From a virus, in IMG/VR virus record IMGVR_UViG_3300042935_001795, positions 1-64,000 of that record: a DNA stretch of 64,000 bases; one strand, given 5' to 3'. The position numbers and the translations under genes are program-made. Positions 1 through 64,000 of this stretch are shown one piece after another. Within the stretch, counting starts at the first letter, position 1. Every line of letters begins with the position of its first letter. The notes beneath the pieces are model-generated. The model did no database searches. It saw nothing but the letters and a program-made list of their open reading frames with translations, and was not told the DNA's origin.

Positions 1-327
1 ACCCTTGGTCTCCTTGGTAACCTTGAAAACCTCGGTTGTAAGATTGGCCATCATTTCCTTGGAATCCTTGAAAACCTTGTCGTCCTTGGGCACCTTGAAA
101 CCCTTGGTCTCCTTGGTAACCTTGAAAACCTCGGTTGTAAGATTGGCCATCATTTCCTTGGAATCCTTGAGCACCTTGGCGTCCTTGAGCACCTTGAAAC
201 CCTTGGTCTCCTTGGTAACCTTGAAAACCTCGGTTGTAAGATTGGCCATCATTTCCTTGGAATCCCTGAAAACCTTGAAAACCTCGAACACCTTGAAAAC
301 CTTGTCGTCCTTGGTTTCCTTGAGGAC
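1..327 (-). repeat. 99-bp tandem repeat encoding collagen triplets
   Basis: Three near-identical units, with the same 20+ bp core starting at 31, 130 and 229 (exact 99-bp spacing), flanked by looser 9-bp periodic sequence. The period is a multiple of 9, which keeps the Gly-X-Y phase. It lies inside the partial collagen-like gene and likely changes length by recombination or slippage. Confidence 0.85.
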
Positions 328-592
328 CTGAAATGCCATCCATTAGGGTCCATCCGGAAATTGTTGTAGCCTGTGCAGGTGTTCCACTTAAGAAATATAT
401 TTTATGAGTAGAAGTTTCTACTAATAACGAATAATTTGTTTTAAGTTTATCAGGAATACCGGCAAATGCGGAGTTTAAGCTAGAATTATCAAAATTAGTC
501 ACAGATCGAATACCACCCCTAGAATCAGCGATATCGGTTATTGAATAACTCGGGTTAAAATGTTGAAGTATATCGTTTAATGTAACTGCCAT
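1..592 (-). CDS. Collagen-like repeat structural protein, C-terminus cut by window edge
   Basis: Reading the minus strand from an ATG at 592 gives an open frame that runs off the window at position 1. The first ~85 residues (starting MAVTLNDILQHFNPSY) form a non-collagenous head, followed by Gly-X-Gln triplets such as GPQGNQGRQGFQG. The collagen part has a 33-residue unit containing GNDGQSYNRGFQGYQGDQG, with the DNA repeating every 99 bp (copies begin near 31, 130 and 229). Phage collagen-like triplets form trimeric fibres or whiskers. The neighbour at 611 is also collagen-like, so this is probably a tail-fibre or neck-fibre component. No family-specific function can be assigned to the head, and the C-terminal domain is outside the window. 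Confidence 0.8.
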   Translation of the reverse strand, partial: MAVTLNDILQHFNPSYSITDIADSRGGIRSVTNFDNSSLNSAFAGIPDKLKTNYSLLVETSTHKIYFLSGTPAQATTISGWTLMDGISGPQGNQGRQGFQGVRGFQGFQGFQGNDGQSYNRGFQGYQGDQGFQGAQGRQGAQGFQGNDGQSYNRGFQGYQGDQGFQGAQGRQGFQGFQGNDGQSYNRGFQGYQGDQG

Positions 593-610
593 TCAGTTTT
601 TACTTTTTCT

Positions 611-3583
611 TTATGTTATTGTTATAGTTGTATTATACGCGGCGGACGCATTGGCAATATATACTCTATATATAGCCGATATTCCGGTAATGGTTGTAAT
701 TGTTAAATCAGTTCCTCTTTTTGTAAATGCATCGCTTTGATTAATACTAGAACCTGTAACATTTAGTGTTGATATGTTACCAGCAGTTGCTAGATATGCA
801 AATACTACTCTCCAACCTGCTCCATATCCACCTGAAGTAGTGTCATTAACCGAGAACGCTTGAGAATTTGTACCAAATCTATAATTACCTAAACCTTGTA
901 TTTGTGCAGCTGAAATGGTATCTACGGTTCCTTGAGTTATTGGTGTAAGGGCAGGTCCAATGAATAAATAACCATAATAAAATACATTATCAAATGCTAC
1001 AGTATGGGTTGCACTTGAAGTATCGTTTCCGGTAGCTCTAACAACTTGACTATTAACTACAATTAAACCAGTTTTTAGTTTTGAAAGACCTATTGTATAA
1101 CTAGTTGTTGTTGTTAAATTAGATGCGGTTAGGGTAGTACTAGTCGCATTCGCAACAGGTGGAGTTGGACTAAAAGTATAACTTCCAGTGACTGCAGTCT
1201 GATAACCTTTACCGGTTGTAATAGTAGGAATTGTTGCAGCTCCACTATAATTTACCTTTGCGCCAGTAGGAATAGTAATGCTACTACTAGACCCTGATCC
1301 TGTCATTGTAGAACTTATTGTAGATCCGCTTATGTTAGTGGATGGAAATGGAGTAGTTCCATCGGTTTTATATATACTCCAAGTAGAAGCTATAGTTGGT
1401 TGAACTATTGTTGTTGCATCTAATTGTAGGCTTAACTGTGAACCTTCTAGTGTAAAATCATTGTTATATGATAGAGTTAAAGGATCTCCTGCTAATGTTC
1501 CATCGCCACTTAATGGAGCTGTTTTGTGTATTATAGTTACTCCGCTACCTCCCTGAAATCCTTGGTCTCCCTGAAAGCCTTGCGTACCTTGCGTACCTTG
1601 AAAACCTTGAGTACCTTGTACACCTTGAGTTCCTTGAAAACCTTGAAAACCGTCAACTCCTATAGTTCCATTAGTACCTTGGGATCCTTGAAAACCTTGT
1701 GTACCTTGTACACCTTGAGTTCCTTGAAAACCTTGAAAACCGTCAACTCCTATAGTTCCATTAGTACCTTGGGATCCTTGAAAACCTTGTGTACCCTGTA
1801 CACCTTGAGTTCCTTGAAAACCTTGAAAACCGTCAACTCCTATAGTTCCATTAGTACCTTGGGCTCCTTGAAAACCTTGTACACCTTGAGTTCCTTGAAA
1901 ACCTTGAAAACCGTCAACTCCTATAGTTCCATTAGTACCTTGGGCTCCTTGAGTTCCTTGAAACCCTTGAGGACCTTGCACACCTTGAAAACCTTGGTAA
2001 CCTCGGTCTCCAATGTCTCCTGTTCTTTGGAACGTAATATATGTTAATTGATCAGGGGGTATAGTTCCAGCAACGGGGCTAGAAATAAATGCGATTGGAA
2101 CATCGAAATGGTCTATATGCTCTACATGATTACCTACAATATTAAAAATCGCATAAAGTGATGGGTCAGTATATGATGTTAATTTAAAAGTACCTTTGAT
2201 TTGAGAAGTTGAATCATCAATTGTCTGTAAGAATGATTGAACACTTATAAAGTTGTTATCTACATATGAAATGTACATTTCCGTACCATATTCATTAATC
2301 CTTACGTGACCGGGGTTTAAATTTACAGGATGTGTTGCGTCATTATCATAATAGAATTCGAACGTTGCGCCACCAAAATTTCCTGCTTCACCTTTTAATC
2401 CTTGGTATCCTTGGTCTCCTTGAGTACCTTGAAAACCCTGAGTACCTTGGTCTCCCTGAGTACCTTGAGTACCTTGAAAACCCTGAGTACCTTGAACTCC
2501 TTGAGTACCTTGAACTCCTTGGTCTCCTTGGTCTCCTTGAAAACCTTGAGTTCCCTGGTCTCCTTGAGTTCCCTGGTCTCCTTGGTAACCTCGAGGTCCT
2601 TGGTCTCCTTGGTAACCTTGAGGTCCTTGACGTCCTTGAGGTCCTCTGTCTCCGGTAGGTCCTATAGGTCCTTGAGTTCCAAATAGAGAACTTCCACCCG
2701 GTTGTGAAGTTCCTGGAGGAACCTCTACAACCTCTCCAAAAACTTGTCCGGATGAGATTTGATTAATATCGGTAGAGTTTACAATAGCATCTATAGTAAA
2801 CATTCTATTTCCAGCAAAACGTTCAGTAGAATTTCTACTTCCTCCAAACCCTTTAGTAGAATTTTTATTTGCGCCAAACGGGTCTAATTCATCTGAACCT
2901 CCTTCATTACCTAAATGGAATGAAGGTATAAATGAATTAACTTCAATAGGAAAGGTTATTTTAAATCGGTCTTTGTCGTCATATGTGAATCCAACAGGTT
3001 TTTCAAGAGTATAATCGTCAGGTAAGGCATAATAAGATGCAATTCTATAATTACCCTCCTCTAAATGTCCAACTTCAACATTAAAATAGTTGGATTTGTA
3101 CATTCTTTTGATTATTGCTTCAGTAATTTTAAAAGAATCAAGCGTTGAAGATACTAATATTTCAACATCAAAACTAATAGTTATTGGAATCATGTCAAAT
3201 TCAGCAACATAGGATTCAATAATTCCTTCAGAGTTCATTTTAGTGTACTGACCTGTAGTTCTTTTATTGACTAGTTTTCCAGAATCAATAGCAAGTCCCG
3301 AAAAGTTTACAATTCCTCTTGGTATAGCGTCGTAGTTTGTATCGGCGTGTTCTTTGTCAGGTGTACAATTCGGTCCGGATGGTGTTGAAAATAAGAAATT
3401 GTCTCTAAGGAATTGGTCATCCCCTGTTATTGAGTAGTAAAATGGAACATCCACTACTACTCTTTCGTCATTGGTTATTTGTCGATGAAAATATAATTTA
3501 TTATTCAAATCGGCTAAAAAACCTATAATGATGTGTCTAACTACACTATCATCAGAATTAAATTTTTGATTGTAACTTGCCAT
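611..3583 (-). CDS. gp15-like tail terminator domain fused to collagen-like fibre (990 aa)
   Basis: Residues ~1-225 resemble T4 gp15, the tail sheath stabiliser/terminator: an initial IIIGFLADLNNKLYFHRQ segment, then VVVDVPFYYS, IPITISFDVEIL and FKITFPIEVNSFIPSF, in the same order as the matching gp15 segments (recalled similarity, not a search). Residues ~298-396 and ~521-680 are Gly-X-Gln collagen blocks separated by a ~120-residue globular domain. The C-terminal ~310 residues are Ser/Thr/Gly-rich beta-like sequence typical of fibre tips. T4 gp15 is only 272 residues, so the long collagen extension is unusual and would place a fibre at the head-tail joint. An alternative is a fibre whose N-terminus only looks like gp15. 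No SD sequence precedes the start, and the gene begins 12 nt after the gp46 stop. Confidence 0.5.
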   Translation of the reverse strand: MASYNQKFNSDDSVVRHIIIGFLADLNNKLYFHRQITNDERVVVDVPFYYSITGDDQFLRDNFLFSTPSGPNCTPDKEHADTNYDAIPRGIVNFSGLAIDSGKLVNKRTTGQYTKMNSEGIIESYVAEFDMIPITISFDVEILVSSTLDSFKITEAIIKRMYKSNYFNVEVGHLEEGNYRIASYYALPDDYTLEKPVGFTYDDKDRFKITFPIEVNSFIPSFHLGNEGGSDELDPFGANKNSTKGFGGSRNSTERFAGNRMFTIDAIVNSTDINQISSGQVFGEVVEVPPGTSQPGGSSLFGTQGPIGPTGDRGPQGRQGPQGYQGDQGPRGYQGDQGTQGDQGTQGFQGDQGDQGVQGTQGVQGTQGFQGTQGTQGDQGTQGFQGTQGDQGYQGLKGEAGNFGGATFEFYYDNDATHPVNLNPGHVRINEYGTEMYISYVDNNFISVQSFLQTIDDSTSQIKGTFKLTSYTDPSLYAIFNIVGNHVEHIDHFDVPIAFISSPVAGTIPPDQLTYITFQRTGDIGDRGYQGFQGVQGPQGFQGTQGAQGTNGTIGVDGFQGFQGTQGVQGFQGAQGTNGTIGVDGFQGFQGTQGVQGTQGFQGSQGTNGTIGVDGFQGFQGTQGVQGTQGFQGSQGTNGTIGVDGFQGFQGTQGVQGTQGFQGTQGTQGFQGDQGFQGGSGVTIIHKTAPLSGDGTLAGDPLTLSYNNDFTLEGSQLSLQLDATTIVQPTIASTWSIYKTDGTTPFPSTNISGSTISSTMTGSGSSSSITIPTGAKVNYSGAATIPTITTGKGYQTAVTGSYTFSPTPPVANATSTTLTASNLTTTTSYTIGLSKLKTGLIVVNSQVVRATGNDTSSATHTVAFDNVFYYGYLFIGPALTPITQGTVDTISAAQIQGLGNYRFGTNSQAFSVNDTTSGGYGAGWRVVFAYLATAGNISTLNVTGSSINQSDAFTKRGTDLTITTITGISAIYRVYIANASAAYNTTITIT
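1560..2010 (-). repeat. ~90-bp tandem repeats in the second collagen block
   Basis: The core cgtcaactcctatagttcca recurs at 1651, 1741, 1831 and 1912 (spacings 90, 90, 81 bp). It encodes a 27-30 residue unit with GTNGTIGVDGFQGFQG. Almost identical DNA units suggest recent expansion or homogenisation. Confidence 0.85.
2395..2690 (-). repeat. 9-bp periodic collagen-coding repeat, first block
   Basis: Degenerate 9-bp repeats (ccttggtct, ccttgagta and similar, minus-strand Gly-X-Gln triplets) encode ~99 residues of collagen-like sequence, including GTQGDQGTQGFQG. They form the proximal collagen stalk of the 990-residue protein. Confidence 0.8.
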
Positions 3584-3595
3584 GGATTATATATC

Positions 3596-5269
3596 CTATT
3601 CTATTAGTTCAATATCAAACTTGGAGAATCCATTTTCTCTGTAGATTTGAATCTTTTTGTCAAAGATTTCATGAGGTAGTGGAGTATGATTAATCACAAA
3701 GCAATTGATTTTACTCTCCTTAATTACGCCACTCAAGATTTTTAGGATATTGTGGATTCCATCTTGATCGACAGAACTTAACAGCTCATCTAAGAATAGT
3801 AGATTTAATTGTGGGAATCTTAACTTTAAGATTTTAATAATTGCAATGATAATTATAAAATCTGCTTTCTTTCGTTCGCCTGTTGAAAGGGTCATTGGAT
3901 TTATTTCCTCTCCTAAGTGATTGATAATACAATTGAATTTCTCATCAAACCTGAGATGGAAGTGAAGGTGCATTGTCTGGGTCATAGCTGCAATATTTGC
4001 ATTCAATCCGGGTAATATAGTCTTGATTGCAAGATTTTTAACTCCATCCTCTCCAAGAACCTCTTCAACCATTTCTAAAAAATTATAGTCGATTGTTTTA
4101 GTATCTTTAAGATTTCCTTTCTCCAGCTCTTGTGCTTCAAAGTCAGAGATAATTTGTTCCATGTGAGAAAAATCAGTTGTACCTTTGATTGATGCTGCAA
4201 TTGATAAAAGCTCTGTTTTAAAATTTGCAATGTTAATATTTAAGGAAGATACTTTGTCTCGGACTGCACTATCTTTATCTCTAAGATCGCTAATTTGGGT
4301 TTTAATAGTTGACACTTCTTGTGTAACTTCATGAAGTTGACTTGGAATATCTTTTAGTTCAGATTCAAGTTCATCTTTTCTAGAGTTATGGAATTCTCCG
4401 GTAAGCTCATGTTCGCAAGTTGGACATGAATTATTTTCATACAACTCTAATTTCTTTTTAAGTTCTGCTATTTTAAACTTTAATTCAGTTTCGGTCGACT
4501 GATTTGTTTGAAGGTCTAGATTTAAACCTTTAATACTTGCACTAATTTTACCTTGAGCCTCTTCAAGTTTCTTTTTATTCTCATCATATTTAACAAGAGA
4601 ATCTTTAAGATGTTGAATTTTCTTTTTGTCCTTTTCTTGGCTTTCAACCATCAATTGGTCCAATTTAATTTGAACTTGTTTTATATTCTCATTTATTTGG
4701 CCTAACTCTCTACCAAATGCATCAATATCACTTTTAAGAGTTCTTCTCTCCTCTTTAAGCGCATTTTGCATTTCATTTAAGATAGAGAACCCAAACATTT
4801 TATCAATAATTTGTCGTTTGTCGCTATTACTCATTGTTAAAAAAGACTTAAAGTCATTAACCGAGAGAATAATGATATTTTTAAATACATGATATGGTAT
4901 GCCAAAGATTTCCTCTTCAAGATATTCTTGTACTGAACGTTTTCCTGCCTTGTCAAATTCAATTCCATTAAGGAGTACTTTAAAAATTCCAGGAGTCAGA
5001 CCACGCTCAATAACAACCTCAATACTTTTGCATTGAAGAGTTATTCGGACCCAAAGTTCTTTATTAATTCGGTTTGGAAGGTCGGACAGTTTAACTCCTT
5101 CGACTTTCCCATAAAGTGCAAAAACTATCGCGTTAGCAATAGTTGTTTTGCCTTCACCATTTTTACCTAGCGTTAAAAATAGCTCAGATTTATCATCTTC
5201 GAATTTTATTGTTTGAACTTGATTACCATAGGATGCAAAGTTTTTTAGTTCAATACTTTGTATTTTCAT
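3596..5269 (-). CDS. 46: Recombination nuclease ATPase subunit, gp46/SbcC/Rad50-like
   Basis: ABC-type ATPase of the Rad50/SbcC family, partner of the gp47 nuclease in end resection and in recombination-dependent replication. Walker A is GKNGEGKTT at residues 35-43; a coiled-coil central region carries a zinc-hook CPTCEHEL; the C-terminus has the LSTGERKKAD signature and a Walker B segment LLFLDELLSSVD. At 557 residues it is close to T4 gp46 (560). The neighbour immediately upstream (2-nt gap) is the gp47-like gene, the order seen in T4-like phages. No odd features are visible. Confidence 0.95.
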   Translation of the reverse strand: MKIQSIELKNFASYGNQVQTIKFEDDKSELFLTLGKNGEGKTTIANAIVFALYGKVEGVKLSDLPNRINKELWVRITLQCKSIEVVIERGLTPGIFKVLLNGIEFDKAGKRSVQEYLEEEIFGIPYHVFKNIIILSVNDFKSFLTMSNSDKRQIIDKMFGFSILNEMQNALKEERRTLKSDIDAFGRELGQINENIKQVQIKLDQLMVESQEKDKKKIQHLKDSLVKYDENKKKLEEAQGKISASIKGLNLDLQTNQSTETELKFKIAELKKKLELYENNSCPTCEHELTGEFHNSRKDELESELKDIPSQLHEVTQEVSTIKTQISDLRDKDSAVRDKVSSLNINIANFKTELLSIAASIKGTTDFSHMEQIISDFEAQELEKGNLKDTKTIDYNFLEMVEEVLGEDGVKNLAIKTILPGLNANIAAMTQTMHLHFHLRFDEKFNCIINHLGEEINPMTLSTGERKKADFIIIIAIIKILKLRFPQLNLLFLDELLSSVDQDGIHNILKILSGVIKESKINCFVINHTPLPHEIFDKKIQIYRENGFSKFDIELIE

Positions 5270-5271
5270 AT

Positions 5272-6384
5272 TTAATCCATTTGATTATTATATGCGTAAA
5301 AATCATGAAGTTTCTTTAAACGATCTTTGATTTGCGTTTTAACATCTTCAGCATGTTGGGTATTATCAACATAGATATTACAAAGATGTAGGATATTATA
5401 GTTTTTGTACAGGTCTTCAATTTGGTCCATGTCGTATGAATCCTCGTCTAAGAATGTGTCTTGCTCGTAGATATTGGGGTCAATTTTTCTACTTATTGTT
5501 TGTACTTTATTAATTAGTCTTGAAAGAGCCGATGTCGTTGCAATATTTGATGGAACATATAGGTCTACAAAATTGTTTCTAATCGCATCTTTAAATTCTC
5601 CAAGAGGTGTATTGTAAAGATTGGTTAGATTAAATTTAACAAACTTTGGTGATATTGTATTTTCAAAGAAGGTCTCCTGCATGTCTTCTAAATTAACCAA
5701 GTCAAATCCTTTAGTATTGTCCATATCAGATCGGGTTAATTCATAAGGTGTACCAACCATTCTCAGTTGGCCGCGTCTCTGTCTATAATGAATATGTCCT
5801 GAATAAACTGCAGTAAATCGGTCATAAGTAGTTGAATCTGTACCGTGGTGATTATCAACCTTCTTATTTAATTTAATACCTCGAACTTCTGAATGGCAAA
5901 ATACAATTTCAGCATTTGGGAATAAATCTAAAGTTTCTACTTCATGTTCTACATCCCGTCTCCATGGCATTAATAAGATTTCTCGTCCACCCCAATTGAA
6001 TGTTTGGGGTTCTTTGTAGATACTTACATTTGGAATCCATTTAAGTGCATCAATAGAACTTACATCATTACTTTTCTTTGCCCATATATCATGGTTTCCG
6101 CAGATTACATGGGTTGGCAAGATATTTCCAAGCCTTTCAAAAAGGTCAATAGCGTAATGTAGCACTCTAATGTTTACACTTTGTCTATTATCGAAAGCAT
6201 CTCCAACTTGAACCAGTATATCTCCCTCTTCGTAATTTTCTAATAGGGTCGGAATAAATTGGTTGTCATAAAAATCTTTTTGCATCTCTAACCATTCCAA
6301 AGAACTCGATCGGACTCCTAGGTGCATATCACCTAGAATCCAAATTCTTTTAACTGGCTTGTTTAAATTTGCTTGTTGAATCAT
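5272..6384 (-). CDS. 47: Recombination endonuclease subunit, gp47/SbcD/Mre11-like
   Basis: Calcineurin-type phosphoesterase with the family motifs in order: GDMHLG near the N-terminus (metal-binding D and H), GDAFDNR, GNHDIW, CHSEVRG and SGHIHYRQ. With gp46 it forms the nuclease that resects DNA ends for recombination and degrades host DNA. The length of 370 residues is near T4 gp47 (339). Two nucleotides separate it from gp46, indicating translational coupling, and the 147-residue gene lies 2 nt upstream. Confidence 0.95.
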   Translation of the reverse strand: MIQQANLNKPVKRIWILGDMHLGVRSSSLEWLEMQKDFYDNQFIPTLLENYEEGDILVQVGDAFDNRQSVNIRVLHYAIDLFERLGNILPTHVICGNHDIWAKKSNDVSSIDALKWIPNVSIYKEPQTFNWGGREILLMPWRRDVEHEVETLDLFPNAEIVFCHSEVRGIKLNKKVDNHHGTDSTTYDRFTAVYSGHIHYRQRRGQLRMVGTPYELTRSDMDNTKGFDLVNLEDMQETFFENTISPKFVKFNLTNLYNTPLGEFKDAIRNNFVDLYVPSNIATTSALSRLINKVQTISRKIDPNIYEQDTFLDEDSYDMDQIEDLYKNYNILHLCNIYVDNTQHAEDVKTQIKDRLKKLHDFYAYNNQMD

Positions 6385-6386
6385 AG

Positions 6387-6830
6387 TTAGAATAATCTAT
6401 TTATATGCTTTTTCTTAAGTACGTTTGTCTTCTTGTCTAATACCTCGATTAGCTCTTCTTTAAATTTATTTCCTAGTGACTGGTAGAATTTGGTTGGATT
6501 AACATTAAAGTAATCACATAATTCTGAAAATACTTCAATAATTGAATGATTTGGTCGGAGCTCGTCTGAAATAAATTCATAGATTTCGTTAATTTCATTC
6601 TTTTTTAATTTAACAGTCTCGTTAAATTCATTAATGTTATTAAAGTGTTTGAAACGTGAGGATTCAATTAGCTCATGAATCTTTGTGATTATGATTTGTG
6701 TTTCAATTTTGTCCTCTTCGTCTCGATTGTCTAAATAACTTGGAGCAATTTCAAAAGAAAATGAACTGTCTAATTCATATTCACTCTCAGTAAATGTATT
6801 GTCGAATATCTTGTCTCTTTGTGTTCTCAT
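6387..6830 (-). CDS. Conserved-context hypothetical, 147 aa, between gp47 and gp41 helicase
   Basis: I do not recognise this protein by motif. It is mostly helical, with an acidic N-terminal third (EEDKIETQ) and a basic C-terminal tail ending KKKHINRLF. A helical segment (ELRPNHSIIEVFSELCDYF) is followed by a region resembling the helical layout of T4-like late-transcription coactivator gp33, and a hydrophobic C-terminal LF would fit a clamp-binding tail. That assignment is only a hypothesis. Gaps of 2 nt to both neighbours place it in the replication/recombination operon. Confidence 0.75.
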   Translation of the reverse strand: MRTQRDKIFDNTFTESEYELDSSFSFEIAPSYLDNRDEEDKIETQIIITKIHELIESSRFKHFNNINEFNETVKLKKNEINEIYEFISDELRPNHSIIEVFSELCDYFNVNPTKFYQSLGNKFKEELIEVLDKKTNVLKKKHINRLF

Positions 6831-6832
6831 GT

Positions 6833-8146
6833 TTATAAGTTGTGTATGTTTGAATTTGTAACGTCATCAGTTTCAGTAAGTCTCATGTATTGATAGTTAA
6901 TATCTAGTCGGCATTTAACACCTTTACCTTCACCATCTCTAATTTTTAGTACTTTAAGCCAATATTCAAATGATGCTCGCATAATATCATCTTGAATAAT
7001 TCCAAGCATTAAATCTGCGGTATGTGAAAGTCCTGCAGATTCTGCAACATCTCCCATTCCAATATCACTTGAATTATAATTATTTCGGTTAATCTGCGTT
7101 GCAGTAACTATCAACCAATTATTTCTTACTCCCATTGCACGTAAATCTTCAGCAATTTGCTTGATTTTAAGGTACATATTTTCAGAGTTTGGATTTCTAT
7201 AGTTTGCCAGGATATTAATGTAGTCAATAACAATAGCTCCTAGTTTTATTTTACGTTCCTCTTCGATTTGTTTTAAATAGGCTTCAATATCTGGTACAGT
7301 GGCTTGAGAAGTTGGAAATTGTTTTACAAAAAGATTTCCAGGTGGCGTTAAACCATCACCTACATTTTCAAGTTTTCTTTTAATCAAGTCTTTATTTTGG
7401 GCTTTTGCATCATATTCGTTCATTGGAATTGTAAGTAGGTTTGCTCCAATTCTTTTAAGAACTTTATGAGCTGCCATTTCTGCTGAAACAAATGCAGTGT
7501 TAACTCCCATCTTAACAAAATTTGCAGCGTCATTCGCTAAGAAAATAGACTTACCGATGTTTTGTTCTCCAACATAAACTATTAATGAACCATCTTTGTC
7601 ATAACCGCCAGAAAGTAACCTGTCTAAAAAGTTATATCCTGTAGAAAATTTAGCTCGACCTTCTTGATGGTGATCGCCTGCATTAAAGAAATCTAATCCA
7701 ATATCTGAGTTAAATACAATTGAATTTCGGTCATTGATTAAACTTTTAACTTTTGAGATTATAGAATCTGCATTCTCTGGAGTTACTTCAGTTGTTTTAA
7801 TATACTCGATCGTATCTATTAGGGTAGTATCGAACGTTCTCCATTTAATCCAGGCTTCAGCGGTAGAAACTAACCATTCCTCATCATATTGAGATAGGTC
7901 AGTTTTATAAACCAACTCAATAATATTTTCATCGACCTTTCCTTTAAACTTAGGACTTTGAGAAAGGATTTTCATCTGATCTGCCTTTGGAGCTTCATGG
8001 AATTTCTCATAGAATTTTGTTGCAAGAAAATGCATTGTGTCTATTTCATCTGAAGTATAAAAGCCTTTATGTATTTTTTCTAAGTACTTTGGTTTTGCCA
8101 AAGATAACTTAAAGAATATTTTTTCAAAATCTTGTCCGAATTTCAT
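6833..8146 (-). CDS. 41: Replicative DNA helicase, gp41/DnaB-like
   Basis: Hexameric RecA-fold 5'-3' helicase. The N-terminal ~145 residues are helical (DnaB N-domain-like). Walker A is GEQNIGKS at 193-200, followed by Walker B VIDYINIL and the sensor motif TATQINR. It would unwind the fork and recruit the gp61-type primase encoded at 43749-44873. 437 residues compares with 475 in T4 gp41. It is followed by the 147-residue gene and gp47 with 2-nt gaps, so it is co-transcribed with the recombination genes. Confidence 0.93.
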   Translation of the reverse strand: MKFGQDFEKIFFKLSLAKPKYLEKIHKGFYTSDEIDTMHFLATKFYEKFHEAPKADQMKILSQSPKFKGKVDENIIELVYKTDLSQYDEEWLVSTAEAWIKWRTFDTTLIDTIEYIKTTEVTPENADSIISKVKSLINDRNSIVFNSDIGLDFFNAGDHHQEGRAKFSTGYNFLDRLLSGGYDKDGSLIVYVGEQNIGKSIFLANDAANFVKMGVNTAFVSAEMAAHKVLKRIGANLLTIPMNEYDAKAQNKDLIKRKLENVGDGLTPPGNLFVKQFPTSQATVPDIEAYLKQIEEERKIKLGAIVIDYINILANYRNPNSENMYLKIKQIAEDLRAMGVRNNWLIVTATQINRNNYNSSDIGMGDVAESAGLSHTADLMLGIIQDDIMRASFEYWLKVLKIRDGEGKGVKCRLDINYQYMRLTETDDVTNSNIHNL

Positions 8147-8186
8147 ATATTTTTTTAGATTATAAGCCCTTTTGGGGTAAAGTTTC

Positions 8187-8498
8187 TTATTGGAACGGGT
8201 TAATTAATATTTTATATGCCTCTTTTCCCTCTTCAAAATTTGTTTGTTCAATTAAACCAAGCCCAATTGCTTGTTGTAAACCTTTCTCTGCGTTTTCAAT
8301 ATTACCGCATGCGTGATATGTCATCAATGAGTGTTTGGTAAAATTGTTTCGAGGACGGTCTGGTTTTTTCATAGTTTCGACAACATAAACATGTATAATA
8401 TCAAAGGCATCCGGAAAACTTTCTAGTTGTTCATGGATGCCTAAAATATATTTTATGGGTAGTTTGTCTTCATCTAGTCGATTAAGATTTACTTCCAT
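8187..8498 (-). CDS. Hypothetical protein, 103 aa
   Basis: Not recognised. It starts MEVNLNRLDEDKLPIKYIL and has a predicted mix of helices ending in a short strand segment (AYKILINPF), compatible with a small winged-helix-like fold. It lies between UvsX (1 nt gap to the UvsX stop) and the gp41 helicase. In T4, helicase-loading and recombination-mediator functions cluster here, but no sequence signature of gp59 is visible, so no function is given. Confidence 0.75.
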   Translation of the reverse strand: MEVNLNRLDEDKLPIKYILGIHEQLESFPDAFDIIHVYVVETMKKPDRPRNNFTKHSLMTYHACGNIENAEKGLQQAIGLGLIEQTNFEEGKEAYKILINPFQ

Positions 8499-8499
8499 A

Positions 8500-9627
8500 T
8501 TATTCGGTATCTTCAGCTGTTAGGTCCTCATTTAAAAGGTCTCCAATTTCATTATTAAGAGTTTCTGCCGAAGTATTGTAATTAAAAATTGGTTTAATGT
8601 GAGCGTTAATTTGCTCAAGTACCTCTCTTGTAAATACCTTCTCAGTAAAGAATTCTGCGTTAGTAACAGTCTCATCTGAGTGCTTACAAATCCATCCTCT
8701 TGCTGTTGATTTAGGTATTTTAACACCTTTCTCGATAGAACCTCTAGTGATTCCACAAATATCCCATGTCGCATATTGTTCTAATCCAACATAAGGATTC
8801 ATACCTTTAGTAAAGTCAAGGTGGAATTTAATTGGGTGTGGTTTTGCAAAACGATTCTTGTCAGGCTTAGCGGTTACAACGATACCAACCTTCTTGTCAC
8901 CATCTTTTAATTGTGCCTTATTTAACATAAGAACTATTGAAGCGGCATACTCTGGTCCTGTACCACCTCCGGCAACTTGACGTGATATAAAGTCTTGTGT
9001 TTGGTATGTGTGGTTTGTAAATAAGAAAGGAATTTTTAGGTCAGCCAATGGAGTCATGATAATTCTAAAGATTGACTTTAACATTTTAGAACGCGTCATA
9101 TCTGCCTTCTCGCTTCCAGTTGCAGCATCATCAATTTCTTTTTGTGTTGCAAGGTTACCGGCGCTATCCAAGATAATCATAATCTTTTGAATCTCTCCTC
9201 CCTTTCTTTTAACCTCTTGCATTTTTTGAGTAATTGAAGTTACTGAAGTTCTAAATGCCTGAACTGTATTTACAGGCTGGTAGTTTACTTTAGTTACATC
9301 AATACCAAATTTTACCATCTGGTCCTTGTCAACTGCAGCCTCTGAATCATAATAGATTACGTAGTAACCCATATTGATTGCCTCTCTAACTGAGTTCAGT
9401 GTCAAGAAAGTTTTACCTGTTCCTGATGGTCCAGCAATCGAGCAAGACCTGTTGTTTGGCCAGCCTCCGAATAAATCTCCAGAAAGACATGCATTTAAGT
9501 GATAGTTTCCGGTATGAATCCATTCAGTAACTTCAGAAAAGTCTGATTTATCCATAACAGAACCTAATGGGTTTAATCCCGCAAGTTCTGCGTTTAAATC
9601 GTCAAATGTAAATCTATTTTTTGCCAT
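8500..9627 (-). CDS. uvsX: RecA-like strand-exchange recombinase UvsX
   Basis: RecA/Rad51-family recombinase that coats ssDNA and drives strand invasion for recombination-dependent replication. From the start MAKNRFTFDD the Walker A GPSGTGKT is at 66-73, followed by VIYYDSEA and a Walker B-like IMIILDSAGN; a GGGTGPEY loop fits the L1/L2 region. A longer start at 9666 is open, but it would overlap the upstream 63-residue gene by 53 nt; the ATG at 9627 overlaps it by 14 nt and matches the usual UvsX N-terminus. Length is 375 residues (T4 UvsX is 391). The C-terminus is acidic (NEDLTAEDTE), as usual. Confidence 0.93.
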   Translation of the reverse strand: MAKNRFTFDDLNAELAGLNPLGSVMDKSDFSEVTEWIHTGNYHLNACLSGDLFGGWPNNRSCSIAGPSGTGKTFLTLNSVREAINMGYYVIYYDSEAAVDKDQMVKFGIDVTKVNYQPVNTVQAFRTSVTSITQKMQEVKRKGGEIQKIMIILDSAGNLATQKEIDDAATGSEKADMTRSKMLKSIFRIIMTPLADLKIPFLFTNHTYQTQDFISRQVAGGGTGPEYAASIVLMLNKAQLKDGDKKVGIVVTAKPDKNRFAKPHPIKFHLDFTKGMNPYVGLEQYATWDICGITRGSIEKGVKIPKSTARGWICKHSDETVTNAEFFTEKVFTREVLEQINAHIKPIFNYNTSAETLNNEIGDLLNEDLTAEDTE

Positions 9628-9805
9628 TTTTGTATTGTTTTGTTTCTTTTTTTCGGAGGTCTTCAAGTTCCTCTATTAGTCCTTTAGTTTCCTTTTGTAT
9701 TATTGCCATTTGCGACATAAGAGATTCTAGTCTACTATTAATTCTCTTGTACTGATTGACATATTCTTTTTGGTCTGACGTTAAGTCATCGATATCTATA
9801 TCCAT
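9614..9805 (-). CDS. Small coiled-coil protein, 63 aa
   Basis: Starts MDIDIDDLTSDQKEYVNQY and continues as a charged heptad-like helix rich in Glu, Lys and Leu with a lysine-rich end (KQYKNGKK). It overlaps the uvsX start by 14 nt and begins 2 nt after the stop of the polymerase C-terminal piece, so it belongs to the replication operon. No family is recognised; it could be an accessory factor for UvsX or polymerase, but only its position supports that. Confidence 0.7.
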   Translation of the reverse strand: MDIDIDDLTSDQKEYVNQYKRINSRLESLMSQMAIIQKETKGLIEELEDLRKKETKQYKNGKK

Positions 9806-9807
9806 AT

Positions 9808-11004
9808 TTAAAATAATGATGTTGAATAAATTAAGTTTCTATTTAATGTGTGTAAACCAACTGCGGTAAGAACCCGGTTCAATGGGTCTATAACACTCTT
9901 TTCGAATTGTGTTTCATAGTCAACTGTCGGAGCAATTTCATAGGGATGAGATCCTGGCTGGTATGCAAATATTTCGCAAGTTCCATGCTTACAATGGTAC
10001 AGTTTTAACTTTTCGCCATTACCAATCATCTTATACTTATTCTTGTGCTTTGGATTTTGGTTCATTAAGAAATTATAAAACCCAGCAGCTTTTACGTTTG
10101 GCGGACATTTTAAACCATATTGAAATTCTACCGTATCATCTATGATATATTTTTCGATATTGTTAGTTCTTTTATTAAAACATATCTCATCAACACTTGC
10201 TAATTGAAATTCTTTTTTACATTGTTTCAAATAGTCTACAAGTCTCTTTAATAGGGACGCAGTAGGTTTTTCTGAAAGAATAAGTTTAAGTATCTCGGTT
10301 AATTGCTTTCTTGCAAGAGCTGGAGTTGAACTTTGAATTGTATCAAATCCGATTGTTTTCACTTTCTTAAGTGAAGGGTAACGTTCTTCGATTCCAATTT
10401 TATCCTCCCATGCAATATTCTGCAGGTATTTTTTCTTAGCTAACCAAATCCCAGAGTAGGCAATTGTTTCCAATTCAAACTGGAGGAAGTTTTCGGTATT
10501 AGTGGCTTCTGCATATTTCTCCATACACTTAAAAATATAATCCTTAAGTCTAAAGTTATACAATTTCATAATGAATTGGTCAATCGATATCTTGTCTCCA
10601 AGCCATTCAATAGATTCATACATCTCTTCAAACTGTACATAACAAGAATCGGTATCAATATAGACTACTGAAGGTCGCACAAGTTTATTTTTAACTTGAA
10701 TGTTAAAAAACTCATGAACTGCCTTGTCTTTAGTCCAGAACTCTTGAAAATACTTATTTAGTATCTTCTCAGAATATAGAATCGCAGATTGACCCTGTAA
10801 GGTAATAGATTCTGCGATGTCTATATTAAAAAAGTGAAACCATTTGTTACCGAAGGCGCCATAGATCGAGTTAAGCATTACTTTTACGGCTTGCTCATAG
10901 GCTCCAAACTTTGCTGACAACATAGAATAATGCTCAACCAATGTTTTAATTTCATCTTGTGATAAATCACTCTCTGGTTTTAGTATTAGTTCTTCGATTG
11001 TCAT
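9808..11004 (-). CDS. 43: DNA polymerase family B, C-terminal piece (palm motifs B and C, thumb)
   Basis: Carries family B motif B (KVMLNSIYG, residues 41-49) and motif C (YIDTDS, 115-120 with both catalytic Asp), followed by a thumb-like region. It lacks any exonuclease domain and motif A, which are in the separate gene at 17822-19219, so the polymerase is split in the fingers region; the two pieces sum to 863 residues, near T4 gp43 (898). The N-terminus MTIEELILKPESDLSQ reads as a normal new start rather than a truncated frame. It ends IYSTSLF, a hydrophobic tail like those that bind the sliding clamp. It is adjacent to the clamp gene, which begins 3 nt upstream. The two halves must associate to give an active enzyme. 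Confidence 0.93.
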   Translation of the reverse strand: MTIEELILKPESDLSQDEIKTLVEHYSMLSAKFGAYEQAVKVMLNSIYGAFGNKWFHFFNIDIAESITLQGQSAILYSEKILNKYFQEFWTKDKAVHEFFNIQVKNKLVRPSVVYIDTDSCYVQFEEMYESIEWLGDKISIDQFIMKLYNFRLKDYIFKCMEKYAEATNTENFLQFELETIAYSGIWLAKKKYLQNIAWEDKIGIEERYPSLKKVKTIGFDTIQSSTPALARKQLTEILKLILSEKPTASLLKRLVDYLKQCKKEFQLASVDEICFNKRTNNIEKYIIDDTVEFQYGLKCPPNVKAAGFYNFLMNQNPKHKNKYKMIGNGEKLKLYHCKHGTCEIFAYQPGSHPYEIAPTVDYETQFEKSVIDPLNRVLTAVGLHTLNRNLIYSTSLF

Positions 11005-11007
11005 AAA

Positions 11008-11763
11008 TTATTCAGCAGTTTGGCAAGTAGCGATAGTTAGTAATGTTTCTGAATCTTTTGAGCGTAATACTACTCTGTTATCCATAACATTTGCTGAATA
11101 ATCTTCTTTGTCTAATAGGTTTAAATATTTTTTGAAAAGAGTTACATTTCCAGGATTGGTTCCTTGGAATGAATCAGTCACAAGGTAGTTGTAAGTTTTA
11201 CCTTTCATTCGGACACCTTCTGCATTAGTTGAGATAGTGAAAGTTTCTTCTTTGTCCAATCCAAAAAGAGAACGAACTTTTGAAGTTGCAGTATAATCCA
11301 TGTCAAATACATAGTTTGCTGCGTCAATATTAAAGATTCCTGCAATTTGAGCATCGGTAAGGTCTTTATAACCTAATGAAGGCTCAGAACATGCAAGTTT
11401 AATTTCCAATTCATTGTTAAAAATACGGAACTCAGTTGCTACGAAATCCTCGTCATTTTCTACGAATTCAATTTCAGCCTGGATGTTTCCAAATTCAAAT
11501 TGTTTAAACGCGTCAGTTAAACGACCAGCATCAAAAAAAGCAATTTTTAATTCTTTTGATGTGTTAATAGCACCGTCTTCCAATTGGAATACTTGTGACA
11601 CTGGAATTCTGTGATGTTTTACAGCATCTCTTTGTGGAAGATAGGCGGATGCCTGTACCACTTCATCCTTGATTTTAAAGTAGATAAAGGTATCGATAAC
11701 CTTAAGTCTATTCACAAAACCGATGAAATTGTTTTGGTCTACTTTGTCAATTTTAATTTTCAT
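11008..11763 (-). CDS. 45: Sliding clamp, gp45-like processivity factor
   Basis: The 251-residue protein has the alternating strand pattern of a two-domain trimeric clamp (T4 gp45 has 228 residues). A first domain segment IKIDKVDQNNFIGFVNRL is followed by a DTFIYFKIKDEVVQASAY segment and a repeat of the fold in the second half. The call also rests on position: it directly precedes the polymerase C-terminal gene. It is the first gene after the terminator at 11820, with its own A/T-rich leader containing TTTTGTCTATAAT, so it likely starts a unit running through gp46. Clamp loaders gp44/gp62 are not in the window. Confidence 0.82.
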   Translation of the reverse strand: MKIKIDKVDQNNFIGFVNRLKVIDTFIYFKIKDEVVQASAYLPQRDAVKHHRIPVSQVFQLEDGAINTSKELKIAFFDAGRLTDAFKQFEFGNIQAEIEFVENDEDFVATEFRIFNNELEIKLACSEPSLGYKDLTDAQIAGIFNIDAANYVFDMDYTATSKVRSLFGLDKEETFTISTNAEGVRMKGKTYNYLVTDSFQGTNPGNVTLFKKYLNLLDKEDYSANVMDNRVVLRSKDSETLLTIATCQTAE

Positions 11764-11819
11764 ATTTAGTGTTTAAATTATTTTAATATTATAGACAAAA
11801 AAGGGGTTTTGTTTCACAT

Positions 11820-11846
11820 AAAAAAACCTGTCATTACTGACAGGTT
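11820..11846 (-). terminator. Intrinsic terminator downstream of the 31-aa ORF
   Basis: A 9-bp perfect stem AACCTGTCA / TGACAGGTT (11825-11833 with 11838-11846), 4-nt loop, followed on the minus strand by a run of U residues. It separates the capsid-targeted gene group (12.0-15.0 kb) from the clamp-polymerase-UvsX unit. Confidence 0.85.
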
Positions 11847-11892
11847 AAACTCGTGTGAGTCGGTCCTCCGATTCTATCCTGAGGAGGGGTTC

Positions 11893-11988
11893 TTATTTAG
11901 ATTTTTTTAATTCGTCAAAGACCATGACTATAAAAAATAAACCAATCATACCAATAAAAAAGGGCAGGCAATTCGGATCAGGTTCCAC
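11893..11988 (-). CDS. Small putative membrane protein, 31 aa (GTG start)
   Basis: On the minus strand a GTG at 11988 opens a frame that reads MEPDPNCLPFFIGMIGLFFI and continues to a stop at 11893. It has a short polar N-terminus, a ~16-residue hydrophobic segment (PFFIGMIGLFFIVMVF) and a charged tail DELKKSK, the layout of a single-pass phage membrane miniprotein. An in-frame TAA lies 9 nt upstream, so the frame cannot extend. An internal ATG would give an 18-residue version. It lies between the 151-residue gene and a terminator. The evidence is composition and topology only. Confidence 0.5.
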   Translation of the reverse strand: MEPDPNCLPFFIGMIGLFFIVMVFDELKKSK

Positions 11989-12005
11989 TTTGTGAAATTA
12001 TATTT

Positions 12006-12461
12006 TTATCTTACGTCTCCTGTTCTTAGCATTGAAGAAACGTCTGTAAAGTATTTCATCTCTTCGGGTGTTAATTTAGTTTTAATATAGTTTCCAATTT
12101 TTGTTAATTGGTTTACTCTTTCTTTTTGTGCTTTAAGTCCAGCTTGACTGCTACCTAATTTAGCAGCTGCACTATATGGAGTTAAATCTTGATACATTTG
12201 TTTAAGTTTTTCATCTCCATCAAATTTCTTAATGATTTCTCCAATTAATTCTTTTCTTTGTCCTTTTGCAGCCTGTTTAGCTTTTGCTTCAGCCCTATTT
12301 GCAAGTGCTTCTGCAGCATCTCCAAGAACTCTACCAACTAGAGGTAAACTTTGAGCTACTGCCCAAAGGCCCATTAGCCCAACTGCAACTCCCATTGCAA
12401 CATCAACTACAGTTCCCATGTCTTCGTTTACGAATTCCTCGTATAATTTAACGTGTTTCAT
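12006..12461 (-). CDS. Capsid-targeted internal protein candidate, 151 aa
   Basis: Starts MKHVKLYEEFVNED, the peptide shared by a dozen proteins here and resembling the T4 capsid-targeting sequence; cleavage would fall after VNE. The rest contains a hydrophobic stretch (AMGVAVGLMGLWAVAQSLPLV), then an Ala/Lys-rich helical region and a C-terminal helix. A membrane-active segment in a packaged, injected protein would fit a role at DNA entry, but that is inference. A GATATATAA-like site (last base differs from the consensus) sits 20 nt upstream. It is followed by the 31-aa ORF and a terminator. Confidence 0.8.
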   Translation of the reverse strand: MKHVKLYEEFVNEDMGTVVDVAMGVAVGLMGLWAVAQSLPLVGRVLGDAAEALANRAEAKAKQAAKGQRKELIGEIIKKFDGDEKLKQMYQDLTPYSAAAKLGSSQAGLKAQKERVNQLTKIGNYIKTKLTPEEMKYFTDVSSMLRTGDVR

Positions 12462-12480
12462 TATGTACTTATTATTTTTA

Positions 12481-12489
12481 TTATATATT
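12481..12489 (-). promoter_or_regulatory. Candidate late promoter element (one mismatch)
   Basis: Minus strand reads AATATATAA, one base off the GATATATAA consensus found upstream of other capsid-targeted and tail genes; it ends 19 nt before the ATG at 12461, the same spacing as the better sites. Confidence 0.35.
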
Positions 12490-13539
12490 TCTTTTTTGAA
12501 ATTTGTTTATGTTTTGATTAATAATAGTTCCACATGCAATATCGATAGCGCAATTAACTACTGGATTATCTTCCCATTTGGATGGATTGATTATAGTTTC
12601 TAAGTGCGGAACCAGTGCGGCAGAGATTTCTCTAGAAGCCGCATTCCATAAGTATGTTGGAGTATGATCGACCGAGTAGTATTGTACTCCTCTTCTCATT
12701 TTGATAATTGGATTTTTAAATGTTGTAGGTTCGGCAAAAAAGAATCCCATTCCCTTGTCACAACTAATATCGATAATTGCACAGTTTTTGCGTAATTGGT
12801 CTAGTTGATTCAAATCTTTAATAAACATTAGTGGATTATTTACGTCCTGTAGGACTCCATTAAATATAATATTGGCAGAGTACATGTCCTCCCAAATATC
12901 ATCATCATTAAAGTTTTTGTACCAAACATCAGGATTTTTATCAGCTACTAGGTGTGTAGGTCTCTGTGTATATACTGTGATGTTGTTAAAACCTCTACCT
13001 TGTAGGGCATAGATTGCTCCTTTACTTACAGAACCAAATCCAAAAATAACAACCTTCTTACGGTCTCCATAGTGTCCATCAAGACCTGCTAATTGTAGGT
13101 AATGAATAACTCCAGCGTAACCTGCTAATTCATTGTTACGATAAAAAGCATGAATTTTTTGGTTTTTAGAAATATGATTCATCTCCTCCCATGCAATCAA
13201 TGTTAATTTTTTTTCAATGGCGATATCGGTAATGTCTCTCTGTTGAACGGCATGGGTCCAACCACATAGGGTTGAACCTTCCTGCATTTGTTTTAGGTCT
13301 TCGGCAAGGGGTTTTGGTAGTATAAGTATGCTACTCTCTTTAAAAAGATCCTCGCGACTGGCAAACTTACAACCTATTTGTTGAAGCTGAATGTCTGAAT
13401 ATCCATAATCAGTTCCATATCCCTCTTCAAAAAGGAGTTCTTTGATTATTTCTCCTGATAATCTTTCAATATGTGATGGGTGAATTGGAATACGTTTTTC
13501 GTCCTCCTTTAGCGATGTTTTAAATATTCCTGTTTTCAT
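12481..13539 (-). CDS. Alanine dehydrogenase / N5-(carboxyethyl)ornithine synthase-like oxidoreductase
   Basis: The N-terminus MKTGIFKTSLKEDEKRIPIHP matches the substrate-binding start of the alanine dehydrogenase/PNT/lysine-oxopimelate family (EKRIPIHP), and a Rossmann segment VVIFGFGSVSKGAIYAL gives the NAD(P)-binding glycine motif. At 352 residues it fits N5-(carboxyethyl)ornithine synthase, which makes an N-carboxyethyl amino acid from pyruvate and ornithine with NADPH, or a saccharopine-like dehydrogenase. It starts 1 nt after the stop of the ATP-grasp gene at 13541, so the two may act in one pathway. It has no capsid-targeting peptide, unlike both flanking genes. The exact substrate cannot be read from sequence. 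Confidence 0.7.
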   Translation of the reverse strand: MKTGIFKTSLKEDEKRIPIHPSHIERLSGEIIKELLFEEGYGTDYGYSDIQLQQIGCKFASREDLFKESSILILPKPLAEDLKQMQEGSTLCGWTHAVQQRDITDIAIEKKLTLIAWEEMNHISKNQKIHAFYRNNELAGYAGVIHYLQLAGLDGHYGDRKKVVIFGFGSVSKGAIYALQGRGFNNITVYTQRPTHLVADKNPDVWYKNFNDDDIWEDMYSANIIFNGVLQDVNNPLMFIKDLNQLDQLRKNCAIIDISCDKGMGFFFAEPTTFKNPIIKMRRGVQYYSVDHTPTYLWNAASREISAALVPHLETIINPSKWEDNPVVNCAIDIACGTIINQNINKFQKRNI

Positions 13540-13540
13540 A

Positions 13541-14623
13541 TTAGTCTAAATTAAAAAAATATCGATATCCATCTTTTGCTTTTGGATCTGTCAATATCTT
13601 GTAGTCCATTGGCCACTGGGACGAATCGATTTCTTTTTTAAATTTTGGGTAATAATTTTGATGTCCAGGAACTACATATTTTAGGTAAATATCCTCTAAG
13701 AATTCATCATCTAGAGGTTCTCCATAAAAATCTTCGTACATTGCCTTATAAACTTCGCACATTTTAACGCTTCCAAGTCCGGTAGCAGATGATGTTTCCA
13801 TAATCCACATTTTACCTTTTTTATCTACAACAATATCTAAGGCCCATAAGTCTAGGTCCAAGAATGTTTTAATGTCTTTACAAATTGATTGAGCATTTTC
13901 AATAAATTCAGGGTCTACTTTGTTTTGGTCTTGATAAACATAAGTAAAGCTGATTTTTTCATCTGCAGTTTTTGTTTTAATCGACCTATCATCTTCAATT
14001 CTTGGTACTCTTTCATTAATAATAAATATTTTGTCTCTACAAAACATTACTCTATATTCTCTAGCAAAATCTATAAATTGACAAAAGATATCGAATGTAT
14101 CTTTGCTCTCTTCTAATTCTTTGGCAGTGTCAAATTTTTGAATACCAAGTCCGCTATGTCCATCTTTTATTTTTGCAATTACTGGAAAACCGACGTCTCC
14201 TTTAATTGCATCCTCTTTTGAAAAACATGTTTTTGGAAGCCAATCAAATTTTGCGGCCGCTTTTGCAAATTTTATTTTATCTCCTGAAAGTGGAAGTAAT
14301 TCTCTCTTGTTGTATAAATTATCATTATTGATACCTTTATTCTTTAAGAATCCGATCGCTTCTGGGTCTACTGCTCCGCCATAATTAAGTATTGGCACAT
14401 CTCCAGGTACTACAACTTTATCGTCTTCAAAATCCTCTTTGGTTGCGTAGTTCAAGAATAGGTTACCTTTCGCGGCAATATTGTATTTCTTTTCACGACC
14501 ATTAACATCACCTGAAGTTGCATGAATGTCATGAGATTTCATAATCCATGCCACTTTCTTAGCATATTTGTTTTTAAGATTTTCTTCGTAGACGAATTCT
14601 TCGAAAAGCTTGATTGGAATCAT
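13541..14623 (-). CDS. ATP-grasp ligase with capsid-targeting-like N-terminus
   Basis: The first residues MIPIKLFEEFVYEE match the shared capsid-targeting peptide. The body has an ATP-grasp layout: FPVIAKIKDGHSGLGIQ (ATP-binding lysine and glycine-rich loop), CQFIDFAREYRVMF, INERVPR, and WALDIVVDKKGKMWIMETSS (metal-binding Asp/Glu). This is like RimK/carboxylate-amine ligases that join an amino acid or peptide by ATP-dependent amide formation. It is next to an alanine-dehydrogenase-like enzyme. A packaged ligase would act on the host right after injection; this is inference from the peptide. If the peptide is cleaved, residues after ~14 are mature. Confidence 0.72.
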   Translation of the reverse strand: MIPIKLFEEFVYEENLKNKYAKKVAWIMKSHDIHATSGDVNGREKKYNIAAKGNLFLNYATKEDFEDDKVVVPGDVPILNYGGAVDPEAIGFLKNKGINNDNLYNKRELLPLSGDKIKFAKAAAKFDWLPKTCFSKEDAIKGDVGFPVIAKIKDGHSGLGIQKFDTAKELEESKDTFDIFCQFIDFAREYRVMFCRDKIFIINERVPRIEDDRSIKTKTADEKISFTYVYQDQNKVDPEFIENAQSICKDIKTFLDLDLWALDIVVDKKGKMWIMETSSATGLGSVKMCEVYKAMYEDFYGEPLDDEFLEDIYLKYVVPGHQNYYPKFKKEIDSSQWPMDYKILTDPKAKDGYRYFFNLD

Positions 14624-14629
14624 TGTAAT

Positions 14630-15022
14630 TTATATTGTTTTTACTAAACGAACTGAATATGCTTGTCCTCCATCGGTAAAATATTCTTGTTTTCCTGAGC
14701 CAAAGTTTTGAACCCATACCGCATTCTTACCAAACGTTTCTGAAGACATGTAAAACGCATTCATTCTAAGGTTAGGTAATAGAGTAACGTTTTGGTGCAT
14801 TGTAGTTAGTTCTTCTCTAGTTGGCAATCTCCAACCTTTACCCATTTTTTTGGCTAAACGATTTGCGTTAACCAATTTAAGATCTGCTCCGTTAAGTTCA
14901 CTTAAGTCACGTTCTGCAACTTCAATGTTACCAATTGTAATAGGGTTTCCAATTACATCAGATGCAGTATATAACCCAGCAATCTCATTAATAAAGTCTT
15001 CGTATAATTTAATATATTTCAT
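14630..15022 (-). CDS. Capsid-targeted internal protein with DUF1566-like domain, 130 aa
   Basis: Begins MKYIKLYEDFINE, the shared capsid-targeting-like peptide, followed by a ~110-residue domain with KGWRLPTREELTTM, the hallmark of DUF1566/Lcl C-terminal-type domains, and VWVQNFGSGKQEYF near the end. Those domains are lectin-like folds on surface or adhesive proteins; the ligand here is unknown. A consensus GATATATAA site is 22 nt upstream (15044-15052), and the gene is the first of the unit that ends at the 11820 terminator. Confidence 0.8.
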   Translation of the reverse strand: MKYIKLYEDFINEIAGLYTASDVIGNPITIGNIEVAERDLSELNGADLKLVNANRLAKKMGKGWRLPTREELTTMHQNVTLLPNLRMNAFYMSSETFGKNAVWVQNFGSGKQEYFTDGGQAYSVRLVKTI

Positions 15023-15043
15023 ATTATTTACATTTTATTTTAT

Positions 15044-15052
15044 TTATATATC
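15044..15052 (-). promoter_or_regulatory. Candidate late promoter GATATATAA
   Basis: Exact minus-strand GATATATAA, preceded by GG, 22 nt upstream of the ATG at 15022 and just downstream of the NrdA-unit terminator, where a new transcription unit should start. Confidence 0.5.
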
Positions 15053-15068
15053 CCTAGATTTTTAACAT

Positions 15069-15100
15069 AAAAAAGCAGGGAGTAGCGAATTCCCTGCTTT
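15069..15100 (-). terminator. Intrinsic terminator after nrdA
   Basis: 10-bp stem AAAGCAGGGA / TCCCTGCTTT (15072-15081 with 15091-15100), 9-nt loop, U run on the minus strand. The 59 nt between it and the nrdA stop contain AGGACCG...CACG, similar to the sequence in front of the 11820 terminator. Confidence 0.85.
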
Positions 15101-15159
15101 ACACCTCCGTGAACTAGTCCCGGTCCTAAAATGCAATCATGTTTCAGATTGCCGGTTTC

Positions 15160-16785
15160 TTATGCCTCACAGCTTGAACATTCAAGAATGTCTCTTGCAA
15201 AAGACTGGGCTGAACTTTGACTAAATTGATAGTATAATGTTTTAACCCCTTCCTCATGAGCATAAAGGTATAGTGTATTAATATCCTTAGCCGAAACTGA
15301 TGGATGTATCATTAGATTTAGTGACTGCGATTGGTCAATGAAATGTTGTCTTTGTGCCGCTTGTAGTACTATTTCCTTTGGACTGATTTCAACAAAAGAT
15401 TTAAAAACCTCTTTAGTTGGAAAGTCTAAATGCTGTACACTTCCGTCACGTTTTAATATTCCTTCCCAAACATCTGGCGTATTTAAACCATATTTGTCCA
15501 GCTCTTGAATTAAGAAAGGATTTTTGTAAATAGTTTTTGACTTGGCAAGGTCTTTGATAAAATAATTAGATTTGATTGGTTCAATTCCCATACTTACCTG
15601 TCCTAAAATAAATGAACTACTTTTGGTTGGTGCAATTGCAATTAGGGTAGTGTTAGCGTATCCTGGTCGGATTGATTTGTAACCTTTCTCGTCATGTAAT
15701 AATCTAGAAGCCGCTTCGCTCTTTTCCTTTAGTGTTGAAAAGATTTCATGGTTTAATTGTTTTGCTTGAAGTGAATCAAAACTGATTAATTTAGATTGAA
15801 ACAGGGAATGATAACCTAAAACTCCAAGTCCTAATGCTCTGTGGTCATTTGCAAATCTCCATGCTCTTTTCATTCCAGGCATATTATAAGATTTATTTAT
15901 AAACTCATTCATAACTGCATTCAAGAACATTGTGTAAACTTCAATCGCATCAGTTTCTTTAATTTCGTCCCAATGTAATAAATTGATAGAACCTAAACAA
16001 CATACAAATGAATTGAAACTGTCGGTTGGTAATTGTATTTCGCTACATAAATTACTTGCAGTGATTTCTAAACCTAACTCTTTGTATGGTGAATTATTGT
16101 TTGAGTTATCTTTAAACATGATATATGGAAAACCAAACTCATTACGTCTTTGAATTATTTTAGCCCAAATTTTACGTTTGTCTGCGTCTCCTGCCTTCAT
16201 ATCAGCGATCCAAGCGTCGGTAACTGTAACTCCATATTGTAGGTTTTGAATTGGATTTCCATCTGTTCCAATATCTAAAAATTCTAAAATGTCATTGTGT
16301 TCAACTGGTAACCAAACTGCACATGCTCCTCTTCTGGCCTCTGATTGTTTACATACATCAACTGTTGTATCATATAATCTGGCATAGTGTACTGGACCAT
16401 CTGCAGTTCCACCTGTCGAAATTTTAGTACCTCTTGCTCTGATGTTTCCTAAAAATGCCGAAGTTCCTCCTCCGTATTTTGACATCATTCCAATTTCTCT
16501 ACTACCATTTAAGATACTATCTAAAGTATCGTCTACGTTACTTCCATAACAACTAACCGGAAGTCCTTTGTCTTTTCCATAATTAATCCAAACTGGAGTT
16601 GATAAACTATAAAATCCTCTAGTCATATAGTCCTCAAACTTTTTTGCAAATCCTTCAATTTTTAAGTCCTTTTCTGCGGTATTTGCTACATCTTTAATTC
16701 GCTGCTCTGGAGATTCAGTAATATAGCCTCTAGATAAAAATGTTCTACTGTCTTCGTTAAGCCAGTAATTCTTCTCGTAATCCAT
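15160..16785 (-). CDS. nrdA: Ribonucleotide reductase class I large subunit, short form
   Basis: Reduces ribonucleoside diphosphates for dNTP synthesis with NrdB. The active-site set is complete: C79 (SCYGSN), N245-L-C247-S-E249 (NLCSEIQLP), C262/C263 near CCLGSINLL, and the C-terminal thioredoxin-interacting CSSC pair (536, 539). At 541 residues it is ~200 shorter than T4 NrdA (754): it begins at the catalytic barrel and has no N-terminal ATP-cone, so dATP feedback inhibition at that site should be absent. NrdB lies 23 nt upstream; a terminator follows. The ATG at 16785 is the only sensible start. Confidence 0.95.
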   Translation of the reverse strand: MDYEKNYWLNEDSRTFLSRGYITESPEQRIKDVANTAEKDLKIEGFAKKFEDYMTRGFYSLSTPVWINYGKDKGLPVSCYGSNVDDTLDSILNGSREIGMMSKYGGGTSAFLGNIRARGTKISTGGTADGPVHYARLYDTTVDVCKQSEARRGACAVWLPVEHNDILEFLDIGTDGNPIQNLQYGVTVTDAWIADMKAGDADKRKIWAKIIQRRNEFGFPYIMFKDNSNNNSPYKELGLEITASNLCSEIQLPTDSFNSFVCCLGSINLLHWDEIKETDAIEVYTMFLNAVMNEFINKSYNMPGMKRAWRFANDHRALGLGVLGYHSLFQSKLISFDSLQAKQLNHEIFSTLKEKSEAASRLLHDEKGYKSIRPGYANTTLIAIAPTKSSSFILGQVSMGIEPIKSNYFIKDLAKSKTIYKNPFLIQELDKYGLNTPDVWEGILKRDGSVQHLDFPTKEVFKSFVEISPKEIVLQAAQRQHFIDQSQSLNLMIHPSVSAKDINTLYLYAHEEGVKTLYYQFSQSSAQSFARDILECSSCEA

Positions 16786-16808
16786 TTAGTTTAATTTGTT
16801 TTTAAATT

Positions 16809-17786
16809 TTAAAATAAGTCGTCTTCGGTGATTGCCTTAGACTTTTTGTTGTAGTCAATTGATTTTTTGTAGAAGAAATCACCTTCTTTAGTTGAAAGAA
16901 TCTCAACATCGAACCATAGAGATTTTTCAATTTCTGTAAAATCAACTTCAAATACAGGTTTCATTCCAATTCGCTGTAGGGAATTATTAAAACGATTTTG
17001 AATAAATTGTTTGATAGTTTCTTTTGATAGGAAATCAAGTTCACCCTTTTCAAAAATCCAATCAAGAATTTTAACCTCTGCTAGGTATGCTTTTTTACAA
17101 GCAGAATCTATAAGTTGTTCGAATTCCTCATCAAACCATTCTGGGTTCTCTCTCTTAATAATGTTAATCAATTCAGATCCGAAGTTTCCATGGATTTCCT
17201 CCTCTTTACTAGTTGCTTCAACTACATTTGAAATACCTTTAAATAGGTTTTTCTCCTTGTTAAAAGACATCATAATAAAGAATTGACTAAATAAACTAAC
17301 ATGCTCTATAAACAATGAAAATAGCAGTACGGATTTCGTATACATTTTATTGTCTTTACTTCTTGTACCGTCCAAATACTTGCTTAAGTATGCAATTCTA
17401 TCTTTAATTGCTGGAATCTCTACTACATGCTGGAATTCGTCTTCTAATCCTAGGATTCTTAATAATTGTGCGTAAGCATCTTTGTGTCTCACTTCACTTT
17501 CTGCAAATGTCATACCAACATCTCCAATTTCAGTGATTGGCATTCTTTTGTAAAGATCTGCCCAAAAAGTTTTAACATTAACCTCAATTTGCGCAATTGC
17601 GAGCATCGATCTTTTAATTACTTCACGCTCTGAGTCAGATACTTTAGTCATAAAGTCATCAATATCTGTTGTAAAATTAAATTCAGTGTGAATCCAGTAT
17701 GAGTGACGGATTGCGTCCTTGTATGCTAATAGGGAAGGGTATTCGTAAGGTAAAATATTTATGCGTTTTTGAAAGATATTGCTCAT
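16809..17786 (-). CDS. nrdB: Ribonucleotide reductase class I small subunit
   Basis: Ferritin-like R2 subunit of 325 residues that provides the tyrosyl radical. Helices with the metal-ligand pattern are visible: IAQIEVNVKTF, FAESEVRHKDAY (ExxxH), and EEEIHGNFGSEL (ExxH). It ends EDDLF, the flexible hydrophobic tail with which R2 docks to R1. It is 23 nt upstream of nrdA and 35 nt downstream of the polymerase N-terminal gene, all in the DNA-precursor and replication unit ending at 15069. The first genes of that unit lie near 22.3 kb. Confidence 0.95.
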   Translation of the reverse strand: MSNIFQKRINILPYEYPSLLAYKDAIRHSYWIHTEFNFTTDIDDFMTKVSDSEREVIKRSMLAIAQIEVNVKTFWADLYKRMPITEIGDVGMTFAESEVRHKDAYAQLLRILGLEDEFQHVVEIPAIKDRIAYLSKYLDGTRSKDNKMYTKSVLLFSLFIEHVSLFSQFFIMMSFNKEKNLFKGISNVVEATSKEEEIHGNFGSELINIIKRENPEWFDEEFEQLIDSACKKAYLAEVKILDWIFEKGELDFLSKETIKQFIQNRFNNSLQRIGMKPVFEVDFTEIEKSLWFDVEILSTKEGDFFYKKSIDYNKKSKAITEDDLF

Positions 17787-17821
17787 TGATGGAGTTTTTT
17801 TTAGAAATTTATATATACGTT

Positions 17822-19219
17822 TTATTGGAGTAGTTTTTTCAACCGGTCTGCTTTTGTGAAATATTCATAAGAAGTTTTTTTATAATCTTTACGCTGTGCA
17901 TAAAGGTCACTTAATATTTTTCTTAGAATAGAATCCTCGGTCTTATAAACTACACCATTATCGCAAACAATAACCTCTTTATTCTTTCTGCGTTCTTCAA
18001 TTTCACTTTTATAAATCTTTTCAATATAAGCATCTGGAGATATATTGAACTGTCTCATGATCGAAGGGTATAGTGAAGCAAAATCGAATGCGCTTACACC
18101 TTCATAAAATCCTAAGATTGGTTCTTTTACGAATGCTCCAGCATATTGGCCATCTTTTTGACTGTCAGATTTCTCTTCACTTCCAATTCGCATTCCTTGC
18201 TCAGCAAGTTTTCTGGCCATAATTGCTTCAGTAACCGCCACTGGAGAACTTGCTTTATACAATGGCATATTAGTAATGTTTGCCAAGGTTAGTAGTACCT
18301 CCATCGACTTCAACTTCTGGTCAATGTAATATACAAGCACTGAATCGACAACATTGTAATATATGTACTTGACAAAGTTATCCCGGTATAAGTCCTGTAG
18401 TGAGCCAGTGAACTTGATTTTGTTAACGTTCAAGACTTGACTAGAAACATAATCCAAAGAGTTGGATTCCTTAACCTTTACAGTTCGGTCATATTTGTCA
18501 TACAATTGCATGTAGTCAAGAATTCCGATATGAAGAGGTCGACCGTCAGTATGATCGATTGAATTGGTCATACCAACTTCTTTAATATCAATTTGAAGTC
18601 TTTTACAACGATTAACAATATATTGCCAGTCATAGTTAATAAAATTCCACCCAGTCATCATTGGAAACTTTGGTAAGAATTTCATTAAGAATGTGTAAAC
18701 CATGTCATACTCAGACTTGAACTTATGGTACTTAAATTCCCAATCCTGATCAAAGTCTTTAAAATACTCATTGGTATCGTCTTGAATCTTTTGGATTTTA
18801 TCCGAAGCCATATCCTCTAAACCTAAAACAATTGCTTTACGATCTGGAGTAATTATTGAGAATGAAAGAATTCTACTTTTGGCCTCTTCGGCTTTTGGAA
18901 AGCCATCGACAATTTCAGTTTCAATATCGACAAAATACGTCTTTGGCATATTATATGCTGTTAGGTCTTTTTTGTCCTTCTCTGAAAGATTATCTAAAAA
19001 ATAAAGGATTGAAAACTTATTAAATTGTTTTCCATATCCTAATTTAACAGGTCGGCCATCCCAGTTTTTATACTCTGGGCTTGCTGCTCTGTCTTTTTCA
19101 TCACAAACATACCAATTTTGGAATTTGTCCACTGGATATTGTTTGAATGCTACTTCTCCCTTGTCATTGTAGTATGAAATGATAACATCTTTTTCACGCT
19201 GTTCGATGTCTAAAATCAT
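17822..19219 (-). CDS. 43: DNA polymerase family B, N-terminal piece (exonuclease and motif A)
   Basis: Contains the proofreading exonuclease motifs: Exo I YFVDIETE (D98, E100), Exo II GWNFINYDWQY, and Exo III YNVVD (Y288, D292). Polymerase motif A is DFASLYPSI at 379-387. It then stops after a fingers-like helix (YAQRKDYKKTSYEYF). Motifs B and C are in the separate gene at 9808-11004, about 6.8 kb away, so this is a split gp43. The stop codon is a clean gene end, and the intervening 6.8 kb of intact genes rules out a simple frameshift. The dUTPase gene overlaps the start by one base. Split gp43 genes with a break in the fingers are known in some T4-like Aeromonas phages. Confidence 0.93.
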   Translation of the reverse strand: MILDIEQREKDVIISYYNDKGEVAFKQYPVDKFQNWYVCDEKDRAASPEYKNWDGRPVKLGYGKQFNKFSILYFLDNLSEKDKKDLTAYNMPKTYFVDIETEIVDGFPKAEEAKSRILSFSIITPDRKAIVLGLEDMASDKIQKIQDDTNEYFKDFDQDWEFKYHKFKSEYDMVYTFLMKFLPKFPMMTGWNFINYDWQYIVNRCKRLQIDIKEVGMTNSIDHTDGRPLHIGILDYMQLYDKYDRTVKVKESNSLDYVSSQVLNVNKIKFTGSLQDLYRDNFVKYIYYNVVDSVLVYYIDQKLKSMEVLLTLANITNMPLYKASSPVAVTEAIMARKLAEQGMRIGSEEKSDSQKDGQYAGAFVKEPILGFYEGVSAFDFASLYPSIMRQFNISPDAYIEKIYKSEIEERRKNKEVIVCDNGVVYKTEDSILRKILSDLYAQRKDYKKTSYEYFTKADRLKKLLQ

Positions 19220-19686
19220 TAATATCCTCTTTTTTGACGGTTAACATTTTCTTCTGCTTTCGCGAAGTAATAATTGTAAGCTGTTTTTGCATCTAATCCG
19301 ATTGAAGATGCATAATTTATAAAGAAATGTAGTATGTCTACCCATTCCATATAAAGTTCTTTTTTGTCCTCTTCTGATAGGTCGGAAACTTTCATAGTTT
19401 CATACTTTGCAAAGTCTTTTTTCCAGTATTTCCAAACTGCATTTCCACTACCATCTTTAATACCTCCAAGGGCATCGGTCATCTCGTGAATTTCATCAAC
19501 TACTGCGTGTGTATTAACATGCCAAAAGTTCATAATTTCTCTGATTGACATGTTTTCAAAATTAAAACCATAAGTTTGCTCTTGCATCCTCTTTTGGTTT
19601 TCCATAATATCCGCCAGGTGGGTGGTCGAATTTGAATAGAAGTCTTGGACTTCCAGGTCTTTACATTGATTGTCTATATTTGCCAT
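19219..19686 (-). CDS. All-alpha dUTPase/MazG-like NTP pyrophosphatase
   Basis: 155 residues with the dimeric dUTPase signature: FWHVNTHAVVDEIHEMTDA (helix with the acidic metal ligands) and ELYMEWVDILHFFINYAS (ExxD). Such enzymes hydrolyse dUTP (and in T4 gp56 also dCTP) to the monophosphate, keeping unmodified nucleotides out of phage DNA. It lies next to the polymerase N-terminal piece and the base-modification-like gene at 19729, consistent with a role in controlling pyrimidine pools. Substrate preference (dUTP versus dCTP) cannot be told from sequence. Confidence 0.82.
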   Translation of the reverse strand: MANIDNQCKDLEVQDFYSNSTTHLADIMENQKRMQEQTYGFNFENMSIREIMNFWHVNTHAVVDEIHEMTDALGGIKDGSGNAVWKYWKKDFAKYETMKVSDLSEEDKKELYMEWVDILHFFINYASSIGLDAKTAYNYYFAKAEENVNRQKRGY

Positions 19687-19728
19687 AAGTTTTTTATATA
19701 ATAGTTTTATAGGTAATTTTGAACTTGT

Positions 19729-20916
19729 TTAAAATAAACATGAACTTTTAAATGATACGTTTTCAACCTCGCATGATTCACCAATTTGCTCTTTTGAAAT
19801 TGGAGCATTTGCTCGGTTCAAGGCCATCTTTTTACTATCTCTAAGTCTTAGAAATACACCAAATTGACAACAACTAATTTCAGTACCAAACGTAGTAAAC
19901 CTTCCAGTCTCTGTGATTGTTTCTAAATAGTCAAGATTCTCTCCAGTAAAATCAAAGAATTCATGTTGAGTGTCCCGGATTTGTCTGATGACTTTAGCTC
20001 CAACATCAGATGAAATTGAAAAACCTAAATCTTCATAGAACCAGTTGATTGTGGTCATTGCTCCAACTCCAGGTGCAACAAAGTCATCGTCTTCGTTAAG
20101 ATTTCCAGATAGACTATTTGGTCGCAATAGATCAGGAGTCCCAATTTCAGGCATTCGGGCAAGGTTGGTACTAAAGTGATATCCATAATAGTTTCCAATT
20201 CCTCGATGTGATGTTAGAAAGTCGAAAGACTCTTCCATTGTTGGTTTCTTGGCGTAGAATTCTGCGAAACGTGGACCTAGTAAGGTAAACCAAAAAAACA
20301 TATCGCTTGTTCGACTCTGTCTGGTTGGATCTGGTTCGGCATTGATTAATATATCATAAGGAGTTTTAAGAACTCGGGCATGGTTTCTCGATTCGGTCTG
20401 CAAACTTGTTCGTAATTCTGTAGTACCATAAATCTTTTCTCCACGTCTCCTTGCATTCTCCATATTAACCATGCAATGCAGAACATACTTCTCATCATTA
20501 ACTAATCGGTCATATTTAACAAATGGAAATCCAGTGTCGTGTGTTAATAGACTAATTGTATTTGACGGTCCATAGAATTTTACAATTGCTGCATTAATTA
20601 GTCGGTCTTCAAAGGTACATTCTGGATTGTAGAAGACATTTTCGTTTAACCAAATAATCTCGTCGTGAAACGAACGATTTGGGTGGAAGTATGGAACTGA
20701 TCGTCCCTCTACAATAAATCCATGCCCAAATTTGTCCTCTCCAGTACCTTCGCGATGTCTAAATGTATCGAAGGTGCATGTTTTTGCAAAACGAACTTCA
20801 TATTCTCTTCGATTCATTTCATGAATAAAATCTCGAAGTAATTGCTTTTTTTCTGCTGGTATTAAATCCAACAGCGCCTGAGAATCCATCTCAAGCAGTT
20901 TTTTATTTGAAGTCAT
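19729..20916 (-). CDS. HhH-glycosylase-like protein, possible thymine hypermodification enzyme
   Basis: Residues 239-256 (GIGNYYGYHFSTNLARMP) and 277-286 (DDFVAPGVGA) resemble the GIG helix-hairpin-helix and the D...GPG motif of alpha-glutamyl/putrescinyl-thymine pyrophosphorylase-like proteins, predicted to attach amine-containing groups to 5-hydroxymethyl-uracil-derived bases in phage DNA. The match is from memory and only partial. The middle (MNRREYEVRFAK, NARRRGEKIYG) is basic, fitting DNA binding. The C-terminus SFKSSCLF ends in a hydrophobic tail. It is flanked by a dUTPase and a T4 beta-glucosyltransferase-like gene. A non-catalytic nucleic-acid-binding protein remains possible. Confidence 0.45.
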   Translation of the reverse strand: MTSNKKLLEMDSQALLDLIPAEKKQLLRDFIHEMNRREYEVRFAKTCTFDTFRHREGTGEDKFGHGFIVEGRSVPYFHPNRSFHDEIIWLNENVFYNPECTFEDRLINAAIVKFYGPSNTISLLTHDTGFPFVKYDRLVNDEKYVLHCMVNMENARRRGEKIYGTTELRTSLQTESRNHARVLKTPYDILINAEPDPTRQSRTSDMFFWFTLLGPRFAEFYAKKPTMEESFDFLTSHRGIGNYYGYHFSTNLARMPEIGTPDLLRPNSLSGNLNEDDDFVAPGVGAMTTINWFYEDLGFSISSDVGAKVIRQIRDTQHEFFDFTGENLDYLETITETGRFTTFGTEISCCQFGVFLRLRDSKKMALNRANAPISKEQIGESCEVENVSFKSSCLF

Positions 20917-20918
20917 TT

Positions 20919-21956
20919 TTATATTTTATTTTTTAAAGTATCATTAAATTCTTTAAATATTCTTTTTAATTCTTGTTTTTGTTTAAGTATTAAATCTTCT
21001 GAATATAAACTTACTAATTTTTTAACATCTTCTCGAGATTCAACATATAATATACTTCTAAGTTTAGTATCTTTTATTAACTCTTTATTTGGGTCATATT
21101 CTATTGGAATTGCAGCTAGACAGTTAGAAGCTAGTGTTTCATAAAATCTAAAAGTAGTTGTATTACCCTGATGTTCTTCATCTGCAATTATAATACTCAC
21201 TTTAGATTCATCAATAACATTTAGCATTTCGGTATGCTTTAAAGGTAGAATTTGAGTAGCATTAATTTTTTTAGATTTATATCCAATTAAAATATTATTG
21301 CCATCATGTGGCATATACTTTTGTAATATTTGTTCTCTATAAGATTTTCTATTTCTACCAAAATAAACAACATCCCATTTTTTATTATTTTCAATTTCAA
21401 ATAATGCAGCATTTGGACTATTTATTTTATTTTGAAATAGGTCTTTAAACATATACTTAAAAAAATCAAAGTATATTATTTTATTAGGGTCTCCTTCCCA
21501 TCCATTGAATTGTTTAATGTCTTTTCCGGGAAATAATTGTATTGAATCTTTTATAAGATTATCCCAAGTTTTAACATGTTCTTGACAAAGATTAAATCTT
21601 TCTAAAGCTTTAGCTGGATTAATAGGTGGTAAATGAGGATCTGCGACTATATTATAAATCTGAACCTTTGCATTAGAAATACCCTCTACACAAGAAATCA
21701 TGTGGGATTTAATTCCTCCTCCAAAAAAGTTAGCACCGGACAATTGAATAAAAATTCCATCATATTCTTTCCACTCTGCTAGAGAAGCATCAATATAGAA
21801 GTCTTGGTCTTTGTTTGATCTGTTTTTTTGGCCTATTACATGGACTTCATGTCCTGCTTCAATTAGCGCCTTTCTAACATAATAGACTTCTAGTCCATTT
21901 GCTCTTTCTCTATGATGAGATGTATTTATAAAAAACGAAAGTATCCCAAATTTCAT
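20919..21956 (-). CDS. DNA beta-glucosyltransferase-like protein (T4 Bgt family)
   Basis: GT-B fold glycosyltransferase of 345 residues (T4 beta-glucosyltransferase has 351). Features recalled in the same order as T4 Bgt: an MK-x-hydrophobic start, ANFFGG (76-80; T4 INFFGG), a DPHLPP turn (T4 DIRLPF), WDVVYFGRNRKSYREQ (T4 DVIYGGSFRSGQRES), and FRFYETLASNCLAAIPIEYD (T4 VWETMASDAVMLIDEEFD). T4 Bgt transfers glucose from UDP-glucose to 5-hydroxymethylcytosine, shielding DNA from host nucleases. The acceptor here may be another base: the neighbour at 19729 has thymine-modification-like motifs. No signal peptide is present, so surface glycan transfer is less likely. Confidence 0.62.
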   Translation of the reverse strand: MKFGILSFFINTSHHRERANGLEVYYVRKALIEAGHEVHVIGQKNRSNKDQDFYIDASLAEWKEYDGIFIQLSGANFFGGGIKSHMISCVEGISNAKVQIYNIVADPHLPPINPAKALERFNLCQEHVKTWDNLIKDSIQLFPGKDIKQFNGWEGDPNKIIYFDFFKYMFKDLFQNKINSPNAALFEIENNKKWDVVYFGRNRKSYREQILQKYMPHDGNNILIGYKSKKINATQILPLKHTEMLNVIDESKVSIIIADEEHQGNTTTFRFYETLASNCLAAIPIEYDPNKELIKDTKLRSILYVESREDVKKLVSLYSEDLILKQKQELKRIFKEFNDTLKNKI

Positions 21957-21957
21957 C

Positions 21958-22356
21958 CTATTTTTGTACTAATTTAGACACAATGTTAACCAATTCAACT
22001 TCAGGACAGTTTTCCTGAATGATTTGATATTGTATAGGGTCATCTTCAAAAAACCTGGAAACAATAACACCTTCACCTTTTAAACGGTTGATTGTATGTG
22101 CTTTGTGATGTCCAGAATGTCTTCTTGCCGCAACGGTATGGTTTCCACGTTCCTCAAGAGTCATTGGATTAAAATACACCTTGCATTTAATTCCTCTCTC
22201 TTTAAGGATTGCGCGAACCTCATCCTGTTCATCAACGCATCTTCCAGTAATAACAAAATCTGTTGTTGCTCTTGGAGTTATTCCAATTGAAATTACTCCG
22301 TCAAAATCGTATCCGTAGATATCGCTTGGTTTTTTGGTTTTAAAAATATTTAACAT
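21958..22356 (-). CDS. HAD-superfamily phosphatase-like protein, 132 aa
   Basis: Motif I DFDGV (D17 nucleophile, D19) and motif II VITGR (T37) of HAD hydrolases are present, as in small nucleotidase or polynucleotide-phosphatase domains. Basic His/Lys-rich residues (ARRHSGHHKAH) follow the middle. The C-terminal acidic motif SRFFEDDP fits HAD motif IV. It is the first gene downstream of the terminator at 22372 and precedes the glycosyltransferase by 2 nt. Substrate (nucleotide or nucleic-acid 3' phosphate) is unknown. Confidence 0.68.
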   Translation of the reverse strand: MLNIFKTKKPSDIYGYDFDGVISIGITPRATTDFVITGRCVDEQDEVRAILKERGIKCKVYFNPMTLEERGNHTVAARRHSGHHKAHTINRLKGEGVIVSRFFEDDPIQYQIIQENCPEVELVNIVSKLVQK

Positions 22357-22371
22357 GCTTAAAGTTTTGAT

Positions 22372-22401
22372 AAAAAAAGGGAGAGTTATTTCTCTCCCTT
22401 T
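22372..22401 (-). terminator. Intrinsic terminator after inositol-phosphate synthase
   Basis: 10-bp stem AAAGGGAGAG / CTCTCCCTTT (22376-22385 with 22392-22401), 6-nt loop, with seven A residues on the plus strand giving a U run on the minus strand. Confidence 0.88.
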
Positions 22402-22422
22402 AGGTTAATGTAATTTTTAGAC

Positions 22423-23610
22423 TTATTTTGTTTTAGCAACTAACTGTTTTCTTGTAGAATCTGTTAGGCGTCTTGCTGCCAATTCAGTACATTCATAAAC
22501 AGCGTCAGCAAACATCATCTGGTCTGGTGGGGTTTTTTGTGTAAATGCTGAAGGACCTCTTAAGGCTCCTACAACTCCTAATTCTCTTGCAACTCTTAAG
22601 TAACGAACTGCGTCAATTACAACTCCTGCAGAGTTTGGAGAGTCTTGTACACTTAATTGAGCATCAAAAAGAACTGGTGCTCCACCGAATCCTGTAAGTT
22701 CTAAACGGAAGTTAGCAACTTTATTATCACCATAGAATGCGATATACTCAGAAGGACCTGCATGTAAGAATGAATCTTCAGTTGAGATTCCTCTAATTTC
22801 GTTTTGAGCACGAATAACATTTTCTTTAGAAATCTTTTTAGATGCTAGACGAGATTTGTCTTCCATGTTTAAGAAATCTGTGTTACCTCCAACATTTCTT
22901 TGGATGTGCGCTTTTACGTGATGTCCTCTTTCAAAGGCAAGTTCTTGTAACATTTGAGAAAGAATACTTGCTCCAAATTGAGAACGCATATCATCACCGA
23001 TGATTGGAATACCTGCATCGATAAATCTTTGCTCCCAAGCTGGGTCAGATGCGATAAAAACTGGAATACAGTTTACTAGTGAGATTCCTGTTTCAAGACA
23101 AATTTCAGCCCAGAATTCAGTTGTTTTTTGAGAACCTACTGGTAAGTAGTTAATTAGTACCTCAACTCCATGGTCTTTTAATTTGGCAATGATTGAATCC
23201 TTCCATTCACGTGCTTTTTTTGTTGTCCAATTTGTACGATTAATATCGGTAGTATTTCTTAAATACTCGTCAACTAAGAAACGATTTTGTTCTGGATAAT
23301 TATCCATAAGGGCTGCATAACCATCAATTACTGGAGCCTCATAAACTGGTGCTTTACTAGTAATAACATCAACGATGTCCCATGCAGAGTTTGGTCTTTG
23401 TTTAAGTGCATATCCTAGTGTTTGATTAACTTTACGTTCATCAATTTCGAATCCACAAACAAATTCAATATTTTCTGCTTTGTAACCTCCAATATCGGAC
23501 TTCATCATTCCGGTAATATCATTTGGATTCTCTGTGTAATATTGTACACCTTCAACTAATGATTTAGCGCAATTTCCAGTCCCAATAATTCCTACTTTAA
23601 TTTTGTTCAT
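22423..23610 (-). CDS. myo-Inositol-1-phosphate synthase
   Basis: NAD-dependent isomerase that makes 1D-myo-inositol 3-phosphate from glucose 6-phosphate. The N-terminus KVGIIGTGNCAKSLVEG is the MIPS dinucleotide-binding motif, and the 395-residue length matches the prokaryotic/archaeal type; GDDMRSQFGASILSQ and RNVGGNTDFLNM are conserved in the family. Bacteroidota use such enzymes to make inositol lipids, so a phage copy could affect host envelope chemistry, support sugar-phosphate supply or feed modification. It is the last gene of the unit ending at 22372. It is unusual in a phage. A candidate promoter AACAAGTATAAA is 25 nt upstream. Confidence 0.9.
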   Translation of the reverse strand: MNKIKVGIIGTGNCAKSLVEGVQYYTENPNDITGMMKSDIGGYKAENIEFVCGFEIDERKVNQTLGYALKQRPNSAWDIVDVITSKAPVYEAPVIDGYAALMDNYPEQNRFLVDEYLRNTTDINRTNWTTKKAREWKDSIIAKLKDHGVEVLINYLPVGSQKTTEFWAEICLETGISLVNCIPVFIASDPAWEQRFIDAGIPIIGDDMRSQFGASILSQMLQELAFERGHHVKAHIQRNVGGNTDFLNMEDKSRLASKKISKENVIRAQNEIRGISTEDSFLHAGPSEYIAFYGDNKVANFRLELTGFGGAPVLFDAQLSVQDSPNSAGVVIDAVRYLRVARELGVVGALRGPSAFTQKTPPDQMMFADAVYECTELAARRLTDSTRKQLVAKTK

Positions 23611-23634
23611 TGTTTTAAAATTTAATTTATAATT

Positions 23635-23647
23635 TTTATACTTGTTT
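23635..23647 (-). promoter_or_regulatory. Candidate early/middle promoter AAACAAGTATAAA
   Basis: Minus strand reads AAACAAGTATAAA, ending 24 nt before the MIPS ATG. The 12-mer AACAAGTATAAA recurs at 27495-27506 at the same distance upstream of the Ro60-like gene. Two sites in one window is weak support in AT-rich DNA. Confidence 0.35.
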
Positions 23648-23665
23648 TATTTAAAAAGTTTCAAA

Positions 23666-24250
23666 TTAAAACCACTCATGTACTACTACACCTAGGTTTG
23701 TAATGTCATTAACTATTTTTTGGCGTGATTCAAAAGATTCGGATGGCATAGCTCTTTCGTGGAACTCAATATAGATTTCCTTTATATTACTAATGGTACA
23801 ATCTTCTATCATCTTTCTTAAGACCGAGAATTCAGAACCTTCAATATCCATCTTGCATATTATGTTTGAATCTTTGGGTAGTTCAGAAACAAACTTGCTA
23901 AAATCAATACTTGGAACCTGTACATAGGTCTCATAACCTGGCCAATAAAATCCAATTCCATTAATTGAAGATGCCCATCCGTCTATATCGGACTGTCCAT
24001 CTGTTGGAGAACCTGTTTGGCTCTTTTTATGGTTTTCTTGATTAAATAGTACAAATCCATCCTCAATCCATACTGCCTGATTATGGCAAGTAATATTTAG
24101 GGGTATTTTCTTTACTCGTTCTTCTATGTTACATTCAGGATTTGCCTCAAAGGTATGAATCTCAAATGTATCATCAATAACTCCTTTAGCCTGAAAGTCG
24201 AGTAGGCCTTCACAAAGATGAGTGCCGCAATCTAAAAAAATGTTTTTCAT
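23666..24250 (-). CDS. FkbM-like methyltransferase
   Basis: 194-residue Rossmann methyltransferase. The N-terminal FLDCGTHLCEGLL is the SAM-binding glycine-type loop, EIHTFEANPEC matches the FkbM acidic loop after strand 2, and the conserved FkbM motif IICKMDIEGSEFSVLR is present near the middle, followed by KEIYIEFHERAM. FkbM enzymes O-methylate sugars or polyketides. It is between the SGNH-type gene and the MIPS gene, so an inositol or sugar acceptor is possible. No acceptor motif can be read. Confidence 0.82.
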   Translation of the reverse strand: MKNIFLDCGTHLCEGLLDFQAKGVIDDTFEIHTFEANPECNIEERVKKIPLNITCHNQAVWIEDGFVLFNQENHKKSQTGSPTDGQSDIDGWASSINGIGFYWPGYETYVQVPSIDFSKFVSELPKDSNIICKMDIEGSEFSVLRKMIEDCTISNIKEIYIEFHERAMPSESFESRQKIVNDITNLGVVVHEWF

Positions 24251-24264
24251 ATATTATTTTGTTT

Positions 24265-25329
24265 TTAAAAAAGAGTATTAATAGTTTTCTTTAGTACAAC
24301 ATTTTTCTCGGACGTCTCGAAATCATATTGGTAAAACTCTCTAGATAGGTGAACAGAACCTGGCTTTTCCATGTAGGTATCGGCAAAATACTGTGGGTCT
24401 GCTGAGTACCAGTGAATTGGCCATTCGATTACGTTCATATTATATATAGCCGAGAGTTTGTCAACCTCTTCGTTAAATATTTCCATTAATTGAGTCCGTT
24501 CTCGTTGAGTTCCGATAAATGGAGTACCTTTATGGTACCCGGTTTTTGGAATTCTACGACCTTCAAATTCAATAGGCAATAATTTTACAATGGTATTCTT
24601 TTGAATTCCTAAAGATTTAAGGTGTTCAAAGTAATTCTTTACAAGTGATTTAACAGCTTCAACTGGTTTTTCTTGTCGACATAAGTGATGACGAACGTCG
24701 ATGTTTCCAAAGTAAGTAATCAAGTGATCAGTTCCTTCAGGAATATATGAGGCCATTCCTTCTTTTAAGACTCCAAATAGGGTTTTACCATCATTTCGAC
24801 TAATATTTGAACCAGGATGGTACACTGAAACGGAATGAGAATCTCCTAACACAAATGTTTTAGAATCCAGTTTTAATTCAATAGTTTGTGTTTCAAGACT
24901 TCTTTTTGTAAGTGCTTCAGTATTAAGAGATGCCCATAAAGGTGAACATGATTTCATCCGGCTTTCGGCAAATTGTCCAACATTTGGCATTTCTCGATTC
25001 AAACAATATATTGTTCCACTAAAATCTAAGAATCTTTTAATTCTCTCTGCTGGTTCGTCAGTGGCTCCACCAAATAGGTTATAAGAACCTTGAAATTCCA
25101 TTGGAAGTGCTACTAACCAAACATCATATTGATGAATATCTTCTGACTTGGTAAGTACTTCAACATCCAATCCGAGAGACCTCAATTGATTAGCTAGGAG
25201 AAAGGCCCATGCACTTTTATGGCTAGCCTTCTTTGAACTATACGTAGTTACTACATCATCAATTGCAATCTTCTTGCCCTTTAATGAATCTAAAACTGCA
25301 TAAATATTAACCATTGTTTTGCTTTTCAT
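24265..25329 (-). CDS. SGNH-hydrolase-like protein with N-terminal GT-B-like region
   Basis: Residues 162-166 (GDSHS in FVLGDSHSVSVYHPG) give the serine nucleophile motif of SGNH/GDSL hydrolases, with YFGNIDVRHHL as a possible block III and GSVHLS near the C-terminus as the catalytic His. The N-terminal ~130 residues (DVWLVALPMEFQG, NLFGG) resemble the N-terminal half of the Bgt-like gene at 20919. It could remove or transfer acetyl groups on glycans. The chosen start overlaps the 91-aa gene by 23 nt; an alternative ATG at 25314 overlaps by 8 nt and is equally plausible. The protein ends NTLF. Confidence 0.62.
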   Translation of the reverse strand: MKSKTMVNIYAVLDSLKGKKIAIDDVVTTYSSKKASHKSAWAFLLANQLRSLGLDVEVLTKSEDIHQYDVWLVALPMEFQGSYNLFGGATDEPAERIKRFLDFSGTIYCLNREMPNVGQFAESRMKSCSPLWASLNTEALTKRSLETQTIELKLDSKTFVLGDSHSVSVYHPGSNISRNDGKTLFGVLKEGMASYIPEGTDHLITYFGNIDVRHHLCRQEKPVEAVKSLVKNYFEHLKSLGIQKNTIVKLLPIEFEGRRIPKTGYHKGTPFIGTQRERTQLMEIFNEEVDKLSAIYNMNVIEWPIHWYSADPQYFADTYMEKPGSVHLSREFYQYDFETSEKNVVLKKTINTLF

Positions 25330-25582
25330 TAATGTAATTGTCTAATCCTTGGATATATGCAACTGCATCTAATAAGTTATCACGTTTGTGATTGTAAGAT
25401 TCTCTTGAGAATTTAAGTGCAACAAGTGCTTTAAACATGTGTTCACCTGTAACTTCAAGTCCGGTCATACCTTTAAAAATCATTGCAGCCCTGTCCATAC
25501 CTTCTGAGAAAGGACCATAGTTTCTGTCTGCTTCTTCGGAGCGGTTATTAACTATTCCGCTTGCTTCGTCTAAAATATTCAT
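25307..25582 (-). CDS. DUF6378-type small phage protein, 91 aa
   Basis: The start MNILDEASGIVNNRSEEADRN, central FKALVALKFSRES and end KRDNLLDAVAYIQGLDNYI follow the pattern of a common small phage family (DUF6378) of unknown function, with an R-xx-YG-type region near NYGPFSEG and the conserved KRDNLLD. It overlaps the next gene, so it is translationally coupled. It is the first gene of a unit; the leader contains AACCAATATATAA, a weak relative of the AACAAGTATAAA motif. Confidence 0.72.
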   Translation of the reverse strand: MNILDEASGIVNNRSEEADRNYGPFSEGMDRAAMIFKGMTGLEVTGEHMFKALVALKFSRESYNHKRDNLLDAVAYIQGLDNYINEKQNNG

Positions 25583-25671
25583 AGTTTGTGTTTAAGTATT
25601 ATATGTTATATATTGGTTTTGTTTTTTATGCACTTTAATTTAATATGTAAATATAATACAAAAAATCGACA
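25583..25671. other. A/T-rich leader upstream of the 25582 gene
   Basis: About 90 bp of low-complexity A/T sequence between the 25582 start and the terminator at 25672; it holds AACCAATATATAA on the minus strand 23-35 nt upstream of the ATG. No ORF is present. Confidence 0.4.
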
Positions 25672-25717
25672 TAAAAAAATCCTGACTAAAAAAGTTATTA
25701 ACAATTTTGTCAGGATT
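25672..25717 (-). terminator. Intrinsic terminator ending the Ro60-like/ncRNA transcript
   Basis: 9-bp stem AATCCTGAC / GTCAGGATT (25678-25686 with 25709-25717) with a 22-nt A/T-rich loop; minus-strand U run follows. It lies right after the non-coding region, so that region is transcribed with the gene at 26041. Confidence 0.8.
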
Positions 25718-26040
25718 AAATTATTACGGGATCGTTTTTCGTGATTTTCTTCCCGGCGGAATAACCCATTTTATAGTCTTCGGCTTTGATGTTCGCGAGC
25801 GTCTACTAAACTTCGACCCATCCTACTTATCACCTATTGGGGTGGTGCGACTGGTGATCTATTTTTTATACTGGTTAAACTTCCATTTGCCTGTTATACT
25901 TGATACTATCTCTGTAATACGTCTGGCTATCATAGTTGTGTGAGTACTTTTTGCTGTACCGATCCACCTGGTTCCGATTTTGCGTAGTTTATAATTGCTT
26001 GTATCGTTTGCTGTAAGGAACCAATTTATTGTATATATCT
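25718..26040 (-). ncRNA. Putative structured ncRNA downstream of the Ro60-like gene (Y-RNA-like candidate)
   Basis: A ~320-nt gap, large for this genome, with no convincing long minus-strand ORF and less A/T-rich than its surroundings. Stems seen on the minus strand: TTGGTTCC (26017-26024) with GGAACCAG (25968-25975), 7 Watson-Crick pairs plus a G-U; ATCACC / GGTGAT (25853-25858 with 25829-25834); CGGGA / TCCCG (25751-25755 with 25727-25731). It begins at the stop of a Ro60/TROVE-like gene and ends in a terminator. Bacterial Ro60 relatives are often encoded beside their Y RNA partner, and candidates are known in phages. No conserved Y-RNA sequence block was confirmed, and short overlapping ORFs also exist here. 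Confidence 0.4.
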
Positions 26041-27471
26041 TTAAACAACTGGAGCGTATCTCTCACTCAAAATTGTTTTATCCATGATTTGTTGTGGAGA
26101 TTCTATATCTCCTCCAAGTAAACTTGTCATAATTGCTGGAGAGAATCCTGAAACAAGTGCGGTTCCTTTAGCATCAAATGCAACTGGTACTCCTCCGTTT
26201 CGGGATTGAATATTCCAGTAAACAATTTGAGGTACTTTGTAACCTGCATCGGCATACATTTTCTCAATTAACTGCTGAGCAGTAGGTGTCCATTTTCCAC
26301 CTTCGTTTCTCCAACCTCCACCTCCGGTTGCCGAGTTAAATTCCATATCCGATAGGATTAAGATTTTGTTTGGCATTTTGTCTTGAGACAATTTGTGCTT
26401 AGTGGCCTGATCTAGGATCAGTTTGAATGTAGCCTCAAGATCTGTTGACATTCCCCAATCAGAGTCTGACATCTGTGTGTAGCGATCATTCAGTGAGCCA
26501 CTTAATACTTGCAACTGTGGTTTACTTGAGAATGTTATAAATGCATCTTTGAAAGGACCCACATTTCTTTCAGAAATATAGAGACCTAATGAGATTGCAA
26601 CATTCATACAAGTTACAGTTTTACTTCCACCAGCTGGACTTGACATAGAACCTGAAACGTCTACTACTGGTAAAATCATATCGTTTGCACCTTCCAAATA
26701 GTTTGGCAAGGCTTTCCATTGTTCGTTTGCTACGGTTGCATTTCCACGCTCTAACGATGTAATAATATCGTAAGGATAAACTGCACCTGCATTAATCTTA
26801 GCCTCACCTTTTACAAGGGAAGCAATATACGCTGAATAACTTTCGTATGCATTTTTACCAAAGGCTTTTTGGTAACGTGCAGAAGCTACTGATGGTAATT
26901 TACCGAAGTCAATAGAATTCCAGTCTTTAGCACACATTTTAGTTTCAACAACACTTGTTAAACCTACAAGAGATTTTCTGTATTGTTTTGGGGACATTCC
27001 AGTAAATTTACGTAACTTTTCGGCTACTGCTCCTTTACGTGGCATCCATTTAGCACATAAACCATTTTCGTTGATTAATGCATCTGAAATTAGGGTGAAT
27101 GCCTCCTTTTCAAGATATGTTCCTGCTAAGGCTAGTAAGTCGTCCCAGCGTCCGTACTCTGAAATTAAGTGTAAGTTTGGTCTAAGTACCAAATCGTGGT
27201 TTTCTGCCAAGTAGACTAAAATGTCTTTGAAAACTTGACGTTCTCCAGCTCCACCTCGAACATCTCTAGCCCAAAAAAGAAGTTTCATAGCACGCTTTGG
27301 GTCTTCATTAAATGCTTTAGAGAAAGTAGTAATCAAACGTTGTTTGTCCTGTCCTCTCATAGCTCCAATGTTAAAGAAAAGGTCAACACATGCATTCAAT
27401 GATGTCGAATTTGTCGCCATTCCATTTTCAGTTACCATGTCCTCTTGTCTTAATGCGTCTATAAATTCCAT
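26041..27471 (-). CDS. Ro60/TROVE-like RNA-binding vWA protein (DUF2828-type)
   Basis: 476 residues: an alpha-helical repeat region (1-~260) with WARDVRGGAGERQVF (67-81), the hallmark RG-G-GER stretch of TROVE/DUF2828 proteins, YGRWDDLLALAG (106-117) and MPRKGAVAEKLRKF (143-156), then a von Willebrand A domain with the MIDAS motif D271-x-S273-x-S275 and a later ILILSDMEF. Ro60 proteins form a ring that holds misfolded or Y RNAs for quality control. The adjacent candidate ncRNA fits that role. Whether it is closer to Ro60 or to DUF2828 (same fold) cannot be settled by eye. The leader has AACAAGTATAAA 24 nt upstream. Confidence 0.8.
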   Translation of the reverse strand: MEFIDALRQEDMVTENGMATNSTSLNACVDLFFNIGAMRGQDKQRLITTFSKAFNEDPKRAMKLLFWARDVRGGAGERQVFKDILVYLAENHDLVLRPNLHLISEYGRWDDLLALAGTYLEKEAFTLISDALINENGLCAKWMPRKGAVAEKLRKFTGMSPKQYRKSLVGLTSVVETKMCAKDWNSIDFGKLPSVASARYQKAFGKNAYESYSAYIASLVKGEAKINAGAVYPYDIITSLERGNATVANEQWKALPNYLEGANDMILPVVDVSGSMSSPAGGSKTVTCMNVAISLGLYISERNVGPFKDAFITFSSKPQLQVLSGSLNDRYTQMSDSDWGMSTDLEATFKLILDQATKHKLSQDKMPNKILILSDMEFNSATGGGGWRNEGGKWTPTAQQLIEKMYADAGYKVPQIVYWNIQSRNGGVPVAFDAKGTALVSGFSPAIMTSLLGGDIESPQQIMDKTILSERYAPVV

Positions 27472-27494
27472 TTTGTTTATTTTTAAGTTCTTAA

Positions 27495-27506
27495 TTTATA
27501 CTTGTT
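27495..27506 (-). promoter_or_regulatory. Candidate early/middle promoter AACAAGTATAAA
   Basis: Exact 12-mer shared with the MIPS leader (23635-23647) at the same spacing, here ending 23 nt before the Ro60-like ATG. Confidence 0.35.
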
Positions 27507-27526
27507 ATAATTTTTTTATAATCTAA

Positions 27527-28090
27527 TTATTCATAATTAATAGTTAAAGAAAGCTTTCCATCAACACAGCTTTCAACGCTATGCATCGTTCCGGCTGGAA
27601 TTAAGAAAGACTGATCTTCTACCAGAATATTTTCATTATTAATTTTCCAAAGACTTTTGCCATAAATAGGTTTCACTATTACATCATAGTTATGAGAATG
27701 TTGATTAAAACTGACTCTAGAACTTTCGGAACCTTTTGAAAAATAAAAGTTTGCATGTAGTTTTTTACCACAAACATTAAATAATTTTTCACTTAAATCT
27801 CTTAATTCAACAGAAAGATCTAAAACATCAGCTAAAGTTGTGGTAAGACCGTAATCATAAAACTTTTTCCACTCATCAAATATAAATAATCCATCTAAAT
27901 CAAAAAAACCAGATCTCGAGTTTCTTCCCCACTGGTCTATTGTTTCAACTGTACGATCATTACTATTAAATCGTATTGTCCATCTTTTAGTAATTTTTAA
28001 AAAATTAAATACATCTTCTTCAGACAAATTAATTTTATGATTATTAATTATATCTAGAGATGTTTTCAACAAACTATCGTATTTATTCAT
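27527..28090 (-). CDS. Cupin-like protein, 187 aa
   Basis: The C-terminal half shows a cupin pattern: FNQHSHNYDVIVKPIYG (the HxH metal-binding type motif), then SLWKI, and LIPAGTMHSVESC (second His). The N-terminal half is helical, with DLDGLFIFDEW in the middle. Cupins include JmjC-type and other Fe(II)-dependent oxygenases, but the conserved acidic ligand is not certain. No neighbour gives a substrate. It sits between the 89-aa gene and the Ro60-like gene, with a 55-nt gap that holds the candidate promoter. Confidence 0.6.
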   Translation of the reverse strand: MNKYDSLLKTSLDIINNHKINLSEEDVFNFLKITKRWTIRFNSNDRTVETIDQWGRNSRSGFFDLDGLFIFDEWKKFYDYGLTTTLADVLDLSVELRDLSEKLFNVCGKKLHANFYFSKGSESSRVSFNQHSHNYDVIVKPIYGKSLWKINNENILVEDQSFLIPAGTMHSVESCVDGKLSLTINYE

Positions 28091-28099
28091 TATAAATAT

Positions 28100-28369
28100 T
28101 TATAATTTATACTCAGTATCTTTGGTTTGTTTCAAAATAATTTGTTTTTTTAAAATTATTCTTAACCAATATAAGTTTACAATCCATTCTAGTTCCTCTG
28201 CTTCAATATTGTCTTCGAGAGCAGTAATCATTATGAATGTGTCGATCATTTGTTTGGCTGATTCTAGTTGTCTCAGAGTATCACATGATTCGATAGTCTT
28301 ATTTATCTTTTCAGTGGCCAGTTTTGACCATCTTTCAAAGTTGTCTGGTTTAAAAAAGTATTGCATCAT
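28100..28369 (-). CDS. Hypothetical helical protein, 89 aa
   Basis: Starts MMQYFFKPDNFERWSKLATE and is predicted all-helical with regular Leu/Ile spacing and a C-terminal KKQIILKQTKDTEYKL. It was not recognised. It is the first gene after the terminator at 28379 and 9 nt before the cupin gene. A second methionine right after the first is an equally good start. Confidence 0.65.
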   Translation of the reverse strand: MMQYFFKPDNFERWSKLATEKINKTIESCDTLRQLESAKQMIDTFIMITALEDNIEAEELEWIVNLYWLRIILKKQIILKQTKDTEYKL

Positions 28370-28378
28370 TGTTAAATT

Positions 28379-28409
28379 AAAAAAACCTCAGTAGTTATAC
28401 TGAGGTTTT
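28379..28409 (-). terminator. Intrinsic terminator after the 378-aa DUF3008-like gene
   Basis: 12-bp perfect stem AAAACCTCAGTA / TACTGAGGTTTT (28382-28393 with 28398-28409), GTTA loop, A-run on the plus strand side; one of the strongest hairpins in the window. Confidence 0.88.
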
Positions 28410-28430
28410 AAATATTGTTTCAATTTTTAA

Positions 28431-29567
28431 TTAATAATCAAATGGCGGAGTTCCATAATCTGTGTGTTTAACAGCGTACCATACATTTTTAGGTCCTAAA
28501 ATATACCACCAACCTCTATCTGAATCAACTAGTTGGTATTCTCCTTTTAGTGAAACGTTTTGAAATTTACTAAAGTTTTTTGTTACTGGAGTACCATCTG
28601 GCCATAGTTTAGAACACGTTTGCGCTTTAAATGTTTTTCCATCAAATTGTCCTAGAAATATTTTTGCAGAATACCCTTCTTCTTGTTCATCTTTTGCAAA
28701 TGTATTAATAGAATTTTCTGTGTCTTCATTTAATGATTCTAGTATTTTGCCATTCTTTTCAATTTCATGAATTGTTTCAGGCATAGAAGTGATTCTTACT
28801 CCAATATCGCCGGACCACTTGTAATTGCGATTTTGTTTTAATGAAGTATGATTTGCAAATATTCCACCTGGTAAATTTGTAATGATAGTTCCTTTTGGCA
28901 AGATAACATTAACATAATCTCCTATTTTTGCATTTTTAACATCTTTCTTTAATTCATACTTTTTATTATCTAATAATGTAATAGTTCTACCGCTATTTCC
29001 AGAAATTGTTTGTAGACTTGCTTCATTTATAAACTCTTCAAAAGATTTAAACTTTTTTAAGAACTCTTTGCGTCTCTTTTTTTCTTCTTCCTCTTCCTCT
29101 TTTGCATCTCCTCTTCCTTTTGGAACGTCTCCAGAACCTACTCCAGTTGGTGAAGGTAAGGCAGTTGCTCCCATTCCTCCAATACTATCAGGAGAAACCA
29201 TTTCTTCAAGTTCATGATAACCATCATTTGCCTGCTTAATATAATTATAAGACTGTGAAATATGGTCCTGTAGCCATCCTGGTAGGTCCTTTTCCTCTCT
29301 TCCAATTTTTTGAAGTAGCTCTCCAACTGCTTTTGAAATTGCGTTAAGTTGACTCATTGCCATTCCAACCTCATGGTCTTCACCTTCTTTAACATAGTCA
29401 GGTAGTCCTTCATGTTTTGTACTTGCAAAATCTTTCAATTGCTGAAGTGTCATAGAATCTGCAAGGTCTTTAACCTCTTGGCTTGCATCTTTAGGGTCCA
29501 TATCTCCTTTTTTAAGAGAGTATGCCATACCCATTAATTGTTGTTGTGCTTTACTTGTACTTGGCAT
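28431..29567 (-). CDS. DUF3008-like protein with internal capsid-targeting-type peptide
   Basis: The N-terminus MPSTSKAQQQLMGMAYSLKKG matches the DUF3008 start. After an acidic/basic linker (EEEEEEKKRRKEFLKKF), residues 176-183 read FEEFINEA, the same peptide that begins the capsid-targeted proteins, here internal. A second ESLNEDTENS lies later. The remaining C-terminal half has LPKGTIITNLPGG-type beta segments. If the prohead protease cleaves after INE, a ~182-residue propiece and a ~196-residue mature part would result. A GATATATAA site is 19 nt upstream, inside the end of the PolX gene. Function is unknown. Confidence 0.68.
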   Translation of the reverse strand: MPSTSKAQQQLMGMAYSLKKGDMDPKDASQEVKDLADSMTLQQLKDFASTKHEGLPDYVKEGEDHEVGMAMSQLNAISKAVGELLQKIGREEKDLPGWLQDHISQSYNYIKQANDGYHELEEMVSPDSIGGMGATALPSPTGVGSGDVPKGRGDAKEEEEEEKKRRKEFLKKFKSFEEFINEASLQTISGNSGRTITLLDNKKYELKKDVKNAKIGDYVNVILPKGTIITNLPGGIFANHTSLKQNRNYKWSGDIGVRITSMPETIHEIEKNGKILESLNEDTENSINTFAKDEQEEGYSAKIFLGQFDGKTFKAQTCSKLWPDGTPVTKNFSKFQNVSLKGEYQLVDSDRGWWYILGPKNVWYAVKHTDYGTPPFDY

Positions 29568-29585
29568 GATTTTAATTTATTTTTA

Positions 29586-29594
29586 TTATATATC
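29586..29594 (-). promoter_or_regulatory. Candidate late promoter GATATATAA
   Basis: Exact match, 18 nt between the element and the ATG at 29567. It overlaps the stop codon of the PolX-like gene, so a new unit begins at the end of another. Confidence 0.5.
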
Positions 29595-30093
29595 ACACTC
29601 TTAATTGGGGATCTTTTCTTGACCAGCCAAAGAAATCAAAGATTGAATTTTCAGAGTCTCCGGCAACTTTATTTCCCGTTGTAGTGCAAAATAGGCCATA
29701 TTCATTAAGTTTATATCCCATTGCTTTTACTTTGGTTCTTTTGCGAATATTATAAAAAACAGGCCCAGTGGTTTGGTATAGACATGCGCCAAAAGAATCG
29801 CTATCGGTTAAAAATATATTGATTGGTCGTTCTTTATAGATACCAAATACCTTTTTAGTACCACCATAATCATAGTCAATTATACCTTTAATCTCTATTA
29901 GAAAATTATCGATGTCTTTAGGTATTACAACAATGTCAATATCTCCAACCTTTTCCGCGCTTCTACGAATAGAACCACTAATTTCTATAGAATCGCACAT
30001 GTGTTCTATTTCGTGGATTAATTGGTGTGCCACAATTTTTGCATCAACTAGGCCCGTCTTTTCAAAATTATTTTTGGCTGTTTTCTTTTTCAT
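29593..30093 (-). CDS. PolX-type nucleotidyltransferase palm domain, 166 aa
   Basis: Residues 39-55 (SGSIRRSAEKVGDIDIVV) contain the GS-RR...D-x-D nucleotidyltransferase motif with D51 and D53 as metal ligands, the pattern of family X polymerases. The C-terminus IFDFFGWSRKDPQLRV matches the PolX palm/thumb end. The usual 8-kDa lyase and fingers domains are absent, so this is a palm/thumb-only enzyme. It overlaps the 30090 ligase-like gene by 4 nt, suggesting gap filling paired with ligation. A tRNA- or RNA-directed nucleotidyltransferase cannot be excluded. Confidence 0.68.
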   Translation of the reverse strand: MKKKTAKNNFEKTGLVDAKIVAHQLIHEIEHMCDSIEISGSIRRSAEKVGDIDIVVIPKDIDNFLIEIKGIIDYDYGGTKKVFGIYKERPINIFLTDSDSFGACLYQTTGPVFYNIRKRTKVKAMGYKLNEYGLFCTTTGNKVAGDSENSIFDFFGWSRKDPQLRV

Positions 30094-30614
30094 ATTTTTG
30101 CTTTTACTTTAATCCAATCTCTTTCGATGTTTGATATGTTTTCTCCATATCTCCAAACGCTATCTTTTAATTTTAGTACAATACCCTCTCTACCTAGAGA
30201 TAATGCATTTTGTAGAATAGAATTAACTTCGTCAAATGATTTTGCTACTTCATGCTTAACCTCGATTCCAAAATCATTTTTTAATATTTTTAACCTTTCA
30301 ATTAGGTTTAAACTCGGTTGGGATGGAATAAAAATATCAAAAATCTTAATTTCATAATCTCCACTTTTAATAGCACCTTTAACTTGGTATTCTATTTCCT
30401 CTGATTTGCTAATAATTTCACCATCTAATTGATAATCATAAGATTGTTTAGGGAAATAGGTCGTAATGTCAATCTTCTTTTTTGTTCTAGTAAAACATTC
30501 TCCGTTTTGGTTGATACATATTCTCCATCCTCTCCACTTCCATTGCACTAGATAATTTTCTAATGGAATTGATTTAAAGAATATTGTACCAGGCTTAGGC
30601 GGATAAAAGAACAT
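30090..30614 (-). CDS. Minimal ATP-dependent ligase-like adenylation domain, 174 aa
   Basis: Nucleotidyltransferase-ligase motifs are present: motif I K26-W-R-G29-W-R31 (canonical is KxDG), motif III LDGE at 63-66, motif IV EGIVLK at 143-148 and motif V WIKVKAK near the end (169-171). The Asp of motif I is Arg here. No OB-fold domain follows, so it is far shorter than T4 DNA ligase (487). LDGE favours a DNA ligase ancestry. It overlaps the PolX-like gene (4 nt) and the 165-aa gene (20 nt). It may need a partner, or be a regulatory remnant. Confidence 0.7.
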   Translation of the reverse strand: MFFYPPKPGTIFFKSIPLENYLVQWKWRGWRICINQNGECFTRTKKKIDITTYFPKQSYDYQLDGEIISKSEEIEYQVKGAIKSGDYEIKIFDIFIPSQPSLNLIERLKILKNDFGIEVKHEVAKSFDEVNSILQNALSLGREGIVLKLKDSVWRYGENISNIERDWIKVKAKI

Positions 30615-31092
30615 CTTCGTAGAAATTTTCGTGTCTAGCAGTGTCTCTCATCTTAACATAAACTTTATAAACCTTGTCATTTGCGTTTATTTTATCACCT
30701 AATGTAAGTAACTCTTCATTGATGTGTTGTTTAAGTTTAGCCAATCCTAAAGGACCTACATTATTGATAATTCTATTTTCACTTTTAAAGTAGCTTGACG
30801 ATTCGTGAATTTTGTCTCCATCTCGGGTACAACATACAATACAATCAACACCTTCTATGGCTCCGGCGGGTAGGATAAACGCGGGAAATCCGGCAAAAGG
30901 AATAGATTCTACAAGGTCGATGTTAGGATTATCGACGACACTATTTTTGTTTTTAAATCCCATTTTAGCAGCTGCAAAAAATGCTGCTCTACCTTGTGCA
31001 AGTGAGGCTGCTTCATTGTCATCATAACCTAGAATTTTGGCAGCTTCAAAATAAACTAGTGAACATAAAGGAAATCGATTAAATTTGTACAT
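30595..31092 (-). CDS. Hypothetical protein, 165 aa
   Basis: Starts MYKFNRFPLCSLVYFEAAKI and contains an Ala-rich helix (EAASLAQGRAAFFAAAKMGF) followed by a hydrophobic, Gly/Pro-rich stretch FAGFPAFILPAGAIEG and CIVCCTRDGDK. Not recognised. It is the first gene of a unit after the 31131 terminator and overlaps the ligase-like gene by 20 nt, so it may be a partner of the PolX/ligase pair, based only on coupling. Confidence 0.6.
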   Translation of the reverse strand: MYKFNRFPLCSLVYFEAAKILGYDDNEAASLAQGRAAFFAAAKMGFKNKNSVVDNPNIDLVESIPFAGFPAFILPAGAIEGVDCIVCCTRDGDKIHESSSYFKSENRIINNVGPLGLAKLKQHINEELLTLGDKINANDKVYKVYVKMRDTARHENFYEDVLLSA

Positions 31093-31130
31093 AATATTTC
31101 TTTGTTAAAATTAGATATGTAAATATAATC

Positions 31131-31159
31131 AAAAAAACCCAGATTAAAAAATCTGGGTT
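31131..31159 (-). terminator. Intrinsic terminator after the capsid-targeted cluster
   Basis: 10-bp stem AACCCAGATT / AATCTGGGTT (31136-31145 with 31150-31159), AAAA loop, seven-A plus-strand run (minus-strand U run). It ends the unit of genes running from 38882 down to 31183. Confidence 0.85.
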
Positions 31160-31182
31160 GTTAAAGTTTTGTTAAAGTTTTG

Positions 31183-31515
31183 TTATGCTAAATATTGTTT
31201 TTCATCACCTAACTTTGAATTTTTTAGGGCTGATGAAAACATGTCAGTATATTTTAATCCATCTAAATCTTTCATTCTTTTGGCAATAAACTTTGCAACG
31301 TCTGCTCCGTCTTTTGCAACGTTCTTTCCTAAGTAGTGAATTGCATTTCTTAAATCTGTTAAATCTTTAATAGGAAACCTACCACCTGGCATCGCTTCTC
31401 CATTTTTTTCTAATTCTTTTCTCTCTTGTGAAGTATACTTTTTTTCGTATAATTCATAAGATTCATGAATCATTGATTCATTTAAAAATTCTTCGTATAG
31501 TTTAATATGTTTCAT
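31183..31515 (-). CDS. Capsid-targeted internal protein candidate, 110 aa
   Basis: Starts MKHIKLYEEFLNESM, the shared peptide, followed by a charged ~95-residue helical domain with EKKYTSQERKELEKNGEAMPGGRFPIKDL and a C-terminal YTDMFSSALKNSKLG. Unrecognised. If cleavage occurs after LNE a ~97-residue mature protein is left. The gene starts 1 nt after the stop of the next (31517). Its first 37 nt are identical to those of the 31517 gene. Confidence 0.78.
   Translation of the reverse strand: MKHIKLYEEFLNESMIHESYELYEKKYTSQERKELEKNGEAMPGGRFPIKDLTDLRNAIHYLGKNVAKDGADVAKFIAKRMKDLDGLKYTDMFSSALKNSKLGDEKQYLA
31479..31515 (-). repeat. 37-nt direct repeat, copy 1 (capsid-targeting peptide coding start)
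   Basis: 37 nt identical to 32017-32053: the first 12 codons plus the last base of the start, with nothing else conserved between the two genes. The identity goes beyond the protein and suggests recent module copying or recombination. Confidence 0.9.
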
Positions 31516-31516
31516 C

Positions 31517-32053
31517 TTACTTTTGGTCTATTTGCATGATTTCAGAACCTCTGATTTCAACATTATTTTCTCCAATTTGGGCATCATATCCACCATAAAT
31601 ATCTTCTCCGCCAGCAATTGCAGTGTTTAACATACCTCCTAATTTTTTAGAATATTTACTACCATCAGCATCATCCATAAAACCGACGTTAATTACAAAG
31701 TCTCCAGGAATTCTAATATAAAGTGGACCTCCATCTCTATTTAATCCATTAATAGTATCTGGCTCCCATGAAAGGTTTAATCCTTGAACATGAACATAAA
31801 CAACTTGGTCCATGTCTCTTACTGCCTTTTCAACTTCAGCTAGAATCATTTTTTGGGCATCTTTTCCAAAATCCCACCATGCTCCATTAACTTCTTCTAA
31901 AGTATCTGCCGCGTCTCCTTCAAAAGAGACTCTTTCAATTTCTTTTTTAAAAGCCTGCATAACTTTACCAATAATACCTTTAGAGGCATACGGCCCAGTC
32001 ATTCTGTAGACTTTCTCATTTAAAAATTCTTCGTATAGTTTAATATGTTTCAT
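31517..32053 (-). CDS. Capsid-targeted internal protein candidate, 178 aa
   Basis: Starts MKHIKLYEEFLNEKVYRM. The rest has alternating strands, GINGLN-type turns and VHVQGLNLSWEP, with no recognised family; the C-terminus ends EIRGSEIMQIDQK. Its first 37 nt are identical to those of the 31183 gene, while the bodies are unrelated, so only the peptide module is shared. A GTATATC sequence resembling the late element lies upstream, but not as an exact match. Confidence 0.78.
   Translation of the reverse strand: MKHIKLYEEFLNEKVYRMTGPYASKGIIGKVMQAFKKEIERVSFEGDAADTLEEVNGAWWDFGKDAQKMILAEVEKAVRDMDQVVYVHVQGLNLSWEPDTINGLNRDGGPLYIRIPGDFVINVGFMDDADGSKYSKKLGGMLNTAIAGGEDIYGGYDAQIGENNVEIRGSEIMQIDQK
32017..32053 (-). 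repeat. 37-nt direct repeat, copy 2
   Basis: Second exact copy of the 37-nt start segment, 538 nt from the first. Confidence 0.9.
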
Positions 32054-32066
32054 ATTGTATATCTTA

Positions 32067-32576
32067 TTATGAATAGGCTTCGATGTCCCATTGAATTCTA
32101 TCTAATGGTTTTTCGCCGTACGCTACATTTCTCTTAACCCAATCAATAAGACCTGGTTCAAACTTGGCATTTTGGGCCATATCATATGCGTGGTCTGCAC
32201 CACCATCTCCTGACATGTTTTTAATCCATTTGTCATATTCCTTTTGGTTCCATTTTTTAGGCTTAGAATGTGGTCCATTACCTGCTGTAGAAAATGCGGC
32301 CATCGATGAACTTGGAATAAATACATCAGTAAGACCTGCGGTACCTGACTTACCATTGTCGTATCCAATCTTTTTTCTGAATTTAACTAGGGCATAATCA
32401 GCAGCCTCGATTTGACTGTTGCGTGACATTGCTCCAGTTTTTTTACCATAGGCTCTTTTAAGTTCCTCTTGTTTATCAGGGTCAGTTTCAAAGTGAATTT
32501 CTTTAATGCTATCAGTTCCCCAATCCTCATTTAAGGATTCATTAACAAAACTTTCAAATGTAGGTATGTGTTTCAT
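32067..32576 (-). CDS. Capsid-targeted internal protein candidate, 169 aa
   Basis: Starts MKHIPTFESFVNESLNEDWG; two tandem candidate cleavage sites occur (after VNE and after LNE). The body has KRAYGKKTGAMSRNSQIEAADYAL and a Trp/Gly-rich C-terminal half with AFSTAGNGPHSKPKKWNQKE. Unrecognised. It is 2 nt downstream of the 32579 gene stop. Confidence 0.76.
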   Translation of the reverse strand: MKHIPTFESFVNESLNEDWGTDSIKEIHFETDPDKQEELKRAYGKKTGAMSRNSQIEAADYALVKFRKKIGYDNGKSGTAGLTDVFIPSSSMAAFSTAGNGPHSKPKKWNQKEYDKWIKNMSGDGGADHAYDMAQNAKFEPGLIDWVKRNVAYGEKPLDRIQWDIEAYS

Positions 32577-32578
32577 AA

Positions 32579-32923
32579 TTATCTTTGTTTTCCAATTGTT
32601 ACTTGTCCCATTTGAATAGCCTTTTCGATTTGATCGTATAACTCTTGGGCATTTTTAATATCTTTTGTGGGAATCTCAAATTCTCCTTTTTTGCAAAGAA
32701 GAACGTAATACTCACCATTGTTAGTTATATTAAAATACTCATCTCCTGTCATAAAAGGAATTTTCTTTCCTCTAACAGAACCAGACCCTATTTCAATTGT
32801 TCCTTTAGAAGAATTTAATAGTTTAGCCACCTTGTCAAGTATTTTATCATCCGTTGTTTTAACTCCCTCCGGATATTCTATCTTTTCATTAACAAACTGT
32901 TCGAATAGTTTAATATGTTTCAT
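32579..32923 (-). CDS. Capsid-targeted internal protein candidate, 114 aa
   Basis: Starts MKHIKLFEQFVNEKIEYPEG, then TTDDKILDKVAKLLNSSKGT and a small beta-rich body (EIGSGSVRGKKIPFMTGDEY, YYVLLCKKGEF). Unrecognised. Like its neighbours it is short and highly charged. It ends 1 nt before the 764-aa gene stop, so it is co-transcribed with that gene. Confidence 0.77.
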   Translation of the reverse strand: MKHIKLFEQFVNEKIEYPEGVKTTDDKILDKVAKLLNSSKGTIEIGSGSVRGKKIPFMTGDEYFNITNNGEYYVLLCKKGEFEIPTKDIKNAQELYDQIEKAIQMGQVTIGKQR

Positions 32924-32924
32924 C

Positions 32925-35219
32925 TTACCAAGCGTAATTTTTAGCTTCTACTTTCTTAACGTAATCAACGATTGTTTTAGAACTTTCTTTTAATCTACCT
33001 TCATAGAATTTTCCGCTATAACCGGTTGCAACTTCTTTTTCAGCATCAACAACGTATCCAACGTATCTGTTATATTCATCTAAGATATTTCTCATTAAAT
33101 TAGAAGCATCGCTCATTTTGATTTCTCTACCTTTAGGGTCTAGTCCAACAATAAGTTCTCCATATCTTCCTTTTTCACCTTTAGATAGTGCATCTTTAAT
33201 TTGAGTAGCAAGAGTATCAATAGCTCCTAATACAACTGAATCCATCGGCATTTCAGATGCTTTTTGCGCTAAGATTTGGTTATAACGGGCTTTGTTTTCT
33301 GCTTTAAAGTCTTTGTCACTTTGAAAAGCAGTAGCTCCTCTTTTATCATTAGCTCTTTGTAACTGAAGTGATGTTGTAGAATATCTTGCTTTAAGAACAT
33401 CTAAGTCAATAACGTAAACGGTATCTGCTAGTTCAGCTACTTTAGTAAGGGAGGTAATTCCTGAACCATCGTATCTTTTAGAGTCTCTTTTATCAAAACC
33501 TGCTGCATCTTCTCTAGTTTTTGTAATTTTTAAAGTTTCTCCTTTTGTATAGCTATTGTATGCAGTTGAGTACCATTCATTACTTCCGTTAGTTATTGCT
33601 AATAAGGTATTTGATTGGATAATTCCATTATTATAAGTACTTGGAATACTACCTTCGATGTATGGATTTTCTTTTTGGTTATTTACTATATAGAAGTAAA
33701 CACCATTAGCTCTTTTTTCTTTACGAGCAGTTTGAGGGTCCATTTCAATAATGTCATAATCTTCAATTTTGTCAATTGCTAATTTTGAAAAGTTATAGAA
33801 TGCTCCTGCAAGGTCTTTAGTACCTGCGCTTCCTACTGAAAAAAGGTTAGCCAGTTTAGCACTTTTAAATGCCTCATTTAATGTACTTTCATTTAGTTTG
33901 TTTGCAACGAAATCCGCGAAAGATTCGTAAATAAATTTTGTTGTCATATCATTTATATTTTTATTTTCGTCTAAGTCAATTACCCAAGCATATTCAACAT
34001 ACTTGATAGCATCTTCTGGATTCACATCCCATTTAAGTGCCGCATCTAATACGATTTTTCTTGTGATTTTTTGGTTTGGGTATTTTGCAATTTCTTTATC
34101 AAATCCTCCAGGAACCCAAATCTTTGGGGCCTTTGTAGTGGCTTCTGAAACCATTACATTTTTAAGGATTCTTGAACCTGTTTTTGATAGTGATATTCCA
34201 TCTTCAGATACGTTAAAACACTGAGCGTTTCTTCTCAACCATCTTTTAGAATCTGTGGTCATTTCTTTAAGAATATTATTAAAATCTTCCTGTGAAACTT
34301 TACCATCTTTAATAGCCTCTAACATTCTGTTACGAACTTTAGCAGCTTTACCTACAGTAACTGCCGGATTTTTATCAGTATATTGTCTTTTGATTGTAAC
34401 GTTTCTTTCATTAACTACTGATTCGTTTAAACCAAACTCTCTGATATCGTTTTGTCCATTGTCAAATGATTTTTGAATAGAGTCTAGTGCTTCTTTTCTA
34501 TCGCTTGATTTTTCAAAACCAATTTCACTATCAGTAAATGCTCTTGAATATTTTTTCCATGAGTCTTTTGATAAATCAGCAACTTTTCTTAAGTTGATTG
34601 CTGTAGATTCTATACGATATCTTCCAATTGTTCCGGCTGGGTAATTGTTAGTTGATAAACCTAAAAATAATTTAGCCTCATCTAAAGAAGATTCTTTAAT
34701 AATTTTATCATCTTTATGGAAAATGTATTCCATTTTCTTACCAGTTTTCTTGAATTCACCAGTATAAGAAACTTCTCCATCTTTATTTTTAAAAACTTTA
34801 TCAACTACAAATTCTCCATCAGATGAAGCGTATGGAATTACAATACTTCCTTTTTTAACGGTAGCCTCATTTGTAACTGATTCATTCGCCATCATCTTTT
34901 TAAAACCTTTTGCAATAGTTTTAATATCGTCTTTAATTTTACCTAAAACTGGATTTTCGCGAATGGCCATATTTACAACATTACCATTTTTGTAAATGTT
35001 GTATGAACCACCATCAAATTCTTCGTCATTATAGTCTAGGTCAAAACCATCTTCCTCTAATGTTCTTTTATTTACTGCCCATTTTCCATTTTCAGGGTCT
35101 ACACTAGCCGCAGCATCTGCAAATTTTTGAGCAATTTTAAGTGTCTCATCTTTAGTAAGTCCAGCAGGTCCACCATAAGTTGAGGTACTACCTTCGTTTA
35201 GGAATTCATTAAAATTCAT
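32925..35219 (-). CDS. Large capsid-targeted protein with multiple ES-x-x-NEA sites, possible polyprotein
   Basis: 764 residues starting MNFNEFLNEGSTSTYGG. Internal sites resembling the N-terminal peptide and its cleavage context recur: ANESVTNEATVKKG, IKESSLDEAKLF, LNESVVNERNVTI, ANKLNESTLNEAF. Each would fit the T4 prohead protease consensus (L/I/V)xE before A, G or S. Segments between sites look like separate small domains. The 620-740 region has KGEKGRYGELIVGLDPKGRE. A GATATATAA site lies 25 nt upstream. Proteolytic processing is a hypothesis; no protease gene is in the window. Confidence 0.75.
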   Translation of the reverse strand: MNFNEFLNEGSTSTYGGPAGLTKDETLKIAQKFADAAASVDPENGKWAVNKRTLEEDGFDLDYNDEEFDGGSYNIYKNGNVVNMAIRENPVLGKIKDDIKTIAKGFKKMMANESVTNEATVKKGSIVIPYASSDGEFVVDKVFKNKDGEVSYTGEFKKTGKKMEYIFHKDDKIIKESSLDEAKLFLGLSTNNYPAGTIGRYRIESTAINLRKVADLSKDSWKKYSRAFTDSEIGFEKSSDRKEALDSIQKSFDNGQNDIREFGLNESVVNERNVTIKRQYTDKNPAVTVGKAAKVRNRMLEAIKDGKVSQEDFNNILKEMTTDSKRWLRRNAQCFNVSEDGISLSKTGSRILKNVMVSEATTKAPKIWVPGGFDKEIAKYPNQKITRKIVLDAALKWDVNPEDAIKYVEYAWVIDLDENKNINDMTTKFIYESFADFVANKLNESTLNEAFKSAKLANLFSVGSAGTKDLAGAFYNFSKLAIDKIEDYDIIEMDPQTARKEKRANGVYFYIVNNQKENPYIEGSIPSTYNNGIIQSNTLLAITNGSNEWYSTAYNSYTKGETLKITKTREDAAGFDKRDSKRYDGSGITSLTKVAELADTVYVIDLDVLKARYSTTSLQLQRANDKRGATAFQSDKDFKAENKARYNQILAQKASEMPMDSVVLGAIDTLATQIKDALSKGEKGRYGELIVGLDPKGREIKMSDASNLMRNILDEYNRYVGYVVDAEKEVATGYSGKFYEGRLKESSKTIVDYVKKVEAKNYAW

Positions 35220-35243
35220 AGGATTTCTATATTTATTTATGTT

Positions 35244-35252
35244 TTATATATC
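35244..35252 (-). promoter_or_regulatory. Candidate late promoter GATATATAA
   Basis: Exact match, 24 nt between the element and the ATG at 35219; it overlaps the stop region of the adenylyltransferase gene. Confidence 0.5.
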
Positions 35253-37115
35253 TTTGTTAATAAATTGTTCGAATGTCATAATTTCATTGGAAGCCGATTC
35301 AGCTACTACTCCCATTGCATCTTCAATTTTAGATTTTAGTTCATTGTACATTCTATGAATTGCGTTTGGAGTTAAATTGTTAAATAGTTTTTCGTCTCCA
35401 TCTAATAGCGCATTTCTAACTGCAGTAGCCGAAATATCATCGTCAGTTCTTGGAATTTCAAAAAGTCCAAAATCAGCTCTACAGTTTAATTGGTCTCTAT
35501 ATGCATCATTATTAACTTGATAACCATAACTTGTCATTCTATCACTTCCCGTTCCCCAAAGTACTGGCTCATATTTAGGTCTCATTTCATTAAACATAAT
35601 ATCGATACCTCCGGTTGGAACTACAAATATTTCTTTAAGGAATGGATATTGTTTTTTAACATTGTTGAACATATCAATTTGAGTCTTTTCATCGTATGGT
35701 CTGCTAAATTCATCACCTTTCTTTTTGGTTTTTGATTTAACAAGGAATACAACTACAGGGAATCCATTCTCTTTATGTATAGTTTCTAAAACTTTTGCAT
35801 GTCCCAGTGTAAATGGCTGAAATCGTCCAACAAACATGTTTACTGGTTGTTTTCCTTGTTCAACATGAGTAAGTTTAAGTGCCTCGTTTAAGTCAACTGA
35901 GGATTTAATTCTATTACGTAACATGTAATTTTGGAAATCATAGATTGCATTTTCATCAGTATTTTCAACAAATATCTTTTCATTAATTTTTTCGATGATT
36001 TCGTTTAAACGTTCCATAGTATCTGTGTCTATTAAATCTGAAGTTTTGGTTCGCTTCTTTCTAAAAGAACCTAAAATCATTTTAAAAAGTTCTGCTAAAA
36101 TATCATTTGAAACATATTTTAGGGTTTTTTCATCAGTAATATATTTGGCGTTTAATTTAAAAGATTCTGCTGATGAAAATTCAGCACTTTCAAAATTAAC
36201 TCCAATATATTTTGAAGAGTTTTTGTCGACATATTCATTAAATATAATCGACATTATTTCAAGATATCGATAATCTGCTCTTTCGTCTTCGAGTTGAACT
36301 TCATCGATTTTAAATTGAGTTATAAATTCTAAAAAGTCAGTGACTGCAATTTGATACATGTGACTTGAAGAGTTATCGATTGTATTTTTTCGAATAAAGT
36401 CCTCTAATTTAAAAGATTTAATAGATTTTTCATCAATAAAATTAACAACCAATCCATCAAATTCGTCTTCAATTCCAGAATTTAGGGCAGTTTCAAATGC
36501 ACTATTGTTAAAAAGTTTAACTATTTTACTAGTAAAACTTGTTTTGTCTTTTGTCTCCTCTAAATAATCAAATGTTTCGCTAAATTCTCTATCGCTCATT
36601 CCAAGTAATTCTAGTAACTCATCCCGTTGTAATTGAGATAAATAGCCATCAAAAATTACACTTGGCCGTTGAACATCAAGAATTTTTGCCCATTTATTTA
36701 AGATAACCGGGTCATTTATAGTTTTCTTAACCTTATCGCCTTCTCCTATTTGTTGAATGTGAGTTAGGATTAAGTTATTTTTTGGAGTTTTTTGGTATTT
36801 AATTTTAGATACATTAACTTCTGGTAGGTATTCAAAACCAAATCTCCAATCAAGTGGCATTTGGTTTTTAGTAGAGCTTGGTAAACTTTGCATATAGTTG
36901 ATTGCAATCTCATATAGAGAAATAATAGTTCGGTCAACTAAATTTAATTTGTCTGAATTTGAAGATTTAAAATATTCAAATCCATCAAGATTTCTTTTAA
37001 CAAGAAATGTAGGTGCAGAAACTTTCTCAGTTACTAACACCCTATTTTTTAACATTTCAATAAAGGTTTCTCTATTGGTTTCGTTAAAATACTCTCTTAA
37101 TTTTTGTAATGCCAT
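35244..37115 (-). CDS. Fused ligase-like / nicotinamide-nucleotide adenylyltransferase-like protein with C-terminal targeting-like peptide
   Basis: The C-terminal ~200 residues form a nucleotidylyltransferase domain: MFVGRFQPFTLGHAKVL (the HxGH-type start) and ISATAVRNAL (the ISSTxxR-like motif), as in NMN or pantetheine adenylyltransferases. The N-terminal ~400 residues include VKRNLDGFEYFK, LDWRFGFEYLPE and DEFDGLVVNF, which resemble polynucleotide ligase segments, but the KxDG spacing is not canonical. It ends MTFEQFINKDI, the targeting peptide pattern at the C-terminus, which is unexpected. It overlaps the KTDG ligase gene by one base, so the pair is coupled. A ligase-adenylyltransferase fusion suggests nucleic-acid end or NAD-related chemistry, not proven. 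Confidence 0.68.
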   Translation of the reverse strand: MALQKLREYFNETNRETFIEMLKNRVLVTEKVSAPTFLVKRNLDGFEYFKSSNSDKLNLVDRTIISLYEIAINYMQSLPSSTKNQMPLDWRFGFEYLPEVNVSKIKYQKTPKNNLILTHIQQIGEGDKVKKTINDPVILNKWAKILDVQRPSVIFDGYLSQLQRDELLELLGMSDREFSETFDYLEETKDKTSFTSKIVKLFNNSAFETALNSGIEDEFDGLVVNFIDEKSIKSFKLEDFIRKNTIDNSSSHMYQIAVTDFLEFITQFKIDEVQLEDERADYRYLEIMSIIFNEYVDKNSSKYIGVNFESAEFSSAESFKLNAKYITDEKTLKYVSNDILAELFKMILGSFRKKRTKTSDLIDTDTMERLNEIIEKINEKIFVENTDENAIYDFQNYMLRNRIKSSVDLNEALKLTHVEQGKQPVNMFVGRFQPFTLGHAKVLETIHKENGFPVVVFLVKSKTKKKGDEFSRPYDEKTQIDMFNNVKKQYPFLKEIFVVPTGGIDIMFNEMRPKYEPVLWGTGSDRMTSYGYQVNNDAYRDQLNCRADFGLFEIPRTDDDISATAVRNALLDGDEKLFNNLTPNAIHRMYNELKSKIEDAMGVVAESASNEIMTFEQFINKDI

Positions 37116-38404
37116 TATCTTCCGTATTTTATAATTCCCATTAATTGATTAATTGCAGCGAATGTTCCTGTTAATTTGTACATGTGTCCTTTGTATGAAA
37201 ATACGATACCTTCAGTCGGTATAATAGATTGGATTCCTCCAATTCTCTCTAATCTGTCAAGTTCTTTTGCAACCTTTTCGATTTGAGTAAGGTCTCCATT
37301 TAGTTTAATTTTGTCGGCTTCGGTTCGGATTTCGTTATGTAGTCTTTGCATTTCTTTTTCAGGAGAAGCAGCAACAAAATTACTTGCATTCTTTAAGATA
37401 ACACTTCCCAATTCTAAGAAAAGGTCTTCAAATGGTCGAATGTTTTCTTTAAATTTTACTTTAAAGTCCTCTTTGTCGAACTTTTTAACGGCTTCGGCTT
37501 GTTCCTTTGTTAACTCCTTGTCTAAAGAACGCATGTTTAATGTTTTCTTGTCGTCATATGCCCATCTTAACAATAAACCTTCTTTGATATTCTGGGGTAG
37601 GTCACCAAATATTGTTTCAATTTGCTCTCTCCACCACATTTCATGGTAGCGAGCAACTGAGTCAGCATCGGTTAATTTATAACGATTTTTAAGAGTATCT
37701 AGTTTTCCTAAGAATTTAGACTGATTCTCTTCAAAATTTATATCTTTTTGTAGTTTAATAACTTGTGGAGGGATTATTGTAAATGTTTTTCCAATGTCAG
37801 CATTTAAAGATTTAAGAACTCCGGTAACACTTTTTGCCGCACTATTGTCGTCTCCAACTATATTTCCTGCGCCATCAGTCTTCTTGATACCATGAAATTG
37901 AATTACGTCAACGTCATAGTGAATAACGTTAGGGTTAGCAGAATATATCAACTCCATGTTCATGAAGTTCAGACCATTCTGGAACACTTCCTCTTGTGTT
38001 TTAGCCGGTAACTTTATAAGCAGAGTTGCTAAATCAGTGGCTGCAAATTGGAAAGTATCTTGTACTAATTTACTTGCATGTCCTTCAAATTTATTTTGAA
38101 AATCCTTAAGGCTCATTGGAGTTTGCAACTCAGTTTTATTTCTGGCAAATTTAACTTCACCATTTTGAATAGTTGCAAAAACGTTTTGACCGTCAGTTTT
38201 TTCAGTAGGCTCTTCTTCGAAGTTTAATTCTCCTTGAAGTCCACCAATAATCATATTCTTGAAGTCTCCGAATGTTAGGTCATTGTTATCGAATGGATGA
38301 GACATGTGTCCGGCAGCTCCACCTTCTAATAGTAACCGTTCATTCAATTTAACTTCGTACCTTTCGGTTATGAACCGGTTAAAATTAAGGATTCTTTTTT
38401 TCAT
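37115..38404 (-). CDS. KTDG ligase-like nucleotidyltransferase with targeting-type N-terminus
   Basis: Residues 69-72 are KTDG within EKTDGQNVFATI, the nucleotidyl-lysine motif I of ATP-dependent ligases; PTEGIVFSYKG near residue 405 fits motif IV and HMYKLTGTF motif V. An upstream HMSHPFDNNDLTFGDFK segment is shared with conserved phage ligase-like proteins. The N-terminus MKKRILNFNRFITERYEVKLNE resembles the targeting peptide with two candidate sites (ITE, LNE). At 429 residues it is a full ligase-like core. Substrate (RNA, DNA or protein) is unknown; coupling to the adenylyltransferase suggests end repair. Confidence 0.75.
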   Translation of the reverse strand: MKKRILNFNRFITERYEVKLNERLLLEGGAAGHMSHPFDNNDLTFGDFKNMIIGGLQGELNFEEEPTEKTDGQNVFATIQNGEVKFARNKTELQTPMSLKDFQNKFEGHASKLVQDTFQFAATDLATLLIKLPAKTQEEVFQNGLNFMNMELIYSANPNVIHYDVDVIQFHGIKKTDGAGNIVGDDNSAAKSVTGVLKSLNADIGKTFTIIPPQVIKLQKDINFEENQSKFLGKLDTLKNRYKLTDADSVARYHEMWWREQIETIFGDLPQNIKEGLLLRWAYDDKKTLNMRSLDKELTKEQAEAVKKFDKEDFKVKFKENIRPFEDLFLELGSVILKNASNFVAASPEKEMQRLHNEIRTEADKIKLNGDLTQIEKVAKELDRLERIGGIQSIIPTEGIVFSYKGHMYKLTGTFAAINQLMGIIKYGR

Positions 38405-38405
38405 A

Positions 38406-38882
38406 TTATAAGCTTTCTAATTTTTTACTTAAATCAAGTATGTTTGCATTAATTCTTATTTTTTGATTATCAAGGTCAAGAGCTGACATTTTAAGAGTTG
38501 CTATTTGGGCTTGAATTGCAGATTTTGGGTCATCTACTTTTTGGTTTAAGTCATTAACTTTATTTCTAAGTTCTTTTCTTTTTAAGAGTAGATCGGATGC
38601 TTTTAATGAAAGATCAGCTCTTGCATCAGAGTAATTAGATTCTGCAACACCATTATTTCCTTCCATTCCATCATATACAGAGTTTAAGTTTTCTAAAGAA
38701 ACTGTTAATTGAGAAAACATCCAAGACTCTAGTTGTTCTCCTTCTGTCATTCTCTGTTTAATCATGCCTGCATATTCTGCAATTTTTTGAAGTTGACCCA
38801 TAGTCATATCATTTAATTCGGCTAGGGTATCTCGACCCTCTGCTTCATTTAAGAACTCTTCAAATAGGTTAATATGTTTCAT
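38406..38882 (-). CDS. Capsid-targeted coiled-coil protein, 158 aa
   Basis: Begins MKHINLFEEFLNEAEGRD; a longer frame from 38921 would add 13 residues and overlap the terminator, so 38882 is preferred. The body is a long alpha-helical coiled coil (KELRNKVNDLNQKVDDPKSA, KMSALDLDNQKIRI), like a T4 core/scaffold-type protein. Cleavage would be after LNE. It begins the unit that ends at 31131. Confidence 0.8.
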   Translation of the reverse strand: MKHINLFEEFLNEAEGRDTLAELNDMTMGQLQKIAEYAGMIKQRMTEGEQLESWMFSQLTVSLENLNSVYDGMEGNNGVAESNYSDARADLSLKASDLLLKRKELRNKVNDLNQKVDDPKSAIQAQIATLKMSALDLDNQKIRINANILDLSKKLESL

Positions 38883-38895
38883 AGTGTAAATATAA

Positions 38896-38929
38896 TAAAA
38901 ATACCTGACATGGTAAAACATCAGGTATT
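38896..38929 (-). terminator. Intrinsic terminator after the 862-aa gene
   Basis: 9-bp stem AATACCTGA / TCAGGTATT (38900-38908 with 38921-38929) and a five-A plus-strand tract. It is weaker than the others but lies exactly between two units. Confidence 0.7.
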
Positions 38930-38946
38930 ATTTATTTAGATTATTT

Positions 38947-41535
38947 TTAAGATTCCTGAGCGATCATTGCATCAATAATATCGAATGAGATATATCCTTT
39001 TGCTTTAACAAATTCTTTTGCAAGTTTAAGGACTTTCTTTTCTCCAGCCGGTGTTACCTCATTATCTGGACCATCTTCATTGTTATCATTCCAATCTTCA
39101 ACGGCAGCTTGTACGTCTTGTTGGATTTGCATACCAGTTGGGTTTTTCGTTTTTTGAGCTCCTTCTTGGTAATCTTCCCAGTAGTTCGCATCAAATCCTT
39201 CAGTAACTACTGATTCTCCTAATGAGCTTGTTAACGTTCCAACACATGCTCCGTAATCATCACCACATTTTTTAAGAATTCCATCAACTACTTCAGTAGC
39301 TTTAGCCTCATCAAAGTCATCTCCAAATGCTTTTTTCAAAACAGCCATTGCGTATTCTTTAAATTCATCATCAGAACTAACTTCAGCTTCATTAACTATT
39401 GATTCAAAAGTAGCTGTAATTCCTTTAATTTTATATTCCTTTGATAATGCTCCTAATTTATTATAAAGTTCATCTAGTTCATATTCAACTAAATGCTTAT
39501 AGCCTTTTTTAATGTTAATGTCTGCATTTCCAGATCTTGCCATATAATCATCTTTACCTTCAGCAACTACAGATTCTTTAGCAGATCCAGCGGCTTTAGC
39601 TCTTTTTGCTTGTAGTTTTTTAAGTTTTTCTGTTTCTTCTTGGCGAGCTTTAAAGGCTTTTAATTTTTTTAATTGTTCAGCTCTACTTGTTTTTTCTGCG
39701 CTTGGATCTTGACCTTCAGTTAAAGATTCTTGAACATTGTTTTCCCACCATGCTTTAAGTGCTTCAAAATCTTTACGACCCATGTTAGAAAGAGTATACT
39801 CTACTATGTCATTATCGTAATCATCTGCTTCATCTTTGAAACCTCCTGGAGTATCGATGTAATCTTTACCCATGATTCTTTTAATTCTAACCTCTGGCAT
39901 ACCATCAATTTCCTCTAAGAACTCTTCAAAGTCTTCAGTTGATTTGAATTTTTCAGCTTCATTAACTACTGATTCAATTAATTCCATATTGTATGCATTT
40001 GAAATATCTGTTTTAATTTCTCCAGTTTCTTTTGAATGCAATTTCATAGTTTTACCATCAGGATTTAATTTAATGAATGTAACTTCACCATAGTCTGATG
40101 TGTATTTGTGGTTTGGCTTCAAGTCTTTTGCTTTACCTTCGTAAACAGTTCCAGCAACTTCTTCAGGTTTGTTAAATTTCTTAACAGATTTTTTAACAGT
40201 ATTTAATTGTCTAACAACAGAATCAATAACTCCAGTATCAATATCGTTTCCAGCAGCAGCGCTGCTATATAAGTTAGTTAAATTTTGAGATGCTAAATAT
40301 AATTCATTTCCAATAACATCTTTTGGTAATCGGTTGAATGCTTCAGAAACTACTAATTCTAAATCTTTATCTTTATCGGCGATTGTTGCATCAAGTTCAG
40401 CTTCTAGGGCTTTCTTCTGAGCAGTCATCTCTTTTAATTTTCCAAGTAACATTTCTTTAGCAGGACCTTCAGCGGCTTTCCAATTTTGTGCGGTAGCCTG
40501 CATTGTAGTTGTCAGTTTAGACCAGTCATATTGAATTTTAGCAATTGTACGAGCCTCATTAACCAAAGATTCATTTTTCTTTTGGCTTGCTTTTAAATCT
40601 GCAAGTTCTCCTTTTAATTTAGGGTCTAATTGTCTTTCAATTCCCCAGTTAAAACTTGCATTTATCAACATATTCAATGGTAAGTTTTCATTTTTCTTAC
40701 CAAACGCAGATGTACTAATCCAGTTTAAATAATGGTCAGCTAATTCTTTTGATAATTTGATACCTTCTGCTTCTGAAGAATCTCCATCAACAATTCCTTT
40801 AAGTAATTTTTTAGCCATTCCATGCTTACCTTCATTTAAAGATTCTTGTATGAAACTAATATCTTTAAGATAAAACTCATGGTCTGAACCATCCTGAGTA
40901 TATCCTATAAAAGAATCACCTTTGTCACCTTTTAATTCTGCAGGGTTAACTGAGTACCAATCGTTTCCAACAAAAACTTCTACAGGTTTTCCACCAATTT
41001 GAGTATAAAGGTCATTTGCAGTTTTACCAGTAAATTTACTTCTTTTAGCCTCTTCAATTTCGTAAGTTTCACCATCAACTTCAAATTCATCTTCGTCATC
41101 TTCTTTTGCTTTTTTAACAGCAGCTCCAAACGCATTACCTTCTTTAAGACCTGTGTCTTTTTTAATGGTTACTTTATATTTTTTACCATTAAATTCAAAC
41201 TCAGATTTTCCATCTTGTTTAGCTTTACCGGCTGCAAATATAAATGCATTTCCCTCTTCTAGTTTTTTAGGTTCTCCTAATTTATTAAGTTCGTCTTCAA
41301 TATCTTCTGCTTCATCTTCTGAAACGTTTCCAAACATTTTGTTAATTAAGGCTTGTTTTTTCTCTTCATCTAATTCAGATAGAGATGTTAAACCCATTTC
41401 ATCAAGGATTGCTCCAATTTTACCAACAGTTTCCTGTCTTTTTGCATTGTTTGTTTCTCTTAGTTTCATCGTAGCTTCCTGATTCTTAACTTCAGTAAAA
41501 CTCTTAAATGTAGAGATTTTGTTAACTTGTGCCAT
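38947..41535 (-). CDS. 862-aa capsid-targeted multi-site protein, possible polyprotein
   Basis: Begins MAQVNKISTFKSFTEVKNQE, a variant of the targeting peptide. Internal sites recur with the ES-x-x-(N/T/A)E-(A/G) pattern: FIQESLNEGKHG, KNESLVNEARTI, IESVVNEAEKF, VQESLTEGQDP, AKESVVAEGKDD, FESIVNEAEVSS, GESVVTEGFDAN. Regions between contain repeated DDEDEFEVDGETYEI- and GNAFIFAAGKAK-type modules and Lys/Glu-rich helices. Cleavage at all sites would yield several 50-170-residue peptides. In T4, gp23 is cut in FLTE|AE, close to these sites. It has no recognised enzyme domain. A GATATATAA site is 33 nt upstream. Confidence 0.76.
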   Translation of the reverse strand: MAQVNKISTFKSFTEVKNQEATMKLRETNNAKRQETVGKIGAILDEMGLTSLSELDEEKKQALINKMFGNVSEDEAEDIEDELNKLGEPKKLEEGNAFIFAAGKAKQDGKSEFEFNGKKYKVTIKKDTGLKEGNAFGAAVKKAKEDDEDEFEVDGETYEIEEAKRSKFTGKTANDLYTQIGGKPVEVFVGNDWYSVNPAELKGDKGDSFIGYTQDGSDHEFYLKDISFIQESLNEGKHGMAKKLLKGIVDGDSSEAEGIKLSKELADHYLNWISTSAFGKKNENLPLNMLINASFNWGIERQLDPKLKGELADLKASQKKNESLVNEARTIAKIQYDWSKLTTTMQATAQNWKAAEGPAKEMLLGKLKEMTAQKKALEAELDATIADKDKDLELVVSEAFNRLPKDVIGNELYLASQNLTNLYSSAAAGNDIDTGVIDSVVRQLNTVKKSVKKFNKPEEVAGTVYEGKAKDLKPNHKYTSDYGEVTFIKLNPDGKTMKLHSKETGEIKTDISNAYNMELIESVVNEAEKFKSTEDFEEFLEEIDGMPEVRIKRIMGKDYIDTPGGFKDEADDYDNDIVEYTLSNMGRKDFEALKAWWENNVQESLTEGQDPSAEKTSRAEQLKKLKAFKARQEETEKLKKLQAKRAKAAGSAKESVVAEGKDDYMARSGNADINIKKGYKHLVEYELDELYNKLGALSKEYKIKGITATFESIVNEAEVSSDDEFKEYAMAVLKKAFGDDFDEAKATEVVDGILKKCGDDYGACVGTLTSSLGESVVTEGFDANYWEDYQEGAQKTKNPTGMQIQQDVQAAVEDWNDNNEDGPDNEVTPAGEKKVLKLAKEFVKAKGYISFDIIDAMIAQES

Positions 41536-41567
41536 TTTTAATATGTTTTTTTATTACGTTATTATGT

Positions 41568-41576
41568 TTATATATC
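41568..41576 (-). promoter_or_regulatory. Candidate late promoter GATATATAA
   Basis: Exact match, preceded by GGG, 32 nt between the element and the ATG at 41535; overlaps the stop of the UvsW gene. Confidence 0.5.
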
Positions 41577-43076
41577 CCCATCAAAATCCACTTTCTTTAC
41601 AGTGTATTCAAATTTCTCTTGTTTGTATATTGATTGTCGCACCTTTCCGTGCTTGTATAAATAATTATCCCATTCAACTGTTCTAATATCATCAACAAAA
41701 TCAACAATTAACACCTTGTCTTTTGAGTGATGTTGTCTCAACCCCCGTCCAATTGATTGTCTAATAATCACTTCTGACTTGAATGATTCTGTGAAAAATA
41801 TGTTGTGGATTTTCTTGATTGAAATACCTGTAGAGAATGTTCCAAAACTTGCAACAATTACAATTTCCTCTCCAGCCTCCATCTTCTTTTTGTATTCCTC
41901 TCGGATTTCTGAGGCCGTACCACCATCAACATAAAATACTCGTTTGTTGCTCTCTTGCCTTAACTTTTCATATAGTCTCTGGCCATGTTCGATTCGATGA
42001 AAAAGTACTAATGAGTTCCTAGGAACTCTTGCAATTACGTTTGAAATAAAATTAAGTCTTGCCTCACTAGTGATTACAAAGTTTTGTTCCAATGAGAACA
42101 CATCTTTATTTTCATATCGGTTTTGGGCTAATTCCATAAAGGCTGTTCGCTGCTTTGGAGTTGCATAGTTCATTTCAATAACCTTAACTACGCATTGCGC
42201 AATATGTCCTTGCTCTTGTAGAAAACTTGCCTTAACCTCACTAATAACAGGTCCGGTTTGGCTCATTAGGGTTAATTTGTCAAGTGTTCCATCTTTTGGA
42301 ATTGTACCTGAAAGTCCAAACCTATATTTGGCATTAACGCACTTGCTCAGGATTTCTTTAATACTTGCTCCTTTTGCCTTGTGAGTTTCATCAACAATAA
42401 CTGCGTCGAACTCTGCAAAATAGGCAGCGTCTTTTTTAATCAATGATTGATAGGTCCCAATAATTATATTTTTGTTCTTTTTAACCTCTTGTCCTGCAAA
42501 TATTTGTTGGATTCTTAGGTCAATTCTATTTTTACAATTATATTCATGGAAATCTTCATGGGCTTGTACAACCAATGAAACATTTGGTACAATAAAAAGA
42601 ATCCGTTGGGCATGTCCTTTTTCAAGCATGTATGCAACGGTCATGAAGCTAATAAGTGTCTTACCTGCTGAAGTTGCAAGTTCTGCTAGACACTTTCTAA
42701 ATTTTAAAATGTTATATGCAGTTTCTATTTGATAATCACGAGGTGTAAACTGTGAACCTTTAAAGAATTCTAGAGCCCATTCCTCAAACTGTTCTGCATT
42801 AATATTGGAGTCAATAAGCCTCTTAATACCCTCGATTTTAAGTTCATATCGGTATTCTTTACATATTGTCATAACATGACGCCAAAGTCCGGCTGGAATC
42901 CATTTATCATCTTTAATATATGATACGTATCCATCCCAAACTCCGCGTTTTACTAGAGGGTGAAACCTCCAGCTTTCTATTCTTTTGGTCAGAGAGATTC
43001 TAATCTGCTCTAACTCAATTTCAGATGCTTCATCAATTCTTAAAAATTGATTGTCATCCGTTAATGTTAAAATCAA
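41568..43076 (-). CDS. uvsW: Superfamily 2 recombination helicase, UvsW-like
   Basis: 502 residues with Walker A ATSAGKT (134-140), a DETH-type Walker B (VDETHKAKG), a SAT-like FGLSGTIP and a motif VI-like SIGRGLRQH. UvsW remodels R-loops, D-loops and stalled forks and helps switch to recombination-dependent replication; T4 UvsW has 587 residues. It is followed directly upstream by a UvsY-like gene, and downstream by the capsid-targeted 862-aa gene in a separate unit. Confidence 0.92.
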   Translation of the reverse strand: MILTLTDDNQFLRIDEASEIELEQIRISLTKRIESWRFHPLVKRGVWDGYVSYIKDDKWIPAGLWRHVMTICKEYRYELKIEGIKRLIDSNINAEQFEEWALEFFKGSQFTPRDYQIETAYNILKFRKCLAELATSAGKTLISFMTVAYMLEKGHAQRILFIVPNVSLVVQAHEDFHEYNCKNRIDLRIQQIFAGQEVKKNKNIIIGTYQSLIKKDAAYFAEFDAVIVDETHKAKGASIKEILSKCVNAKYRFGLSGTIPKDGTLDKLTLMSQTGPVISEVKASFLQEQGHIAQCVVKVIEMNYATPKQRTAFMELAQNRYENKDVFSLEQNFVITSEARLNFISNVIARVPRNSLVLFHRIEHGQRLYEKLRQESNKRVFYVDGGTASEIREEYKKKMEAGEEIVIVASFGTFSTGISIKKIHNIFFTESFKSEVIIRQSIGRGLRQHHSKDKVLIVDFVDDIRTVEWDNYLYKHGKVRQSIYKQEKFEYTVKKVDFDGDI

Positions 43077-43092
43077 ATCTCATTTGATATTT

Positions 43093-43521
43093 TTATAAAC
43101 GACTAATGTCCAACCTGTTTTTGATTGCAAAGCCCATGTTGTCGAGTGTTTTAATTGATCCCTCAAAAAAACTTTTTTGAGTCACTAATAACTCAAGGAT
43201 ATTTGTATCGTCTGCGATGTCTGCATCGACGAATTTTTCGCGCATTTTATCGGTGAGTTTATAGTCATAACTATAATACTCAATCCATTTATCTTTATAC
43301 TTTCGGTCTACTACTGATTTTTGGGTTTTGATTCTATTACCCATGGTTGCTAGGTGTTCAACCAATATTTGTCGATAACTAAGTGTGAATGCACTTACAC
43401 TCTCTAAATTGTTACCTAATTTAAGTTCCTCAGTTAGACCTTTTATTTTTTGGGTCCAATCTTCTCTTTGTTTAATTAAGTATTCATCAAGTTGTGTTAT
43501 CTTGTCTTTGACATCTGTCAT
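43093..43521 (-). CDS. uvsY: UvsY-like recombination mediator
   Basis: 142 residues, all-helical (T4 UvsY has 137). The C-terminal segment LDNMGFAIKNRLDI mirrors the GFAIKHIQD-type end of T4 UvsY, and the central basic region VDRKYKDKWIEYY fits the DNA-binding part. UvsY loads UvsX onto gp32-coated ssDNA. The gene is between UvsW and the primase, in the recombination cluster. The assignment is by recalled pattern and context. Confidence 0.72.
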   Translation of the reverse strand: MTDVKDKITQLDEYLIKQREDWTQKIKGLTEELKLGNNLESVSAFTLSYRQILVEHLATMGNRIKTQKSVVDRKYKDKWIEYYSYDYKLTDKMREKFVDADIADDTNILELLVTQKSFFEGSIKTLDNMGFAIKNRLDISRL

Positions 43522-43533
43522 ATACTGTGCTTT

Positions 43534-43752
43534 TTAAAAAAGTGAATTTCCTTTATTGTTTTCCTTAATGAACACTGAACTTTTTAACCGGGACTTTAAC
43601 CTTGGCTTAGTCATTTTAAATTCTTTTTCAGTGTGGGAATATTTTGATGTACTAAAATCTAGCATCATCTTAATATTCTTTCTTTTGTTTTTTTCGTTTT
43701 CAAAATCTTCGAATTCTTGGGCAACCATTTCTAAAAAATCTATTTTTATCAT
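43534..43752 (-). CDS. Small basic protein, 72 aa, ending -SLF
   Basis: Starts MIKIDFLEMVAQEFEDFENE, acidic then strongly basic (KMTKPRLKSRLKSS), ending NKGNSLF. Not recognised. A C-terminal hydrophobic LF resembles clamp-binding tails of T4-type gp33/gp43/gp55, so a gp33-like late coactivator is a possibility. It overlaps the primase stop by 4 nt and precedes UvsY by 12 nt. Confidence 0.65.
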   Translation of the reverse strand: MIKIDFLEMVAQEFEDFENEKNKRKNIKMMLDFSTSKYSHTEKEFKMTKPRLKSRLKSSVFIKENNKGNSLF

Positions 43753-44873
43753 AGGTAATATGCATCTAGTCGAGAGTTAGTAAAATACTTTTGAATCTGT
43801 GCTAAGCATTTATTTTTTGTTAGCCAAGACGCGATCACCAAATCGTTTAAATCACCTATTTGTTTAGGATATTTATCTCTTTCATCTTTGTTCAATTTTT
43901 GCAAAAAGTCTTCCCAGTCCTTGTCAATTTTTGTATCTTTAAAGAACTTCTCCCATGTAAATATTTGTTTGCCTCTTCGAATTTTCTCCATCATCTTCTT
44001 TTTACCGGTAGTATCGTTATCAAACATATATCGTATTGTAGGTATCTCATCAAATTCAAGGGTTGAACGACCTGCTGTTGCTAATCCAATTGAATTCTGC
44101 ATAAACATTGCATCAATAGGTCCTTCAAACATTGTAACTTCACGTTCAAAGTCAACTGTCATTACTCCAAAAAGGGTTGAAAGTTTCTTAACGCCAATCA
44201 ATTCTTCATCAGTCAGCACAATCTCCCGTTGAATCTCTTGATACATCTTCTCAAGGTCATAAGTTAAATAACGAGAATTAGAACGCTTGTCGATTGAACG
44301 AGTTTGAAAGCCGATAACTTTATCATTTGGTGCTATATTGAGAACCACAATTCTTTTATCTTTAGGCGAATACATAAAACGATTCATCTGTGAAGCCAAT
44401 AATCTATTTTTAAGATAAAAAAATGCAGGGTCTCCTGGTTCGACTTCTTTAAATTTAAACCATTCCATAAGTTCTACTCTTGTAGGAGCCATATCGTAAG
44501 TCAATTTAAAAACATCATGTTCAAGTACTTCAATTTCATTAGTTTCCATTTTATGCTCTTGAATATAGTCAATAACTTGAATAGAATCATCGGTACTTTG
44601 AAATTTTATATGATGGTCTTTTAATAATTGGTATGCATTTGAATGGACGCCGCAGTTAAAACAATGGAATTGTAAGGTGTCCCAGTAGAGATTTCCACGC
44701 TTCTTTTTATGGTCAGTAGTCGAGTCACCACAATAAGGACATGCCATTGTAATTCTACCTGGCATCTCTTTAATCATATGCTTGCTTGGCTCGTGGTGAG
44801 CTTTTACAATTGCTTGTTTTACCAAGCTCCTGATTTTTATCTTTAAATCTTCTGTGATTTTTTGACTCTGCAT
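43749..44873 (-). CDS. 61: DNA primase, gp61/DnaG-like
   Basis: The N-terminal zinc-binding segment has C45-x2-C48 (CPYCGDS) and C71-x2-C74 (CFNCGVH). The TOPRIM part has MFEGPIDAMFMQNSIGL (the Glu motif) followed by YMFDNDTTGKK (the DxD motif). It makes RNA primers for lagging-strand synthesis with the gp41 helicase. 374 residues compares with 342 in T4 gp61. It is the first gene after the terminator at 44886. Confidence 0.93.
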   Translation of the reverse strand: MQSQKITEDLKIKIRSLVKQAIVKAHHEPSKHMIKEMPGRITMACPYCGDSTTDHKKKRGNLYWDTLQFHCFNCGVHSNAYQLLKDHHIKFQSTDDSIQVIDYIQEHKMETNEIEVLEHDVFKLTYDMAPTRVELMEWFKFKEVEPGDPAFFYLKNRLLASQMNRFMYSPKDKRIVVLNIAPNDKVIGFQTRSIDKRSNSRYLTYDLEKMYQEIQREIVLTDEELIGVKKLSTLFGVMTVDFEREVTMFEGPIDAMFMQNSIGLATAGRSTLEFDEIPTIRYMFDNDTTGKKKMMEKIRRGKQIFTWEKFFKDTKIDKDWEDFLQKLNKDERDKYPKQIGDLNDLVIASWLTKNKCLAQIQKYFTNSRLDAYYL

Positions 44874-44885
44874 ACTATTATATAG

Positions 44886-44915
44886 AAAAAAAGGGCTAAG
44901 TTTAATTAGCCCTTT
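44886..44915 (-). terminator. Intrinsic terminator after the ssDNA-binding protein gene
   Basis: 10-bp stem AAAGGGCTAA / TTAGCCCTTT (44890-44899 with 44906-44915), 6-nt loop, minus-strand U run. It makes gp32 the last gene of its own unit, as expected for a protein needed in large amounts. Confidence 0.88.
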
Positions 44916-44935
44916 AGTTTATAAAATAACTTTGA

Positions 44936-45862
44936 TTAAATATCTAAGTCGTTCAAGAATGAATCTAAGTCATCAGATGAATCTACATTAGTAGAACCTC
45001 CTGGAGTTCCTACCATTTCGGATGGGAATTCAAAGTCGCTAGATTCTGAAGTTGGTTCAGATTTTGCTGGAGCTTTTTTAGCTGCAGGTTTTGAAATAAC
45101 TGAATCTATTGAACTTCCTGGATTTAAGTAATTTCTAAGAATAGAATTAACAAAATCAAGAGTTTCTCCGTCCCATGCTTTGTATTCGTATGGCTCTAGA
45201 CTTGGAGCCGATTCCAATTCTGCTTTAATAGCACCCATTGATTCAGGAGTACGTGTTGCACCTTTACCATCAATTTCAACTGGTGAAGTTTTTGAAGAGA
45301 ATTTTGATTTATCGTAGTTGTTAAATTCTCCTTGTCTTGTGATAATCAATTCGAAGTTTTTACCTGCAAATAGGTCAAATACTTGAGTTGGTTCACCAAA
45401 TGCTGGTTTTAATTCCTCATCAATTTTCTCTTTGATTTTGTAACCAAATTTGAAAACTTTGTATTGTCCTTCTAGTTCAGGATTTTGTGGGTCTTTAATA
45501 ATTTTAATAAGTGCAAAGTATTGCTCACGTCTTTTAAGTTTATCACTCATTTTACGGTCAACTGCTGAGTCACTTTTACGTAACTTAAAGAATACGTCTG
45601 CGATAGGACATGGAGCTCCAATTGTCGATGGAGAATCTACCATTTTACCGTCACCATTAGCATTAGTTAGCCAATGTACGTATTTTTTCACTAAAGAGTT
45701 TCGTGGGTTTGTTGGGTTTGGAACAAAGCGAATCATTGCTTTATAAGTTCCATCCTTACCGTCATCTGCGGTAGGTTTGTAAAGATCGCTTCCAGATGAA
45801 GCTTGTGTTTCGTGTGTGTCGACGTCATTTACGCCAAGATTAAAAATGTCAAAATCTGCCAT
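44936..45862 (-). CDS. 32: ssDNA-binding protein, gp32-like
   Basis: 308 residues (T4 gp32 is 301). Recalled core pattern: YFALIKIIKDPQNPELEGQYKVFKFGYKIKEKI, close to the T4 segment [31 protein letters not shown]. The C-terminus is acidic (SSDDLDSFLNDLDI), as in T4, for partner recruitment. T4 gp32 uses His and three Cys for zinc; here the same region holds only one Cys (GAPCPIADVF), so the zinc site seems lost. It coats ssDNA for UvsX, primase and polymerase. The 230-nt leader upstream contains a long inverted repeat (45952-46063) that may control expression. Confidence 0.9.
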   Translation of the reverse strand: MADFDIFNLGVNDVDTHETQASSGSDLYKPTADDGKDGTYKAMIRFVPNPTNPRNSLVKKYVHWLTNANGDGKMVDSPSTIGAPCPIADVFFKLRKSDSAVDRKMSDKLKRREQYFALIKIIKDPQNPELEGQYKVFKFGYKIKEKIDEELKPAFGEPTQVFDLFAGKNFELIITRQGEFNNYDKSKFSSKTSPVEIDGKGATRTPESMGAIKAELESAPSLEPYEYKAWDGETLDFVNSILRNYLNPGSSIDSVISKPAAKKAPAKSEPTSESSDFEFPSEMVGTPGGSTNVDSSDDLDSFLNDLDI

Positions 45863-46090
45863 GTCTTTAATTGCTTTAATTTAGTTAAACTTTAATTTAA
45901 TAAGTCTTAAGGGCCCTTTAATTACTTATGATAATTATATAGAAACTATCTTTTTTGTTTCAAGAATCTATATGAATTATATATCTTTTTTATTAGGGAA
46001 ACCTGTCCCTGAAGACATAAAGTTACCTTCTTAAAATATTTTTTAAGATTCTTGAAACAAAAACTCATACGTTGAATATAACTAAAGTCT
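45863..46090 (-). promoter_or_regulatory. Leader upstream of gp32 with a long inverted repeat
   Basis: An 18-bp perfect inverted repeat (45952-45969 TTTTTGTTTCAAGAATCT with 46046-46063) encloses 76 nt. Inside are a hairpin AGGGA/TCCCT (45995-46010) and a second CTTAAAA/TTTTAAG (46030-46047). On the minus strand this would make a long helix with two inner hairpins. T4 gp32 represses its own mRNA at a leader structure, so an analogous role is plausible. A GATATATAA site sits inside (45977-45985). A 40-residue frame spans the repeat but looks like chance. Confidence 0.6.
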
Positions 46091-46747
46091 TTAAGCCTCC
46101 GGGTAAAATAGAGTCCGGGCTAAGTGGTTCAGAAAATAGGCATCCACCAAATCATCTAAAGGTTTTGGGACTTTTTTAGTCTCTCCGATGTGGGTTTTAC
46201 AGTATTCAAGCAGTGACGAGGATTCAAGCACTGAATCGTTTAAAACGTTATCCAGGAATTTAACCCAAAGTTCATCCTTCTTCATGTTACCCTTACCTGC
46301 ATGTTTCTTAATCGTCGAAGGCGCGATGGTCATCATATCTTGGACTTTAAGCCTCGACATTAACTCCATCTTTAGGATTGCAGCTCCAGCCGCCATATCA
46401 ATAATATTATTAGTTCCACCTGAAGAACCATAAGAGGAACCTTCAAAGGCAATCACAAAAGGTGAATCATCGCCTGCAATTTCAATAATCATATTAATAA
46501 TGTCACTTGCAGTCTGGGTGTGTCGCTGGATTTTAATCATCTCGCTTTTAGAATAGGCCTCGTTATTCGTCCAATCCGGCTGATGAGTAATCCTGGTATC
46601 TTCAAGCAAGTCTAATTCTTGTTGAAGTTTCTGTTCGGCTTTGGTGCCTGTGTTTGGTTTTAAATACCCAATAAAATAGTACTTGTTCTCTGAGAAGATA
46701 CAAATACCTGGTGAATTTAGGGAAAAGTCAATTGTTACGAAATTCAT
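46091..46747 (-). CDS. RuvC-like Holliday-junction resolvase/endonuclease
   Basis: 218 residues with a RuvC/RNase H-like fold: IDFSLNSPGICIF (Asp of motif I), FVIAFEGSSYG (Glu of motif II), and LDDLVDAYFLNHL with the closing DDxxDA acidic pair. Such enzymes cut branched DNA before packaging; T4 uses the unrelated gp49, so a RuvC-type enzyme is a replacement. It lies upstream of gp32 with the structured leader between. Confidence 0.77.
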   Translation of the reverse strand: MNFVTIDFSLNSPGICIFSENKYYFIGYLKPNTGTKAEQKLQQELDLLEDTRITHQPDWTNNEAYSKSEMIKIQRHTQTASDIINMIIEIAGDDSPFVIAFEGSSYGSSGGTNNIIDMAAGAAILKMELMSRLKVQDMMTIAPSTIKKHAGKGNMKKDELWVKFLDNVLNDSVLESSSLLEYCKTHIGETKKVPKPLDDLVDAYFLNHLARTLFYPEA

Positions 46748-47116
46748 TTAGATTTTACTACCAAGAGAAGAACCAAGAGCGGCTCCTACTAGTCTTGAGG
46801 TTAACATATCATACATTATACCACTTTGGATTCCTAAGATATTGGCAATAGTTTTACCAACAGTTTTACCAAGAGCGAAACCTGCAAGTCCACCAAAGAT
46901 ACTACCTAAAATACCTTCATTAGTAATCTCTTCATTGAATGCTTGGATATTATAAGTTCCATCTACGTTTTTATACGTCTTTGAAAATTGCTCTAGGGCT
47001 GAGTCAACTTTAGCTTCAAGTTCTTCGGTCCATTCGGTTTGAAGGGATTCGTTTAAGACCTGTAGTTCTGTCTCCGTTATGTCTTGTTCTGCTATGTAAT
47101 CTAAAAATGTTTTCAT
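46748..47116 (-). CDS. Capsid-targeted glycine-zipper protein, 122 aa
   Basis: Starts MKTFLDYIAEQDITETELQ, the closest match in the window to the T4 internal-protein leader MKTYQEFIAEA. The C-terminal half is a glycine-zipper membrane-like stretch (GSIFGGLAGFALGKTVGKTI). Cleavage after IAE is likely if the prohead protease acts as in T4. The combination suggests a packaged membrane-active protein. It ends 1 nt before the RuvC-like gene starts, so is co-transcribed with it. Confidence 0.75.
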   Translation of the reverse strand: MKTFLDYIAEQDITETELQVLNESLQTEWTEELEAKVDSALEQFSKTYKNVDGTYNIQAFNEEITNEGILGSIFGGLAGFALGKTVGKTIANILGIQSGIMYDMLTSRLVGAALGSSLGSKI

Positions 47117-47118
47117 GT

Positions 47119-47670
47119 TTAATCTATTTCTAATATTATATTAAATTTGTTATAGTAAAAATTCAGGTCAAATGTTGTAAATTCTGCAATATTTGAACTC
47201 ATATTAAGTTCTAAATCTGAAATTGAATTAAGTATTGGTTTTTCAAAAACAGCACTCATTAAGTGAATCCCCTCTGCATCCATTATTTGAAGCTTGATAT
47301 CATTGATGAAAGGTTCTTTAACTGTCTTTGAATAATAATACAATAAAGTGTCCTGCATAATCCAGTAATTTATATAACCATCTAAGAGTTGCATTGTTAC
47401 TTTAAACTGTCTATCAATCGTATTCTGGATTGGAATTGAACCTCTGTGATATGTTATTGTACCATCATTTGGCGAAACTTCAATCGGGTCAAAACTAATT
47501 CCTGGAAGACCAACACCTTGTATCGAATAGTTTATAAAATCGATAGGTTCTGTAATTAAATTACCTGGTATTCTATTCAAATACTTCTTATATTTATCAG
47601 CAACCTCTTTAGGAATAAAAGTCCTAGGAAACTTAAAATTGAATAAATTATTTCTACTATTTAATATCAT
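47119..47670 (-). CDS. Tail tube / tube initiator-like structural protein
   Basis: 183 residues. The pattern NYSIQGVGLPGISFDP, a mid segment with LLDGYINYWIMQDTLLYYYS and the C-terminal IAEFTTFDLNFYYNKFNI resembles phage tail-tube or baseplate tube-initiator proteins (T4 gp19 or gp54), where conserved strands form the tube ring. The call is from pattern and location. It overlaps the upstream 691-aa gene by one base. Confidence 0.5.
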   Translation of the reverse strand: MILNSRNNLFNFKFPRTFIPKEVADKYKKYLNRIPGNLITEPIDFINYSIQGVGLPGISFDPIEVSPNDGTITYHRGSIPIQNTIDRQFKVTMQLLDGYINYWIMQDTLLYYYSKTVKEPFINDIKLQIMDAEGIHLMSAVFEKPILNSISDLELNMSSNIAEFTTFDLNFYYNKFNIILEID

Positions 47671-49745
47671 TATATGATGTTTACGTTTCCGTAGTAAAGC
47701 AGTGACTCAGTACTTCCGTTTTTAATATTAATATAAAATTTGTCTGCAAATTGATTTGTATCGCTTTGGTCAAATCGTACTGCTACACTTTTTGGAACTT
47801 TAAAGAAAACTTCTCCAACTCCTAAATCGACTCCTGGAAAACTAGGATCGTGGGATATTTGTTGTTCAATAGTTCCACTCTTAATAATAAGTATCAAATC
47901 CTCAGCATTAACTAGACTTATACTCTTCATAGAGTCTCCATCAGGTTGGGCAACTTTAAATTTAATATAATTATCAGAAACCTTTGAAAGATTAATAATC
48001 CCATCTCCTTCTTTTTTATAATCCATTGAAGTTGTATCATTTACTGCAGCGCCATCCACCGTTACTTGAGTACTGCCTCCCATAATTCTATAAGTATCAA
48101 GGGCGACAGGAACGTATTTAGTTTCTCCAACGCTAGGTCTTATAGAATTTACAAATTGATTAAGTTCTCTATTAACACTAGTATTTGGTAAGGTATTATA
48201 GACCACACTTGGAGCAAAATTAGAATTAAGGGCCAATTTTAATAATTTCTTACCATATTTTTTAGGTTGTGCATATATTAAAGAAGCCGTCTTTACTATT
48301 TGAGTATTATCGGTTTCATTGTAAATTCTCATATTGACGGATAATAAGAAGTTACTTGACACTGAAGAGTTTAAAATAACTGGTCGGAATACAATAGCTT
48401 CATCATAATTCGAAGTCTGTGTAAAAGTATTATTAAACGTATTAATATAATTAAGACCTAATTGTTCTGCGACTTGAACTTCGTAAAATATGGTAATGTC
48501 ATCTCCGGAAGTTGCAATTCTTCCAGTTATATAATTTTCAAATGCTGGTTGATTCCCATTATAAGTCCCATAGATTTTAAAATAATCTCCATCCGTAGCA
48601 TGTTCAACATTAATTGAAATATCTGTATATTCATCTTCTTGCGCTAATATTAATGATTTTCCTTCAGCAACATTAATATAATCATAACCTCCAAGATTAA
48701 CTTTGCTATCAATTAATTTAAAATCAAACTCATAATTTGCAGTTGTTGGAATAGAATTTGTTCCAGATGCTCCAAAGAAGGTGTTTTTAAATAATTGATT
48801 TTTACTTGTACCGGCTGGAAACATTTCAACTAATGAAGGAACCTTTATTTCAATATATTTAGAATATGAAGACTCTCCTAATATAAATGGATTTGGGTTT
48901 TGAATTTCAAAATTTGAAGTGTTTAAATAAACAGTTGAATTAAAATAATTATAAACTCCAGAGTTTCTTTTAACTTTAGTTTGGAATAAGAATCCATCGT
49001 AACCTCTACCACTAAAAGAGTACCCTGTTCTTAAGTGTAATCTAATAGTGTCATACAAAACTGCCGGAACAACCGCATCATCTACTATTTGCAAATTAGA
49101 ATCAGATCCTAACCATTCGGCAGAATCTAAATAGTCCAATCCATTTCCAAGAAGTGCCCATGTACTTGCTTCATCTGTTGGAACTGCATAGTATCTACCA
49201 GACTGTCCTGCTCCGGTTCTAATATCATTTCCAGTGTCTGCTAATGGAACTGAAAATAAGGAACTTGCACGATTTGAAACTTGAATTTCACCTCCAGTAA
49301 ATTGGGTTCCTGCTAGATTAGTATATTCATATGCATATTTTCCATTAGTAGTTGGCGTATAAATGTAAGTATACGTTGATCCTGATTGTGATAAATATCC
49401 ATTTCCTCCAGGAATAGTAAATCCTGATTTTTTATTAATACTAACATCACTTAAATCAAATTTATAAGTACTTCCATTTTTTAACAATAACATACGAGAT
49501 GCAAAATTATTAATAACAACATATCCATTCGATGTTGTTACTGTAAACTCTACAACATCTGCACCCAGTTCATGTATTAAAAATCTTGACGCACTTGTAT
49601 TACCATCTACTGTATCTAAATACTTGATTTGACTCCCATTATTATCGTTCTCAATTTTGACCAAATCAGGTGTCGATTGGTCATGATACATGAATTCTAA
49701 TAATACGTCGTCGTCTAATTTAACGAACCTTGATGATTTTGCCAT
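47670..49745 (-). CDS. Putative baseplate/tail structural protein, 691 aa
   Basis: Starts MAKSSRFVKLDDDVLLEFMY; mostly beta-rich with Ser/Thr/Asn-rich repeats, SGRGYDGFLFQTKVKRNSGV and repeated aromatic-strand segments. It contains LIHELGADVVEFTV early on. No family is recognised. Its placement between a tube-like gene and the fibre genes supports a structural role. Confidence 0.6.
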   Translation of the reverse strand: MAKSSRFVKLDDDVLLEFMYHDQSTPDLVKIENDNNGSQIKYLDTVDGNTSASRFLIHELGADVVEFTVTTSNGYVVINNFASRMLLLKNGSTYKFDLSDVSINKKSGFTIPGGNGYLSQSGSTYTYIYTPTTNGKYAYEYTNLAGTQFTGGEIQVSNRASSLFSVPLADTGNDIRTGAGQSGRYYAVPTDEASTWALLGNGLDYLDSAEWLGSDSNLQIVDDAVVPAVLYDTIRLHLRTGYSFSGRGYDGFLFQTKVKRNSGVYNYFNSTVYLNTSNFEIQNPNPFILGESSYSKYIEIKVPSLVEMFPAGTSKNQLFKNTFFGASGTNSIPTTANYEFDFKLIDSKVNLGGYDYINVAEGKSLILAQEDEYTDISINVEHATDGDYFKIYGTYNGNQPAFENYITGRIATSGDDITIFYEVQVAEQLGLNYINTFNNTFTQTSNYDEAIVFRPVILNSSVSSNFLLSVNMRIYNETDNTQIVKTASLIYAQPKKYGKKLLKLALNSNFAPSVVYNTLPNTSVNRELNQFVNSIRPSVGETKYVPVALDTYRIMGGSTQVTVDGAAVNDTTSMDYKKEGDGIINLSKVSDNYIKFKVAQPDGDSMKSISLVNAEDLILIIKSGTIEQQISHDPSFPGVDLGVGEVFFKVPKSVAVRFDQSDTNQFADKFYINIKNGSTESLLYYGNVNII

Positions 49746-49759
49746 TACTCTATAATTTT

Positions 49760-50575
49760 TTAAAACCTAAGCCATTTTGGAGACCATATAAGTCCTACAT
49801 TTAATGAAGGTCCGATACTAACCACTTGATTATTGTTTAGGTTAATTCCATATCCAACTCCAACTCCGAGTGACCAACCTGATTTTTTCTCAAGTTTTTG
49901 GTTTAATTTGTCGTTAACTAAATTAATATTTTCAATATTAGTAAATAATACTCCAGGAGACGGTGATGTGATTTTTAATTTGTTAACACCTTCTTCGTTT
50001 ATAATTGCAGCCTTAAGTTCAATTCCCTGCTCAAAGTTAAATTTATTTGAAAGAACTGAGATATTATTAGTCTTTTTATTTCTTAAAAGGTCAACAGTTC
50101 CATTAAACTTACTCCAATTATATTTATCCCATTTTTTTTCATTACTAATCGATATTGTCGCAGTTGAATCACTTGTTTGAACAACTGAACTTTGGGCATT
50201 AATAATAGAATCTTTTACTTTAATTTCGGCTCTTAGTAGAGAATTTACTCCTTTAAGGTCTTTATTAAGACCCAAAGATTTTTGATACTTTCCAATAACC
50301 TCCTTATTTTCGGCAGTTAGAGTATTAATATCAAACTCATAGCCTAGTTTGATTGCAACTAGTTCGCCATTCTTATTTCTTTCAAATTTAATGGTATCTT
50401 GAGACGCTTTAAGATTATTATAATTTCGGGTTGCAACCTTTTGTGCATTTTCAGCGTCCTGTGTAAGAGTTGAATTTCGATCGCATTGATATGTTAATAA
50501 TAAAACAAGAACTATTAGGACTATAAATTGTATAGTGTTCTTATTTGTCGGAATGTATTTTTTAAAGTCTATCAT
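49760..50575 (-). CDS. Membrane-anchored coiled-coil protein, spanin-like candidate
   Basis: Starts MIDFKKYIPTNKNTIQFIVL with one transmembrane helix (TIQFIVLIVLVLLLTYQC), then a coiled-coil linker and a C-terminal Gly-rich segment GWSLGVGVGYGINLNN. This fits inner-membrane spanin-like or DUF6808-type phage proteins. A longer frame starting at 50629 would overlap the fibre gene by 34 nt, so the ATG at 50575 is chosen. Lysis (disrupting the outer membrane) is a guess. Confidence 0.5.
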   Translation of the reverse strand: MIDFKKYIPTNKNTIQFIVLIVLVLLLTYQCDRNSTLTQDAENAQKVATRNYNNLKASQDTIKFERNKNGELVAIKLGYEFDINTLTAENKEVIGKYQKSLGLNKDLKGVNSLLRAEIKVKDSIINAQSSVVQTSDSTATISISNEKKWDKYNWSKFNGTVDLLRNKKTNNISVLSNKFNFEQGIELKAAIINEEGVNKLKITSPSPGVLFTNIENINLVNDKLNQKLEKKSGWSLGVGVGYGINLNNNQVVSIGPSLNVGLIWSPKWLRF

Positions 50576-50595
50576 ATTAGTTATTGTATTTATTA

Positions 50596-53004
50596 TTAAT
50601 TCCAGACTATAGCAGGATCGCCAGACCAAGGCATTCCTCCCCTGAGGTTATCTCCACCCGGTAAAGGAGTTTGCACTATATACTGTAAATATACGTAATG
50701 TCGGCTATCATTTGTTGGCTGCCTAGAAAAAGTACCGGTAACACTAGTACGATCTTGTAACGCAATTCTATTGCTATCATGGGAACTATAAGAAGTACTA
50801 GGATTCGCAATAGAGTTAACGACTAAATTAAAAGCAGGCAGACTACCAGGCAGACTCTGAAATTGTCCAGTAACTACTGCATTGGTTCCACTATAGTAAT
50901 TTTTACTCTGTAAAATATGAACTATTATTTCAACGGGAAATCCTGTCCAATTTTCTACTGTAAGGGTTTTAGATACTAATCCGGTGCCACTAGTATGATC
51001 AATTTCAGTTTCTCCATCAGAAACATAAGAAATAAGCGGACTATATGAAAAATCATTAACATTTATAGCATATGGAATTGTTGTTCCCGCTGAAGTAGTT
51101 AATGGAAGTCCAGATAACTTAACAGTCATCGTTATTGCCGTAGCAAAATCGGTTACTGTAACTCCTTGATTTGATAAAACTGAATTCAAAATAGTTATAG
51201 TTCCTCCTCCCGCAGGCGGCTGAATTATTCCACCTATTGGATTATTTGTTTGAATCCAATAATATGGAGTTGTTTTATATACTAATTGAAACGTAGCCCC
51301 CGTATAGAAATTATAGGATACAACCGTTGATTCCGGAGTAACACAGGTTATATGAGTACTATTTGTTCTATTAAGTGTTATATTCACAGCAGCCTCAAGT
51401 ATAAAATTAGACGTATCAATATTTAAAGTTAGCGCTGTTGCATTAGCCGGATGTGAAGTTACATTAAAAGATATAGTAATTGTAGTTGGATATAATCCTG
51501 AAGCTACAGTTATACCTGTAATTTGAATTCCACTTATTAATCCAGTAATATCAGCCGCTGTTGGAATTGGTGTTTTCCAATAATATCCAAGAGGGGCAGT
51601 AACGGTTGCCGTAAATGTATAAGATTCTCCTGCACCTTTGTTAGTTACACTGAATAAAGGGTAGGGGTCTGGTATTAATTTAGGTGCATCAGCCTTTGTG
51701 TCATTTAATACAATTGTTAACGGCACTGGAGTAGACTGTCCTTCTCCTCTATCAAACCAATATAAATCATTTCTACCCAAATAAATAATTTGAGGGATTT
51801 GTTTAATTCTAAAAGTTCCATTTGTAGTTCCAAGTCCTATGTATGTTAAGTCGTTGTCAACTGTAGATGTAACATTATATGTGGTTGCTGAAACCGAAGT
51901 CGCATTCATATTTATACGTGAACCTCCAGTAATATGAGCTCTTTGTTTATTTGTTTCAACCGAACCCTGTCCAATTGGACTAGTTGAAAATGTATTATCA
52001 GCTATCTTGTAGTTAAACCTACCTAACATAGGAATTGTATAAACATCGACCCCATCCGTCCAATCCTGTCCATTACAAAGGTACCATCCTTCATAACTTC
52101 CTACTCCTTTGCCGACAGATATCGGTAATACGCTTGTGTCGCCAAGGGATAATATAGTTTCAGAATATTTAAACTTAGTGTTATCCGCAAATATAGAAGG
52201 TAATATCGAAACCATCGTACCTATAGGAACAGTTCCTCCAATTTCTCGTATACTTTTAAATTTAACAAGACCCTCATAATTGCTAGAAGTAGCAAGTCCA
52301 TTAAAAGTTGCGCCTGCATTTTCAATAACTAAATCACTTTTAATAATAACAGGAGAATTAAATTCTGTGTTTTGTTTAAAGAATATTCCGCTTGGATTAA
52401 TTAATAAATTATCTGGGGATAGAATAGAACTACGAAAACTAGTACCTGCTGCAGTATATGAGCTTATAGAGTTTTGAAGATCAAGATTAAAAAATCCCAT
52501 TGTCATTTGATCTTTACCCGCTAATCTTTCTAATTTAAAATCATATACCTTTCCAGCAATACCATCATTTAAAAATCTTAGATTAGAAATAGAATATTGT
52601 TTTCTATGGATATTCCATTGATATGGCGTTTTTCCTCCAACCAAATCAAATTTTGTTCCATATTCCGGATCATTTTCAATATATCCAATATTTATGACCG
52701 GGGCAAACTGATTACCTGGAGTATGCATAGGTATTAAAGTGTCTGCACTAATAGGTCCTGGCGCAATTCTTTTCCAAAGGTTAACAGAAATAGGACCTTC
52801 AAACCCTTTAGTTCCCGTTGGTCCAGTAGGTCCTTGGAATCCTTTTTGCCCGGTATTACCTTGAGCACCTCTTTGTCCAATATCGCCTTGAGGACCTCTA
52901 GGACCTCCTCCAGTTGCGACTAACTGATCAAAATTATAATTGACATTGTCAAGTTTAATAGTATCAGAATCTAAAGTGTTTATTTGTTTAAGACTAATTG
53001 GCAT
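50596..53004 (-). CDS. Collagen/tail-collar fibre protein, 802 aa
   Basis: The N-terminus NYNFDQLVATGGGPRGPQG anchors like two other genes below and leads to a short Gly-X-Y collagen block. A conserved tail-collar-type module follows: GTMVSILPSIF, GWYLCNGQDWTDG, PMLGRFNYKI and QIIYLGRNDLYW. The last 350 residues are long beta-rich repeats and end GGMPWSGDPAIVWN. Probably a tail fibre or short tail fibre. A GATATATAA-like site (one base off) is 17 nt upstream. Confidence 0.75.
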   Translation of the reverse strand: MPISLKQINTLDSDTIKLDNVNYNFDQLVATGGGPRGPQGDIGQRGAQGNTGQKGFQGPTGPTGTKGFEGPISVNLWKRIAPGPISADTLIPMHTPGNQFAPVINIGYIENDPEYGTKFDLVGGKTPYQWNIHRKQYSISNLRFLNDGIAGKVYDFKLERLAGKDQMTMGFFNLDLQNSISSYTAAGTSFRSSILSPDNLLINPSGIFFKQNTEFNSPVIIKSDLVIENAGATFNGLATSSNYEGLVKFKSIREIGGTVPIGTMVSILPSIFADNTKFKYSETILSLGDTSVLPISVGKGVGSYEGWYLCNGQDWTDGVDVYTIPMLGRFNYKIADNTFSTSPIGQGSVETNKQRAHITGGSRINMNATSVSATTYNVTSTVDNDLTYIGLGTTNGTFRIKQIPQIIYLGRNDLYWFDRGEGQSTPVPLTIVLNDTKADAPKLIPDPYPLFSVTNKGAGESYTFTATVTAPLGYYWKTPIPTAADITGLISGIQITGITVASGLYPTTITISFNVTSHPANATALTLNIDTSNFILEAAVNITLNRTNSTHITCVTPESTVVSYNFYTGATFQLVYKTTPYYWIQTNNPIGGIIQPPAGGGTITILNSVLSNQGVTVTDFATAITMTVKLSGLPLTTSAGTTIPYAINVNDFSYSPLISYVSDGETEIDHTSGTGLVSKTLTVENWTGFPVEIIVHILQSKNYYSGTNAVVTGQFQSLPGSLPAFNLVVNSIANPSTSYSSHDSNRIALQDRTSVTGTFSRQPTNDSRHYVYLQYIVQTPLPGGDNLRGGMPWSGDPAIVWN

Positions 53005-53021
53005 ACCTATCTATATTTAGA

Positions 53022-53030
53022 TTATATATT
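53022..53030 (-). promoter_or_regulatory. Candidate late promoter (one mismatch)
   Basis: Minus strand AATATATAA, 17 nt before the ATG at 53004; one base off the consensus. Confidence 0.35.
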
Positions 53031-53052
53031 CTAATTTTTAGAGAGTATACTA

Positions 53053-53688
53053 TTAAATTTTTTGAATAAACAGGGTAACCATATAAGGCTGTAGGTTGTT
53101 GTGCGCATTTCCGCCTCCAGTGTCTGAAGTTCTATAGATTTGACCACCACCACTATTACGCGAATTCGCATCATAGGGAAAACTCGAAACAGTTCTATTA
53201 GTCCAACCTCCGTAACCATTTCCTCCGGAAATCCAATCATCTCCTGGAAATAAGTGATTGTGCGTTGGCATTTGAGCAATAGTTATAGCCTCTCCATTAT
53301 TACCCGAAAAGACTGGTTGACCATTAAGTTTTATATATAGTTGTCGAATGTCCCATCCATTTTGATCAAAGGCTGCCACATTACCCCATGCCAATGGAAC
53401 TCTACCGGTTCGGTTCATTGTATTATTTAATCCATTGCAAATTGCCCAGCCATCTCTATCACCTCCCGGAAGTCCGCGACCTTGCGTTGGACCTGACGTC
53501 TCGAAATTTGCAGTAATATATTCATTAGTGCAATCAATCATTTTTAAGTCTCCGACTAACCATTGATCTTTTGCAAAATTTAAAATAGCAGTTTCAACCG
53601 TTCTATGATTTGCCGCGGTTATTTGCTGGGATGGAGTTGGAGTTAATAGATTGGATATTAATGTTATTACATCGTTAAATTTTACCAT
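53053..53688 (-). CDS. Phage tail collar domain protein (short tail fibre-like), 211 aa
   Basis: Residues ~90-125 read RDGWAICNGLNNTMNRTGRVPLAWGN, and the end GGGNAHNNLQPYMVTLFIQKI is the classic tail-collar (gp12-type) pattern; HNHLFPGDDW gives the metal-ligand HxH-like motif. The N-terminal 70 residues are helical and may trimerise. It probably forms the receptor-binding tip or its support. Confidence 0.8.
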   Translation of the reverse strand: MVKFNDVITLISNLLTPTPSQQITAANHRTVETAILNFAKDQWLVGDLKMIDCTNEYITANFETSGPTQGRGLPGGDRDGWAICNGLNNTMNRTGRVPLAWGNVAAFDQNGWDIRQLYIKLNGQPVFSGNNGEAITIAQMPTHNHLFPGDDWISGGNGYGGWTNRTVSSFPYDANSRNSGGGQIYRTSDTGGGNAHNNLQPYMVTLFIQKI

Positions 53689-53693
53689 TTTTA

Positions 53694-53720
53694 TTATTTT
53701 TATTTTTATTTTTATTTTTT
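53694..53720. repeat. (attttt)n low-complexity tract
   Basis: About 27 bp of tatttttatttt repeats in the intergenic gap between two fibre genes; it may be a slippage-prone spacer. No ORF. Confidence 0.7.
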
Positions 53721-53721
53721 A

Positions 53722-55107
53722 TTAATACACATTATACTCAGTTGTTACATAGTCTGCATTATTATAATCACCTGTTGCTGTTTGACCAGTTCCTAGCTGT
53801 GACCACCATAAATTCCTAGTCCTTAAATAAATAATTTGAGGTAACTTTTTAATTCTAAATTGTCCACCTGCTGGATTTATTACTATTATCGGATCAGTAG
53901 ACTGATTAGCTATATTAATATTATAATTAGCAGCGGTTGCACCAACAGGTATGCTAGCGTTAACAAAATGTGCTGCACCTCCAATTAATTGAATGTCGTC
54001 ATTGAGTGCACCTATATATCCTTGACTATTAGGATCTTCGGTTATCGGGTTAGCCAATATTTGATATGAAAATGAATTAAGATCGGGAACCAACGTTGTT
54101 CCTGCTACAGTGTTATCGGTCCATTGTTGTCCATTACAAACATACCAACCATCATAATCTCCAATTCCAGCTCCTATTCTTATTTTTAACGGGTTATTTG
54201 GATCTAGATTTGTATCTATAAATTGATAATTAATAAATTTAGATGAGTCACTAAATATTGAAGGCAATATAGAAATAATAGTACCTATTTTAACATCACC
54301 TCCGAGTTCATCAGTTGTTTTAAAAGTTACATCTCCGGCTGTATTAATTGTAGTTAATATTTTATTTACCCCAGGATTAGCGTTTTCAATACTTAATGGG
54401 GCATTAAATTTAACTTGCTTTTCAAAAATTGTATTACTATATGTATTTCCGGAAGTAGTTGAAATATCAAAAAGTTCTGAGTCATTAGAGTCTATAACAA
54501 TATGTTTTTCTGCTTTTAGATTTAATTGTGAATTTAGATTATCAGTAAAACCTAGATATAGTCGGTACTCATCAGTTACCGAATTATCCATGGTAATATC
54601 AAACGAATTAGTAAGAATACCACTACTTGTAAATCTTAAATTCGAGGCAACTTTAGCACTTCTTCGGTTAACAACCCATTGATATTTTGGTAAATTGGTA
54701 CTATTTGATTGTTGTTGTATATATCCATTGTCTGCTCCTTGTCCGTTTATATTTGGTCCTATATAACCAGCCGCAATAACAGCACCAAAAGTAGGAGTTG
54801 TTCCTGAAATAGGATGTCTTGCAAATAAAGTCGACATAATATTCGATGAATCTGTAAAATTTTGAGGAATAGAGTTCCAGTATGATTCAACAACGACCGC
54901 ATCAATTCCTTGAGCTCCTCGTAATCCTTGAAATCCTTGAGTACCTTGAGCTCCTCGAAATCCTTGATATCCTGTGTTTCCATCGGGTCCTACATAGCCT
55001 TTAGGACCTCCACTATTGGCAATTAACTGATCAAAATTATAGTTAATTTTGTCAAGCTTAATATTGTCAGTATCAAGTGTCCGTATCTGTTTTAGGTTAA
55101 TTATCAT
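53722..55107 (-). CDS. Collagen/tail-collar fibre paralogue, 461 aa
   Basis: Starts MIINLKQIRTLDTDNIKLD with NYNFDQLIANSGGPKGYVG, like the 802-residue gene, a collagen block GYQGFRGAQGTQGFQG, and a collar module GTIISILPSIFS, DGWYVCNGQQWTDN and KLPQIIYLRTRNLW. It is shorter than its paralogue; it lacks the long C-terminal extension. Tail fibre component. Confidence 0.77.
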   Translation of the reverse strand: MIINLKQIRTLDTDNIKLDKINYNFDQLIANSGGPKGYVGPDGNTGYQGFRGAQGTQGFQGLRGAQGIDAVVVESYWNSIPQNFTDSSNIMSTLFARHPISGTTPTFGAVIAAGYIGPNINGQGADNGYIQQQSNSTNLPKYQWVVNRRSAKVASNLRFTSSGILTNSFDITMDNSVTDEYRLYLGFTDNLNSQLNLKAEKHIVIDSNDSELFDISTTSGNTYSNTIFEKQVKFNAPLSIENANPGVNKILTTINTAGDVTFKTTDELGGDVKIGTIISILPSIFSDSSKFINYQFIDTNLDPNNPLKIRIGAGIGDYDGWYVCNGQQWTDNTVAGTTLVPDLNSFSYQILANPITEDPNSQGYIGALNDDIQLIGGAAHFVNASIPVGATAANYNINIANQSTDPIIVINPAGGQFRIKKLPQIIYLRTRNLWWSQLGTGQTATGDYNNADYVTTEYNVY

Positions 55108-55133
55108 CTAGACTATATATATTATTTTAATTA

Positions 55134-56750
55134 TTAAACACATCTAATTCCTCTTTGAGTAAAATTACCAGCAAAAGAATTCCAATATATTGGATATCCA
55201 TCGACATTTGCATACCATCCAGATGGAGCATACGTTGTAGTTCCAAGATTAAACAATTTATATGTTGTTGATGGAACTGTAAAGGTATTCCACACTGCTG
55301 ACGTAAACTCATTCCAATCCTTTGGTTCGTTAACATTCAGACCACATACTAAGGTACTGTTAGAACTCGGTTGCGTTAAGAAAATAGTATAATTAGTATC
55401 TGGAGTTGTTAAAGTAGTTGACCATTTTAAATTTGGATTTCCTAAATAAACAATATGAATCATTCCGCTTATTCTATAGCCTTCGTTAGGTACATCCAAA
55501 GGCCCCATAGATATATCACTTTCTCCGGGAGATGTATCATTATTATAAAATTGACTTGTATATCCTATTGAATATACTCCAGTAGCGTTAGGTATCCCTG
55601 AAATGCGCATATCATATCCTCCAATTAATATAGGGTTTTTTGCAGGAAGCGTAACTAAATTTTGTACATCACCATTTGCACCTATAGTATAATTAAAGTT
55701 ATTTAGATTTGGAGTTAAAAATTTATTGTACCCTTCTACCGTTTCCCAAGTCTCTCCATTGCATAAATACCAGCCTTCAAAATCTGTACCAATCTTTCCT
55801 CTTCCATAAATATTATTTAATGGAGAACCAGTATCTACCGTTACCGAATCATTTAACCAAAAATGTTCAGTAACAAAAACGTCATTTTTAATTGAAATTA
55901 TAGAACCTATTGGAAATACACCAAAAACGTCTTTAATATCTTTCCATTCAACATTTCCACTCGTATCAGTCGATACAAGAATCCTATCTTGAATGGCTCC
56001 CGGTGTAAACATAAAATTAGTTGATGATTTTGTTGTTCCACCATTTACACTTAAATTAAACGCAGGACCGATAATTCCACCAGTATTAACAGTAATTAAA
56101 TCTTCAGTAATAATAATTGAATCTTTTAATACTGACGATATTCCATCAGAAGTACCTGTTCTAATCACTATGGTCTGTGCAGTATAAATAATTCTAAAAT
56201 TCGGACTAGTCAGGTTTGGAGTAATCTCAAATCTTGGATTAACGCCAGAATATCCAAGCCTAAAATTATAACCATCAAACCCACTGTTATCTTCAACTCT
56301 TAGATTAACCCAATCGTTATCTGCAACTTTTATAGATTGAATAGGTGAATCAATTGCCGGATCTACTCCGACGCCATATACTCCAGTATCACTAATTTTA
56401 TATCCAATTCTTAAAGCAACTGGAGCTAACTGAATTTCAGTTATAGGGTTTTTTCTAGTAAATAAATATCCTGGTAAACCTTCGGCTTCTGGGAAATAAT
56501 CCCACTCGTTTAAATTTCCTGCTCCTTGAAATCCTTGAAATCCTTGAGAACCCCTATATCCAACGTAACCTTGAGGTCCTACATGTCCAGCTCCGCCATC
56601 TACTCCGATATTTCCACGAGGTCCTGGTGCACCTCCATTTGAAAACTGATTAAAATTATAATTAATCTTATCAATTTTGCTTTTAGACCACCAGGCTCCA
56701 CTATTTGGATCAAGATCAGTTACAAAAAGTTCTTTTATTTTAATAGCCAT
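55134..56750 (-). CDS. Collagen/tail-collar fibre paralogue, 538 aa
   Basis: Starts MAIKIKELFVTDLDPN with KSKIDKINYNFNQFSNGGAPGPRG, then collagen YVGYRGSQGFQGFQG, and a collar module PIGSIISIKND, GWYLCNGETWETV and IHIVYLGNPNL. The C-terminal part ends FAGNFTQRGIRCV, a distinct domain. Three paralogues in a row suggest a set of receptor-binding or baseplate fibres. It precedes the 461-residue gene by 26 nt. Confidence 0.77.
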   Translation of the reverse strand: MAIKIKELFVTDLDPNSGAWWSKSKIDKINYNFNQFSNGGAPGPRGNIGVDGGAGHVGPQGYVGYRGSQGFQGFQGAGNLNEWDYFPEAEGLPGYLFTRKNPITEIQLAPVALRIGYKISDTGVYGVGVDPAIDSPIQSIKVADNDWVNLRVEDNSGFDGYNFRLGYSGVNPRFEITPNLTSPNFRIIYTAQTIVIRTGTSDGISSVLKDSIIITEDLITVNTGGIIGPAFNLSVNGGTTKSSTNFMFTPGAIQDRILVSTDTSGNVEWKDIKDVFGVFPIGSIISIKNDVFVTEHFWLNDSVTVDTGSPLNNIYGRGKIGTDFEGWYLCNGETWETVEGYNKFLTPNLNNFNYTIGANGDVQNLVTLPAKNPILIGGYDMRISGIPNATGVYSIGYTSQFYNNDTSPGESDISMGPLDVPNEGYRISGMIHIVYLGNPNLKWSTTLTTPDTNYTIFLTQPSSNSTLVCGLNVNEPKDWNEFTSAVWNTFTVPSTTYKLFNLGTTTYAPSGWYANVDGYPIYWNSFAGNFTQRGIRCV

Positions 56751-56753
56751 TCA

Positions 56754-59700
56754 TTATGCTTGTATTTTAATGTGTACTTTAAATTTATAAGAATACCCAT
56801 ATTTTTTATTATATATTAATCTAAAACTCAAACCATCATTTTGATAACTTTGAATGTTAAAATTAGTTAGCTCTACATAATTATCAGCAGTCAACTGCGA
56901 CGTTTGAGTAACAGAAACAAATTGAGTTTGACTAAGTTGATTAAATAATCCCTTACCTCTCTTACCTGGAATTCCATATATTTTAATCGAATCGATAATA
57001 AAACGAGGAGATATATTTGAATTTGAATATATTTGTAAATCATCTTTTATCGAAGATTTATCTCCATACGAATTTAAAGGGTTAACATATCTTCTAAAAT
57101 TATTTTCAATTCCATCTTCAATCAATTCATTTAATATTGCAGTTGATAAATAAAAATCTGCAATCACTTGAGATTCGTCTTCAATCCAATGAATAGATGC
57201 CTTATTAGACCTTACAAATCTTATTTTATCTAAACTTTTAATTGAAGCTTCTTTAATATTATCGAACTTAGTTATATCATAAGTATCTCTAACCTTCATG
57301 ACAGTTGATGTCATAAAAGTTTTCTTTTCTACTGGACTCAATGTTCCATTTGTTGTTTCAGATTCTCCAGCACTTAGCGCTCTTGTGAAATAATCTTTTG
57401 CATATTTAGATTTAAAAACATTAATATTTTTTTTGTCAATTGCAATTTCCCCAATCATTGGATACAATGGTAATTTATCGGTTGTTTGTGAAAGTTTTAA
57501 TATGTTTTTTGAGTCCTTTTCATTAACTTTATGATAAAAATAATTATTAATAAAACCATAATTGGTTGTATTTTCTTTAAAAGAATCAAAAGAGATTCCC
57601 TTCCCATTTAATTGGTCGTATACTATAGTACTAGGATTTGGTGGTATATTTCCAAAACCTATCTTAAAATAAGGATCGATTTCCGAAAAAGTTATAATAT
57701 TGTTAAAAATAGGATTATAATCACCATTCATTCTTCTCAAAATAGTTGCGTATCCTCCATCCTCTCTATCTTCTATAATATTGCCAATTTGACTTGAAGA
57801 CAATCTATATGCCTTTGGTCTTTCTGGATCTGCTGCGGGTTGAACAATAGAAGGGTTAACAACATCCACTCCTGATTCTATTGAAAGAACAAAATCATTA
57901 TCAATTCTTGTTCCATCTTCGGTGATTGTAATATAATTTATTTGTTCAAAGGAATTAAATCTTTTAGAATATCTATATGCACTAATTGAATCTAATAAAT
58001 TAGCAAATTCATTTTCACCTCCGCGCGAATATCTAAATGGCCCGATTAAAGGCACTAGTGACATAAGCTGTGGATTTAGTCGTGATAGATTTCCATCGTC
58101 CTCATTTAAAATCGGTACAGCTAAATTTATATCAAATTTCCATGGATGTCCACTTACTAATATTGAAGTGTCATCAATAACATCAACAACTTTTATGGCA
58201 TATGCTACACCTGACACGCTAAAATATATCCACGAGTATTCTCCGGAAGAATTTCTTTTAACAAAATCAGTAAATTTTGCGGTTCCATCTTGAATCGATA
58301 TATCTGAAGCCTTAATAATAAAAGGAACATCCGGCTGCGAATCTTCATCCGGAGCAGATCCAGCAAAATCAATACGAAATGGAATCCTAGTGTCTATAAT
58401 ATCTCCAGCTAATGTCAAATCAGTTAATGTGTATAATAAATATCTATTTAATTCATCTTCTGCTATATCGTTTTCAATAACGTTTAATTGTATGTTAACA
58501 CAAATAAATTTAAACTTGTCATTTTTAACACAATTAAAAACAATTGAATTAGATGGAATAGTCCCATTACCAAGATCAGGTACTATATTATAAGAAAGAT
58601 ACGCTCCAAACTTATAATCACTAATATCAATACCATTTAAAAATTCTGTTGGAATGTCACTAGTAATTTCTTTTCTTTTTTGGTAAACATATCGAAGACC
58701 TCTAAAAACTGTCGATGAATTTTTTTCAAAATTACCTATATCAAACTTAGACCATAACCTTTTGTACGCATTATTAAACCATGTTTGTAAAAGGTCGCTT
58801 GAATCATAATATCCAGTCCAATTGAAATGCTTATCAAAATAATTAAAAGTTGTACTTTCTAATTTGAGAAGATTTAATCCACCGTCATTTGCAAAATCTA
58901 AATAATTATTTAAGTCTTTTCTATCGCCTAATATATTAGTTGGAATCCTATTTAGATGAAAATGTTCCATATTTAAGTATTCGACATTTCTTTTTGAATC
59001 TATTTCTATATTTGGGGATAAATTGTCATCTCCAAATGCTTCATTAACGTTTAAAACATAAGGTAAATTTCTAGCATTTAAAGCATCTTTAAGCTCATAT
59101 TTACAAATAGTAGGAACCATTCTACTTAAAAGAGCAGTTTCTTTAAGACTATTTTCTTTAAGTCTATCATACTCGCTCAAAAGCACACTTTTCGTAACTG
59201 TTTTCGAAGTTTCAGAAGATAAAATATCTCTAAGACCAGAATAGAACGTTATATCACCGACTGTGCCGGTTCCTGTTAATAATTTAGGCACATCAGGAGT
59301 GTCAATTGGATTTTTATATGCCGGATTTGGATATGTATATTTATCATAAACCAAGTCTCCTAGGTCTGAGTTTCTTGTTGAGTAAAAATCAAAATCAAAA
59401 TCTTTAAAATCGTATGCTGCAAATTTACCATGAACCGTTTTATATTCATCATAAACTTCATATACTCTATCATTTGAAAGTTTTGTAGAATTATTTAAAA
59501 TAACTCTATAATAATCCGGATCAAATGGGTCTTGGTTAACTTCTATAATTCTAACAAATTTATCAGAATCTTTTTGTTTTAAATATTCTCCAACTTGAAC
59601 ATTTCCAATTTCTGAAGACTTCACAAGAACTGACTGTCCTTCATTTGCTCCGGCTATAGTGGTCCATATATTCCAATTATTTGGATTTACAATATTAGTT

Positions 59701-61322
59701 TTTAACCCAATGTCATTAAATTCACCATCGTCAACTGTAATAAAATCAACTAAATTAGTATTGTATACTCCGAACGCAGTCTGTCTTCTCTTGTTTCCAG
59801 CGGAAATCTCTTCAATAATTATCGAAGTATCGATAACTTTTGTTTTGTATGTTATAATTTCTCCATTGTTAATCGCAGCCGCAATTGCTATTGCTATTTG
59901 CTGCAAGCTTCCTAGGTTTGAAAACTTATTTCCGGCCGCTCTAGCCGCAGGCAGTGACGGGTCTGCAATAATAAGATAGTCTCCTAAATTGTATTGCGAA
60001 ATTTTAATCTCAGTTTTATCTCCAATAAAAATTCTATCATTAACACTTGGAACATCTTTTATAGTCACTTTAATAAATCCTTTATAACTCGGTTCTTTTA
60101 GATCTGCAGTTATTTTGTTTCCATTTTTTGCAAATCCAATAAAAGATTTTCCATCGTTATTATTTGGAGAGATTAACAATTTATAAGACCATACTTCAGG
60201 TATAGAAAGTCCCGGATTACCTTCACTAATTAATTTTCTAAATGAATTTTTTATATTATAAAAAGTGCCTGCTTTATCTTTAACATATTGTAGAGATGGA
60301 ACCAAAAATTGTTCACTTCCTGGAAACATTTCAACATCAGTAATTGAAAATCGACTTAAATCATAAAAGGTTTTATAACTAGAATATTCAACGCTTAATT
60401 GACCATCTACGCTGAGTCCAATTGAACCAAAGTTTCCTTCATCAATATCATCTGCATAAATACCAAAGTATCTATATATTTTATAGTTCTCTGCGGTATA
60501 GTCGTCAAATAAGAACTCTAAATTAATTATATTAGCGGAAACAATTCCATTTCTTTCAAGACCATTTGTAATGGTTTGATTGCTAAAAATTTCAGGATAG
60601 TCAACTTGAATATAGTCTCTATCTAATTGTTCGGTTTTAGCAGTAAATCCGCCATTAACAATATCAATGCCATTAAACGTTGATTGAGAACCTTCTTTAA
60701 AGTTTATTGAAAGTAATGAGTTTGGAAATCTTTTATCGTTAACATGTGTATTTAAGTATTCTCCAATTTTTGAAGATTTGCTCAAATCAAATGTCTTAAT
60801 TATTGTTGCATTTTTAAGAAGTTCCAGAATCCTAGAATTTTGTCCAGTGGTATCTTCTGTATAATCATTTTTATAATCAACGTCCTCGATTCTATAAATT
60901 ATAAATTTAGAGGGTACTTCTTTTTCAAGCCAAATTGGAGCAAATATTTTATATTGCTCATCATATAATTTAGTAGTGTTTTGAATTGCACCATATTGGT
61001 ACTGGTCTTCGTATTGAAATTCATAATCAGAAAACAGGGTAATATCTGAAGATGTTCTAAGAGTTTCATATCTTTGGGTTAATGGAAGATTTCTATAAAA
61101 ATTAGCAATATCGATAGAATATATTCCCGAAGATTTAATCTCATATTTTTGAAATTTAATTTTAGAAAGTTGTTTATTTGCTCTAAAAGAACTTAAAAAC
61201 AAGTCGCCATTTGAGTTAACAAGTAACTTTGAATTACTTGTTAACTTTGGGTTTGTTCTCAATAAAGCAAAAGATTTATTATCTATTGAATTGTTTACAG
61301 CACTAGTATTAATTATAGCCAT
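56754..61322 (-). CDS. Giant tail/baseplate structural protein, 1522 aa
   Basis: Starts MAIINTSAVNNSIDNKSFAL and is rich in short strands, Asn/Asp and aromatic residues, with IYRIEDVDYKNDYTEDTTGQ, IVPDLGNGTIPSN and RFSITDVEMFPGSEQFL. There is no recognised domain. It is the longest gene in the window. The leader holds an AGAGGTG SD-like sequence 8 nt before the ATG, unusual here, and a GATATATAA site 25 nt upstream. Confidence 0.75.
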   Translation of the reverse strand: MAIINTSAVNNSIDNKSFALLRTNPKLTSNSKLLVNSNGDLFLSSFRANKQLSKIKFQKYEIKSSGIYSIDIANFYRNLPLTQRYETLRTSSDITLFSDYEFQYEDQYQYGAIQNTTKLYDEQYKIFAPIWLEKEVPSKFIIYRIEDVDYKNDYTEDTTGQNSRILELLKNATIIKTFDLSKSSKIGEYLNTHVNDKRFPNSLLSINFKEGSQSTFNGIDIVNGGFTAKTEQLDRDYIQVDYPEIFSNQTITNGLERNGIVSANIINLEFLFDDYTAENYKIYRYFGIYADDIDEGNFGSIGLSVDGQLSVEYSSYKTFYDLSRFSITDVEMFPGSEQFLVPSLQYVKDKAGTFYNIKNSFRKLISEGNPGLSIPEVWSYKLLISPNNNDGKSFIGFAKNGNKITADLKEPSYKGFIKVTIKDVPSVNDRIFIGDKTEIKISQYNLGDYLIIADPSLPAARAAGNKFSNLGSLQQIAIAIAAAINNGEIITYKTKVIDTSIIIEEISAGNKRRQTAFGVYNTNLVDFITVDDGEFNDIGLKTNIVNPNNWNIWTTIAGANEGQSVLVKSSEIGNVQVGEYLKQKDSDKFVRIIEVNQDPFDPDYYRVILNNSTKLSNDRVYEVYDEYKTVHGKFAAYDFKDFDFDFYSTRNSDLGDLVYDKYTYPNPAYKNPIDTPDVPKLLTGTGTVGDITFYSGLRDILSSETSKTVTKSVLLSEYDRLKENSLKETALLSRMVPTICKYELKDALNARNLPYVLNVNEAFGDDNLSPNIEIDSKRNVEYLNMEHFHLNRIPTNILGDRKDLNNYLDFANDGGLNLLKLESTTFNYFDKHFNWTGYYDSSDLLQTWFNNAYKRLWSKFDIGNFEKNSSTVFRGLRYVYQKRKEITSDIPTEFLNGIDISDYKFGAYLSYNIVPDLGNGTIPSNSIVFNCVKNDKFKFICVNIQLNVIENDIAEDELNRYLLYTLTDLTLAGDIIDTRIPFRIDFAGSAPDEDSQPDVPFIIKASDISIQDGTAKFTDFVKRNSSGEYSWIYFSVSGVAYAIKVVDVIDDTSILVSGHPWKFDINLAVPILNEDDGNLSRLNPQLMSLVPLIGPFRYSRGGENEFANLLDSISAYRYSKRFNSFEQINYITITEDGTRIDNDFVLSIESGVDVVNPSIVQPAADPERPKAYRLSSSQIGNIIEDREDGGYATILRRMNGDYNPIFNNIITFSEIDPYFKIGFGNIPPNPSTIVYDQLNGKGISFDSFKENTTNYGFINNYFYHKVNEKDSKNILKLSQTTDKLPLYPMIGEIAIDKKNINVFKSKYAKDYFTRALSAGESETTNGTLSPVEKKTFMTSTVMKVRDTYDITKFDNIKEASIKSLDKIRFVRSNKASIHWIEDESQVIADFYLSTAILNELIEDGIENNFRRYVNPLNSYGDKSSIKDDLQIYSNSNISPRFIIDSIKIYGIPGKRGKGLFNQLSQTQFVSVTQTSQLTADNYVELTNFNIQSYQNDGLSFRLIYNKKYGYSYKFKVHIKIQA

Positions 61323-61346
61323 CTAGGACACCTCTTTTTATTTATA

Positions 61347-61355
61347 TTATATATC
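61347..61355 (-). promoter_or_regulatory. Candidate late promoter GATATATAA
   Basis: Exact match preceded by GG, with ATG 24 nt downstream (61322). The same leader contains AGAGGTG, so both a promoter and an SD-like ribosome site can be seen. Confidence 0.5.
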
Positions 61356-61389
61356 CCAGATTATAGGAAAACATAAAGAGGCAGAATTC

Positions 61390-64000
61390 TTAATAAAACC
61401 TATTAATATCCGGGAAAGAAAGATTCATAAAACTAGAAGTTAACCATCTACGTCTTCCTCTTCCTGGTTGATAATTGTTTTGATATGTTGTCAACATCGT
61501 GCTTGTTACATTATTAATGTTTCTACCTTCAGCTGCATATTTAGCAGTTACTTCAACATCAAATTTAAAATCTTCTCCTCCAAAAATATCGATATCGATT
61601 CCTATTTTTTTCGCGTAACTTAGGTTTGTAAAAGTATTATCTAAAATTCCACCAATTCTACCGGTTCCGGTCGCTGCAGGTCCATAATAATCAGTCATAC
61701 GATATTGGTATACTAAGTCAACCGATATTGCGTTTCCGCTTCCTCCTTTAATTATCTTTTTACCACTTTTATTAGAAGCATCTACCGCCAATGAAGTAGT
61801 GTTTAATGGAGAAAGGTAAAGAAAAGATCCGCACGATCTTCCACCTAATAAGTATTGATCTTCTGGAGAGAATCCAGCCTTACAAGTTTGTCTTATACCC
61901 GGCACAGCCCCATTAGTACTGCTATACGTGCTTACGGTACCAATTATTCTAAGAGGTGTTTGTTTTTTACCGAATATATCTGTTGCTCTTAAGGGTGCAG
62001 TTTTCGGCATTCCAACAATTCCATTACTTGCAATTTGTTTTAAAGTAGTACCCACTCCAGCGTTATCATTATATGTTTGTAAAAGAGGATGGTCGACGTG
62101 CATATAAATACCATTTGAGTATTTAGAATAGGTTATGTCAGATCCAATTGCAACTTTTTGAGGAGTTGTTCCGCTAAAACCTCCAGACCATACAAAATCG
62201 TTTGGACTAGCAGATACTGGAAGAAATGGAGTTGCAGTTACATTTGAAAAGTTTTTAAATCCAGTGGTATCTACCGGAACCGGAGTAAATGTATATGAAA
62301 TTCCATATTCATAAGTGTCATACGCACTATTTGTGCCCAAATCACTCGCTGTATTAATGTTTCCATCTACACCTTCGGTAATTACATATAAATTATCGTC
62401 GTTTGCAATATTTCTAAATCTAGAGTAAACAAATTGTCCCTTTAACTGAGACGACTGATCAGGGCCACTATTAATATATTCATTTTCATCAGCAGTAGAA
62501 ATATTTTGATAAACTACAGGAACTAAATCATATTTGCCTTCTACTGTATAATATGTATTACTACCATAAACTGAATCAATTGAATTAATTAATGTTCCAA
62601 GTCCAAATATAGTATTACTTGTAGAAACCGGAGCTGGAAGCTTTGTGTCTCCCACAATTCTAGATATTAACTCAAGGTCAGAAGCTTTAGTATTTGATAA
62701 TTCAATTTTAAAGTTTTTAGTAACGATTGCTCCTTTTCCATTAGTTTTTGGAATTTCTTGACTATAGTAACCTGCAAACAACTGCACTGTTGAGTTATTT
62801 GTTACTGGTGTAACGTTTCCGTTTTCATCAATAATTCTTACAAGTAATTCTCCAGTTGTTTTCTCAATAACCGCTCTTAAGCTAAGAACCTCATTTTGAA
62901 GAGCTAATAGCTTTTCATAAACAGTGATTGGTGCTTGATTATCGGTTATAAATCCGGAAGATATTGTATTTGCACTATGCGCAAATGTTTGACTACCAAC
63001 CGTAAAAGATTCTGCAACGTGTTGGAATACACCTGCAGATTCTAAGTCCTGTTGTATTTGTACTTTTAATAGGTCAAGTTCATTAGCTTTAATAACATTT
63101 CCTAAATTATCGGTGTTAATTTCACCTTGTGGAAATTCGATTTTTTGAATTAACGACCATTCAGATTCTAAAGGATTCGCCGGGAATCCAGCTTCAGAAA
63201 TCGATTTAATCATAAATTCAACAACTTCACCCGGGTTAATTGCAATATCAAAAGAGTTAAAGTTTACTGCATTAGCATCTTCTTCACTTTCAAGAATCCA
63301 TCCATATTTTCCATTAGCATCCATTGCTCTCTTTCGAACAGGTCCATGGACCTCTACCCAATTTGAAAAAGCAGCTGTTTTTTCAGTTTGGTTTGTCGCA
63401 TCTACAAATTTAAGTTGATCGATATTTGAAGTTTTTCCAGAAGTAGAAACGTAGCGATATCTAATTTTAAATTGAACAACTTCCTGTGATACTTGGTTTC
63501 CAATCCTTTTAGGTTCCGGAACCGCCCAAAATCCTCTAACTTTATATTTTGGAGCTACTGTTTGTAGGTCTGAAGATTCTGCTGAAGATTTAATTTCACT
63601 AACAACTGAAGAGAAAAGTTTTGATTCAGATTCTCTTTGAGTAACTAGCGAGTTTAATTCATTTTTATGAGTATCGCTTTCTGCCTGAGACGCAAATTTC
63701 TTAGTATTAATTAAAGATTTTTTCTGTTTGATAGATTCATCAAGTTGTTTTAATGATTGCTCTGTTGATGATTTATCAGACTTTAATTGTTTAATTTTAT
63801 CAGTTGTTGTATTGTCAGTTAAGTGCTTATTAATTTGAACAACTTTAAAGTTTTCAACATTAATAACTGGGGGTGTTGGCATAATTCCAGAAGCTGCAGG
63901 CGGAATATAATCTACCTTTAGCGATTTAAGGAATTGTCCAAAATCTGCAACTTCGTTTTTATAATATTCTGCTAGGGTCATTTTAGTACCTGTAGAGTCG
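61390..64000 (-). CDS. Large tail/fibre structural protein, 5' end possibly outside window
   Basis: An ATG at 63981 gives 863 residues, but the frame stays open to the window edge (DSTGTK before MTLAEYYK), so the start may be further upstream. Residues ~65-135 are a coiled coil rich in Lys and Ser, followed by fibronectin-like beta segments (VVQFKIRYRYVSTSGKTSNI, SWNL-type loops, PLESEWSLIQKIEFPQG) and a Ser/Gly/Tyr-rich C-terminal half. No family is recognised. Neighbouring structural genes support a tail role. Confidence 0.65.
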   Translation of the reverse strand, partial: DSTGTKMTLAEYYKNEVADFGQFLKSLKVDYIPPAASGIMPTPPVINVENFKVVQINKHLTDNTTTDKIKQLKSDKSSTEQSLKQLDESIKQKKSLINTKKFASQAESDTHKNELNSLVTQRESESKLFSSVVSEIKSSAESSDLQTVAPKYKVRGFWAVPEPKRIGNQVSQEVVQFKIRYRYVSTSGKTSNIDQLKFVDATNQTEKTAAFSNWVEVHGPVRKRAMDANGKYGWILESEEDANAVNFNSFDIAINPGEVVEFMIKSISEAGFPANPLESEWSLIQKIEFPQGEINTDNLGNVIKANELDLLKVQIQQDLESAGVFQHVAESFTVGSQTFAHSANTISSGFITDNQAPITVYEKLLALQNEVLSLRAVIEKTTGELLVRIIDENGNVTPVTNNSTVQLFAGYYSQEIPKTNGKGAIVTKNFKIELSNTKASDLELISRIVGDTKLPAPVSTSNTIFGLGTLINSIDSVYGSNTYYTVEGKYDLVPVVYQNISTADENEYINSGPDQSSQLKGQFVYSRFRNIANDDNLYVITEGVDGNINTASDLGTNSAYDTYEYGISYTFTPVPVDTTGFKNFSNVTATPFLPVSASPNDFVWSGGFSGTTPQKVAIGSDITYSKYSNGIYMHVDHPLLQTYNDNAGVGTTLKQIASNGIVGMPKTAPLRATDIFGKKQTPLRIIGTVSTYSSTNGAVPGIRQTCKAGFSPEDQYLLGGRSCGSFLYLSPLNTTSLAVDASNKSGKKIIKGGSGNAISVDLVYQYRMTDYYGPAATGTGRIGGILDNTFTNLSYAKKIGIDIDIFGGEDFKFDVEVTAKYAAEGRNINNVTSTMLTTYQNNYQPGRGRRRWLTSSFMNLSFPDINRFY

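What the first reader, a model, noticed from the sequence alone, without database searches (positions are those of the whole stretch)
13541..14623. ATP-grasp ligase carrying a capsid-targeting peptide
An enzyme with clear ATP-grasp motifs begins with MIPIKLFEEFVYEE. If packaged, it would be an injected enzyme acting at the start of infection, and its coupling to an alanine dehydrogenase/CeoS-like enzyme suggests an amino-acid or peptide modification pathway.
Basis: partly seen in the sequence, partly recalled or inferred. Interest (0 to 1): 0.68.

Follow-up and report, generated by a model that had tools for sequence, protein, structure and literature searches.

The report
Phage ATP-grasp ligase with packaging leader
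A T4-like virus of bacteria encodes an enzyme that probably joins molecules by amide bonds, tagged with the kind of short leader that phage T4 uses to load proteins into its head, so it may be injected into the host with the viral DNA alongside a dozen or more similarly tagged proteins.

Summary
The ORF is real (minus strand, 13541-14623, 360 aa). It has the conserved ATP-grasp residues, though profile hits are weak and the AlphaFold model is poor. Its first 13 residues (MIPIKLFEEFVYE) belong to a leader shared by about 12 otherwise unrelated proteins in this record and 13-21 in each relative scanned. A matrix trained on the other leaders, with no T4 data, ranks T4's internal head proteins IPIII and IPII first and second of 611 T4 ORFs, scaffold gp22 fourth and IPI fifth. 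Relatives carry the T4-type prohead protease and capsid protein. The 'capsid-targeting peptide' reading is therefore well supported; packaging and injection remain unproven. The partner enzyme is closer to N5-(carboxyethyl)ornithine synthase than to alanine dehydrogenase, has no leader, and is paired with an unrelated ATP-grasp in E. coli polysaccharide loci. Best reading: a packaged amide ligase plus a co-expressed reductive-amination enzyme, in a transcription unit bounded by terminators. Substrate unknown. Caveats: the presumed protease site is lost in part of the family, and a jumbo-phage homologue lacks the partner. New variant of a known kind (T4 internal proteins), with a cargo enzyme I found described nowhere.

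The parts
13541..14623 (-). ATP-grasp ligase, 360 aa, with N-terminal leader
   Evidence: ORF; catalytic residues invariant; ATP-grasp families
14585..14623 (-). leader MIPIKLFEEFVYE of the ATP-grasp; presumed protease site VYE|E
   Evidence: matrix score 22.2, trained without it; T4 IPII/IPIII leader MKTYQEFIAE|A
12481..13539 (-). CeoS-like enzyme of the AlaDH/PNT superfamily, 352 aa, no leader; starts 1 base after the ligase stop
   Evidence: PF05222/PF01262; groups with CeoS, not AlaDH
14630..15022 (-). leader-bearing protein MKYIKLYEDFINE... with Lcl_C domain (PF07603), first gene of the unit
12006..12461 (-). leader-bearing protein MKHVKLYEEFVNE..., last gene of the unit, unknown body
15041..15048 (-). 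TATAAATA promoter-like element, 26 nt before the first gene of the unit; same or related element upstream of the ligase in relatives L001-L010 and L014
   Evidence: the motif alone is not enriched in the window (12 found, 11.4 expected)
15069..15100 (-). intrinsic terminator between the ribonucleotide reductase gene and this unit
   Evidence: read; fold -14.6 kcal/mol, z -5.1
11825..11846 (-). intrinsic terminator closing the unit before the sliding-clamp gene
   Evidence: fold -12.5 kcal/mol, z -4.2
31183..31515 (-). leader-bearing protein MKHIKLYEEFLNE
31517..32053 (-). leader-bearing protein MKHIKLYEEFLNE
32067..32576 (-). leader-bearing protein MKHIPTFESFVNE
32579..32923 (-). leader-bearing protein MKHIKLFEQFVNE
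32925..35219 (-). leader-bearing 764-aa protein MNFNEFLNE, no known family
37115..38404 (-). leader-bearing protein MKKRILNFNRFITE
38406..38882 (-). leader-bearing protein MKHINLFEEFLNE

Best explanation
The gene encodes a canonical ATP-grasp amide ligase carrying a T4-type capsid-targeting leader. Inferred course: during head assembly the leader docks the enzyme into the prohead core; the phage's gp21-type (S77) protease may then trim the leader; the enzyme stays in the filled head with other leader-bearing proteins and enters the next host with the DNA. There it would activate a carboxylate with ATP and join it to an amine, modifying a host protein or small molecule. The adjacent CeoS-like enzyme, co-transcribed but without a leader, would make an N-(1-carboxyethyl) amino acid (or similar) from a keto acid and an amino acid, the probable ligase substrate once phage genes are expressed. 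Shown by sequence: ATP-grasp residues, leader, gene pair, unit boundaries, and protease plus gp23 in relatives. Inferred: packaging, cleavage, injection, substrate, joint pathway.
For: Leader matrix trained on the other leaders of this record, without T4, ranks T4 ipIII and ipII 1st-2nd, gp22 4th and ipI 5th of 611 T4 ORFs (three IPs in the top five by chance about 3e-7). Leaders per genome 13-21 against 0-2 in permuted controls. Leaders chosen on their first six positions only are followed by [LIVM]xE in 56 of 81 cases outside this record, against 1.8% background; the next residue is most often S or A. S77 protease and gp23 in relatives; leader proteins lie between portal, protease and gp23. 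The leader is kept on the ligase down to 68% identity, including one read from a GTG start, VTNLHTYESFLNEA. CeoS-like partner in every clade member with downstream sequence; an independent ATP-grasp/CeoS pair with overlapping or abutting genes in E. coli polysaccharide loci.
Against: No proteomics. Cleavage-site Glu is Lys in L004-L007, L009, L010, L014. The window leader departs from the usual MKHI start. The partner has no leader. LR756500 lacks CeoS and its ligase leader is weak. ExN is ExS in this clade. AlphaFold pLDDT 52.6; best Foldseek E 0.018. The phage and E. coli ligases are not detectably close.
Confidence: 0.45

Rival explanations
1. The leader once targeted the capsid but on this gene is decaying; ligase and CeoS-like enzyme work together in the infected cell, modifying a metabolite or surface glycan (for example to exclude other phages), not as a packaged enzyme.
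For: Partner without leader but translationally adjacent; protease-site Glu lost in about half of the near relatives; E. coli ATP-grasp/CeoS pair sits among glycosyltransferase and flippase genes.
Against: KLFEEF core kept on the ligase across the family and even with a different start codon and sequence in L057; flanked by other leader genes in most relatives.
Confidence: 0.27
2. The pair takes part in DNA base hypermodification, adding an amino-acid-derived group to modified thymine.
For: The same record encodes a 5-hmdU kinase helical-domain protein, a T4 beta-glucosyltransferase-like protein and an inositol-phosphate synthase homologue at 19.7-23.6 kb.
Against: The pair is a separate unit bounded by terminators and carries a packaging-type leader, which a DNA modifier acting before packaging would not need.
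Confidence: 0.08
3. The leader is not a capsid-targeting signal but another phage-specific N-terminal tag (degradation, localisation or translation signal).
For: No packaging data for this clade; some leader proteins lack the [LIVM]xE site.
Against: Blind match to T4 internal proteins and scaffold gp22; leader proteins in the head-assembly module.
Confidence: 0.15

Closest known systems
T4 internal head proteins IPI, IPII, IPIII and Alt (packaged, injected; CTS MKTYQEFIAEA on IPII/IPIII)
   Same: Short N-terminal leader of one pattern on unrelated proteins; [LIV]xE at its end; phage with S77 protease and gp23
   Different: A dozen or more leader proteins per genome instead of a few; cargo includes an ATP-grasp ligase; packaging untested
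R2K clade of ATP-grasp enzymes (CDC123; phage R2K.2 proposed to modify host proteins, PMC4431377)
   Same: ATP-grasp in phages with a proposed modification role; best Pfam hit is R2K_2
   Different: Linker lysine and GxSGxG loop are both intact here, the opposite of the defining R2K features; hit below cut-off
D-Ala-D-Ala ligase, RimK and tubulin-tyrosine-ligase-type ATP-grasp amide ligases
   Same: Catalytic residues and order; TIGR01205 3.5e-8 and TTL 1.7e-5 for the jumbo homologue; Foldseek tops TTLL6
   Different: No assignment to any one subfamily; ExS in place of ExN in this clade
N5-(carboxyethyl)ornithine synthase, CeoS (partner enzyme)
   Same: 28-30% identity, NxxxAGYAG motif and R/H/D residues shared, same side of the tree away from AlaDH
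   Different: Closer (about 43%) to uncharacterised enzymes in E. coli polysaccharide loci and actinobacteria; catalytic-region lysine one position later
ATP-grasp + CeoS-like pair in E. coli polysaccharide loci (NZ_AP027746, NZ_JCAPTY010000003, NZ_CP148570)
   Same: Same two enzyme types, ligase first, genes touching or overlapping
   Different: Ligase is RimK-like and not detectably close to the phage one; no leader; glycan context

Membership tests
T4-type capsid-targeted internal proteins | about 10-aa N-terminal leader shared by unrelated proteins | tested here: met
T4-type capsid-targeted internal proteins | [LIV]xE prohead-protease site at end of leader | tested here: inconclusive
   VYE|E in the window; VYK in L004-L007, L009, L010, L014; 56 of 81 leaders have it
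T4-type capsid-targeted internal proteins | phage encodes S77 prohead protease and gp23-type capsid | tested here: met
   in relatives G001, G002, G004 (protease also in G003, and below cut-off in G009); this record is a fragment without the head region
T4-type capsid-targeted internal proteins | present in virion, trimmed, injected | not testable with these tools
   needs virion proteomics
ATP-grasp amide ligases | linker Lys, strand-2 Lys, ssxGbGl loop, Arg in first strand of the kinase-like domain, Asp, ExN (as listed in PMC4431377) | tested here: met
   K116, K151, GHSGLGI, R191, D263 and E276 met; N of ExN is Ser in this clade, Asn in LR756500
ATP-grasp amide ligases | fold | tested here: inconclusive
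   pLDDT 52.6, pTM 0.51; top 17 PDB hits all ATP-grasp proteins but E 0.018 or worse
ATP-grasp amide ligases | ATP-dependent amide bond formation | not testable with these tools
   needs assay
R2K ATP-grasp clade | linker Lys absent | tested here: not met
   K116 invariant; definition
R2K ATP-grasp clade | RAGNYA loop lacks ssxGbGl and has a second Lys/Arg | tested here: not met
   GHSGxGI loop intact
CeoS (partner 12481-13539) | AlaDH/PNT superfamily domains | tested here: met
   PF05222 5e-17, PF01262 1.4e-7
CeoS (partner 12481-13539) | groups with CeoS rather than AlaDH | tested here: met
   branch 100/100 separating AlaDH (long branches noted, midpoint root); shared NxxxAGYAG
CeoS (partner 12481-13539) | NADPH- and pyruvate-dependent condensation with ornithine/lysine | not testable with these tools
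   no NAD-type Asp after strand 2 (VYTQRP), as in CeoS; substrate unknown

The most novel reading that the evidence does not exclude
Phages of this clade, including a 462-kb jumbo relative, inject a large interchangeable arsenal of leader-tagged proteins at infection. It includes an amide ligase that tags a host target, possibly with an opine-type amino acid made by its CeoS-like partner: a protein or metabolite modification that I found described for no phage.
Probability: 0.25. Interest if true: 0.8.

Novelty: new variant of a known kind. Interest (0 to 1): 0.57.

Why it matters
If the leader is a capsid-targeting signal, it gives a sequence-only way to list which proteins a whole clade of T4-like phages injects at the start of infection. 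Many have unknown bodies, and these are likely places for anti-defence and takeover functions. An injected ATP-grasp ligase would be the amide-ligase counterpart of T4 Alt, which ADP-ribosylates host RNA polymerase, and the pairing with a CeoS-like enzyme points to a testable chemistry.

Tried and rejected
R2K membership (best Pfam hit) rejected: the linker Lys and loop that R2K enzymes lack are present. AlphaFold with 11 close relatives was useless (pLDDT 44); adding the jumbo homologue gave 52.6, still below a safe fold claim. Bacterial relatives of the ligase: none in genome contigs or plasmids. A degenerate DNA scan for more ligase homologues returned only the known family plus two false hits, L113 and L115. 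T4 late-promoter motif TATAAATA is not enriched in the window or before leader genes, so late expression is not claimed. Phage and E. coli ligases as close kin: not supported. AlaDH assignment of the partner replaced by CeoS-like. Literature searches for this pair or for this leader in other phages found nothing in the held library; that library is incomplete.

Full report
What is there. The ORF at 13541-14623 lies on the minus strand and encodes 360 aa starting MIPIKLFEEFVYEENLKNKYAKKVAW. The window is part of an 89,642-base virus record. The surrounding genes are those of a T4-like phage: helicase, UvsY-like protein, primase and single-strand-binding protein by PHROGs, with a clamp, ribonucleotide reductase and DNA polymerase recognised from sequence. 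Sixteen viral loci encode a relative of the ORF at 71-97% identity; a further one has 68%. A 462-kb uncultured phage, LR756500, has a 35-39% identical homologue.

The enzyme. Profile hits are weak but all point to ATP-grasp: R2K_2, Dala_Dala_lig_C, ATPgrasp_ST and YheCD, each hit by all ten aligned members. The jumbo homologue matches D-Ala-D-Ala ligase TIGR01205 at 3.5e-8 over the core; the single member that hits tubulin-tyrosine ligase does so at 1.7e-5 (taken to be the jumbo one). Against the residue list in PMC4431377, the family has the linker lysine (K116), strand-2 lysine (K151), loop GHSGxGI, the arginine typical of amide-forming members (R191), the aspartate (D263) and ExS/ExN (E276). 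It is therefore a canonical ATP-grasp and not R2K, although R2K_2 is its best Pfam hit. The AlphaFold model is poor (pLDDT 52.6). Its first 17 Foldseek hits in the PDB are all ATP-grasp proteins (TTLL6, PPIP5K2, Asp1, biotin-dependent carboxylases), but none is significant.

The leader. Eight ORFs of the window begin with an M..KLYEEFLNE-type stretch at first sight. I trained a nine-column matrix on eleven leaders of the record, leaving out the ATP-grasp and all T4 sequences. The ATP-grasp leader scores 22.2. In T4, ipIII and ipII rank first and second of 611 ORFs, gp22 (major scaffold) fourth and ipI fifth (identities of ipI-III from the T4 annotation; gp22 identified by me from position and sequence). 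With a cut of 10 there are 13, 18, 13, 21 and 16 N-terminal hits in five records of the clade, and 2 in T4. Column-permuted matrices give 0-2 on this record. Leaders selected on their first six positions alone are followed by [LIVM]xE, the known T4 protease preference (own knowledge), in 56 of 81 cases outside this record against 1.8% background, and the following residue is most often Ser or Ala. Relatives carry the S77 prohead protease and gp23. In G001, two leader-like proteins sit between portal, protease and capsid genes, where T4 keeps its core proteins. LR756500 also has some 20 leader-bearing ORFs. That a CTS drives proteins into the T4 core and is conserved on IPII and IPIII is from PMC9958956 and PMC3012670.

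The leader on the ligase. It is found across the family (MIPIKLFEEFVYE, MQYVKLFEEFIYE, MNHVKLFEEFIYE, MKHVKLFEQFIFE). In L057, whose ATG-initiated ORF starts after it, an in-frame GTG gives VTNLHTYESFLNEA, resembling that genome's own leaders. Against cleavage: L004-L007, L009, L010 and L014 have VYK in place of VYE. In LR756500 the start MKFIKPYEEFKIND is weak.

The partner and the unit. The next gene, one base downstream, is in the AlaDH/PNT superfamily. It shares NxxxAGYAG with Lactococcus CeoS, lacks the NAD-type aspartate, and falls on the CeoS side of the tree; its closest relatives (38-43%) are annotated N5-(carboxyethyl)ornithine synthase in an E. coli plasmid and in a streptomycete. 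Compared with AlaDH, the Arg, His and Asp of the active site (known from AlaDH structures, own knowledge) align; the lysine sits one column later. In E. coli polysaccharide loci the CeoS-like gene overlaps or abuts an ATP-grasp gene that is RimK-like (TIGR00768 1.6e-7 and 2.1e-9). The two ligases are not detectably close, so the pairing probably arose, or was reshuffled, more than once, which supports a functional link. LR756500 keeps the ligase but has no CeoS match, so the ligase can do without it. In the window the unit runs: terminator (15100-15069), TATAAATA (15048-15041), leader/Lcl_C gene, ligase, CeoS-like gene, leader gene, terminator (11846-11825). In relatives the leader genes around the pair differ from genome to genome, as for an exchangeable cassette site.

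How it most likely works. A ligase is loaded into the prohead by its leader, possibly trimmed, and injected; it then joins a carboxylate to an amine using ATP on a host target, with the CeoS-like product as a likely substrate once the genes are expressed. Steps shown: sequence features and gene order. Steps inferred: packaging, trimming, injection, substrate, joint pathway. The main rival is that the pair acts only inside the infected cell and the leader is decaying on this gene.

Verdict. Observation confirmed; interpretation partly supported; a new variant of a known kind.

Noticed in passing
window 19729-25329 (-): Probable DNA hypermodification cluster: 5-hmdU kinase helical domain (PF18723), a T4 beta-glucosyltransferase-like protein just under cut-off, inositol-phosphate synthase homologue (52% to Stenotrophomonas phages), FkbM methyltransferase, GDSL-like protein.
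   Followed up: partly
L055 2835-3419 and 3420-3992 (also L013, L015): A nucleotidyltransferase with GRFQPFHNGH motif (MRKEYVKTFESFIFE leader) and a ferritin-like protein (PF00210, MKTFQTFK... start) with leader-like N-termini directly before the ATP-grasp; a packaged NMN-adenylyltransferase-type enzyme could bear on NAD-depleting defences.
   Followed up: no
window 17822-19219 and 9808-11004 (-): DNA polymerase B appears split into two ORFs about 7 kb apart (exonuclease/palm start and the YxDTDS-bearing half), with ribonucleotide reductase, the ligase unit and the clamp between them; read from sequence only.
   Followed up: no
LR756500 (L041, L133-L152): A 462-kb phage with some 20 leader-bearing ORFs (MKYIKEYEEFLNE type); its capsid protein is 52% identical to that of relative G001, and Prevotella Lak phages follow at 37%, suggesting the leader system extends to jumbo phages of Bacteroidota.
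   Followed up: partly
L011 5381-6013, L012 5376-5999: In two relatives a BPL_N/GATase-like protein (PF09825 1.6e-15 for L012) stands immediately before the ATP-grasp.
   Followed up: no
window 32925-35219 (-): 764-aa leader-bearing protein with no family and no match in 50,697 phage records, conserved in relatives; a large candidate packaged protein.
   Followed up: partly
NZ_CP148570, NZ_CP123963, NZ_CP145657 (chromosome), NZ_AP027746, NZ_JCAPTY010000003 (plasmid): Rare E. coli loci (5 of 5426 genomes) carrying ATP-grasp plus CeoS-like genes, among polysaccharide genes on the plasmids and in a transposon-ridden remnant on the chromosome examined.
   Followed up: partly
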